Of a DNA stretch of 37,946 nt, positions 1-37,946 are shown piece by piece (positions within the stretch are counted from its first letter, which is position 1; every line of letters starts with the position of its first letter). The notes below the pieces were generated by a model. It did no database searches and was not told the origin of the DNA. It saw only the letters and a program-made list of their open reading frames with translations. The stretch spans positions 1 through 37,946 of IMG/VR virus record IMGVR_UViG_3300044993_000409. One strand, 5' to 3'. Origin of the DNA: a virus. A program made the position numbers and the translations under genes.

Positions 1-1
1 G

Positions 2-385
2 CCTCAGGCCGTCCAGACGCCGGAGCCGGCGGAGGAAGAACCGGCCCGCATGAAAAGCGCCCGCGCCGCCTGCGCGGCAATGGAGAGCGCCAAAACGCTC
101 GAAGAACTCGCGGCCGCCTACGAAAGCGGCGGACGCGCCCTCACCCGCAAGAAAGACGCGGCGGCGGAAATGGTCATCGCCACCAAGGAGAACCGCAAAC
201 GGGTGCTTGCCGAGGAGGAAATCGACGCTCTCTGCGTCGAACACGAAATCACCCAGTCCGAGTTCGCCGACCTGATGACCAAGGCGAAGGTTCCGGCCGA
301 CGAGCCGCTCACCGCCGATCAGGCCGTGGCCCTGTTGAAAGCAGTCCGGGATCACGTCAAGAACACCCGGCAAAGCGAGGATTGA
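2..385 (+). CDS. C-terminal part of an unidentified protein, possibly a single-strand annealing protein
   Basis: The reading frame is open from base 2 and enters from outside the window, so the first ATG at 50 is probably internal. The first codons encode a Pro/Glu-rich linker, followed by about 110 mostly helical, charged residues. The tail has the pattern of a helix, a short turn, and a segment 'LTADQAVALL', which resembles C-terminal helical domains of RecT/Erf-type annealing proteins. That comparison is weak and made by eye. The position at the head of a DNA-metabolism operon (ParB, helicase, nucleases) is consistent with a recombination protein. The true N-terminal domain is missing, so function is not established. 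Confidence 0.6.
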   Translation, partial: PQAVQTPEPAEEEPARMKSARAACAAMESAKTLEELAAAYESGGRALTRKKDAAAEMVIATKENRKRVLAEEEIDALCVEHEITQSEFADLMTKAKVPADEPLTADQAVALLKAVRDHVKNTRQSED

Positions 386-419
386 CCACAACACGGGGCG
401 TCCTTAGGATGAGGACGCC

Positions 420-485
420 ATGACAACCATCTGCCGGCCTCACCGTTCATTCTCGCGCGTCATGGCTGTCCGCCTTGGACGGTGA
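420..485 (+). CDS. 21-residue leader ORF coupled to the ParB-like gene
   Basis: A short ORF (ATG at 420, TGA at 483-485) has one of the better ribosome sites in this region: AGGATGAGG at 406-414 with five bases to the ATG. Its stop overlaps the candidate GTG start of the next gene (GTGA at 482-485). The same overlap type joins several later genes of the operon. The peptide begins MTTICRPHRS and has no recognisable domain. The simplest reading is a translational-coupling leader; the alternative is a fortuitous ORF with the downstream gene starting at ATG 512. Confidence 0.4.
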   Translation: MTTICRPHRSFSRVMAVRLGR

Positions 486-1279
486 GCCGGCTCCTTTTCC
501 ACTCCGCCACCATGCCGCAATCCATCACCTTCCACCCTCTGGCCGAGGCGTGGCCGCTCATCTCCGGCAAAGACTGGGACGAGTTCCTCGAAAGTATCGC
601 CCGCACCAAGGGTTGCGCCTCAAACCCAATCATCGTCCGCAAGCTCCCCGACGGCTCCTTGCAGGGACTGGACGGCCGCAACCGCCTCCGGGCCTGCATC
701 GAACTCGGATTCGAACCCACGTTCGTTACCGTCCAGGTCAAGGATGAGGACGTGGCCGCGTTCGTCGCCATGCAGAACATGCACCGGCGGCACCTCTCCC
801 AACTCCCGCGCGCCAACCTTGCCCGCAAACTCAAGGCCGCCGGGTACTCGATCCGCGAGATCGCCCAAGCCACCAAAACCAGCCCGGCCACCATCTCCCG
901 CGACCTGAAGGAGACGGAGAAGCCGCCGCCCGCCGACCCCGAAATGTGCGCCCGATGCGCCCGCGTCGGCCGCGTCAAAGACTGCCCGGCCTGCAAAGGG
1001 ATCAGGCTCCGGAAACTCCGGGAAGAGACGGAGCGGGACATCGGCGACGAACCACGACGCCGACGCCCACCCCTCAAAGCCGGGGAAGTCGATCTTGACT
1101 GGATCGCCGTTCACGTCGCCATCGGCACGCTCGCCCGCGCGGCCGACAAGTTCGCCGACTACCACAACATCAAGGGCGGCGCCCTCCACAACGAAGTCAT
1201 CGGCCAACTGGAAGGGTTTCGTGTCAAGCTGGGGCACTGGTACGAGACCGTCACCCAACGCAAGCCCCCCAAGAGGTAA
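482..1279 (+). CDS. ParB/Spo0J-like nuclease-fold protein with HTH and zinc knuckle
   Basis: A 265-residue protein. Residues about 17-85 match the ParB N-terminal fold: an 'HPLAEAWPL' lead-in and the diagnostic motif 'GLDGRNRLRAC' at about 62-72. A helix-turn-helix follows at about 122-142 ('YSIREIAQATKTSPATISR'). A four-cysteine cluster (C156, C159, C168, C171) resembles a zinc knuckle. ParB-like proteins bind DNA and some are CTPases or nucleases; phage copies serve partition, regulation or nicking. No ParA gene is visible, so partition is not supported. Start is uncertain: GTG 482 is coupled to the upstream leader ORF, and ATG 512 lacks a clear ribosome site. It lies seven bases before the co-chaperonin gene. 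Confidence 0.8.
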   Translation: MSRLLFHSATMPQSITFHPLAEAWPLISGKDWDEFLESIARTKGCASNPIIVRKLPDGSLQGLDGRNRLRACIELGFEPTFVTVQVKDEDVAAFVAMQNMHRRHLSQLPRANLARKLKAAGYSIREIAQATKTSPATISRDLKETEKPPPADPEMCARCARVGRVKDCPACKGIRLRKLREETERDIGDEPRRRRPPLKAGEVDLDWIAVHVAIGTLARAADKFADYHNIKGGALHNEVIGQLEGFRVKLGHWYETVTQRKPPKR

Positions 1280-1285
1280 CCCGAC

Positions 1286-1597
1286 ATGATCCGCTGCTGT
1301 CACAACTACGTCGCCATCCGGCCCACTCCGGAATCCGTCACCCGAGGCGGCATCGTCCTGCCGGACGCCCGGAACCCGGGCAAGAACGGCATCGGCGAAG
1401 TCATCGCCGTCGGGCCGGGCAAGCACGCCAGCAACCTGATGGGGTTCGCCCACGGGCAGGAACCCATCCTCCGGCCCTGCTGCTGCAAGCCCGGCGACAA
1501 AGTCGCCTACATCTACTACGGCGCCAACGAGATACGAATCGACGGGCAGGACCTGATCGTCCTGCTCGACGACCAGATCATGGGGATTCTGCAGTGA
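1286..1597 (+). CDS. Phage-encoded GroES-like co-chaperonin (chaperonin 10)
   Basis: A 103-residue protein of the normal GroES length (about 95-105). The Cpn10 pattern is present throughout: 'VAIRPTPE' at the start, the mobile-loop motif 'GGIVLPD' near residue 22, 'GEVIAVGPG' near 37, 'PGDKVAYIYYGANEIRIDG' in the second half, and a 'DQIMGIL' end. GroES caps GroEL. Phage homologues such as T4 gp31 adapt the host GroEL for capsid folding. No GroEL gene is visible, so it would work with the host chaperonin. An unusual feature is a run of cysteines ('RPCCCKPGD') ahead of the GDKV motif. AAGAGG at about 1271-1276 is a fitting ribosome site. Its TGA overlaps the helicase GTG start (1594). Confidence 0.88.
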   Translation: MIRCCHNYVAIRPTPESVTRGGIVLPDARNPGKNGIGEVIAVGPGKHASNLMGFAHGQEPILRPCCCKPGDKVAYIYYGANEIRIDGQDLIVLLDDQIMGILQ

Positions 1598-3135
1598 CCG
1601 CGTGGCCCCACCAGACCAAAGGCGTGGCGGACGTTCTGTCCGCCATCGCCGGTGGCGCCAGCCGGATCATCCTCACCTCCCCCACCGGCATGGGCAAAAC
1701 CCGCATGTGCGCCATGCTCGTCCGGGAATGGCTCGACGCCGGCGACACCGTCATCTGGTACACCAACCGCCGCCTCCTGCTGGAGCAAACATCCGACGTT
1801 CTCGGCGAACTCGGCCTGTACCACGGAATCCGGGCCGCCGGCTACTCCGGCGACCACCTGATGCGTTTCCAGATCGCCTCCGCGCCGACCGAAGTGAGCC
1901 GCGTCAGCCGTCGCCGCGTCTGCGACCTGTTCCCGGCAACCCGCGTCCTCGTCGATGAGGCCCACATCCAGACCGGGCCGGGCATCCGCAAACTGCTGGA
2001 ACGCCACTTTCTCAACGGAGCCGCCATCGTCGGCGTCACCGCCACCCCGCTCGACCTCGGCCACATGTACGACGTGATCGTCCAAGCCGGCAACGTCAGC
2101 GACGGGTTCGCCTGCAACGCCCTCACCCCGGCCATCTTCTACGGCCCCGACGAACCGGACCTTGGGCTTCTCAAACGCAAGCCCCCCGAGGGGACCGACC
2201 TGTCCGAAGCGCAAGCCCGCGAAGTGATGATGCGCCCCGGACTCTTCGGCCGCGTCCTCGACTGGTTCCGCCGCCTCAACCCCAACCGCGTCCCCTCCAT
2301 CCTCTTCGCCCCAGGCGTCGCCGAGTCCATCTGGTTCGTCGATCAGTTCACCGCCGCCGGCATCTCCGCCGCCCACATCGACGGCGAATGCATCTACTAC
2401 GGCGAGAAGAACGCCGACGGCTCCCCGGCCCTCGTCCCGTCCACCCAAGAGAACCGCGCCGCCGCCCTCGAAGGGTCCAGAACCGGCCGCATCACCATAC
2501 TCTGCAACCGGTTCGTACTCCGCGAAGGCATCGACTGCCCGTGGCTCGGACACGCCATTCTCGCCACCGTCTTCGGCTCCCTCTCCACCTACCTGCAATC
2601 CGTCGGCCGGCTCCTGCGATACCACCCGGCCTACAAGGAGAAAATCGTTCAGGACCACGGCGGCAACTGGTGGCGACACGGCAGCCCCAACACCGACCGG
2701 GAGTGGTCCCCCGCCCTCACGTCCGGCACAGCCTACGCCATGCGCGCCGACCGGCTCCGCAAGAACCTTCAGGACAACCCGAGACGGTGCCCACAATGCG
2801 GCATGATCGTCGCCCGCAAACAGTGCCGCTGCGGCTATGTCTTCCTCTCCTACAAAACCCCACGACCCGTCATCACCCGCGACGGGAAAATCAAACTCCT
2901 CACCGGCGACATCTTCCGCCCCCGCCGCGTTGACCCACGCCCCGACGGCGTTGAGCGTTGGGTCAAAATGTACCACCGCTCCAAGAAGGCCAAACGCACC
3001 TTCCGCGCCGCTATGGCCCTCTACTGCAAAGAAAACTACGGCGTATGGCCCGATGAAAACTGGCCCTTCATGCCCACCCGCGAAATCGACTTCTACCGCC
3101 GCGTCTGCGACGTGCCAACCTCATCACTCCGGTGA
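1594..3135 (+). CDS. Superfamily 2 DEAD/DEAH-box helicase with C-terminal zinc knuckle
   Basis: A 513-residue SF2 helicase. Visible motifs are Walker A SPTGMGKT (29-36), Walker B DEAH (121-124), motif III TATP (149-152) and motif VI QSVGRLLR (335-342). The motor core is therefore complete. A cysteine cluster at about 399-413 (CPQC and CRCG) suggests zinc binding. The C-terminal 90 residues are basic. Phage proteins of this type unwind DNA in replication or recombination and resemble UvsW/RadD-like helicases; the exact class is not determinable here. The GTG start overlaps the GroES stop (GTGA), indicating translational coupling. The next gene starts four bases after its stop. Confidence 0.9.
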   Translation: MTAWPHQTKGVADVLSAIAGGASRIILTSPTGMGKTRMCAMLVREWLDAGDTVIWYTNRRLLLEQTSDVLGELGLYHGIRAAGYSGDHLMRFQIASAPTEVSRVSRRRVCDLFPATRVLVDEAHIQTGPGIRKLLERHFLNGAAIVGVTATPLDLGHMYDVIVQAGNVSDGFACNALTPAIFYGPDEPDLGLLKRKPPEGTDLSEAQAREVMMRPGLFGRVLDWFRRLNPNRVPSILFAPGVAESIWFVDQFTAAGISAAHIDGECIYYGEKNADGSPALVPSTQENRAAALEGSRTGRITILCNRFVLREGIDCPWLGHAILATVFGSLSTYLQSVGRLLRYHPAYKEKIVQDHGGNWWRHGSPNTDREWSPALTSGTAYAMRADRLRKNLQDNPRRCPQCGMIVARKQCRCGYVFLSYKTPRPVITRDGKIKLLTGDIFRPRRVDPRPDGVERWVKMYHRSKKAKRTFRAAMALYCKENYGVWPDENWPFMPTREIDFYRRVCDVPTSSLR

Positions 3136-3139
3136 CTCC

Positions 3140-3340
3140 ATGAACAAACACGACCCCGTCGTCGAACGGTATCTCACGCTCCTGATGGGATTTGTGACGC
3201 AAGCTGTCATCCGGGCCGACGCGCCCAACGCTTGGCAGTGGCTCCGGCATCAGGTCGAACCGCAACTCCGCGATCACCTGCAAGCAATGGCCGACGAACT
3301 CCGGCCGGCCCGCATCCAACGGGATAACAAAGCATCGTGA
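3140..3340 (+). CDS. 66-residue hypothetical protein
   Basis: ATG 3140 lies four bases after the helicase stop, and the stop overlaps the GTG of the HNH gene (GTGA at 3337-3340), so it sits inside a tightly coupled operon. The product begins MNKHDPVVERYLTLLMGFV and appears mainly helical, with one moderately hydrophobic stretch at about 12-24 that is too polar for a confident membrane span. No family is recognised. An in-frame extension upstream to 2837 overlaps the helicase and is Pro/Ser/Thr-rich, typical of a shadow frame, and was excluded. Confidence 0.65.
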   Translation: MNKHDPVVERYLTLLMGFVTQAVIRADAPNAWQWLRHQVEPQLRDHLQAMADELRPARIQRDNKAS

Positions 3341-3756
3341 GAATCATCGACGAGGCCCTGCTCCGCGCCGTCCGCCGCCAGCCGTGCTGCTCGTGCGGCC
3401 GCCGGCCGTCCCACGCCGCCCACATCCTCGCCAAAGGCTTCGGCGGGGGCGGCAGACTGGACATACCAGAAAACGTCGTCCCGCTCTGCGCCCGCTGCCA
3501 CTCGGCCAGCCACACGAGCGGCCAACCATCCACCCGCGACCTGCTCGATTACGTCGCGAGGCTGAACGGAGTCACCGCCGATGAAATCGCCGAGTACCTC
3601 TGGCAGGTCCGACGGTCCCGAACGCGGCCGCAGCCGCCGTGGCGCCGCACAACTCATCCTCTTCATCAACCGGAAACCCTACTTCCTCCGCCGAATCCAG
3701 CCCTACGAAGGCGTCGCATGGCGGATGATGGCGGTCGGTGGGACGCGGATTTATGA
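3337..3756 (+). CDS. HNH-type endonuclease with four-cysteine zinc site
   Basis: The N-terminal 75 residues show a CxxC pair ('QPCCSCGRR'), the His pattern 'SHAAHI', the segment 'LDIPENVVPLC' and a second CxxC with histidines ('CARCHSASH'). This is the zinc-stabilised HNH layout, in which metal-dependent DNA cleavage uses the His residues. Phage HNH proteins often act near packaging or replication genes; here it is in the DNA-metabolism operon. The start is GTG 3337 overlapping the upstream stop. From about 3610 to 3756 the frame becomes Arg/Pro-rich and overlaps the SWIM gene by 176 bases, so the natural C-terminus is doubtful. A frameshift joining the two genes cannot be excluded. Confidence 0.75.
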   Translation: MRIIDEALLRAVRRQPCCSCGRRPSHAAHILAKGFGGGGRLDIPENVVPLCARCHSASHTSGQPSTRDLLDYVARLNGVTADEIAEYLWQVRRSRTRPQPPWRRTTHPLHQPETLLPPPNPALRRRRMADDGGRWDADL

Positions 3757-3883
3757 CGTTCACGACGGCCCCGAAGGCGTATCCTGCGATTGCTGGGACT
3801 ACCTGCGCCGGCGACAACACGACCCGGCCGGGTGCAAACATATCGCCGCCCTCCGGGCGGTCCAACTCCTGAGGTTCCCATGA
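3581..3883 (+). CDS. SWIM-type zinc-finger protein
   Basis: A 100-residue protein. After about 22 low-complexity residues it has 'LILFINRKPYFLRRI', then a beta segment, and near the end the SWIM signature CxCx(n)CxH, read as C-D-C-W-D-Y and later C-K-H-I-A-A-L. SWIM fingers bind DNA or proteins and occur in recombination factors and in many short phage proteins. Start: ATG 3581 lies inside the HNH gene and has no strong ribosome site. Coding character passes from the HNH frame to this frame at around 3610-3640. Its TGA overlaps the next ATG (ATGA, 3880-3883). Confidence 0.7.
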   Translation: MKSPSTSGRSDGPERGRSRRGAAQLILFINRKPYFLRRIQPYEGVAWRMMAVGGTRIYDVHDGPEGVSCDCWDYLRRRQHDPAGCKHIAALRAVQLLRFP

Positions 3884-4329
3884 TCCCCGAGAACATCCGC
3901 GTCGGCCAGTGGGTCGCCATCAGCGGCCACCGCGCCAAACGCCACCTGACCTGCGACGGCACCCCGATGAAGGTCAAGGCGATCAACCTCCCATTCATCG
4001 TCGTCGACGTGTCCGGCGACACCGCCACCCTCGACACGCGGGCTTGGTCCCTCACCCGCATCCACAACCGGTCCTACCTGACGCTTACCCTCGCCGCCGC
4101 CGGCAAAACCGCCCAATCCATCGGCCTCGTCGGCACGCCAATCGCCACCACGGAAGCAATACAACCCACCTCTCAACGGGACGCCAAGCCCGCCCCACAA
4201 CCGGACCCACTCCCCGGCGTCTGCCCCAAGTGCGGCAACGGCCTCATCCGGCGCTTCATCTCCGTCCCCAGCGAACGCGGACCGCAATTTGTCTGGATTC
4301 CGTCTTGCCCTTCCTGCGGACCGTGCTAG
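3880..4329 (+). CDS. Hypothetical protein with beta-rich N-terminus and C-terminal zinc ribbon
   Basis: A 149-residue protein. Residues 1-55 look like a small beta barrel ('RVGQWVAISG', 'MKVKAINLPFIVVDV'), similar in feel to SH3/KOW-like folds. A Pro/Thr-rich linker follows at about 95-115. The end carries CPKCG and CPSCGPC pairs separated by about 24 residues, a zinc-ribbon arrangement. The ATG overlaps the SWIM gene stop (ATGA). No enzymatic motif is visible. A nucleic-acid-binding accessory role is inferred only from the ribbon and the operon. Confidence 0.65.
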   Translation: MIPENIRVGQWVAISGHRAKRHLTCDGTPMKVKAINLPFIVVDVSGDTATLDTRAWSLTRIHNRSYLTLTLAAAGKTAQSIGLVGTPIATTEAIQPTSQRDAKPAPQPDPLPGVCPKCGNGLIRRFISVPSERGPQFVWIPSCPSCGPC

Positions 4330-4342
4330 GATAAGCAGCGCA

Positions 4343-4756
4343 ATGACTCCTTCCGCGCGAACCACGAACTACCTTCGGCGACAGGGGTTCCTCGTGGACT
4401 CCTGCGAACGCCGCATTCCGCGGGTGTTCGTGGCGCGCGACCTGTTCAACATCTTCGACATCATTGCACTCGGTCACCCCGGACAACCCGGCATCTTCGG
4501 CGTCCAGGCGACCAGCGGGTCGAACCACGCTTCCCGGCGGGCCAAAATCGTCCGCTCCGAAGCAGCTACCCGGTGGATCGCCAACGGCGGGCACATCATG
4601 CTCGTCAGTTGGACCAAGAAGAAGAACGGCGAACGGGTCCGATGGTCGCCGAGGGTCGAAAACATCGTGGCCTTGGACGCCACAAGCGAACCGCAAGGCG
4701 CCGGACGCGAACCGGCTGACGACCTCGACGGACGCCTACGAACAGACGGGCGATAG
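4343..4756 (+). CDS. Small protein resembling a PD-(D/E)XK-type nuclease fold
   Basis: A 137-residue protein with ATG at 4343 preceded by AGGATAAG. The core reads 'FVARDLFNIFDIIALG', then 'GIFGVQATSGSNHASRRAKI'. An Asp in the first beta strand, followed by a strand ending Val-Gln-Ala-Thr and a basic helix, resembles restriction-endonuclease-like folds in which the usual E-x-K is replaced by Q-x-T/S. Several phage proteins share this look. Whether it cleaves DNA is uncertain because the canonical Lys is absent. It ends the tightly packed operon: the stop at 4754-4756 runs directly into a GC palindrome. Confidence 0.65.
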   Translation: MTPSARTTNYLRRQGFLVDSCERRIPRVFVARDLFNIFDIIALGHPGQPGIFGVQATSGSNHASRRAKIVRSEAATRWIANGGHIMLVSWTKKKNGERVRWSPRVENIVALDATSEPQGAGREPADDLDGRLRTDGR

Positions 4757-4757
4757 G

Positions 4758-4791
4758 GGGGGCGCCCCCAATGGTGGGGATAGCATCCCCA
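4758..4791 (+). terminator. Tandem GC hairpins at the end of the left operon
   Basis: Directly after the stop codon is a perfect 12-base palindrome, GGGGGCGCCCCC (4758-4769). A perfect 7-bp stem with a 3-base loop follows: TGGGGAT-AGC-ATCCCCA (4775-4791). No T-run follows, so an intrinsic terminator is possible but not typical; a processing or attenuation hairpin is an alternative. Confidence 0.4.
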
Positions 4792-4837
4792 GCCGTCGGA
4801 GTATAGCGGTCTTCCACCCGCCGACCCGCTCCCAGCC

Positions 4838-4861
4838 ATGGGGGGGGGTATGGGGGGGGGT
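4838..4861 (+). repeat. Twin ATG9T repeat (two runs of nine G)
   Basis: The 12-base unit ATGGGGGGGGGT occurs twice in direct tandem (4838-4849 and 4850-4861). Two G9 tracts separated by TAT could form a G-quadruplex on the plus strand and are prone to slippage. The unit lies in the gap between two genes. The rest of 4792-4917 shows no ORF with a ribosome site before GGGGAAG at 4907-4913, which serves the next gene. Confidence 0.8.
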
Positions 4862-4917
4862 ATCCTTGTAAGAATCCCAAGGTGAGCCGAAGGCGAACCG
4901 ACGAACAGGGGAAGACT

Positions 4918-5373
4918 ATGCCCTCCCACAGGCGCACCGCGCGCACAGCGCAATCAAAGACTGCAAACGCGCAGCGCATGATCGCGCGCAAGCGCACGGC
5001 GCAATGTCCGGAATGCGCGCGCGTAGCACACTGTCTCTGGGTAGCCGGAATATGCAGGAGATGCTACGACCGGGCGCGGAATCGCGCGAAGAACATCGCG
5101 CAATCCCGGACGTGCATATCCTGCGGGCGCAGGCGTCAACAACTCACAGCCGATGGGTACTGCGCTGATTGTGACAGCCAGACAGAAGAGGCTCTTGAGG
5201 AGTTGATTCAGGCGCAGCTCAAGAGCGCGCCGCTCTGGTTCTGGAGGGATGTCTGGTTGCGCGGACTTTCCTACCCGATCCCTCCGGAGATACTGGAGAA
5301 GTTTCGCGCAGACCCTCCCGATCGGACGAAGGCGTATCTGGAGCGGATCGGCGCGCAGGCGGGAGAAGGTTGA
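4918..5373 (+). CDS. Double zinc-ribbon hypothetical protein
   Basis: A 151-residue protein. ATG 4918 is chosen over GTG 4882 because GGGGAAG lies four bases upstream. The first 40 residues are basic and Arg/Thr/Ala-rich. Two CxxC...CxxC modules follow: CPEC paired with CRRC, and CISC paired with CADC. The C-terminal 60 residues are acidic and helical with Trp and Pro ('LWFWRDVWLRG'). The layout resembles small nucleic-acid-binding or HNH-like phage proteins, but no catalytic His cluster is seen. The gene is extraordinarily rich in the tetranucleotide GCGC compared with neighbours, suggesting separate acquisition. Confidence 0.7.
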   Translation: MPSHRRTARTAQSKTANAQRMIARKRTAQCPECARVAHCLWVAGICRRCYDRARNRAKNIAQSRTCISCGRRRQQLTADGYCADCDSQTEEALEELIQAQLKSAPLWFWRDVWLRGLSYPIPPEILEKFRADPPDRTKAYLERIGAQAGEG

Positions 5374-5463
5374 CGGTCGGCGCGCGCGGCGGTAGGTTAG
5401 TAGCAGAGCGCGAACATCCACCTCCAAAGCAGCGCAAACTTGGCGCAGACAGGGGAACGAGCC

Positions 5464-5844
5464 ATGACGTTCACCAACTTGACCCCTCATCCCATCACCA
5501 TCCAGCGGCCCTATGGAGATCGGCTCACGCTTGCGCCGGCCATGCCGCCGGCGCGCGTGGAGCCTGCGCCGGACGTGAACGAGCAGTGGGTGGACGATAT
5601 TTGCGTCGTCCGGCGTGCGCCGTCGGGCGGACGCGTTGTCGGCCTGCCGGATGAGCAGCCCGACACTCTGTACGTCGTCTCGCTCGCGGTCCTCTCTGCG
5701 TTGCACGCGGCTGGCAGCACGCGGCAGGACGTGGTGGCGCCCGGGACGGGGCCGACTGATCACCCGATCCGGGAAGGTGGCCAGGTCGTCGCGGTGACGC
5801 GGCTGGTCGGGCTGCCGCCCGGCGTGATGAGCAACGGGTCGTAA
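5464..5844 (+). CDS. Conserved hypothetical protein
   Basis: A 126-residue protein with ATG 5464 and ribosome site AGGGGAA a few bases upstream. It is probably a beta-rich soluble domain: 'NLTPHPITI' at the N-terminus, 'VVGLPDEQPDTLYVVSLAV' in the middle, and 'VVAPGTGPTDHPIREGG' near the end. I recall similar short proteins from phages and bacteria, with the motifs Leu-Thr-Pro-His-Pro and Ala-Pro-Gly-Thr-Gly. Their function is not known to me. There is no signal peptide or membrane span. It stands alone between the double-ribbon gene (90-base gap) and the tRNA-like fold. Confidence 0.7.
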   Translation: MTFTNLTPHPITIQRPYGDRLTLAPAMPPARVEPAPDVNEQWVDDICVVRRAPSGGRVVGLPDEQPDTLYVVSLAVLSALHAAGSTRQDVVAPGTGPTDHPIREGGQVVAVTRLVGLPPGVMSNGS

Positions 5845-5969
5845 TGACCCGCCCCCAAGGCCGGAGTGGGGTGCGCTGAGGCATGCGGCGCGAAACCCGG
5901 TCAACGCGGCCCTGGTCCAAGAGTCGCCGGGGTGACGCGAGCTTTCGGGTGATGCTTAAACCCGATCAT

Positions 5970-6034
5970 GTGTGGGCGAAGCAGGTCGCGAGCGGCGCGG
6001 TGCCGCTTCCGGGGTTCGACTCCCCGGCCACACA
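5970..6034 (+). ncRNA. tRNA-like fold (degenerate tRNA or tRNA-derived remnant)
   Basis: The 3' half is a textbook T-arm: stem CGGGG/CCCCG (6010-6014, 6022-6026) around the loop TTCGACT. The next seven bases, GCCACAC, pair with GTGTGGG at 5970-5976 (six of seven) and are followed by a discriminator A; CCA is not encoded. A 5-bp stem AGCGG/CCGCT (5991-5995, 6003-6007) closes a 7-base loop. The D-arm is only three pairs, the variable loop two bases, U8 is missing and loop position 33 is G. A canonical functional tRNA is therefore unlikely. An att-site remnant of a host tRNA 3' end, or a tRNA-like RNA, is possible. The rest of 5845-6130 shows no supported gene. Confidence 0.35.
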
Positions 6035-6135
6035 ATCGCTCCCGCCGGGCGGGGCAGGCTGATCCCTCGTGTCTGACCGTTGGATTGGCTCCCGACCGCT
6101 TGTCCGGGTGTGCCGGGCGGCGGTGGTCAAAGGAC

Positions 6136-6154
6136 GCCCTCGGCGGGGGCTTTT
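6136..6154 (+). terminator. Short GC hairpin followed by TTTT
   Basis: GCCCT pairs with GGGGC (6136-6140 with 6146-6150, one G-T pair) around a 5-base loop and is followed by TTTT. The stem is short. It lies immediately before the ribosome site of the 39-residue membrane peptide, the same hairpin-then-gene layout as at the right end of the window. Confidence 0.3.
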
Positions 6155-6165
6155 GGAGACGCGAC

Positions 6166-6285
6166 GTGGCCTACTTCCTCATTACCCTGACCGTGTCCGC
6201 CATCGTCTTGGCCGCTCTCGTCGTCTACGAACTGCGGCGGGTCAAGGACGACGACCCGATCGACACCCTCTGGGGCAAGTTCTGA
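6166..6285 (+). CDS. 39-residue single-span membrane peptide
   Basis: GTG 6166 has GGAG at 6155-6158, seven bases upstream. The product is about 39 residues: one hydrophobic helix at about 2-22 ('AYFLITLTVSAIVLAALVV') followed by a charged tail with basic then acidic residues ('ELRRVKDDDP'). The layout is that of a single-pass inner-membrane peptide with the tail in the cytoplasm. Candidates include a superinfection, lysis-regulation or anti-host peptide, but nothing specific can be assigned. Confidence 0.55.
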   Translation: MAYFLITLTVSAIVLAALVVYELRRVKDDDPIDTLWGKF

Positions 6286-6340
6286 ACGCTGGCCGGACTC
6301 GGCGCGTCGTCGCCATGAGAAGAGCGATTCGTGACGAACC

Positions 6341-6635
6341 ATGAGAATTACAACGTCACCCGACGCGGAGGCCGCGTCAGCGTTTCTCGCGGACGCCGCT
6401 CGCTGCGCGAACATGACCGGCCCGCAAGGAACCGGCTGTGTCACTCTACGAGTCGCGGTGATCGAAGCCTTGGTCGCCATGCTCCAAGGCACGGCGACGA
6501 ACGCACAACGGTCCTTGGTCGCGGCGGAGCACGAAGTCACGCGCGAGGTGATGGAAAGGCTCGTCAGAGGCAGGCGTCTACGCCCTGTTGGACGAATCCG
6601 AAGGCGAGCGGGCCAAACGCCGGCCGGTCGAATGA
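6341..6635 (+). CDS. Small hypothetical protein interrupted by an apparent +1 frameshift
   Basis: ATG 6341 opens a frame with good coding texture (helical, Ala-rich, 'VIEALVAMLQGTATNAQ') as far as 'REVMERLV' at about 6565. Beyond that the same frame becomes Arg-rich and unconvincing, while the next frame reads 'EAGVYALLDESEGERAKRR' and stops at 6633-6635. Skipping one base near 6566 joins the two into a smooth protein of about 97 residues. This may be a sequencing or assembly indel, a real disabling mutation, or programmed frameshifting. The Shine-Dalgarno is weak. It converges on the giant minus-strand gene, 36 bases away. Confidence 0.45.
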
Positions 6636-6671
6636 GTTGACCGCAGGGGCGGGTTGTGAGGGCGCTGTGGC

Positions 6672-9600
6672 CTATTTCTTGAGCGCCTGCCGGGCCAGCT
6701 TGAGCTTCAGTTCGTCGATCTGCTTCTTCCGTTCCGGAGACGCGGTTTGCGCCTCCTTCGCCAGTTCGGTGATCTGCCGGTAGTACTTGCGCATCTGCGC
6801 CAGTTCGGCCGTGGGGGCCTGCTTGCGGCCGTCCCGCTTCTCGGCGAGAAAGTCGCCTTCCATGCGGTTGTACGTCTCGTAGAACTCGTCCAGCGACCGG
6901 CGGGCGTTGCGGACGGGTGAGACAGGCAGCAGGCTGGCGGCGAGTCCGGGGCCGCTCACGTCGGTCCGCCCGGCGGTCAGTTGGTTGATAGCGAACGGGA
7001 GTTGGTAGCGGGTGAACTTGTCCATCGGGTTCAGCTTCTCGTCCCGCTTGGGCACGACGGGCGCGCCGAACGCATTCTCGTTCCCCCGGATCATGTCGTA
7101 GATTCTGAGCGGGACGGGAACCGGGGACGGCGGAGTGGTAGCCTCGAAGAGTTGCCGCAAAGCGCCTTTCACGTCCGGGTTCCGATTGGTGGCCGCGTCC
7201 AGAGCCGCGAGCATGGTCGCGCCCAAGCCGATATCGCCGAACTCCTGCGGGCCACGGATGCGGAATGGTTGGCCACCAATCGCGACGACGTAGTTTTTGT
7301 ACCTGTCGGAGGCGGACAGTTCCTCGTACCACGGCTGGTCCTTGGCGTAGAGCCAGTGCATGAGCCGCATGGACAGCATGAGGCCGGTGGCGGCGGCAGC
7401 GCCGGACGGGTTGTTCTTCCAGTTCCGGATTTGCCGGTCGATGGCGGCCATTGTCGGGCCGAAGAACGGCACGATCGAGTTGACCTCGCGGGTGATGTAG
7501 CCTTGGCGGTTGAAGTTGACGGTGACTTCCGCCGCCGCGTTGCCCGCGCGGACGATGACGGACCACGGGATCGGGTCGCGCCACGCCAGCCCCATCGCCG
7601 CCGCCGCGTCCGCCTGCGCGATCAGGGACCGCAACTTTTTCTCGGAATACCCCATCGCCTCCATTTCGTTGAGCCATTCGACGTATCGCGGCGCGAGTTC
7701 GGCGGACGACAACACGTTGATCGCCTGCCGGGCGTAGTCGGTGGGGGTGCGGATGGTGCTGATCGGCATGACCGCGAACGCCCGGCTTTCCCGGCCACGG
7801 TTGCGGACGAACTCGTCGAACAGGCGGTCCTTCGGCTGTTTGCCGAGGAGCATGTCCCATTCGTACCGGTAAGCCGTGGCGAGCGTTTGCGGCAGTTTGG
7901 CGGCCGAGGCCCAGTTTGTCGTGTTTCCGAGGAAGGTGCGGGCGTCGCGTGGGATGTTGGCGAACTGCCATGACGCGGATATGCCGGTGGCGGCGGTCCG
8001 CTGGATGTCGGCGGCGAGCTTGACCGGCCGGATGTTGGTCATCGGGATCGTCAGGTTCTTGAGACCCCGCAGGAACATGGTAACCGGCGAGTTGTCGCCG
8101 ATGGTGCCGGTGATGATCTCGTACAGTGCGCGGTCCTTGATGCGGAACGCGACCTCCTGACCGTTCGGCCCGTTCCAGTACCACATCGCCTCGTCGCCCG
8201 ACTCCGGCCACGGCTGGTAGGTGAACAGGGAGGCGTCGCCTCCAAGAACGTCGAGCAGGACTTTCTTGTCCGCGTCCGACAAATCCTTGCTCGCCCGGAT
8301 CGCCTGCACGCGGTCGGCATAGCTCCGCTTGGGGTGGGCGTGGAACACGGCGCCGTACTTGGCGTTGCCCGGTTGCAGAAGGAACTCGGCAATGGCGTTG
8401 TCCCGCAACTGCCGGGTGAGCAGGTACGCCGTGCGGCGGTAGCGCTGTTCGAGGGAGACGAGCGGGTCGATGATGGGCTGCCCGCCGCCGGACCGCTGGC
8501 GGAACACGGGCGGGATGTAATCCCCTCGGCGGGGGATCCAGCTTTTCCACCCGCTTTCCGGGCGGAGCCGGTCGGTCGGCACGTAATCCGGGAAGACTTC
8601 CTTGTAGTAGTCAACGACTTCCTGATCGAGCAGGTGAACGTCCGGGGATGCGAGGGCGTCCCGCATGGCGTTCATGGTCTCGGTGTAGGCGTCGGCAAAC
8701 GCTTCCGCCCGGGAGGCGAAGTCGGCGTCCTGCCGAAGCTCCGTGAGCGCTTCCCGGAACTGGTTCAATTCCCATTCGGGAACGAGCCGCCGGTTGCGGT
8801 CCACGTACCCGCTTTCGCTCGGGTTCCTCGCCCGGGGGTGCTCCCTGACGGGCGTGCCTTGCCGGATCGACTCGTTGACGATGTGCCGGGCGAGCGTGTA
8901 GAGGCCGATCTTGGTCACGTCCCGGCCGGGGACCCGCTCCAGGTCTTCCGGCTTGAGCAAGGCCATCAACTCGTCCTTGGACTTGCCGATCTTCCGCCAG
9001 TAGCCGTTCCGCAACTCCATGACGCCGGTCGTCTTGAGTCGGTCCGCGAGCCAGATTTCCGCCCCTTCCAGGTAGCGGACCACCTTGGCGGCTTCCGTGG
9101 CCCCGATCTGCTCCAGCGTGTCGATCCGGTCCAGAAAGGCGCGGCGATACCACGACCGGAACCGGTTCATGTACGACTCGACCGCTTCGCCCCGCGTCAT
9201 CACCGGCTGCGGCATGGACGATCCGCCGGACATCAGGCCGGCGGCGCGGGTCACGACGCTTTGTGCCGCCCAGCCGCGGTACAGTTCCCCGACCCGGTCC
9301 ATGAGTTTTGCCATGCCGGACGACTGGGACCAGTCTTCGGCGAACGCCGACGCGGCGATCTGGTTGGGCGTCAGTTCCGCGTCCCACAACTCCCCGGTGG
9401 TCCTGCGTTTGGCCCACGCGGCCAACCCTTCGAGCATGGTCACGGCATCGACCGGCGCGCTCTGGTCGTAGAACTCGCGGAACCCCTCCGCCACGCCGGG
9501 AGGCATACTCTTCGGGTCCGGGTTGAACCCGTACTTGACCGAGTAGTTGTGGACGTTCTCTTCGAGAGAAATGAGCGGGTTGTTCGCCGCTTCGCTCGAA

Positions 9601-12600
9601 ATGATGATCTTTTGTTCTCGCGGCGTGGCGGTCGCGAGCGCGTTGGCGAACGCCGTGCGGGGGGCGACGTACTCGCCGCTGCCGAAGAGGTAGTTCTGGG
9701 TGGCGACGATGTCGCCCGGGGTGACCGTGTTGGGTTCCCCGGTCGCCGGCCTGCTGAGGAACAGGGTGGTGTCGTCGGCTCCCATTTCGCCGATGGTGTT
9801 TCGCTCCATCGGCAGGCGGGCTACTCCGGAGGCGCCGGGCCGAGGCTTGGGCCGGTCGGCAGGTCCAACGGCGGCGGTTCTTGTGGCGAAGAGGGTTCCT
9901 GCGTCGCCGGCGTCGGAGCGCCGTAAATCCGCCTCAACTTCTCTTTGAGCCTCCTCAATGATCTGTCGAGTCTCCTCCGGCGTGAGTCCGGCGACTCGGG
10001 CTTCTTGCTGGACATCGTAAACCTCCTTCATCGCCCCGAAGAGCGCGCCTTCCCGCTTGTCCACCCCGAGCGTCCGCGCGGCCATTTCCGCCACGTCCGG
10101 GTTCTCTTCGCGGAACATCCCCGTCTGGGATTCCCGCAACTCGTTGACGAACCTGTTCATCCGGTCGCGGAACTGCGCCGGGTAGTTGCCGTACCGGACA
10201 ATGAACTCCAAGAGCATGTTCGAGGCGTCCACGTCCACCATGGACTCGCCGGTGAGCGTCTTTTGCCGCAGTTCCTGATCCAACTTGGCTTTGCGTTTCG
10301 CCCACGCCGCTTCGCGTTGGGACGTTTCGACGGCCGGGAACAGTTCGATCCGGCTTTCGGCAATGGCCTTGAAAGCCTCGTGCATCTGCGGGACGGGGCT
10401 GCCGTAGGGGAAGTCCCGCTTGATCTTGATGAGGGCCATTGTGGCCCCTTCCAGCCCCTGCATGAGCCGGGCGTTGCCGATGCTTTTGGCGTCCTCCACC
10501 GCTTCCACGGGCATGGCCTTGGTGAGGAGCATGGACTGGACGATTTCCTTGCCGGTCTCGGTCAGCATCCGGTCGGGGCCTTCGAGGAACAGCTTGGACC
10601 GCATGGTCTCGGGGACTCGCTCCCACAGCGCCCTGCGGTACGCCCTGCCGGTGTTCTTGTCGGACACGATCTCGGAGAACGTCCTACCGGAGTCGAGTTT
10701 GAGGGCGTTGAGGATGGAGTCGTCGATGAGGTTGCCGAGCGACGCCCCCGCCCGCGCGGGCGACTGCTCCTGCGTGGACGAGACGTTCCCCACGTCGGCG
10801 AACATTCTGGCCTGCCACGATGACGGGGACATTTCGACCACCCGGACCAGCGCCGGGTTGCGGAACGCGGCCACCTCGTCCGGCTTGAAGCCGAATTGCT
10901 CGGCCGACTCGATCAGCAGCTTGCGATACTCGTCGTACTTGCCCGAATGCAGGGCCATTTTGAGCGCGATCAACCGGCCGTTGCCGTTGATGGCGGTCCC
11001 GTCTTCGGTCACCGACGGCGGCCCGCTCGTCGCGTCCGGGTTGGTGTTGATCATGTACTCGGGGATGAGGTCATCCGCGATGCGCATGATCTTGGCCTGC
11101 TCGTTGGCGTCCGTGTCGTAGTTGCGCGGCTGAAGTCCTTTCGGGTGGCCCGGACGCGGCCTGATGATGCCGTAGGCCGGGGCCTCGTGGGAGGCGTGAA
11201 CGTCGTCCAGTTCGCGGATTTCAAACCGCCCCTTGACCCTGCGCATTTCCTTCTTGGGCGTGACGATTTGCGTCTCCGCGCCGATCAGCCGTGGGCCGGA
11301 GAAGGTGGTTTGCGCTTCGGACCCGGTCGGTTGTGGGCCGGACTGGTCCGGTTGGCCGGCCCGGCCGCCCGCCAGAGCGTCTGCGTACTTCTGCGCTTGG
11401 CTTTCCACAAGTCCGCCTGGGGCGAAGCGGATGTTGTCCTTGGCCCGCGCGGCCCGCCACGCGGCTTCGGTGGGGTATTTGGCGACCTCCGCCTCGATTT
11501 TCTGGAGCAGCCCGGCAACGTCCTGTTTCAGGCCGGTCCGGATTCGTTCTGCGTCCAACGCGGCGATCAGGTCGGCCCGTGCCGCGTCAACGGCCGTTCG
11601 TTGGGCCGGCAAGGCGTTCTGGTCCGCGTCGAACGGCTCCGTCCGCTGGGCCGGCCGCTCCTGCTTTTCCTGATCCACCCGTGGCACGTCCTCGCGCTCG
11701 GGCTGGAAAAGCTCCGGCTGCTGCTTCTGCACATCGACCTTCGGCCGCTCCGGCGGTGGCGGCTCGACCGGCCTGGCATACGCTTCCCGCACCTGGTCCG
11801 CCAGCGCCTTGATCTGCTCGTCCGGCAGAACCTTCCGCAACTCCTCCAACGCCTTTCTCGGCGTCTTGGCCTTGATCCCCAACGCCGCACTCAGCGCCAA
11901 CGCCTGCTCGTCGGTCAATCCCGAGAATGGCGTTTGCTCTTGCGCAATTTGCGCAGGACGCGTTTGGCGCTCTTCGGCGGGTCTCAGGCCGTCTTCGGGC
12001 ACCCGAGGCGGTTTAAGGGCCTTTTTTGTCTGCGGAACGGCCTTCTGCGCGGCTCCGTAGCGTTCCTCGGTGATCCGGATGAGGTCGTCGATGCTGGGCG
12101 GGAGTTCGACGGCGGTTGTCTGGGCCGGTTCGGCGGTGGTTGGTTCCAGTCCGACGGCGGGCCGGGGCGGGGGCTGTTCGGTCGGGAACGCTTCCGGGGC
12201 CGGGACGGCCGTGTCCGGGGGAGGCGGTGTCCCTTCGGCGGCGATCTTGGCTTCGGGCAGTTCGATGGGCGGGGGGTTGTCCCGGACGATGAGTTTGGAT
12301 TCCTGCTGGAACAGCCTCTCCAGCAGCGTGAGCGGCCGACGGGGCGGTCGCGGAGGGGCCTCCATCGGGACCTCGGCCGGCCGGGGCGGCGTCGGTTCGG
12401 CCGTCGTCTGGGCCAGCGCCTGCCGGTAGGTCGCTTCGCTCGGCTCCACGCTCACTTCCCGGCCGCGCAGCCGGGGCGGCGTGGTTTTCAGCCCGTCTAA
12501 CCGACCGCCCCGAACGCCAACGAGGTCGTAGGCTCTGGGAACGCTGACCGAGCCGGTGTCCGGCGGCGTTTCCGGGCCACGCAGCGGCTGGATGATCTCC

Positions 12601-13838
12601 GGATAAACCTCCGTCGTCTGTTGCAGAGCCAGCCGGGCCGCTTCCTCCATCGCCAGCTTGCGAGCCTTCGCCTCCCGCATCCGCTGGGCGAAGAACCCAC
12701 CCGCCTCCTGATTCACCTGAAACGCCGCGTTCGTCGCCACGTCCATGACGATCTGCTTGACCGCCGCGTCGTAATCCCCCCGCACGATGTCGCCGATCGT
12801 GCCCCAACCGGTGTCCAGCCCGGCAATGTTCGTCGCCACGTCCGCCGCCTGCGTAATCGCCGGCCCGACAACGCTTTGCGCCGCCACCCGGCTCGCGACC
12901 TGCTTCCACGACATGCCGGGGATGAGAGAATCGAGTTTGTTGCTCAGCCCGGCCATGATGGTCATGGCCATGAACGACCGGGCGACGGCCGCCGGCGCCG
13001 AGGCAATGTCAAGCGGGTCCTTGCCCTGCTCGATGTTGCGCTGCATGAGCGGCGTGGCCGTCATCGACGGCGACAGCGCCCCCACCAAGCCCATCCGCAC
13101 GCCGACCGGCGCGGACGCCAGCGCGGACCGCAACCCCGTGGCCGCCGCGCCCACTTTGAGCAAGCCGCCGGTTAATTGGAACTCGGCCGCCAGCCCCGGC
13201 ACGCGGAGAAGGCTTGACGCCACCGCCGTGCCCAACCCGCCGCCGAAGTCCGCGTTCTGGAACAGTTCGTAAATCGCGATGGCGCGGGCGTCCGAATCGT
13301 TCCCTTCGCCCGCGTCGTACCGACGCTTGGCCGCTCCGTAGAGGTACGTCATCAGCGGGTCGCGGAACACCCCGACCGCGCTGCGAAGCAGCCAGTGCGG
13401 GACCGAATTGGCCTTCGAGCCGTACTCTTCGGCCACCTCCCGCCGGATGCGGTTCATTTTCCCCGACCGCACGAGCTTCGGGTACTCCGCCTCCGCGTCC
13501 GACGGGTCCACGTCCGGGTACACCTGCTTAAACGCCTTGCTCGCCTCCTCCCACGACGCGCCTCGGCCGCCCATATCCTCGAAAAAGGCCCGGTATTCCC
13601 GGGCCTTGCGTCGCACGTCAGCGCTGGGGTCGAGCGGGTCCGGCGCGTCCGGCCGCGCCGCGCTTCTCTCGTCAAGCCGCCGCAACTCGGCCCGCAACTC
13701 CTCGTCCGACATCTTGCTCAAATCGGACTCGCCCGGTTCTGGTTCGGCCGGCTTGTTCCGCTCCGGCATCCGGTTCAGCGCGTCCAACTCGGCCAGCAAC
13801 TGCTCGTCCGTCAACTCGCTCAGGTCGTCGGTCATCAT
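6672..13838 (-). CDS. Giant polyvalent internal virion protein with DdrB/ParB-like domain and LPD38-like C-terminus
   Basis: About 2,388 residues. ATG 13838 (or 13835) is preferred over the upstream 13868 start because GAGGGCGAG lies just upstream. The N-terminus carries two similar acidic helices ('LSELTDEQLLAELDAL' and 'LSKMSDEELRAELRRLDER'). A Gly/Ala/Met-rich segment at about 150-330 could interact with membrane. Residues about 430-860 are Pro/Glu/Thr-rich linker. At about 870-1040 lies a DdrB/ParB-superfamily-like domain ('VTEDGTAINGNGRLIALKM', 'NPALVRVVEMS'). 'SLEENVHNYSVKYGF' at about 1420 recalls a degraded metallopeptidase motif. The last 350 residues resemble large-polyvalent-protein-associated domain 38 ('AINVLSSAELAPRYVEWL', 'YNRMEGDF'). 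Such proteins are injected with phage DNA and carry anti-host domains. It is last in the virion operon. Confidence 0.85.
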   Translation of the reverse strand: MMTDDLSELTDEQLLAELDALNRMPERNKPAEPEPGESDLSKMSDEELRAELRRLDERSAARPDAPDPLDPSADVRRKAREYRAFFEDMGGRGASWEEASKAFKQVYPDVDPSDAEAEYPKLVRSGKMNRIRREVAEEYGSKANSVPHWLLRSAVGVFRDPLMTYLYGAAKRRYDAGEGNDSDARAIAIYELFQNADFGGGLGTAVASSLLRVPGLAAEFQLTGGLLKVGAAATGLRSALASAPVGVRMGLVGALSPSMTATPLMQRNIEQGKDPLDIASAPAAVARSFMAMTIMAGLSNKLDSLIPGMSWKQVASRVAAQSVVGPAITQAADVATNIAGLDTGWGTIGDIVRGDYDAAVKQIVMDVATNAAFQVNQEAGGFFAQRMREAKARKLAMEEAARLALQQTTEVYPEIIQPLRGPETPPDTGSVSVPRAYDLVGVRGGRLDGLKTTPPRLRGREVSVEPSEATYRQALAQTTAEPTPPRPAEVPMEAPPRPPRRPLTLLERLFQQESKLIVRDNPPPIELPEAKIAAEGTPPPPDTAVPAPEAFPTEQPPPRPAVGLEPTTAEPAQTTAVELPPSIDDLIRITEERYGAAQKAVPQTKKALKPPRVPEDGLRPAEERQTRPAQIAQEQTPFSGLTDEQALALSAALGIKAKTPRKALEELRKVLPDEQIKALADQVREAYARPVEPPPPERPKVDVQKQQPELFQPEREDVPRVDQEKQERPAQRTEPFDADQNALPAQRTAVDAARADLIAALDAERIRTGLKQDVAGLLQKIEAEVAKYPTEAAWRAARAKDNIRFAPGGLVESQAQKYADALAGGRAGQPDQSGPQPTGSEAQTTFSGPRLIGAETQIVTPKKEMRRVKGRFEIRELDDVHASHEAPAYGIIRPRPGHPKGLQPRNYDTDANEQAKIMRIADDLIPEYMINTNPDATSGPPSVTEDGTAINGNGRLIALKMALHSGKYDEYRKLLIESAEQFGFKPDEVAAFRNPALVRVVEMSPSSWQARMFADVGNVSSTQEQSPARAGASLGNLIDDSILNALKLDSGRTFSEIVSDKNTGRAYRRALWERVPETMRSKLFLEGPDRMLTETGKEIVQSMLLTKAMPVEAVEDAKSIGNARLMQGLEGATMALIKIKRDFPYGSPVPQMHEAFKAIAESRIELFPAVETSQREAAWAKRKAKLDQELRQKTLTGESMVDVDASNMLLEFIVRYGNYPAQFRDRMNRFVNELRESQTGMFREENPDVAEMAARTLGVDKREGALFGAMKEVYDVQQEARVAGLTPEETRQIIEEAQREVEADLRRSDAGDAGTLFATRTAAVGPADRPKPRPGASGVARLPMERNTIGEMGADDTTLFLSRPATGEPNTVTPGDIVATQNYLFGSGEYVAPRTAFANALATATPREQKIIISSEAANNPLISLEENVHNYSVKYGFNPDPKSMPPGVAEGFREFYDQSAPVDAVTMLEGLAAWAKRRTTGELWDAELTPNQIAASAFAEDWSQSSGMAKLMDRVGELYRGWAAQSVVTRAAGLMSGGSSMPQPVMTRGEAVESYMNRFRSWYRRAFLDRIDTLEQIGATEAAKVVRYLEGAEIWLADRLKTTGVMELRNGYWRKIGKSKDELMALLKPEDLERVPGRDVTKIGLYTLARHIVNESIRQGTPVREHPRARNPSESGYVDRNRRLVPEWELNQFREALTELRQDADFASRAEAFADAYTETMNAMRDALASPDVHLLDQEVVDYYKEVFPDYVPTDRLRPESGWKSWIPRRGDYIPPVFRQRSGGGQPIIDPLVSLEQRYRRTAYLLTRQLRDNAIAEFLLQPGNAKYGAVFHAHPKRSYADRVQAIRASKDLSDADKKVLLDVLGGDASLFTYQPWPESGDEAMWYWNGPNGQEVAFRIKDRALYEIITGTIGDNSPVTMFLRGLKNLTIPMTNIRPVKLAADIQRTAATGISASWQFANIPRDARTFLGNTTNWASAAKLPQTLATAYRYEWDMLLGKQPKDRLFDEFVRNRGRESRAFAVMPISTIRTPTDYARQAINVLSSAELAPRYVEWLNEMEAMGYSEKKLRSLIAQADAAAAMGLAWRDPIPWSVIVRAGNAAAEVTVNFNRQGYITREVNSIVPFFGPTMAAIDRQIRNWKNNPSGAAAATGLMLSMRLMHWLYAKDQPWYEELSASDRYKNYVVAIGGQPFRIRGPQEFGDIGLGATMLAALDAATNRNPDVKGALRQLFEATTPPSPVPVPLRIYDMIRGNENAFGAPVVPKRDEKLNPMDKFTRYQLPFAINQLTAGRTDVSGPGLAASLLPVSPVRNARRSLDEFYETYNRMEGDFLAEKRDGRKQAPTAELAQMRKYYRQITELAKEAQTASPERKKQIDELKLKLARQALKK

Positions 13839-13845
13839 CTCGCCC

Positions 13846-15132
13846 TCACGGCGCAAAGCCTGCGCCAAAACTTCTCGCCCGGTCCATGAGTTCGCGGTCC
13901 CTTGCCTTGTCCTGACGCCGCCGCAACTCCGCCTCGATCATCCGACGCCGCGCTTCAATCTTTTCCGCCGTCTTGAACGTCTCCCCGACCGTCAGCGGCT
14001 GCGGTTTCGGTCCTTGCAGCCGTGGAATCAGTCGCGGCCGCTCCCGAAGCTCCTTGGCCGCCTTGGTGTTGGGGTACTGCTCAAGAATCTGCCGCGTCAA
14101 CTGTTCCGCGCCACGGGCCGTGGTTTCCTGCGGGTTCAGCCGGCCCCGCTCGATCAGGGCGTCCAACTGATCCAGCAGCCCCTTGGCCGCGTACTCGTCC
14201 GGCCCGCCGGCGGCCTGAATTTCCGCTTCTTGCCGTTGCCGCTCCGCCATGTCCGCCTGCATCCGATCGTAAATCTCGACCGCGGCGGCAGGGCTTGCCA
14301 CGTCTCCCTTTCTGGCGGCTTCGATCTCGGCAAGCGTCTTGGCCTGCTTCCACAACTGATCGGTGGTCGGCGTGCCGCTGCTCGACGTGCCGCGACGGCG
14401 GTCCACCGGGACCAGCAGGCCGTCCTTGTTGAGTTGGTACTTCACCCCGTCAATGGTGACGAGGAACCGCTGGACAGCTTCCGTGTTGATGCCGCGTTCG
14501 GCGTTCAGCAGGGCGTTCATTTTCGCCCGCTGATCCATCATCTGCTGTTCGGCCAGCTTCTGCTTCCGCGCCCGGTCCACGGCCTGACGGGCTTGCAGCA
14601 GGACCGTGCCGCCGTTGATGTAGCCGAGAAGCTCGTCGGCCTCGCGTTGGGACAGTTCCCCCGCCGCCAACTGCCGCTCGACGAAGGCCCGCGCGGCGTG
14701 CATCTGCTGGAGCCGGTTGGCGTCCGCCTGAGTGAAGTCGGGCGACCGCATCCGCTGCGAAATCTCCAGCGCCGCTTGCAGTTCCCAATCTTCCTTCGGC
14801 CCCCGAGTCGCCTGCTGCGCGTAGATCAGCGCCCGTCGCTCGGCCGCCCGCTCGGCCGGCGACAGCCGAGGGTTGTCCACGTCGAAGTTGAAAATGTACG
14901 GCCCTTGCCTTCGGGGCGCAGGTTTGGCGGGTTGCTGCGGCCGCTGTTCCTGCCGGAGGGGAGGCAGAGGACGTTCGTCCACGTCCTCCGGGGCCATCAT
15001 ACTCGGCGGGATGACGTAATCGTCCTCAGGGAGCGGCTCGTCGTCGAGGACCGGATCGGCCACGCCGAACCCGTAGTCGAGGTCCTCTTGCGGGAAAAGA
15101 TCGTCGTCGTCCGCGTAGTCGAACTCGTCCAT
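13846..15132 (-). CDS. Coiled-coil internal virion protein (hypothetical)
   Basis: 428 residues, with ATG 15132 and ribosome site GAGGA. Residues 1-50 are very acidic (many Asp, Glu, Tyr), followed by a Pro/Gln/Arg linker. From about 85 onward the protein is long charged helices rich in Ala, Glu, Arg and Gln, with heptad-like patterns, and no cysteine cluster or enzymatic motif. It lies nine bases after the upstream gene and its TGA is seven bases before the giant protein's ATG, with that gene's ribosome site between. By position it matches the internal core or ejection proteins encoded ahead of the largest virion protein in T7-like phages; this is inferred from order, not from sequence. Confidence 0.75.
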   Translation of the reverse strand: MDEFDYADDDDLFPQEDLDYGFGVADPVLDDEPLPEDDYVIPPSMMAPEDVDERPLPPLRQEQRPQQPAKPAPRRQGPYIFNFDVDNPRLSPAERAAERRALIYAQQATRGPKEDWELQAALEISQRMRSPDFTQADANRLQQMHAARAFVERQLAAGELSQREADELLGYINGGTVLLQARQAVDRARKQKLAEQQMMDQRAKMNALLNAERGINTEAVQRFLVTIDGVKYQLNKDGLLVPVDRRRGTSSSGTPTTDQLWKQAKTLAEIEAARKGDVASPAAAVEIYDRMQADMAERQRQEAEIQAAGGPDEYAAKGLLDQLDALIERGRLNPQETTARGAEQLTRQILEQYPNTKAAKELRERPRLIPRLQGPKPQPLTVGETFKTAEKIEARRRMIEAELRRRQDKARDRELMDRARSFGAGFAP

Positions 15133-15141
15133 GCTCGGTCC

Positions 15142-16005
15142 TCAGGCGTAGTCGCGGCCGCCGTCGATAGTAAACTCACGCGGCAGCATGGGAAGATCAT
15201 ACGGATAATCCGGCACCCAGTCGTCGTCCTCGCCCTGTGTCCCACCGTCCTGTGTCCCACCGGTCGGCGGGTTCAAGATCAGAATCTGCGGACCGCCGCC
15301 GCCCGAACCGCTTGAACCTCGTGAACCTCCTGAGCCGCCTATCGCGCCCTGTCTCACCCCCAGCCCGGCGGGCCAGCCGCCACGCGGCGGGTCGTCGATG
15401 GGACGCCTCCAGTCCTTGAAGGGCGGGGCCTTTTGAATCCCCCCGCCTCCGCCACCGCTTACGGGGAACCACCGCCATTGTGGCTTGTTGCGGTCTTCCC
15501 GGTTCAGGTCGAATTGGCGGCGTTCTTCCGCCAGCCGCTCTATCGCCATCGCAAGGGAGGACATGTCCGAGAACGACGGGACCGGGTCCTGATAGCTGCC
15601 CTGATAACGCAGCGTGTCGCCACGCAACCCGGCGATGGCCTGCATCCGCCGCACGGCAATGTCGTTGTTGAGCCGGGTCAAATCCCGACGATACCGGTCA
15701 CCCACCCCCTGCCGGAGCGAGTCCGAGATTGTCGTGTTGCTCAGCCCGCGCGAAATCGCCGACTGCTGGGTCCGCGCCGTCTCCTGCGTGTAGTAGTCCG
15801 TCAGATCCCGAAGCTGGTTCTGCCCCATCTGATCCAGATCACGCAACACGTCCTGCTCGCGCATCTGGTAGGCCGCCAACGTCTGCTCGTACCGCGCCCG
15901 GTTCGCCGCCACCGCGTTCGCGTACTGCTGCTGGTAGTTGGACAACAACGACCCGAGCGCCCCGCCTTGCCGGTTGGCCGCCGGCGCCGAAAACTTCGCG
16001 AACAT
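15142..16005 (-). CDS. Structural protein with coiled-coil N-terminus and Gly-rich C-terminus
   Basis: 287 residues, with ATG 16005 and a near-ideal AGGAGGG site overlapping the upstream TAG stop. Residues about 20-140 form a long Gln/Arg/Ala helix containing 'ISRGLSNTTISDSLRQGV' and 'LTRLNNDIAVRRMQ', a combination I associate with virion coiled-coil proteins. The C-terminal 110 residues are Gly/Pro/Ser-rich with an exact internal peptide repeat (GGTQDGGTQ), caused by a 14-bp tandem DNA repeat at about 15234-15262. An internal virion or tail-adaptor role is inferred from position between fibre and core genes. Confidence 0.75.
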   Translation of the reverse strand: MFAKFSAPAANRQGGALGSLLSNYQQQYANAVAANRARYEQTLAAYQMREQDVLRDLDQMGQNQLRDLTDYYTQETARTQQSAISRGLSNTTISDSLRQGVGDRYRRDLTRLNNDIAVRRMQAIAGLRGDTLRYQGSYQDPVPSFSDMSSLAMAIERLAEERRQFDLNREDRNKPQWRWFPVSGGGGGGIQKAPPFKDWRRPIDDPPRGGWPAGLGVRQGAIGGSGGSRGSSGSGGGGPQILILNPPTGGTQDGGTQGEDDDWVPDYPYDLPMLPREFTIDGGRDYA

Positions 16006-16017
16006 GCCATCACCCTC

Positions 16018-17022
16018 CTAAGCCGCCGTGTCATTGTCCAGGTAAAACGCCGGCATCCCGCCTACCCACGTCCCCTGCGCCTGCAACGTCGCCGCCGGGG
16101 CCGGCAGCGCCCCGCCCGTGACAGGGAACTGGAACAGGTACGTTCCAATATACCCGGCCGACGCCAGCAGGTTGCCCGGCAAACTCCCCGGCGCCGTCGC
16201 AATCTGCCCGTCCGTCGCCCCGGTCGTCGTCCCGACGCAACCCACCCCAGCCGTAGTTCCCGCCGCGTTGACCGAACACGCAACGAAATACGGCGTACCC
16301 GCCGTGAGCGTGATCCCGCCGGCGTCCACCGATCCCCACGTCGCAGCCGCCGTGTTAAAGCTCAACTCGCCCGTGAGCCGGGCCAAATCCGACAGCCGGT
16401 ACAGAGCCACCCGGTACACGCCCGTCGTCGCCCCCACCCCGTACCACCGGATGCGGTTGACCGTGATCGTCGCCGGTGGCAGCACCAGAGAACAGCGGGC
16501 AATCGACGTGCTGATGTTGTTCGGCGTCGCCGCCACGTTCCCGCTCCGCATGTACAACGCGGTCTGCATCGTCGGGTCCGCGACAAACGAGCCGATCACC
16601 TTCGTGGCCCACGCCGGAACCACCGGCTGCCACGACAAATCCCCGCGCAGGAACGTAGTCGCGTTCGCCGTCCCCGTCCCCAAATCCGCCGCCGCCAACG
16701 ACCGGAACGCCGGCGTCGCCGCCCCGCCACTCGCCGGCCCCGCAAACACCTTGTTGGCCGCCTGATTCGCAAACCCCAAGCCCGCGGGACTCAGGTTGAG
16801 CGCAGACGTGTTCAGGTCGATCCGCAACCCGCCCGAATACTCCAGCCCCGACGGAGACGCCAGCGACGGCCGCAGGTCGTAACCCCCCAGCCCCGTCTTC
16901 GCCACCGTGCCCGTGGCGATCAGCGAGTTCAACACCTCCCGCACCCGATCACAAAACCGCCGCACCCGCGTCGGATCGGCCGCGTCCGTCACCCGGGGAA
17001 TCCACTCATTCTCGACCGCCAT
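16018..17022 (-). CDS. Tail-fibre-like structural protein
   Basis: 334 residues. ATG 17022 is chosen over the in-frame GTG 17025 because a GTGGGGG site lies six bases upstream. The segment 'NKVFAGPASGGAATPAFR' with 'LAAADLG' is a common phage fibre repeat linking shaft to tip. The following 190 residues are beta-rich (Thr, Gly, Val, Ala) without cysteine clusters, fitting a jelly-roll receptor-binding head. The N-terminal 40 residues are a basic helix that may attach to the tail. It is the first gene after promoter element 17047-17083 and so may be expressed separately from upstream virion genes. Confidence 0.7.
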   Translation of the reverse strand: MAVENEWIPRVTDAADPTRVRRFCDRVREVLNSLIATGTVAKTGLGGYDLRPSLASPSGLEYSGGLRIDLNTSALNLSPAGLGFANQAANKVFAGPASGGAATPAFRSLAAADLGTGTANATTFLRGDLSWQPVVPAWATKVIGSFVADPTMQTALYMRSGNVAATPNNISTSIARCSLVLPPATITVNRIRWYGVGATTGVYRVALYRLSDLARLTGELSFNTAAATWGSVDAGGITLTAGTPYFVACSVNAAGTTAGVGCVGTTTGATDGQIATAPGSLPGNLLASAGYIGTYLFQFPVTGGALPAPAATLQAQGTWVGGMPAFYLDNDTAA

Positions 17023-17046
17023 CACAAACCCCCACGCCGCCGGTCA

Positions 17047-17083
17047 ATTATGAGCAAAATCTCATAATGTTTCATATGAAACA
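17047..17083 (-). promoter_or_regulatory. Leftward promoter embedded in two abutting palindromes (copy 1)
   Basis: Two palindromes abut: ATTATGAG-N6-CTCATAAT (17047-17068) and TGTTTCATATGAAACA (17068-17083). On the minus strand this gives ATGAAA (17070-17075) - 17 bases - CATAAT (17047-17052), a sigma-70-like promoter. Predicted transcription starts near 17040, only about 18 bases before the fibre gene's ATG. The -35 lies in one palindrome and the -10 in the other, so a dimeric repressor on either would block polymerase. A near-identical copy lies at 35548-35584. The remaining bases of the gap (17023-17106) show nothing else. Confidence 0.7.
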
Positions 17084-17106
17084 AAACGCACGAAACGGCC
17101 GCTTAA

Positions 17107-20100
17107 CTACACGGTCGGGGCGGCGGCCTTGTACGGGTGGTTCATGGGCAGGTTGCCTTGCAGCCCGTACTTCCAGGCCAGGTAGCCTTCCATCAAGGCT
17201 GCGTCGGCGGCGCTCAGGTACTCGTTGATGAACGCGACTTCGGCGATGTCGCATTGCAGGAACCCCTGCCCCTGATAGCGGCCGAGGTAGAACAGGCCGG
17301 ACACCAACGACGTGTTGCCCGAGGCGGCCGTGACCTCCGTGCCGCCGTTGACCTTGACGCCGATCATTCCGGCGCCGTGCCGGCTGGTGTACAGCGTCCA
17401 GACGTTGAGCGTTCCGGGGGCCTCCGCCGTGTCCGCGTTCCCGTCCCAGTTGTACGCCACCGCCGCGCCGGTGTTCTTCTGCAACAGCGCCGCGAACCCG
17501 CCCGCGTCCGTCCAGAACCCCTTCGTCAGATTGCTCACGTTGGAGGCGCCCTTGGCGACGATGAACGCATGGTATGCCGACGCGGTGATGTAGGCGCTGA
17601 TCGGCAGCCCGGCGAAGTAGTCGTCCACCCCGTCGAACCGCAGCGCCGATTTCCCGTTGACCTCGTTCTTCTCCAGCGACGGCCACGGGGCGTTCGACAC
17701 GTTCTCGTTGAACAGCGTCCCGCCGGCCGAACCGTAGTTGGCCAGTTCGCTCACCTTGTCCCCGTCGTTGAAGAAGTCGTCCAGGTCCGACGCGAACGCC
17801 CACAACGTGAGCCGCGAACCCAACAGGTCCGGCGTCCACAGCGTCCCCGGCGTCGGCGTCGGATCGACCGGGGCCGTGTCGTCCGACATGACCGGAGCCG
17901 GCGAACGGTAGAAAACCCGCTGCGCCGTCTTCGGCAGCGTCTCGATCACCGCCAACATGCTGTCCAACGACCACAGCTTCTCCAGCGCCGACGAATGGAG
18001 CCGGATGTACATGGCGTGACCGCGCACCCGCGCGGGCTGGGAATAGTTCCGGCCGGCGATGAACGTCCCGTCAAACGAGCTAGGGTTGTGACTCGCCGCT
18101 TCCGCGCTCTCGCCGACATGCACCGAAAAATCCACGTCGGACGAGTTCTGCCACAACGTGCATTGCAGGTCTTGCATCCGAAACGCATTCCCGCCCCTCT
18201 GCACCAGACTCAGGTACACCTCGCTCTGAATCGCGACCCCGTCGTCGCTCTTGGCCGTGTCCGACCACTCCCGGATGAACCCGTCCCGGCCACCCATCAG
18301 GATCACCCGGTCGTCCGGGGCGTCCCCGTCAAACAGGTACACCGCCATCGGGTTGTGAACCGTGTTCGCGAACTCGTCCGGCCACCACGAAAACGCCCCG
18401 CCTTGGGCCGTCGCCGGCTGAAACACCTCCCGGCCCTCGTCGAACCAGTAGTGCGTCGTCGCCTCCGACGCCGCCAGCGGGGTGATGAACAGGTGGCACC
18501 CCTCCTTCTCGTCGTCCCACACCATGCGGACGATGTGCTTCGACAGGTCCACGTCCATGAGCCGGTCGTTGATCGGAGCCGACACCAGCGTCGGCTTGGC
18601 CCCCGGCCGCATCCGGTACACCCCGCCCCGCTGGCCGAAGAAGTACAACGTCCCGTCCGGAGCCACCGTCCACGCCCGACCCCACGCGCCTCCCACCACG
18701 GCCGAGATCAGGTCGAACCGGCCCCCCTCCGCCGGGTCGCCCGTCATCTGCCAGACCGAATGGTCGCACAGGAAGATCAACAGGTCGTCCGACAGCGGCA
18801 CGATCCCGTTCACCACGTCCGGACACTTGCCCGCCGGCGCGTTCGCCCCCGCCACCGCCTGCGTCGCCAACGGCACAGCCGGGTTGTAATCGAAGTTCCC
18901 CGGGTCGAAGACGGCCGACATGAACCAGTTCTGCCGGTCACCCTCCAAACCCGCCAGAACCAGCCGACCCCGCCACGTCTCAATCAGCGTGCATTTCCGC
19001 CCGCTCGATGACGCCGGCAGACTCCCCGCCGTCGCCGTCAGCGTCCCCGAAACGTTCTTCTCCCCGTCGTACGTGCGGTAGTTCGTCCCGTCGGCGAAGT
19101 ACAACTTCCCGCCCAACACGGTCGAGAACACCACCGGCGCCGACCCGTCGCAGAAGTTCGTCGCCAGCACGGACCGCGCCGAACGGTTGAACTGGTACAA
19201 CGTCCCGCCCGCCACCGCAACCTTGCGGTGAATCCGCGTCGGCCGCGACGCCGAACCGTAAGGAGCCAGATTGTCGCCCGTGCATTGCAGCCACAGGAAG
19301 TCCGTCGTCACCCCACGGTTCGTCTGCGCCGTCCAGTTCGTCGTCACCCCGTTGACCGTCAGCGAAATGAGGTCCGTGTTCCCGGCCGCCACCGACCGCC
19401 GCAACCGCATCGACCCCAACCCGTCCGCGCACACCGCGTCCCACGCGACGTTCGACGGCTTGGCCCGGTTGACAAGCACGCCGTCCACCGCCCCAAACCG
19501 CTGGTACGAGTCGTCCGCCGTCGCCCCCGTCACGTTCGGGAATATCGCGTTGCCCACCACGCAGATGGAGAACGTCGTCGGCTCGTAAGCGATGTCCCGC
19601 GCCCCCGAGGTCGTCGAGGTCACCGCGCCCGCCGTCCCGAACGCCGCCACCAACGTCCCCGACCAGTCCACCTTCATCAGCTTGTTGACGCCTGCCCCGG
19701 ATGCGTTCGTCAGCACGTAGTAGTTCCCACCCTGATCGGCCACCACCCGCGCCTGATACGAAACGAACGGGTCTTGCAACGTCGTCTCGCTCGTCACTTG
19801 CCCCGTCGCCGCGTTGATTAGCTGCAACAGCAGCTTGTTGTCCTTGCCGCCCACCACGCCGACCAGCGACCCGCCAATCGCCATGCACTGGTACGCCCGC
19901 GTCGGCGTCGCCGTCGCGCTGACCAGCCCGCCGTTCGTGTCGATCCACGGACCCGGGTCCAGCCGCGCCCCGTTGCCCGCCGAGAATCGGTAAATCCCCG
20001 GCGCCGTCGCGTCCACGACCCAGACGTAAACCACGTTGTCCAGCGCGCCCAGCCCCCACAGCTTCAGGCCCGAGCCGGTCCCGGTCGCCGTCATGTCCAC

Positions 20101-20550
20101 GCTCCAGACGGCCGAGCCGGTCGAACTGATCTTCCGCACCCGGATTAAACCGGTCCCCACGGATGCGACGTAAAAGGCGCCCGCGTTGTCGATGCACGCC
20201 AGACTTTGATTGCCCGCCAACGCCGTCGGCACCGCCGTCGCCCCGCCCGTCGTCGCGTCGCGGATGTCCAGCGCCGTCCCCGTCGATCCCGTCGTCAGCA
20301 TGTCGCCCTTGGGCGTAATCTGGCTCCGCGACACCACCACGGCGTTGATGTCCTGCACCGAATGGCCGCCCATGCTCTGCGGGCAGTGCTTGACCAGCCC
20401 CGGACGCCGCGAACCCTGCCGCCGACCCGTCCGCCCGTTGAACGGACGCACGTTCACTACCTGCGGCGTCGTCATCCGCCGCTGAGCCGCAAACGCCCCG
20501 GACACGTCCAGTCCGCCGAACGGGAAACTCACGCTGATGTAGTCCGCCAC
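17107..20550 (-). CDS. Tail tubular protein B-like (nozzle) protein with C-terminal lectin-type domain
   Basis: 1,147 residues from GTG 20550. The N-terminus has the phage nozzle pattern: a short beta segment, 'VNVRPFNGRTGRRQGSRRPG', then about 750 residues of repeated Gly/Thr/Trp beta blades ('WVVDATAPGIYRFS', 'GVVGGKDNKLLL', 'APDGTLYFFGQRGGVYRM'), consistent with a beta-propeller. After a Pro/Thr linker at about 885-900, the last 240 residues form a LamG/concanavalin-like domain ending 'ALMEGYLAWKYGLQ' and 'HPYK', a signature I associate with lectin-like domains in planctomycete and phage proteins. This is longer than T7 gp12 (about 790), explained by the added lectin domain, which may bind host glycans. 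It lies seven bases after the upstream stop. Confidence 0.82.
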   Translation of the reverse strand: MADYISVSFPFGGLDVSGAFAAQRRMTTPQVVNVRPFNGRTGRRQGSRRPGLVKHCPQSMGGHSVQDINAVVVSRSQITPKGDMLTTGSTGTALDIRDATTGGATAVPTALAGNQSLACIDNAGAFYVASVGTGLIRVRKISSTGSAVWSVDMTATGTGSGLKLWGLGALDNVVYVWVVDATAPGIYRFSAGNGARLDPGPWIDTNGGLVSATATPTRAYQCMAIGGSLVGVVGGKDNKLLLQLINAATGQVTSETTLQDPFVSYQARVVADQGGNYYVLTNASGAGVNKLMKVDWSGTLVAAFGTAGAVTSTTSGARDIAYEPTTFSICVVGNAIFPNVTGATADDSYQRFGAVDGVLVNRAKPSNVAWDAVCADGLGSMRLRRSVAAGNTDLISLTVNGVTTNWTAQTNRGVTTDFLWLQCTGDNLAPYGSASRPTRIHRKVAVAGGTLYQFNRSARSVLATNFCDGSAPVVFSTVLGGKLYFADGTNYRTYDGEKNVSGTLTATAGSLPASSSGRKCTLIETWRGRLVLAGLEGDRQNWFMSAVFDPGNFDYNPAVPLATQAVAGANAPAGKCPDVVNGIVPLSDDLLIFLCDHSVWQMTGDPAEGGRFDLISAVVGGAWGRAWTVAPDGTLYFFGQRGGVYRMRPGAKPTLVSAPINDRLMDVDLSKHIVRMVWDDEKEGCHLFITPLAASEATTHYWFDEGREVFQPATAQGGAFSWWPDEFANTVHNPMAVYLFDGDAPDDRVILMGGRDGFIREWSDTAKSDDGVAIQSEVYLSLVQRGGNAFRMQDLQCTLWQNSSDVDFSVHVGESAEAASHNPSSFDGTFIAGRNYSQPARVRGHAMYIRLHSSALEKLWSLDSMLAVIETLPKTAQRVFYRSPAPVMSDDTAPVDPTPTPGTLWTPDLLGSRLTLWAFASDLDDFFNDGDKVSELANYGSAGGTLFNENVSNAPWPSLEKNEVNGKSALRFDGVDDYFAGLPISAYITASAYHAFIVAKGASNVSNLTKGFWTDAGGFAALLQKNTGAAVAYNWDGNADTAEAPGTLNVWTLYTSRHGAGMIGVKVNGGTEVTAASGNTSLVSGLFYLGRYQGQGFLQCDIAEVAFINEYLSAADAALMEGYLAWKYGLQGNLPMNHPYKAAAPTV

Positions 20551-20557
20551 GCCCGCC

Positions 20558-21310
20558 TCACGGATTCAGGGAATACGTTTCCAGAAGGTTGGTAATGCTC
20601 GCCACCACGTCCGCCGACAGCGCCGTGTCGTGCGCCGCGATCGCCAGCGTCTTGACGGTCGGCTCCGTCCACTGGTTCGCGTTCGGCCGGCCGAACAACA
20701 GCTTCAGCGTTATCACCCCGCTCAACGTGCCGAGAAACACCACGCCGCCGCCCTGGGCCTGCGCCCTGACCACGTCGGCTTGGTCCCGCCAGACATGGAG
20801 CCAGTGCAGACCCGAGACGGGCGGCACAGTATTGTTGACGGTCCCGCCGTCGTTGCGGACGACGTAGACCGCGTTGTCGTTCCACCAGCAGACGGCAGGG
20901 TTGTTGCTTCCGCTACCCGACCAGATCATCAGCTTCGCCGCGCTCGGCCGCACGCCACGCCAGAACACGTGGAAAGCCCCGGAGCACTCCAGAGGGGAGT
21001 CCGCAGCCAGCCGGTGATTGGTCCCTGCTTCGACCCACCGCTCGCCGGAAACGTTGCGCCACACTGGCTGAAAACTCTGATTTCCTTGCGACGCCAAGCC
21101 ACCAACGGAACGGTCAATCCACGTTTGAATGAGGGTTCCGCTCGCGTTGCATCCTTGGCCACCGTCGTCCAGACAATACTCGCTCGGTACGCCGCCCACC
21201 TCGTACCACCGCGAGACGTAAAGCCACGCCGGAAAGCCAGCGGCCGCCGACCTGGCCAGCCGAGGGCCAAGCCGACGGCCACGATAATCGCGCCCGCCGT
21301 ACAAGTGCAT
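20558..21310 (-). CDS. Lectin/LamG-like virion protein (hypothetical)
   Basis: 250 residues. ATG 21310 has GAGGTG just upstream and lies seven bases after the previous stop. The first 30 residues are Arg/Gly-rich. The rest is beta-rich with aromatic strands ('FHVFWRGVRPSAAKLMIW', 'AVCWWNDNAVYVV', 'LHWLHVWRDQADVVRAQ'), typical of a concanavalin-like sandwich, and ends with a helix 'VVASITNLLETYSL'. The pattern parallels the C-terminal domain of the neighbouring nozzle-like protein, suggesting duplication or shared glycan binding. A tail or head accessory adhesin is a reasonable guess. Confidence 0.65.
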   Translation of the reverse strand: MHLYGGRDYRGRRLGPRLARSAAAGFPAWLYVSRWYEVGGVPSEYCLDDGGQGCNASGTLIQTWIDRSVGGLASQGNQSFQPVWRNVSGERWVEAGTNHRLAADSPLECSGAFHVFWRGVRPSAAKLMIWSGSGSNNPAVCWWNDNAVYVVRNDGGTVNNTVPPVSGLHWLHVWRDQADVVRAQAQGGGVVFLGTLSGVITLKLLFGRPNANQWTEPTVKTLAIAAHDTALSADVVASITNLLETYSLNP

Positions 21311-21317
21311 ACCCACC

Positions 21318-21893
21318 TCAGTACATAAGCCGGAACAGCGCGTTCGCGCCGCTGCTTGTCACGTTCTGAAACGCGAACTCGATCACCTCGCACCCCTTCA
21401 CGTCCGCGATGACGTGCGCGGGAATGTTCACGCCGTTGTTGACCACGTCGATCGACACCCCGTCGTTCCCCTCCGACGCGCCCCCATTAGTCCGCACCGT
21501 GATCGTGTCCGCCAGCCGCAACGTCTGCCCCGCGTAATTCATCGTCATCGCCGACAGCGTGCAATTCACGCCGAACAGCAGCGTCGGAACCCACACGCCG
21601 GCCTCCGGGTCGTTCCCGTCGAACAGGAAGTTCCACCCGATCAGCCGCATGGCCAGCGTCTGGCCGGCGTTGCCCGCGCCGCACGGGATGACCATGACCG
21701 AGTTGGGCATGGTCCCGTTCGGGTCGGCCGCGCACCGCACCCGCGCCCGGGCCGCTGCCTGACCGACCCCGTTCCCGGACGACTCCGTAACCCCGCTTCG
21801 GCCCGCGACCGGTATGAACGACGGGAACGCAACGTCCGTCGTGTTCGTAACCCGCGCCAACGCCAGCCGGCCGCCCCGCGTCTCGACGTACAT
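21318..21893 (-). CDS. Hypothetical beta-rich virion protein
   Basis: 191 residues, with ATG 21893 and site GGAGGGG. It is rich in Val, Thr, Asn and Gly, with strands such as 'TLAMRLIGWNFLFDG', 'TLLFGVNCTLSAMTMNYAG' and 'DTITVRTNGG'. No cysteine motif, signal peptide or catalytic pattern is apparent. Its location between two beta-structured virion genes suggests a decoration or fibre component, but I do not recognise the family. Confidence 0.65.
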   Translation of the reverse strand: MYVETRGGRLALARVTNTTDVAFPSFIPVAGRSGVTESSGNGVGQAAARARVRCAADPNGTMPNSVMVIPCGAGNAGQTLAMRLIGWNFLFDGNDPEAGVWVPTLLFGVNCTLSAMTMNYAGQTLRLADTITVRTNGGASEGNDGVSIDVVNNGVNIPAHVIADVKGCEVIEFAFQNVTSSGANALFRLMY

Positions 21894-21906
21894 GCTCGCC
21901 CCTCCA

Positions 21907-22539
21907 TCAGGACAGCGGCGTGACTTCCGTGCCCGTCGCCGACGTGTGACCGATCACCAGCATCTCGTTCGGGGCCATGTCAATCAAACGGAAATGATCG
22001 CCCTTGATGCCGCCCTGCGTGCTGCCGTTGAGCGTGATCGTCGTCGACCCCGCCACCTCGTAGGCCGCCAGCGTCGAACCGTTGTCCGCCAACTGGTAGA
22101 TGTTGCCGAACAACGACACGCCCGTCGCCCGCGTCATCACGATCGCGTTGCTCGTGACCGTCGTGCCGACCACGATGTTGTACTGCGCCCCGCTTCCCGT
22201 CGCCGGCGGCAACGTCACCGTGCAGCCCGCCGCCCGGTTGATCGTCGTGACCTTGTTCTCATGCTCGTCCCGCGTCATCACCAGCGTCGCCGCCGTCACG
22301 TTCACCCGACCGCCCGCCGGAACCAGCGGGTTGAAGTCGCACGACTCCGCCGTCCCCTCGTTCAGGTACACCAACTGCCCGGCCGGCGTGCCGGACGTGT
22401 ACACCACAAACAAACAGCCCGGCGCGTACCCGGCCTGACCGTCCGCCGGAGCCTCCGTCCCGGCCGCGAACAGCCGGCCAACGTTCGGCACCGCCAACAA
22501 ACCGTCGTACGCGCTCTGCCGGATCACCTGCCTCGACAT
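21907..22539 (-). CDS. Phage structural protein (decoration or fibre type)
   Basis: 210 residues, with ATG 22539 and GAGGAGGG upstream. The C-terminal 140 residues carry a sequence style frequent in phage virion proteins: 'TTINRAAGCTVTLPPATGSG', 'NIVVGTTVTSNAIVM', 'TTITLNGSTQGGIKGDHFRL' and an ending 'SATGTEVTPLS'. This domain is beta-sandwich-like and appears on capsid-decoration and tail proteins. The N-terminal part has 'GRLFAAGTEAPADGQAGYAP'. The exact virion location is unknown. Confidence 0.7.
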   Translation of the reverse strand: MSRQVIRQSAYDGLLAVPNVGRLFAAGTEAPADGQAGYAPGCLFVVYTSGTPAGQLVYLNEGTAESCDFNPLVPAGGRVNVTAATLVMTRDEHENKVTTINRAAGCTVTLPPATGSGAQYNIVVGTTVTSNAIVMTRATGVSLFGNIYQLADNGSTLAAYEVAGSTTITLNGSTQGGIKGDHFRLIDMAPNEMLVIGHTSATGTEVTPLS

Positions 22540-22552
22540 GCCAACGCCCTCC

Positions 22553-23326
22553 TCAACTCATCGGCGACCCGTTGTAGGTCACCCGCGTAATCCTCTGGCC
22601 CTCCCACACGCTGCCGTCCCAATCCGGCGTCGTGTTCCTGCCCAGATTCATCGGCTTGTTCCGGCTGTCCAACACGACCGCCGCCGCAACCGACTGCTGC
22701 CACGCCCGCTCCCGTGGCCCCGCCTGGCCGTCCACCTGCAACTCCGCCGCCGCCAGACAGGCGTCGATCCTCGCCTGCGCGAACTGCGGACCGCCATACG
22801 CATACCGCAACGTCCCGCTCAGCGCGTCCGGCGCAAGGTAATACTGCACCTGAACCGTGTAATCCCCGTCCGCCGCCGGCCAGAAATGCAGCCGGAACCG
22901 CTGCCCCTTCGAGTGATCCGGGTCGCTCCACGGCTCCTCGCACACCATCACCGGCCGACCCGTCACGTCCGGCCGCTCCGCGTGCATCCGGTACACGCTC
23001 CCGATCAGACCGAACCGGAGCGCCGACGACCGCGAACCACTGTCCTTCACGATCAACGGGTCGTAATGCCCGCCCCAGTCCGGCGGACACGCAATCGTCG
23101 ATTGCCCCGACAACAGCTTAAACTCGCCCACCGGCCTCAGAAAACTCCACGGGTGGCCGAAGAAGTAGAACCGCCGCAGCCCCTCCCGGACCGCCGCGTC
23201 GATCGTCCGCTCCTGCGCTTCCGTCCACGCCAAATCCCCGGCAGCGGCCCCACGGCCGTAGCCGAGGAAAAAGCCGACCTCGCTTTGGAGGTCGGCGTAG
23301 TCCGATACCAGCGTCGAGTCCGCCAT
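22553..23326 (-). CDS. Tail tubular protein A-like adaptor
   Basis: 257 residues. The ATG overlaps the previous stop by one base (TGATG). The N-terminal part is helical and reads 'DLQSEVGFFLGYGRG', then 'IDAAVREGLRRFYFF', the pattern seen in podovirus portal-to-nozzle adaptors. A beta-rich middle follows, and the end has 'ACLAAAELQVDGQAGPRERAW', a helix typical of this family. Length fits (about 200-260). It lies in the same block as, and upstream of, the nozzle-like gene, as expected for the gp11/gp12 pair of T7-like phages. Confidence 0.72.
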   Translation of the reverse strand: MADSTLVSDYADLQSEVGFFLGYGRGAAAGDLAWTEAQERTIDAAVREGLRRFYFFGHPWSFLRPVGEFKLLSGQSTIACPPDWGGHYDPLIVKDSGSRSSALRFGLIGSVYRMHAERPDVTGRPVMVCEEPWSDPDHSKGQRFRLHFWPAADGDYTVQVQYYLAPDALSGTLRYAYGGPQFAQARIDACLAAAELQVDGQAGPRERAWQQSVAAAVVLDSRNKPMNLGRNTTPDWDGSVWEGQRITRVTYNGSPMS

Positions 23327-24153
23327 CAGAGCGCCATCGCCGCCTGAGCCGCCTCGATCCGCGAGACCGTCACCGACGACACCACCGCGCCGGCGTTCTT
23401 GACCGCCACAATCGGCGTCAGATTCACATCGTTCGGGAACGGGTTGCCCGCCGTGGACGGCACCGCATAGCTCGTCGTGAGCACCCGGTTGTTCGCCACG
23501 TAGTACAGCCGCCGCTCCGCCGCCACGTACCGAAGACCCAGCCGGATGTACCCGGTCGCGGTAAACGGAGTGAACAAAGCGTCCGACTGAACCACCGCAT
23601 GCGCCACGCCGTCGGCGCGGTACACCGTGTCAAAGTTCGTCGCCTGATTCTCACGCCGGTGGAACCCGACAAAGTTCAGGTCCGCCAGCGTCCCGTTGTC
23701 CAACATCGGGTTCGTGACCGTGAGGGTCGTACTTTGAATCAGGCCCACGAACAGGCCCGGATACGTACCCGTCGTCTGGTTGACCCGCAACCGGCACTCG
23801 AACGCGAAATCACCCCGCCCGTGCGCCAGCCGGAACGCCGGAACCGAACCGGCCAGAACGATCGCGTGGTTGTCCGTGTTCGCCGTCGCCAGCGTGACCG
23901 CCGGGTGAACGTCCGCGCTGACCGTGACAGACGAGCCGGCCGAACCGAACAGCTTGAAGCCGTTGCCCAGACTGGCTTCCGCGCCCGGCGTCACCGGGAG
24001 CGGGAACTGCGACGACCGCAACTCGACCAACTGACCCGCCGTCGGGTCTTCCAGAATCCTCGCAACGGGAATCCCCCGCCACACCGCCTGCATCCGCCCC
24101 TCATCCGTGTTCTCGACAAGGTTGCGGACCACATCCACATACGAAATCGCCAT
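23326..24153 (-). CDS. Structural protein with jelly-roll (concanavalin-like) fold
   Basis: 275 residues from ATG 24153, three bases after the upstream stop. The N-terminal 40 residues are helical. The rest is beta sandwich with the LamG-like run 'HGRGDFAFECRLRVNQ', 'GTYPGLFVGLIQ', 'TGYIRLGLRYVAAERRLYYV'. Located directly downstream of the capsid gene cluster, it could be a head-decoration or minor capsid protein. It overlaps the adaptor gene by one base. Confidence 0.65.
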   Translation of the reverse strand: MAISYVDVVRNLVENTDEGRMQAVWRGIPVARILEDPTAGQLVELRSSQFPLPVTPGAEASLGNGFKLFGSAGSSVTVSADVHPAVTLATANTDNHAIVLAGSVPAFRLAHGRGDFAFECRLRVNQTTGTYPGLFVGLIQSTTLTVTNPMLDNGTLADLNFVGFHRRENQATNFDTVYRADGVAHAVVQSDALFTPFTATGYIRLGLRYVAAERRLYYVANNRVLTTSYAVPSTAGNPFPNDVNLTPIVAVKNAGAVVSSVTVSRIEAAQAAMAL

Positions 24154-24156
24154 TTG

Positions 24157-24543
24157 TTACGCTCCGACCTTGGTTCGCCCCTTCTTCGCCGGACGCTCCC
24201 CAGCGGACTCGTCACCGGCCTGTTCTTCGGCCCCCTCCAGCACGGTCGCCGAATCGTACTCGTACACCGCGTCCACGTTGCGGTACACGCGGTAGCTCAC
24301 CGTGACGCGCACCAGCACGTCGTCCTTCCGGACCGGCTGCGGCGCGCCGTGCGACTGGTGAAAACGATGCTTGACCAGCGGCTCCATCGTCTTCCCGTCG
24401 TTCGTGAAGCCGACCAAATGCCGGCAGTACCCGTTCTGGTCCACCCCCTCGTCGTCCATCCGACAACCGAACGGGCAGTGCGCCTGTTCCCGGAACTGCG
24501 ACGGCGAAAACGCCGGCTTGGTCGGCCTCGTGTACGCTTCCAT
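24157..24543 (-). CDS. Small hypothetical protein with Cys/His cluster
   Basis: 128 residues, with ATG 24543 and GGAGAGGAG upstream. The middle contains 'HCPFGCRMDDEGVDQNGYC' followed by RH, a Cys-x3-Cys ... Cys-x-His arrangement compatible with a metal site. The C-terminal 25 residues are Glu then Lys-rich. It sits directly after the capsid gene (25-base gap) and may be a capsid-associated factor. No family recognised. Confidence 0.65.
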   Translation of the reverse strand: MEAYTRPTKPAFSPSQFREQAHCPFGCRMDDEGVDQNGYCRHLVGFTNDGKTMEPLVKHRFHQSHGAPQPVRKDDVLVRVTVSYRVYRNVDAVYEYDSATVLEGAEEQAGDESAGERPAKKGRTKVGA

Positions 24544-24568
24544 CTTTTCCGCTCCTCTCCTTCACCCG

Positions 24569-25612
24569 TTAGCCGGGATACGTGGTCCCGGTCGCGCCCA
24601 CGAAACTCGTGCGGCGGTTGCGTAACACCCACTGGTACGTGCAGTCCACGTGCGTCGCCGACACCGTATGCTGACCCGGCACCTGCGGTACGTACGACTC
24701 CCGCAGCCACCAGCCCGCCAGCACATAGGTCTTGAAGTCGCCCCAGTTGAGGCCGTAGATCGGGTTCGTCGTGTCCGACTCCAGACGCGGAACCCACTGC
24801 ACCGGCGCGCGGTTGAAGATGACCTGACCGGCGTAGACGTTGATGTCCGCGCCGAGGTTCTCGTTGCTCGCCCGCAAAAGCTCCTGAAGCGGGCCGATCA
24901 CGCCGTAGTTCGTGTAGAACGCCCAGTTGTTGCCCGTGGACAGGTTCGGAACCCCCTCCACCGGGGGCTTGAAGTCAACGAACTGAGCCGCCTTGCTCAT
25001 CTTCCGAACGAAATCTTCCGGCGACACGTTCGTGTACAGGAACGTCCAGTTCCGCCAGCGGGGATACGTGACGCTCGAAACGCCCAACGTGGTGTACCCG
25101 CTCGGCATCCCGCCGTTGAACCCCTCCGTCGCGTTCTTCTGCAACCACGTGTTGATGCCCCACGGCGTCACCGTGTCGTCCACCGCCACCGGTGGACCCC
25201 AGAAGTTATCCTCCATGAGCGCCGCCAGCGCGATCATGGCCCCGATCCGACGCTCCTGCTCCAGGTCGATCAGCTTGGCAGGGTTGGCGTTCATCGCCAC
25301 TTCCTGCCCGATCATCGCGTAGTTCGTGGTCGAGTTCCGCCAGTCCGCCGTAGCGGTGATCATCGTGTCGGGGATATCGACTTCGTCCGAATACCCGAGG
25401 CCCACGTTCCGGGCCTGCCGGTTGTGATCGACCATGATCCGCCATTCCACGGACCGGCCGCTGTCCACCGTCACCCGGTTACTCCGCAGCAACTGCGACA
25501 TGGCGACGTGCGATTGAAGCTCCGTCGCAATCTCCGTAAACCGCAGCTTCTCGAAGTACGGAAGCGTCTGGACGACCAGATTGTTCAGGTCTTGCGCCCT
25601 GAGTACCGACAT
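24569..25612 (-). CDS. Major capsid protein (HK97-fold candidate)
   Basis: 347 residues, with ATG 25612 and site AAGGAGGG, one of the strongest in the operon, as expected for an abundant protein. An N-terminal helix ('QDLNNLVVQTLPYFEKLRF') is followed by 'ATELQSHVAMSQLLRSNRV', a central 'NYAMIGQEVAMNANPAKLID' helix of spine-helix character, and a mixed beta/aromatic C-terminal domain ending 'CTYQWVLRNRRTSFVGAT'. Length and the position directly after a scaffold-like gene support the capsid assignment. No separate protease or delta domain is seen. Confidence 0.8.
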   Translation of the reverse strand: MSVLRAQDLNNLVVQTLPYFEKLRFTEIATELQSHVAMSQLLRSNRVTVDSGRSVEWRIMVDHNRQARNVGLGYSDEVDIPDTMITATADWRNSTTNYAMIGQEVAMNANPAKLIDLEQERRIGAMIALAALMEDNFWGPPVAVDDTVTPWGINTWLQKNATEGFNGGMPSGYTTLGVSSVTYPRWRNWTFLYTNVSPEDFVRKMSKAAQFVDFKPPVEGVPNLSTGNNWAFYTNYGVIGPLQELLRASNENLGADINVYAGQVIFNRAPVQWVPRLESDTTNPIYGLNWGDFKTYVLAGWWLRESYVPQVPGQHTVSATHVDCTYQWVLRNRRTSFVGATGTTYPG

Positions 25613-25648
25613 GCTCTACCCTCCTTTTCCCCCGCCGGACCCGCCGGC

Positions 25649-26554
25649 TTACCGACCCCCGCCCACCGGCGGGAGAAAATCTTTCTCCACGTCGATCTCG
25701 GGACCGGCCGCCTCCCGCTGACGCATCAACTCCTTGAGCGCCGCAATCGCCGCCTCCCGGCCCCGCGCCGCGTTCGCCGGCGAACCACCGTTCACCGGAG
25801 CCGCCGCCGCGTTCATCCACTGCTGCTTCGTCGGCCGCGCCGCGTCCGCCTGACCGCCGTAAATCACCCGGAACGCCTGCTCGGCCGCCTGCGCCGCGTC
25901 GCCACGGTAGTACTTCTTCGCCAACTCCACCAGCGCCAACCGCCGGTCATGCTCCGGCGTCCCCGGCTCCGCCGTCTGACCGAACAACGCCGGGTACCGC
26001 GCAAAGAACCCGTCCAACTGCGCCTTGACAGACTGCGACCGCTGCTGCCTGACGCCTTGCTCCACCGACTCCAGCCGCGCCGTCAACTCCACGATCGCCT
26101 TGTCCCGCTCCTTGATCGCGTCCGACAACTGCCGGAACACCGTCACCATGTTCGGCGCGTAATCGCTCTCCTGCAACGGCTGACCGTCTGCGCCACGCCC
26201 CCAGTCCCGGATGATCTCCGGAGGCGGCGGCGGCTCGGCAACGCCCGATTCCTGCCGAGGAGCTTGCAGCATGAACCGCTGCGCCACGCGAACCGCCGCC
26301 ATCAACTCGTTGGTGCTGGACGACTGAATCTCGCTGTCCGGAATCCCCAACTCCCGCGCCATCGCCACCAGCGCCGGGTTGTGCCGCTCCCCGGCAGGCT
26401 CCGAAGGCGGAACGTGGATCGGCTCCTTCGCCTCCACGCTCACCCCCTCCGGCGGACTCACCTTCGTCTGACCCAACAGACCCGCCGCCATCGGCGCCGC
26501 CTGCTCCAGCGTCAGCCTCGCATCCGCTTCGGCCGTCGTTTTCTGTTCGCTCAT
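25649..26554 (-). CDS. Head scaffolding-like protein
   Basis: 301 residues. ATG 26554 (MSEQKTTAEA) is chosen because GGAGAGGAG precedes it; a longer in-frame start at 26611 would run through the intergenic inverted repeat. Composition is Ala/Glu/Gln/Arg/Pro, with a predicted long coiled coil at about 130-175 ('LSDAIKERDKAIVELTARLE') and a Pro-rich linker ('AEPPPPPEIIRDW'), the usual character of scaffolds that fill the procapsid and leave before packaging. It directly precedes the capsid gene. Confidence 0.75.
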   Translation of the reverse strand: MSEQKTTAEADARLTLEQAAPMAAGLLGQTKVSPPEGVSVEAKEPIHVPPSEPAGERHNPALVAMARELGIPDSEIQSSSTNELMAAVRVAQRFMLQAPRQESGVAEPPPPPEIIRDWGRGADGQPLQESDYAPNMVTVFRQLSDAIKERDKAIVELTARLESVEQGVRQQRSQSVKAQLDGFFARYPALFGQTAEPGTPEHDRRLALVELAKKYYRGDAAQAAEQAFRVIYGGQADAARPTKQQWMNAAAAPVNGGSPANAARGREAAIAALKELMRQREAAGPEIDVEKDFLPPVGGGR

Positions 26555-26583
26555 CCGCTCCTCTCCCCTGACACGTTGCGCAA

Positions 26584-26614
26584 ATCGTATCACGACTTGA
26601 CCATAGATCAAGTC
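26584..26614 (-). promoter_or_regulatory. Candidate promoter with inverted repeat before the scaffold/capsid genes
   Basis: An inverted repeat GACTTGA-N7-TCAAGTC (26594-26614) overlaps the upstream stop codon. On the minus strand it overlays TTGATC (26606-26611) - 16 bases - TACGAT (26584-26589), a plausible sigma-70 promoter. Transcription would start about 23 bases before ATG 26554. The repeat could be an operator; no T-run follows, so a terminator is less likely. Confidence 0.4.
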
Positions 26615-26972
26615 ACGTGTTCACAATCAGCCCGTCCAGCGTCGCCGCCGCCGACGCCACCACATACGGCGTCTGCATCCCCGACCCGGCACGGAAAAGG
26701 CAACACCCGCCCGGCGGGATCGTCGCCACCGCCACGCCGCCAGCCGCGTTTTTCAAGGTAAACGTCGCCACCGTGCTGTAATTCACCAGCATGATCCAGC
26801 CCGGCGTCACGTCCCCCAACTCCAGCGGCTCGTCCGTGACCCCCACGCTCTGCGATAGCCGCGCCACCTTCTTGTTCGCCACGTTGGCGGTCAACGCCTT
26901 GGACAAATCCGCCAGCCGGCCGTCGGCGTCCTCGTACTTCAACTTCGCTTCCAACTTCAGTTCATTCGCCAC
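26613..26972 (-). CDS. Small virion protein (hypothetical)
   Basis: 119 residues from GTG 26972, which overlaps the beta-helix gene's end by 11 bases. Residues 1-45 are helical ('LKLEAKLKYEDADGRLADLS'). The remainder is a beta sandwich ('GWIMLVNYSTVATFTLKNAA', 'TIPPGGCCLFRAGSGM', 'ATLDGLIVNT'), a style shared with phage head-fibre or decoration proteins. The gene upstream of the scaffold is often a minor head protein. Function not shown. Confidence 0.65.
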   Translation of the reverse strand: MANELKLEAKLKYEDADGRLADLSKALTANVANKKVARLSQSVGVTDEPLELGDVTPGWIMLVNYSTVATFTLKNAAGGVAVATIPPGGCCLFRAGSGMQTPYVVASAAATLDGLIVNT

Positions 26973-28434
26973 GGCCCACCCCCTGCCGAAGCATCTCCAG
27001 CGGTACGCCCTCCGGATGCCGGTGGTACGTCACGTTCACCTTCCTTGGACCGCCCCCCTCCGCCCAGATCGGCGCGGCCGGCGTCGGATACTTCCAGTGC
27101 GGCGGGCGCGGAACGTCCGGGCTGTACAACCACGGCTGCGCCTCCAACTGGTTCCCCCGCGTCTTCCGGAACCCCACGAACGCCACGTTCTCCAGCACGT
27201 TCCCGTCCGAATCGCCCCCAAACACGAACCCGCCGCCACGCAACTCCATGTTCTTAAACACGTTGCCCCGCTGCGGGTTCAGCCCGAACAGCCGCACGTT
27301 CGCGTCGTCCAGCACGAAGTCGTTGAACACGCACCCCTCGACACGGGCGTTGTACAAGTTCACGTCCCCGCCGCACCCGAACGCCCGGAACCGGTGGAAC
27401 ACGCACCGGCTGAACCGCTCGCCGAAGTACGGCTCGAACAGCAACAACTCGTTGCCGTTGTCCACGTGCCCCACGTCCCGCAGCGTGATCCCCGTCATCA
27501 GGATGCCGTGAACTTCCCCGGCCGATTCCCGCAGAACCGGCCCACGGTCCGTCCCGTCGAACCGGCACCGCGCCACCATCACCCCCTTGGAACCGTTCAC
27601 GCACAACGAGTGCGATTCACCCCTCGGCCCCACGAGGCCCACAAAGTCCGTGTCCACCACCAGCCCGGCGTCCGCGTTCAACGTCACCCGCTCGAACCGG
27701 CACCGCTCCACCAGCAAATCCCGGCAGTTGAACTGCCCGAAATCCGCCAACTCGTCCCCCACCGATCGAACCACGCAGTCCGCCATGTGCAGGTTCTCGA
27801 ACCCCTGCATCAGCGCCCGGTTCGGGACCAGAAACGTGATCCCGCAAAACGCCACGTCCGCCGACGGCGGCCAGAACAACAGCCGGTCGTAAGCGTGCGT
27901 CCCCTGCTTGGGCGCGTTCGTCGTCAGCGTGGCGCCATACCCCAACAGCCGCGTACCACGCGGCAGCCGCACCGGCCGGGGCAGAACGTAGTACCCGGCG
28001 TCCAGCCGCACGTCCGTGTTCGGCGGCAGCGACTCCACCGACAGGAAGTTGAACGGGTTCAGCCGCGCCGTCCCACGCGACTCCCGAACCACCGACACCC
28101 GCACCCCCGTCGCCCGCCCGCCGATCACCACGTCGTACTCGCCCGGCGGCGTCCCCGGAACCACCGTCGCCTTCAGGTGATACCGGTCGTAATGCAACTG
28201 CCCCGTGTACTCCGACCGCGCCATCCGGAACCGCCGCTCGCCGGCGACCAACTCCACGTCCCCCAGCGGTACCCCCTCCGGACGCCACAACGCCAACGAG
28301 GCGTGCGGCGGGTAATCCAGACTCAACGCCGTCCGGCTCGCGTAATACTCTGGAAACGCCACCAGCAACAACGCCAGCATCTGTACACCCGCAAATGAGA
28401 AGAGCGGCCGGCAGGGGTTGTGCCAGACCCCCAC
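26962..28434 (-). CDS. Right-handed beta-helix protein with signal-like N-terminus
   Basis: 490 residues from GTG 28434, with GAGGAG five bases upstream. The N-terminus has a hydrophobic stretch 'LFSFAGVQMLALLLVAF' and a possible cleavage region 'YYAS'. Residues about 35-115 look like an Ig-type domain ('GEYDVVIGGRATGVRVSVV'). From about 150 to 440 there are regular repeats of short strands with Val/Cys/Phe/Asn ladders ('ENLHMADCVVRSVGDELADF', 'FNCRDLLVERCRFERV', 'VMVARCRFDG', 'ARVEGCVFNDFVL'), characteristic of pectate-lyase-like parallel beta-helices. Tailspikes that degrade polysaccharide use this fold, but a secretory N-terminus is unusual for a virion protein, so an exported or lysogeny-related role is possible. 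Confidence 0.75.
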   Translation of the reverse strand: MGVWHNPCRPLFSFAGVQMLALLLVAFPEYYASRTALSLDYPPHASLALWRPEGVPLGDVELVAGERRFRMARSEYTGQLHYDRYHLKATVVPGTPPGEYDVVIGGRATGVRVSVVRESRGTARLNPFNFLSVESLPPNTDVRLDAGYYVLPRPVRLPRGTRLLGYGATLTTNAPKQGTHAYDRLLFWPPSADVAFCGITFLVPNRALMQGFENLHMADCVVRSVGDELADFGQFNCRDLLVERCRFERVTLNADAGLVVDTDFVGLVGPRGESHSLCVNGSKGVMVARCRFDGTDRGPVLRESAGEVHGILMTGITLRDVGHVDNGNELLLFEPYFGERFSRCVFHRFRAFGCGGDVNLYNARVEGCVFNDFVLDDANVRLFGLNPQRGNVFKNMELRGGGFVFGGDSDGNVLENVAFVGFRKTRGNQLEAQPWLYSPDVPRPPHWKYPTPAAPIWAEGGGPRKVNVTYHRHPEGVPLEMLRQGVGRGE

Positions 28435-28460
28435 CGCCGCTCCTCAGGCGCTCTCACGCC

Positions 28461-28489
28461 TATGTATCACGCCCTCGGCGAGGAGTCAA
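28461..28489 (-). promoter_or_regulatory. Candidate extended -10 promoter before the beta-helix gene
   Basis: On the minus strand TTGACT (28484-28489) is followed after 17 bases by TACATA (28461-28466), with TGA directly before the hexamer (extended -10). The -35 overlaps the stop codon of the upstream 106-residue gene. A small hairpin AGGCG-N6-CGCCT lies between the promoter and the GTG start. The -10 matches the consensus only partly. Confidence 0.35.
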
Positions 28490-28806
28490 CTACCACCACG
28501 CCGACGGTCCAGCAGCGCCCTGACCAGATTGCCGACGAGGCTGACCAGCAGCGCCAGCGTCGCCGGGTCGATCCCCGCCGGAGCCGCGCCCACCACCTTG
28601 CCCGTCGCCTCCAGTTCCACAAGCGCCTGCTCCAGTTCGCCCGCGTCCTTGGCGGCCGAACCGATCACCTGAGGCTCCAGCAAAACGCCCAGATACCCCA
28701 GCAGACGGCCGGCGGACGCCAGAATCTGCCCCACGTCCTTCCGGCCCAGCGCCGCCGCCAGCGCCTTGACTTCCCGAATCACGTCCAACACCGTCACCGC
28801 TCCCAT
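28486..28806 (-). CDS. 106-residue helical protein, possible lysis accessory
   Basis: ATG 28806 with AAGGGGG upstream. It is mainly helical, with two moderately hydrophobic segments ('VGQILASAGRLLGYLGVLL' and 'TLALLVSLVGNLVRALL') and a basic end DRRRGGS. The second segment could span or lie on a membrane. It sits between the papain-like peptidase and the beta-helix gene within a lysis-like group, so a holin-like role is conceivable, but neither segment is strongly hydrophobic. A longer in-frame start at 28941 overlaps the peptidase and was rejected. Confidence 0.6.
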   Translation of the reverse strand: MGAVTVLDVIREVKALAAALGRKDVGQILASAGRLLGYLGVLLEPQVIGSAAKDAGELEQALVELEATGKVVGAAPAGIDPATLALLVSLVGNLVRALLDRRRGGS

Positions 28807-28820
28807 GACACACACCCCCT

Positions 28821-29705
28821 TCAGATGACCCACGAAATCTCCCGCGCCGGGAACCCGGTGACCCCGGCAATCGCGTGAGAATCGCCCTGCCGCAACATCC
28901 GGTCGATCACCTTCGCGTCCGCGTAGAACCCGCTCGGGCACGGCTCTCCAGGCCCCAGAGGCCCGGTGTGAGCGTTCGCGCCCCAGCTATTCTCGATGTG
29001 ACCAACTTCCCGGCCGTTATTAAACGTGTGATAGCCGTTGCCGTACATGCAGTGCATCCACGTTCCACGCGGCGCGCACACCCCGTTGTCGTCCCGCCGC
29101 ATCTCGAACCCCTGATCCGAACAGATCGCCACCGCGTACCCGCTCGCAATCGCCCGCTTGAACTCGTCCCAACTCCGCACCGGCGACACGTCCTTGACCG
29201 GGAACTTCCGCGTCACCTCCTGCAACTCCGCAGGTACCCCCACCCGGCCGAACTCCCGGCACCGCTCCTCCGAATACTCCCGCAAATCGTACCGGCCGTA
29301 CACCCCGCGCGGCACAAGGCCGTACTGCACCAGAAACTTCGCCGCCCACGCCCCGATTGACCCGTCCCCGCTGATCCGCCCGCCTCCAATCTGCACCCGC
29401 GACCCGCCGTACGTCACCTCCTCGACGTAATGCGTGAACTCCTCCGGGTCGCCCATCGCCATTTCCACGACCGACGTGTCCTCCGCCGCGCCGTTGTATC
29501 CGAACGCCACGCACGAACCCACCCGCAACTGATTCTTGGGCACAATCGGTATCCCCAGCTTGCGGTATGCGTGCCACAGATACACCGACTTCGGCAGGTC
29601 CGCCCTTTTGCCCGCCGGCGTGTCCCCGAACGCCGGTGTCGAAAACGTCTTCGTCGTCTCCGCCACCGCTTCCGGGTCGTTCACCCAGCCGAAGTTCCGC
29701 GCCAT
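28821..29705 (-). CDS. Papain-like (C1 family) cysteine peptidase
   Basis: 294 residues. ATG 29705 is chosen over GTG 29711 because GGAGG lies eight bases upstream of it. Every papain-type catalytic element is visible: Q59 and C65 in 'NQLRVGSCVAFG' (Gln six before Cys, as in papain), H218 in 'WMHCMYGNGY', and N239 in 'ENSWG'. C1 peptidases cleave peptide bonds. There is no signal peptide, so it would act in the cytoplasm or need a holin. It directly follows two membrane/exported genes, so it may be the lysis enzyme; a virion-maturation protease is the alternative. A peptidase replacing a muralytic endolysin would be unusual. Confidence 0.85.
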   Translation of the reverse strand: MARNFGWVNDPEAVAETTKTFSTPAFGDTPAGKRADLPKSVYLWHAYRKLGIPIVPKNQLRVGSCVAFGYNGAAEDTSVVEMAMGDPEEFTHYVEEVTYGGSRVQIGGGRISGDGSIGAWAAKFLVQYGLVPRGVYGRYDLREYSEERCREFGRVGVPAELQEVTRKFPVKDVSPVRSWDEFKRAIASGYAVAICSDQGFEMRRDDNGVCAPRGTWMHCMYGNGYHTFNNGREVGHIENSWGANAHTGPLGPGEPCPSGFYADAKVIDRMLRQGDSHAIAGVTGFPAREISWVI

Positions 29706-29707
29706 GC

Positions 29708-30388
29708 TCACAGCCTCCGCAGAATCTGCGCGACCCGCGCAAAACCGCTCTTCGCCTTCTGTCGCAACTCCGGAGTCAGCGGAACGCTCTCACGGCCCAA
29801 CTCGGCGGTGAAAAACTCCGCGATCCGCTGCCGCACCGGCTGCAAACGCGGCAGCGGAACAGCCGCCTGCGCGATCCGCGCCGTCTCCGCGAACAACTCC
29901 CGCGTCGTCTCCGACCGGTCCACCAGCGGGCCGAACGACTCGTACGCCTGCGCCAGCTTCGCCGCGTCCTCCCGCTTGGTCGGCGACTGGTCCGCGCCGA
30001 ATATCGCCGCCACCGCCTCGTACAAGGCGTCCGCAGGCGGAGAGGGAGGAACAGGCGGGGCAGGCGGCACGGCGTCCCCGATCACCACGACCGTCCGGAC
30101 CGTCTGCGCCTCCGTCCGGCCGTCCGGAGAGAGCCGCACCACAATGCACCGCACGGAGTAGCGGCCCGGCGGCCCGGTGAACACCAACGACCGGTCGAAC
30201 TCCGCCACGTCCGCCACGCCGTCCGGCGACACGTCCCAGATCACCGCCGCCTTCGGGTCCACCCCCTCCGCCGTCAGACGCGCCAGACGGTGCGCCGGAA
30301 CCTGCTGGTCCCCACGCACCACCATCTGACCCCACCCGCCGGCACACCACGCCAGCGCCACCACCAACGCAGACGCGACGCGATTCAT
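29708..30388 (-). CDS. Exported protein with signal peptide (hypothetical)
   Basis: 226 residues; the ATG overlaps the previous stop (ATGA). The N-terminus MNRVASALVVALAWCAGG is a classical signal peptide (Arg, hydrophobic core, small residues; the Cys is not in a clear lipobox). Residues 25-105 are beta-rich and Ig/PKD-like ('VIWDVSPDGVADVAEF', 'GRYSVRCIVVRLSPDGR'), followed by a Pro-rich hinge ('VPPAPPVPPSPPAD') and a 110-residue helical end. With the upstream membrane-anchored coiled-coil protein this could be the outer partner of a spanin-like pair, which is inference from order and topology. Confidence 0.7.
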   Translation of the reverse strand: MNRVASALVVALAWCAGGWGQMVVRGDQQVPAHRLARLTAEGVDPKAAVIWDVSPDGVADVAEFDRSLVFTGPPGRYSVRCIVVRLSPDGRTEAQTVRTVVVIGDAVPPAPPVPPSPPADALYEAVAAIFGADQSPTKREDAAKLAQAYESFGPLVDRSETTRELFAETARIAQAAVPLPRLQPVRQRIAEFFTAELGRESVPLTPELRQKAKSGFARVAQILRRL

Positions 30389-30750
30389 TTCCTGCCCTCG
30401 AACCTTTCCATGATCTTGTGGAACTCCGCCATAAGCGCCCGCGTCGTCGCCTCCGTCTCACGCTGGCAGTGATCCACCACCATCTGCAACTGCTCCTTGA
30501 ACTCCGCCCGGGATGCCGCCATGTCCGAAACGTACTTATGCTGCAACTTCTCCACCAGCGCGTCGTGCCTCGCAAGCAGCGCCGTCATCTGCTCCGTGTG
30601 ACTGTCCGCGTACTCCTTCGCCTCCTTGTCCTTCCGGGGCAGATGCACCATCAGCAGCCAGCCCAGAACCGCGCCCAACAGCCCGGCCCCCAGCCACCCC
30701 GCGCCGCCCGAGAGCGGGTCCCCGACCTGACTGAGCAGAAGCGCCAGCAT
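30385..30750 (-). CDS. Membrane-anchored coiled-coil protein (holin or inner-spanin-like)
   Basis: 121 residues, with ATG 30750 and AAGGGG upstream. One hydrophobic span at about 15-36 ('AGWLGAGLLGAVLGWLLMV') is followed by 'HLPRKDKEAKEYADSH' and about 80 residues of charged coiled coil. The architecture of a single N-terminal span and a long soluble helix matches inner-membrane spanins (Rz-like) and some holins. It is the first gene of the lysis-like group, overlapping the exported protein gene by four bases. Confidence 0.7.
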   Translation of the reverse strand: MLALLLSQVGDPLSGGAGWLGAGLLGAVLGWLLMVHLPRKDKEAKEYADSHTEQMTALLARHDALVEKLQHKYVSDMAASRAEFKEQLQMVVDHCQRETEATTRALMAEFHKIMERFEGRK

Positions 30751-30762
30751 GGATTACCCCTT

Positions 30763-31095
30763 TCAGTTGTAGCCGTCCCGGTCGAAGAACCCCTCGACCT
30801 TGAGCAGCCTCTTCCGGTCCGCCGCGTCCGGGATCACGCACTTCCCGTCCGGCCGATACCGCGCATGTACCCCGTGCCGCTTGTTCCGCTCGTTCGCCTC
30901 GGCCACCTGATCCGGATGCACCGCCAGCGCCACGCTCACCATCGGCCAACCCTTGGTCGATGTCCCGCCCGGCACATCCCCCGCCCGCGACTCGGGCGCC
31001 GGATACCGCTGATAATACTCCTCCTCCGTCACCGGGCGACCGTCCAGATAATACTCCCACCGGTCACCCTTCAGCCGCATCCCGTCAGAACGCAT
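30763..31095 (-). CDS. Conserved small phage protein next to the portal
   Basis: 110 residues. ATG 31095 has GGAGGGGGAG upstream and overlaps the portal 3' end. Motifs are 'GDRWEYYLDGRPVTEEEYY' at the N-terminus, 'VALAVHPDQVAEANERNK', then 'VIPDAADRKRLLKVEGFFDR'. I recall similar proteins of about 100 residues beside phage portal or lysis genes, with no known activity. No metal cluster or membrane span is present. Confidence 0.7.
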   Translation of the reverse strand: MRSDGMRLKGDRWEYYLDGRPVTEEEYYQRYPAPESRAGDVPGGTSTKGWPMVSVALAVHPDQVAEANERNKRHGVHARYRPDGKCVIPDAADRKRLLKVEGFFDRDGYN

Positions 31096-32890
31096 TCTGC
31101 TCCCCCTCCGGCGCGCCGCCAACGTCCGCGCCAAACATCCTCGCCACCGAATCCCTCGCCGTACTCTGGCTGTCCCGCGTACTCACGCTCCGCCGGATCA
31201 CCTCCTTCGGCTCTCCCGTCTCCACCCGCGCGCCGCTCAGGTCCAACGGCTCCGGCCGCATGACCTCCATCTGCTGCAACAACTCCGGCAAATCCGGCTG
31301 GTCCTCGTACTCCGCGATCTTCTTGAGCAGGTAGCTCGGGTCGAGCGACAAACCGTACTGCTGGAACAGCGGGGCCAGCGGCGTATAGACCTGCATGACG
31401 AACTCCTTGAGCCGACGCGACCGCGACTCCGGCGTGGACGCAGACAACGAGTACGGGTCCACGCGGATCGTCGGAACCGGACCCGTCCGCGTCAACTCCC
31501 CCGCCGCCAGCCGCGCCACGCTCTCCACGCTCGACGGGTCGTACCCCCCCAGCCGCCGCGTCATCCGCGCCTCCGGAACCCCCGGAACCGCGTAATCCAC
31601 CTCCATCATCTTGTCCGGGTGGTTCCACCACAACCACACCAGCTTCTCCCCCACCGACTTGGTCCGCTGCAACACCACCGACTGCATGTCCGAAATGCCC
31701 ACGCTCGCGTTCTCGTTCAGCAACGCCTCCTGCCGCGCCGTGCCCGACTGCGGACTCCGACCGCCCATCAACTCCAGATTCCCGCCCACAAAGCTGAACA
31801 GGCTCTTCCACAACTCCGCGAACCCGTTCAATGGCTGCGAAATCTTGGCCCCGAACACCGCCTCCGACACGCTCCCGGGGTCCGACACCGCCACCACGTC
31901 CCCGTTTCTGGCCGCCACGATCCGGTCCGCGTCGTCCACGTTCGTGGACCGCACCAGCCCCACATGCTTCATGTCCACCGTCACGTCCACCAGCTTGCGG
32001 TACGCCACGTTCGCCGCCTCGTGGATCAGCCGCAAATCGCTCATGGGCGCCTTCGGCATCAGATTGTCCGCCACCAGACCGAAATCCCAAAAATCGTACA
32101 TCCCCGACGGCGGACCAACGTACTCCCTCTCCTCCAACGCCTTCCCGTCCTCCGTCAGGTCCGGGCCGCCCATCGCGGAGCTTGAAAACACGTAAACGAC
32201 CTTGTGCCGAGGAACGTAAATCTCCCACAGGCAACTCATGTCCTCGAAGTCTTCCTGCTGCGGGAACTCGCCCTCCGAAATCGACCGCGCCCTCGCGTCC
32301 CCCTCCGCGTTGAACGAACTCGGCCGCGTGACCGGCACCTTCCGGCCGTACACGTCTTCCGCCATCCTCGTCGGCATCCAGAACCGGTGCCCCACGTACC
32401 GACACTCGCTCAGCCGCCGCGCCCCCGTCTCGAACACCACGTCGTCCAGACTCACCCGGCTCACGATCGCGTCACCGGCCTGCACCCGAAACCCCGTCCG
32501 CTCCGCGTCCGCCGGCGAAGCGATGCACGTCTTCGTGATCCCCACGCAAGCGAGCGCGTCGTACACCACCTCCATGAGCGTCCGGGCCAGGCCGATGTCC
32601 TCCACCCACTGGCTCAACCACGCCTGACAGACCGAAACGTGCGCCCGCATGGCCCGGTCGTGCGTCGTCAGCATGAACCGTGGCGCCTTCGGAATCAACT
32701 GCCGGCCCACGATGCTCTGATACATCGACAGCAGGTTCACCGGGTCCCGCTTGACGTTCAGCCGCCGGCCGTAGTGATAACCGGCGATGATGCTCGCCAA
32801 CTCCGCCGCGTTCATCCGGAACGGCGTGAGCCACTGCCGGTCGTATCGCACGCACCGGACCAGCCGCTCCAGATCGACTTCGTACTTCAT
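31085..32890 (-). CDS. Portal (head-tail connector) protein
   Basis: 601 residues from ATG 32890, overlapping the terminase stop (ATGA) with GGGAG just upstream. Size and order (directly after TerL, before capsid genes) are those of podovirus portals. Recognisable portal-like features are the helical, Arg-rich start ('LERLVRCVRYDRQW'), 'NLLSMYQSIVGRQL', beta wing segments ('WEIYVPRHKVVYVF'), a long stem-helix region 'NVAYRKLVDVTVDMKHVGLV' and the C-terminal 'FQQYGLSLDPSYLLKKIAEY' segment with an acidic tail. No catalytic motif is expected. Confidence 0.8.
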   Translation of the reverse strand: MKYEVDLERLVRCVRYDRQWLTPFRMNAAELASIIAGYHYGRRLNVKRDPVNLLSMYQSIVGRQLIPKAPRFMLTTHDRAMRAHVSVCQAWLSQWVEDIGLARTLMEVVYDALACVGITKTCIASPADAERTGFRVQAGDAIVSRVSLDDVVFETGARRLSECRYVGHRFWMPTRMAEDVYGRKVPVTRPSSFNAEGDARARSISEGEFPQQEDFEDMSCLWEIYVPRHKVVYVFSSSAMGGPDLTEDGKALEEREYVGPPSGMYDFWDFGLVADNLMPKAPMSDLRLIHEAANVAYRKLVDVTVDMKHVGLVRSTNVDDADRIVAARNGDVVAVSDPGSVSEAVFGAKISQPLNGFAELWKSLFSFVGGNLELMGGRSPQSGTARQEALLNENASVGISDMQSVVLQRTKSVGEKLVWLWWNHPDKMMEVDYAVPGVPEARMTRRLGGYDPSSVESVARLAAGELTRTGPVPTIRVDPYSLSASTPESRSRRLKEFVMQVYTPLAPLFQQYGLSLDPSYLLKKIAEYEDQPDLPELLQQMEVMRPEPLDLSGARVETGEPKEVIRRSVSTRDSQSTARDSVARMFGADVGGAPEGEQNAF

Positions 32891-34707
32891 GGCTCCCACC
32901 TGTCACGCGACGGAACCGCCGCCAACGCCCGCCGACCTTCCAGCGTCATAATACTGGCCGCACGCTCCACCTTCCGCTCCGGCTTCTTCGTCAACCCCAT
33001 CGAAAGGCACGTCTTGTACGCCAACGCCGCCGCAATTACCCGGTCCGCGTGGTTGAGCCGCGCCCCGGACGGGTCGTTCACGCTCCTCTGGTTCGCGTTC
33101 TCCACCGTCCCCTGCTGCGTCCACCGGAAGTTCAGCGTCTCGTCCAAAGTCAACTCGCTCAGCGACACCACCTCCCCCGTCGCCAAACCCCTCTGAAAGT
33201 CCGCCAACAACCCCACGATCCCCTGCTGCGTCGGGTTCCACCCCGGCTCCGAAGACCGCTCCATCTTGTAACTCAACGGGTTCCTGTTCTGCTCGTAGTA
33301 ACAGTTCTCGTAACCCACGTCCCCCAGCCGCTCGTAAAACTTGCTCCCGGCCCCCTGCTTTTCCCAGCACATGAGCGCCGGCCGACCGTCCGCCGTGCAG
33401 CACAGCCGGCCCAACGCCGCGCAGAACTCCGCGAACTCCCTCGGCTCGATGTTCGGGTCCGCGTACTCCGCCACCACCAGACCCGAGTCCGCGTCCATGA
33501 CCGCCGCGCAACTGTTCGTACTCCCCGTCCCCAACGCCACGTCCACCCCCATCCCGTACCGCCCGTACGGCATCCGTCCGTTCTCCGGCATCTTCCACAA
33601 CCGCAACGGACCGCCATCCGCCTGAATAAGCCGGATCGCACGTCCCGTGGACGAGTCCACGAACAAATACCCCTCCCACACCGGGTCACGACACCGGTCC
33701 TTGGCCGCCTGAACCAACACCTCGTTGAAGAACTTGACGCTCGAACCCCGAGGGTCGATGTCCAAATCCATCGCCACCGCACGAGGCGTCCCCTTCCGCA
33801 CGCACTCCAGATCGTACCACGGACTCCGTATCCCCGGAAACGGACCACCCGTCGGACTCCCCGTCGTCACAAACTCGTAATCCGGCGGAAAGTTGTACTT
33901 GGTGTCCAGAATCTCGTACCCGCCCGGAAAACTCCGGTACAACCCCGCCCGCTTGACCGGATGCTGACTCCAATGCACCGTCAGCTTCCGAATCTCCGGC
34001 GTGTTGTGCGTCAACTGGTAAAACTCCGTGTCCGTCCCCAAATGCGTGCCGTTAAAGAACCGCGTACTCGCCGTGTCAGACGTTCGCTGCCGGATCAAAT
34101 GACCCTCCCGGATCAGCGGAAACTCGTCCACGAACACAATCGTCGCCCGTCCACCCACACCCGCACGACCCGTCGCCGCCTCCCCCGTCACCACCGAACC
34201 CGTCTTCTCATACCCCACGTACATCTTCCGCCGCGTAATCCGCCCCCGCAGCCAACCCGGCAACCTCTCGTGCATGAAGTCCAGCTTCCAAAACAAACTG
34301 TTCGGACTCGGATCGTCCACCGCGTCCGCCGTCTTACTAACAAACAACGCCTGAAAATTGCTCTGGAACAACGCACAATAATCCGACACGATCAGAAACA
34401 ACCACGTAATCCCCATCTCCTTGCTCTTCTGACACACCAAATCCGTCCCGGACTCGATGCTCTCCAGCATGGCCCGCACCGCGTCGTACTGGTAGTCCCA
34501 GCAAATCCACGGCTCCACCCGGTGCACCCCACGCTTCCGAGGGTTAAACTGCCACACAAACGTGTTGATGTAGAAGAAAACGTCCCTCTCACAGGCGTGC
34601 AACAACGCAGCCTGCACCGCCCCATCCCCCTCCGCCGCCCTCAACACCCTCCGCCGCCACCGCAGATTCCCCTCCAAATCCGTAGGTATCTCCCGGTAAT
34701 ACTCCAC
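32887..34707 (-). CDS. terL: Terminase large subunit
   Basis: 606 residues. GTG 34707 is preferred because AGAGGG lies seven bases upstream; TTG 34713 (overlapping the previous stop) and GTG 34749 are alternatives. The ATPase has a deviant Walker A 'CQKSKEMGITW' (92-102), as in many TerL proteins, and Walker B 'VFVDE' with the catalytic Glu (191-195). The nuclease half shows an Asp in 'GMGVDVALGTGSTNS' (D388 region), a second acidic stretch near 'MCWEKQG' and a late Asp in 'NHADRVIAAALAYK', fitting an RNase H-like fold. It translocates and cuts phage DNA during packaging. Confidence 0.92.
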   Translation of the reverse strand: MEYYREIPTDLEGNLRWRRRVLRAAEGDGAVQAALLHACERDVFFYINTFVWQFNPRKRGVHRVEPWICWDYQYDAVRAMLESIESGTDLVCQKSKEMGITWLFLIVSDYCALFQSNFQALFVSKTADAVDDPSPNSLFWKLDFMHERLPGWLRGRITRRKMYVGYEKTGSVVTGEAATGRAGVGGRATIVFVDEFPLIREGHLIRQRTSDTASTRFFNGTHLGTDTEFYQLTHNTPEIRKLTVHWSQHPVKRAGLYRSFPGGYEILDTKYNFPPDYEFVTTGSPTGGPFPGIRSPWYDLECVRKGTPRAVAMDLDIDPRGSSVKFFNEVLVQAAKDRCRDPVWEGYLFVDSSTGRAIRLIQADGGPLRLWKMPENGRMPYGRYGMGVDVALGTGSTNSCAAVMDADSGLVVAEYADPNIEPREFAEFCAALGRLCCTADGRPALMCWEKQGAGSKFYERLGDVGYENCYYEQNRNPLSYKMERSSEPGWNPTQQGIVGLLADFQRGLATGEVVSLSELTLDETLNFRWTQQGTVENANQRSVNDPSGARLNHADRVIAAALAYKTCLSMGLTKKPERKVERAASIMTLEGRRALAAVPSRDRWEP

Positions 34708-34709
34708 GC

Positions 34710-34925
34710 TCAATCCCTCTTGGGAGCCTCCGGATGCGGTATCCGCCACATCGCGTTCCCGCTCCGCCTCACCTCCGAACTGTCCACGTGAATGATCTCC
34801 CCCGTCTCATACAACGCCACCACCCAAATCGTGTTGATCGAGGGACCGTAATCAATCAAAAACAACGCATCACCGTCCCCCCTCGGCGTCCGCACCCATA
34901 TCTCCGGCATTATCCGATGAATCAT
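34710..34925 (-). CDS. 71-residue hypothetical protein upstream of TerL
   Basis: The start is ATG 34925 (or 34928 or 34910); GGGAG lies directly upstream and the gene overlaps the end of the preceding gene. The product is a compact beta protein: 'MPEIWVRTPRGDGDALFLID', 'NTIWVVALYETGEIIHVDSS', with a conserved-looking Gly-Asp-Gly. The stop (TGA 34710-34712) is coupled to the terminase start region. No family recognised. Confidence 0.65.
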   Translation of the reverse strand: MIHRIMPEIWVRTPRGDGDALFLIDYGPSINTIWVVALYETGEIIHVDSSEVRRSGNAMWRIPHPEAPKRD

Positions 34926-35262
34926 CATCTCCCAACAACCTCCTGATAATCTCCTCCACCATCCTCTCACCCATCCCGTCCGCTACACCCTCCCCCACCT
35001 TGGCCCGCAATTCCAAAACCTTCCGCTCCTCCCACTTACGCCGCGTCTCCAGATGCTCAAACTCCATCTTCTCCCACTGAGACAGAAACTTACCCGGGTC
35101 CTTCTCAAATACCACCCGCAACTGCACGTCCACCGCGTCCCGCCAATCCCCACCACCCATCGCCACCCGCCGCATCCTCGCCAACAACGCCGACGGCACA
35201 CGAGCCTCCCCCTCCAACCGCTCCTCCACTATCCTTGCTATGTCCTCACGAGTTAACTCCAT
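34870..35262 (-). CDS. Small-terminase-like or regulatory helical protein
   Basis: 130 residues. ATG 35262 has GGGGGG about six bases upstream; an in-frame extension to 35475 is antisense to the zinc-ribbon gene and was excluded. The product is all helical: 'ELTREDIARIVEERLEGEA', 'KFLSQWEKMEFEHLETRRKW' (coiled coil), 'ERMVEEIIRRLLGD' and an acidic tail. Gene order (before TerL) and the helical, coiled-coil character suggest a small terminase or packaging cofactor, but no clear HTH is seen. It is the first gene of the minus-strand virion operon. Confidence 0.6.
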   Translation of the reverse strand: MELTREDIARIVEERLEGEARVPSALLARMRRVAMGGGDWRDAVDVQLRVVFEKDPGKFLSQWEKMEFEHLETRRKWEERKVLELRAKVGEGVADGMGERMVEEIIRRLLGDDDSSDNAGDMGADAEGGR

Positions 35263-35500
35263 GCCACGCCCCCCAGTCACCTGCAAAAAATGCTTCTTCA
35301 CCTGGATACCACGCACCGACCGCCCAAAACAATGCCGAAAATGCAGAACCCGCACCTGGGACCAACCCGCCTCCATAACCCCTCGCGCACACTCCCTCTC
35401 CAAACTCCCCTGCCACCTCTGCCAACGACTCGGCCCCACACACGACTGCCCACTCTGCATGTCACTCAATTTCACCCTAGCAAAATCCGTACCAACGTAA
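35261..35500 (+). CDS. Double zinc-ribbon protein, divergent from and sharing its start site with the virion operon
   Basis: 79 residues from ATG 35261. Two CxxC...CxxC modules are visible: 'TCKKCFFTWIPRTDRPKQC' continuing RKC and 'TRTWD', and 'CHLCQRLGPTHDCPLC'. The first has the familiar small zinc-finger style (aromatic after the first pair, Pro-Arg, then CxxC and Trp-Asp). Four regularly spaced cysteine pairs are unlikely by chance, which is why I accept the plus strand here. The ribosome site is weak (GAG eight bases upstream). The ATG overlaps, on the opposite strand, the ATG of the minus-strand gene at 35262. DNA-binding regulation of the adjacent promoter is a testable guess. Confidence 0.65.
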   Translation: MPRPPVTCKKCFFTWIPRTDRPKQCRKCRTRTWDQPASITPRAHSLSKLPCHLCQRLGPTHDCPLCMSLNFTLAKSVPT

Positions 35501-35547
35501 AATTTTGCCCCCGACCCTCACTTTTCTAGCTAGTTTTTCGCACCTAG

Positions 35548-35584
35548 TGTTTCATTTGAAACATTATGAGAATGTGCTCATAAT
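35548..35584 (+). promoter_or_regulatory. Rightward promoter embedded in two abutting palindromes (copy 2)
   Basis: TGTTTCATTTGAAACA (35548-35563, one mismatched centre pair) abuts ATTATGAG-N6-CTCATAAT (35563-35584). On the plus strand this reads TTGAAA (35556-35561) - 17 bases - CATAAT (35579-35584), each hexamer five of six to the sigma-70 consensus, predicting a start near 35591. An extra half-site TGAAACA lies at 35595-35601. The element matches the 17047-17083 copy at 34 of 37 positions but faces the other way. The T in the -35 (A in copy 1) predicts a stronger promoter here. Confidence 0.72.
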
Positions 35585-35754
35585 TTCCGAAGCGTGAAAC
35601 ACCACCCCCCAAAGGCCAAAACCACGGGAAGGACAAGGGGGAGGGGGAGACCGGAAAAACCGGACGAGGGGGGTTAAGTCCTACGCACACGTGCAGGGGA
35701 CCCCCCGGGGTCTGGTTCGCCCGGCGGGCGTGCGGGCGGGCGGGGGCCCCCCCT

Positions 35755-35778
35755 CGCGCGCGCGCGCGCGTGCGTGCG
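35755..35778. repeat. Alternating CG/TG tract, Z-DNA-prone
   Basis: Eight CG dinucleotides in a row (35755-35770) followed by TGCGTGCG give 24 strictly alternating pyrimidine-purine bases. Such tracts are known to favour left-handed DNA under negative supercoiling. It is directly flanked by runs of C and G. Confidence 0.8.
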
Positions 35779-35856
35779 GGCGCGCCCTCCCCCCAAGGGA
35801 CCGCGCGCGGGCCTGCAGGCGAGCAGGCGAGCCGGCGGACGAGCGATGACGCCGAT

Positions 35857-35897
35857 GGCAAGCTAGGCAAGCTGGGCCGAGTTTGCCGGTTTTGCCG
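35857..35897. repeat. Iteron-like cluster of 9-base repeats
   Basis: GGCAAGCT occurs at 35857-35864 and 35866-35873 (9-base period). TTTGCCG occurs at 35882-35888 and 35891-35897 (again 9-base period). GGCAA and TTGCC are inverted relatives, so the cluster contains two direct copies on each arm. Such spacing resembles iterons for a replication initiator or repeated operator half-sites. A neighbouring GCAGGCGA tandem pair lies at about 35815-35830. Confidence 0.55.
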
Positions 35898-36037
35898 ATT
35901 GTGCGGGCGCGCCGGCGAGGGGACGCGAAAAAATCCGCGCGGTCGGGTTGCCGGCGAGCCGAGCCGTGCTCAGAATGGCTACGTCGACGCCATGAGCGCC
36001 GTCACCGCCCCGGCGGGATCCGGGAGAGGATCACATC

Positions 36038-36259
36038 ATGAAAGTCTCCGAAGCAATTGGCCACGTCTACGGCGCCCTCGCCGGCGATGCCGACAACGAC
36101 CGCGACCGCGTCGCCCTCGCCCGCCAGCGGATGCGGGACGTGGCCGACGCCATCGCCGACGTGCGGCGCGTGCTTGACATCGGCATGGATGCGCGAGACG
36201 CCGAGGCGCTGAGGGGCGCGGTCCGCCTCGCCCTCGCACTGCTCGCCGAGGGGCGCTGA
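36038..36259 (+). CDS. Small helical protein, first of the hairpin-separated array
   Basis: 73 residues, with ATG 36038 and GGGAGAGG upstream. It is entirely helical and Ala/Asp/Arg-rich ('DRVALARQRMRDVADAIADV', 'ALRGAVRLALALLAEG'), with heptad-like spacing that could support a dimer or helical bundle. It lies about 447 bases downstream of the predicted start of the rightward promoter and is followed by a GC-rich hairpin and a CTCA repeat. No family recognised. Confidence 0.6.
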   Translation: MKVSEAIGHVYGALAGDADNDRDRVALARQRMRDVADAIADVRRVLDIGMDARDAEALRGAVRLALALLAEGR

Positions 36260-36269
36260 CCGTTTCCGT

Positions 36270-36304
36270 CCCGCCCTCGGGCGCCGTGCCTGCGGGCGGG
36301 TTTT
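36270..36304 (+). terminator. Array hairpin 1
   Basis: CCCGCCC (36270-36276) pairs with GGGCGGG (36294-36300) around a 17-base loop that has some internal pairing, followed by TTTT. It starts 11 bases after the stop codon. The 3' arm GCGGGCGGG plus T-run is shared with the next hairpins. Confidence 0.55.
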
Positions 36305-36328
36305 CTCACTCACTCACTCACTCACTCA
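36305..36328 (+). repeat. Tetranucleotide repeat (CTCA)6 upstream of a ribosome site
   Basis: Six exact CTCA units lie between hairpin 1 and the GGAGGG site of the next gene. Length change by strand slippage would alter the hairpin-to-ribosome-site distance but not the reading frame. A degenerate echo (ATCACTCACCCACC) lies at the equivalent place before the 36611 gene. Confidence 0.9.
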
Positions 36329-36343
36329 CCGGAGGGACGCAAG

Positions 36344-36529
36344 ATGATCTACACCCGCATGGGGTCGCCTGTCAGGGTTGTGGCGGCCGGCGACGATGGG
36401 GTCGTCCTGGTGGAGTACCAGGAAGACGGCGACACACGCGAAGTCCATGTGGGCGATCTGCGGGCCGACGGCGGCGCGGCCGAGATCGATGAGGCCATCG
36501 CCGGCGCCATCCACGCCGGGCGTGGCTAG
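36344..36529 (+). CDS. 61-residue small beta protein
   Basis: ATG 36344 with GGAGGG upstream. The sequence suggests a small beta barrel: 'YTRMGSPVRVVAAGDDGVVL', 'VEYQEDGDTREVHVGDLRAD', ending in a short helix 'EIDEAIAGAIHA'. The style is similar to SH3/KOW-like or DUF-type small proteins found in phages. No catalytic residue pattern. It sits between array hairpins 1 and 2. Confidence 0.65.
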   Translation: MIYTRMGSPVRVVAAGDDGVVLVEYQEDGDTREVHVGDLRADGGAAEIDEAIAGAIHAGRG

Positions 36530-36547
36530 TGTGACAGACCCCATTGC

Positions 36548-36575
36548 ACCCGCCCGCCTGGTGCGGGCGGGTTTC
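36548..36575 (+). terminator. Array hairpin 2
   Basis: A perfect 10-bp stem ACCCGCCCGC/GCGGGCGGGT with 5-base loop CTGGT (36548-36572) followed by TTCC. It begins 19 bases after the stop. No canonical promoter is seen between it and the next ribosome site (CGGAGG before 36611). Confidence 0.6.
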
Positions 36576-36610
36576 CTCAACCCATCACTCACCCACCAAC
36601 GGAGGCTGAC

Positions 36611-37069
36611 ATGACCAACACCCTAACCACCCTCACCCCTGCCCGCGTGCGCGAGATTCTCGCGCTCGCAGCCGTCCACAAAGCGATTGACGATGAAGAC
36701 CAAGGCGCGGCGCGGCTCTGCCCAGAGGCTGTGTTGGCCATGCACGGCCGGTTCATTGCTCGCTATGTGACCGAACTGTCAGACGACGAACGCGCCGAGG
36801 TGGCTGCGCTCTCACCCGCGGCCGGACGGCGCGCCCTGCGTCGCGCGGCGCGTCAAGACCCTCTTGCCGCGCTCGAGCACTGCCCGCGGGCGTTGTCGCT
36901 CGCGGCGCGCAGCCGGGCGGCGCTGCAAAATCCGAAGCTAGGCATTGCCCGTTCCCACTGGCTGGATTGTCGCACGATCCGCCGGCTCGCGCGACTGGCG
37001 CCGGACGCATGGAAGCAGCGTCTAGCGGAGCTGCGGGCGGCGCTGCCCGCCGACCGTCTGGCCGACTGA
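36611..37069 (+). CDS. 152-residue helical hypothetical protein
   Basis: ATG 36611 with CGGAGG upstream. It is helical, rich in Ala, Arg and Leu ('VREILALAAVHKAIDDEDQG', 'RRALRRAARQDPLAALEHC', 'LAPDAWKQRLAELRAAL'). Three cysteines are scattered and no zinc pattern is seen. The basic helices could bind nucleic acid. No family recognised. It is the third gene in the hairpin-separated array. Confidence 0.62.
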   Translation: MTNTLTTLTPARVREILALAAVHKAIDDEDQGAARLCPEAVLAMHGRFIARYVTELSDDERAEVAALSPAAGRRALRRAARQDPLAALEHCPRALSLAARSRAALQNPKLGIARSHWLDCRTIRRLARLAPDAWKQRLAELRAALPADRLAD

Positions 37070-37079
37070 CACACACTTC

Positions 37080-37109
37080 CCCTCGCCCGCACCGTGCGGG
37101 CGAGGGTTT
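37080..37109 (+). terminator. Array hairpin 3
   Basis: A perfect 12-bp stem CCCTCGCCCGCA/TGCGGGCGAGGG with a 3-base loop CCG (37080-37106) followed by TTT; the strongest of the set. Only 38 bases separate it from the next ATG at 37145, too few for a full promoter plus leader, so the next gene must be transcribed through this hairpin. Confidence 0.65.
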
Positions 37110-37144
37110 CCTTCCCTGATTGCACCAACACTGAGGACTCACCA

Positions 37145-37360
37145 ATGGCAACCAGCTTTCACGTCACCTGCTACGGCGCGTACGGCCGGCGATTGCCCTC
37201 CGACCTGGAGGGGTACTGCCACCTGCGAGCCCGCGACTGGGCCGATGCGCCCATGGCATTTCATGTGACCCGCGACCGCGCCCGTGAGCTGGCGCGCGAG
37301 GCACGGCGGGCGGTCCGACGGGCCGAACGCGCCCTCGCTCGATGGCGCAACGGAAACTGA
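37145..37360 (+). CDS. 71-residue hypothetical protein
   Basis: ATG 37145 with GAGGA upstream. The N-terminal half looks beta-like and aromatic ('SFHVTCYGAYGRRLPSDLEG'). The C-terminal half is a long Arg-rich helix ('RARELAREARRAVRRAERAL'). Strong positive charge is consistent with nucleic-acid or membrane-surface binding. No family recognised. Confidence 0.6.
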   Translation: MATSFHVTCYGAYGRRLPSDLEGYCHLRARDWADAPMAFHVTRDRARELAREARRAVRRAERALARWRNGN

Positions 37361-37367
37361 CACACTC

Positions 37368-37397
37368 CCCCCGTCCGCACGGCGCGGGCGGGGGTTT
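37368..37397 (+). terminator. Array hairpin 4
   Basis: An 11-bp stem (37368-37378 with 37384-37394, one G-T pair), loop ACGGC, followed by TTTAAT. It starts eight bases after the stop codon. The 3' arm again reads GCGGGCGGGGG then T. Confidence 0.6.
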
Positions 37398-37436
37398 AAT
37401 CAACGCCGGCACGCCGGCACGGGGAGGAGACCAATC

Positions 37437-37886
37437 ATGTCCGAAACAACCCGCGCAGCCCAACTGTTCCACCTGGAACACACAGACACCGTCCTGATCC
37501 GCGCCCGCAAGCGAGCGGACGGCGGGTTCAGCCCTGCCAAGGGCGGGCAGCACGTCTTTAAGTGCAACACCCGGCACACGTTGCGTCAGCGATGTGACAT
37601 CGTGACGCGGGCGCTCACCATCATGCACCACGACGCCAACGCATCGCCGGCGCTGATCGTGGTCGCGATCGAGCAAAAAGGCGAGTGGGAAGTCCTCGGC
37701 GCCATCTGCGAGCGGGGGGACTGGCCGACGTTCGCGCCGCGTGATGAGCTGCGCAAGACTAACGCCTACAATGAGGCCGTTCTCATCGCGGCGGAGCACC
37801 TCGACCGCATCGTCACGATCTTGCAGGAAGACTTTGACCGCGTCCTTCTCACGGACGGCGTCGATATTACGGTACATTCCTCTTGA
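37437..37886 (+). CDS. 149-residue hypothetical protein
   Basis: ATG 37437 with GGGGAGGAG upstream. Mixed alpha/beta: 'HTDTVLIRARKRADGGFSP', 'ASPALIVVAIEQKGEWEVLG', 'YNEAVLIAAEHLDRIVTILQ', ending 'LLTDGVDITVHSS'. It contains several His residues in 'ALTIMHHDAN' but no recognised catalytic set. Soluble, no signal peptide. It is the last complete gene of the array. Confidence 0.65.
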   Translation: MSETTRAAQLFHLEHTDTVLIRARKRADGGFSPAKGGQHVFKCNTRHTLRQRCDIVTRALTIMHHDANASPALIVVAIEQKGEWEVLGAICERGDWPTFAPRDELRKTNAYNEAVLIAAEHLDRIVTILQEDFDRVLLTDGVDITVHSS

Positions 37887-37893
37887 CCAATGC

Positions 37894-37946
37894 GGCAGCG
37901 GCTTCCAGCCCGCTGCCACTTCCCCTCGCCCGCATGGTGCGGGCGG
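37894..37946 (+). terminator. Array hairpins 5 (complete stem plus truncated copy at window end)
   Basis: An 8-bp stem GGCAGCGG/CCGCTGCC (37894-37901, 37910-37917) lies directly after the stop. Then CGCCCGCA-TGG-TGCGGGCG (37927-37945) begins another copy of the array hairpin with the same core as hairpin 3. The window ends inside it. Confidence 0.5.

Follow-up and report, generated by a model that had tools for sequence, protein, structure and literature searches.

Which protein reads a 38-nt AT-rich element that stands twice in a GC-rich phage sequence, and what does the element do there? The window (the whole 37,946-nt stretch analyzed here) is a linear IMG/VR virus record, and the contig is probably incomplete, since the longest records of its relatives are mostly 46 to 52 kb. 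A leftward structural unit extends from a small gene (34870-35475) and the terminase (32887-34749) down to 6672, where a leftward open reading frame (ORF) of 2398 codons occupies 6672-13868; rightward genes are found at 36038-37886 and 2-6285. Three Planctomycetota MAGs and at least 80 viral contigs contain relatives of the terminase, no relatives of the major capsid protein were confirmed, and we infer a Planctomycetota host for the phage. The features that bear on the element are as follows.

482-1279, plus strand: ParB-like protein, with a ParB N-domain and HTH followed by a CxxC...CxxC stretch; phrog_1033
17047-17068, no strand: palindrome B of copy 1, ATTATGAGCAAAATCTCATAAT
17047-17075, minus strand (leftward): weaker sigma70-like promoter of copy 1, ATGAAA-N17-CATAAT
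17068-17083, no strand: palindrome A of copy 1, TGTTTCATATGAAACA
32887-34749, minus strand: terminase large subunit, by its match to phrog_5989 (E value, 1e-8) and its relatives
34870-35475, minus strand: small gene before the large terminase, in a possible terS position; weak matches to the small genes of L006, L007, and L018 (E value, ∼0.01)
35548-35563, no strand: palindrome A of copy 2, TGTTTCATTTGAAACA, parS-type, sharing 14 of 16 bases with TGTTTCACGTGAAACA
35556-35584, plus strand (rightward): sigma70-like promoter of copy 2, TTGAAA-N17-CATAAT
35563-35584, no strand: palindrome B of copy 2, ATTATGAGAATGTGCTCATAAT, that is, ATTATGAG-AATGTG-CTCATAAT
35593-35601, minus strand: extra perfect parS half-site, CGTGAAACA on the plus strand and TGTTTCACG on the minus strand, at approximately +2 to +10 of the predicted start
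36038-36259, 36344-36529, 36611-37069, 37145-37360, and 37437-37886, plus strand: small rightward ORFs with GC-rich hairpins between them

The element at 35548-35585 (plus strand; copy 2) combines a 16-bp palindrome A (TGTTTCAT-WTGAAACA), a 22-bp palindrome B (ATTATGAG-N6-CTCATAAT), and the sigma70-like sequence TTGAAA-N17-CATAAT. A first-pass annotation had placed both palindromes and the promoter hexamers at 35548-35584 and had proposed a second copy 18.5 kb away, with three differences, and a TGAAACA half-site just past the predicted start. We found all of these: the other copy, here copy 1, occupies 17046-17083 on the minus strand, and the half-site, the fifth of its kind, lies at 35595-35601, where its extended form CGTGAAACA matches one half of canonical parS perfectly. 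Across the 38 nt, the copies depart from each other only at positions 9, 25, and 27, all of which fall in the center of palindrome A or the loop of palindrome B (probability by chance, ∼0.7%). The arms of both palindromes are unchanged, and the likeness ends at the element boundaries. At 24% GC, the copies contain the AT-richest 37-mers of a window that is 66% GC. Four of the five AT-rich perfect palindromes in the window (arm of at least 7, gap of at most 6) belong to the two copies, compared to 1.1 expected in all, and TGTTTCA occurs seven times (1.9 expected), five of them within the two elements. The whole composite element had no exact match elsewhere in viral_contigs or genome_contigs, and it is not present in L002, the first relative at 39% identity.

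The predicted promoter is interlocked with both palindromes. In copy 2, the −35 hexamer is the right half of palindrome A and the −10 hexamer is the right arm of palindrome B, so that a protein bound at either would exclude RNA polymerase. The hexamers match sigma70 at 10 of 12 positions in copy 2 and at 9 of 12 in copy 1, with a spacer of 17 in both. Copy 2 is the sole sigma70-like site in 34750-37946 (0.4 expected in shuffles), as is copy 1 in 16000-18500 (0.2 expected). Copy 1 lies between two leftward ORFs (17107-20550 and 16018-17025, both on the minus strand); copy 2 sits in a divergent gap, pointing right, 73 bp upstream of the small gene at 34870-35475 (minus strand). The plus-strand ORFs at 36038-37886 are the unit that copy 2 would transcribe, and the leader, put at about 450 bases in the first-pass annotation, would be ∼447 nt long from the predicted start to the first plausible gene (36038). 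The hairpins between these small ORFs (36286-37946) are alike and GC-rich, and one, at 37080-37106, scored as a terminator. Reading the element as a composite promoter-operator fits the sequence well but had missed the parS-type identity of palindrome A. The A-to-T change in the −35 hexamer is real, but it falls in the center of palindrome A, and only the arms are conserved between the copies; the stronger −35 that it was taken to give copy 2 may therefore be incidental.

Palindrome A matches the parS consensus TGTTTCACGTGAAACA at 14 of 16 bases, both arms (TGTTTCA/TGAAACA) are exact, and copy 1 is a perfect 16-bp dyad. It retains bases G1 and A6, which set parS apart from the Noc site (PMC7383237). 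The two central bases are TA in copy 1 and TT in copy 2, compared to CG in canonical parS. We searched 149 Planctomycetota genomes and found TGTTTCANNTGAAACA in 31 of them, most sites being canonical, and the reversed control in none. Copy 1, TGTTTCATATGAAACA, is letter for letter the same as bacterial oriC-region sites in two of these genomes, beside dnaA in G188 and beside dnaN in G258. In G188, two such sites flank one TGTTTCATGTGAAACA just before dnaA-dnaN-gyrB (genes assigned by Pfam); in G258 it occurs with TGTTTCACATGAAACA upstream of dnaN (called by likeness to the G188 protein). GWF2_50_10 carries TGTTTCATGTGAAACA 280 bp upstream of parB. TA centers are rare in Planctomycetota (three sites, in two of the genomes searched); as natural sites of the oriC region, they show that a CG center is not absolute. 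The copy 2 word, TGTTTCATTTGAAACA, which is a single base pair removed from that of copy 1, was found once, in G136, at a gene start whose context is not oriC-like. On this evidence, palindrome A looks like a parS-type centromere palindrome of the host's kind. Another Planctomycetota genome, G220, has 13 canonical sites on ten contigs, far above its relatives.

Similar sites occur at the same place in two distant relatives: in both, a parS stands close upstream of the small gene before terL, a perfect one in L028 and one with a single mismatch in L049. Shuffles yielded no parS at one mismatch or fewer. The small genes of L028 and L049 form one family that adjoins terL across many relatives; that of the window has no homology to the L028 gene (E value, 15), so the synteny is one of position. 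Sites near terL are confined to these two of the terminase relatives' records, and a listing of palindromes upstream of terL in all relatives revealed no general palindrome besides parS in L028 and L049. More broadly, the parS-like pattern was present in at least 120 viral contigs, compared to 19 for a reversed control pattern. Among the matches listed, 60 of 120 lay outside ORFs of at least 100 amino acids, compared to 1 of 19 for the control; TA centers were not enriched (6 of 120 among the matches listed, five of them inside ORFs of at least 100 amino acids). Only 3 of 44 viral records with parS-like sites encode ParB_N, and the genes flanking the sites are phage genes, most often terminase. 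Viral contigs are enriched in intergenic parS sites that are unaccompanied by a ParB gene.

The phage itself encodes a ParB-like protein (482-1279); a GroES-like gene (1286-1597) and a helicase gene (1594-3135) come next. No relative of this protein was found in any viral contig, and only weak local matches appeared, in G005 and G007. No ParA was found among the genes scanned on this probably incomplete contig, as a phage-encoded ParABS system would include. In chromosomal ParB, R173 reads G1, and a glycine, G201, faces base pair 6; Noc, which reads a different base there, carries an arginine instead (PMC7383237). When aligned to Noc, the phage protein has a proline at the R173 position, and it is therefore not expected to read parS canonically, which favors the host ParB. 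We accordingly disfavor the phage protein as a canonical parS reader and keep it as a candidate, though not a favored one, for binding palindrome A. The likeliest candidate for its reader is the host's chromosomal ParB.

Palindrome B had no exact match in the 149 Planctomycetota genomes and no match within three mismatches at the relatives' loci. It is most simply a putative operator, and its regulator would be either a phage protein or one absent from this contig. The first-pass annotation had supposed that one regulator could coordinate both distant units; this is unlikely, because A and B bear no relation to each other, and A is of host type by appearance whereas B has no exact match in those Planctomycetota genomes. 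A dif/Xer reading of palindrome B was rejected on inspection, the half-sites being oriented the wrong way.

Our preferred reading, to which we give close to an even chance, is that the phage has a promoter whose −35 hexamer lies in a parS-type ParB site, probably read by the host's ParB, with palindrome B, which takes in the spacer and the −10 hexamer, serving another, putative regulator. The parS-type palindrome beneath the promoter suggests that the partition protein ParB helps control it. ParB on palindrome A would cover the −35 hexamer and the start region and turn the promoter off, and the half-site at +2 to +10 would aid it at copy 2. The promoter would then be freed once replicating phage genomes titrate ParB, or once ParB loses its activity late in infection. 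Transcription from copy 2 would enter the rightward unit next to the terminase cluster, and transcription from copy 1 would enter gene 16018-17025 and those beyond. Counting against this reading are the TA and TT centers, which are uncommon, the small number of relatives' records (two) with parS near terL, its absence upstream of terL in cultured relatives of a second terminase clade, and the ParB-like HTH protein of the phage itself.

Known systems resemble parts of this arrangement. Chromosomal parS of ParABS has the same 7-base arms and 14 of the 16 bases, and copy 1 occurs as such in two Planctomycetota genomes; the phage site differs in its TA or TT center, in lying within a promoter, and in having no recognized parA nearby. 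KorB of RK2 is a ParB-type transcription regulator that acts from a specific DNA site, and P1 is a phage with a ParABS system, encoding its cognate ParA and ParB and having its own site sequences. We know of no second palindrome over the −10 at the parS3 and parS4 promoters of Pseudomonas aeruginosa. At those promoters parS likewise adjoins the promoter and ParB represses it, lowering its activity (PMC5521831), but they belong to chromosomal genes near oriC rather than to a phage. By analogy, ParB may hold the phage promoter down until it is titrated. P. aeruginosa ParB also binds GTTTCAC half-sites, and removal of 25 half-sites produced little general change in local transcription (PMC10419367). 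VirB of Shigella is a ParB-fold protein that controls promoters from a specific DNA site (PMC10770331); the sites of KorB and VirB differ from the TGTTTCA arms, and in both cases the protein comes from the same element. The ParABS systems of actinobacteriophages provide phage-borne centromere-like sites (PMC7157519) but include cognate ParA and ParB and their own site sequences, whereas the window site is of the host chromosomal type.

The main rival to host ParB control of the promoter, which we consider improbable but weightier than the others, is that palindrome A acts as a genuine parS, for use as a centromere or for loading, and borrows the host's ParB-ParA-SMC machinery to place, condense, or segregate phage DNA, in a plasmid prophage or an infection center, with the promoter overlap secondary. 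In its favor are the match of copy 1 to sites of the oriC region, the two sites 18.5 kb apart in the window, and viral parS sites without ParB, up to five per contig (L116 and L159). It does not readily explain the exact overlap with the −35 hexamer in both copies; moreover, the sites lie within or beside transcription units, and no plasmid-maintenance gene was recognized in the window. Distinctly improbable, too, is that both palindromes are operators of phage regulators, one perhaps the 482-1279 protein, and that A resembles parS through convergence or through a common ancestry of ParB-type DNA reading. The phage does encode a ParB-like HTH protein, palindrome B looks phage-specific, and A and B are kept together in both copies. 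Against this stand the proline at the R173 position, the letter-for-letter agreement of copy 1 with bacterial sites of the oriC region, and the relatives with canonical parS (G027 and G037 records), which have no ParB_N match.

We regard two further readings as very improbable. The first-pass annotation had itself raised the chance that the palindromes serve as RNA hairpins or terminators. Palindrome B could form an 8-bp hairpin, and copy 2 with the extra half-site gives a good RNA fold (z, −4.0), but the outer helix is missing from copy 1 (z, −1.1), so this fold is not kept. The stem is AU-rich rather than the GC-rich hairpin of an intrinsic terminator and no T-run follows it, palindrome A is nearly loopless, and the terminator scan called neither copy. 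Rfam and tRNA searches returned no matches. The other reading is that of a recently duplicated AT-rich piece with an accidental likeness to parS and a promoter. In its favor, there are just two copies and the host is itself an inferred one; however, the confinement of every difference to centers or loop and the parS sites of L028 and L049 at the same place already make this unlikely.

ParB is known for chromosome segregation. If ParB acts at phage promoters or packaging genes, infection would be controlled in part by host segregation, and there would be an explanation for the many parS sites in phages that have no ParB gene. It is possible, although doubtful, that phages of several clades have host-type parS at promoters close to the terminase but encode no ParB, using the host ParB as a transcription switch or a packaging and segregation cue, and that in the window this site has been joined to both a promoter and an operator of the phage. 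We found no paper describing host-type parS in phages without ParB in a literature search of incomplete coverage. A second terminase family includes 26 parS contigs, of which 10 had a site within 300 bp of terL, compared to 2.4 expected (P = 2.5e-5, an optimistic value because family members are partly related). The parS sites of L119, L132, L136, L205, L130, L154, L104, L191, L159, and L101 in this family range from the start of the terL frame to ∼250 bp upstream, and their flanks are otherwise different. Five canonical parS sites lie within ∼1 kb beside the terminase in L116 (2657-3444) and L159 (10535-11462), and the phi29-like L107, which has a capsid protein match, carries three parS-like sites (5525, 5551, and 12130); none of these records has a ParB_N match. 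Cultured relatives of the second terminase clade have no parS upstream of terL; one of them, HTVC027P, has a one-mismatch site ∼4 kb upstream of the gene.
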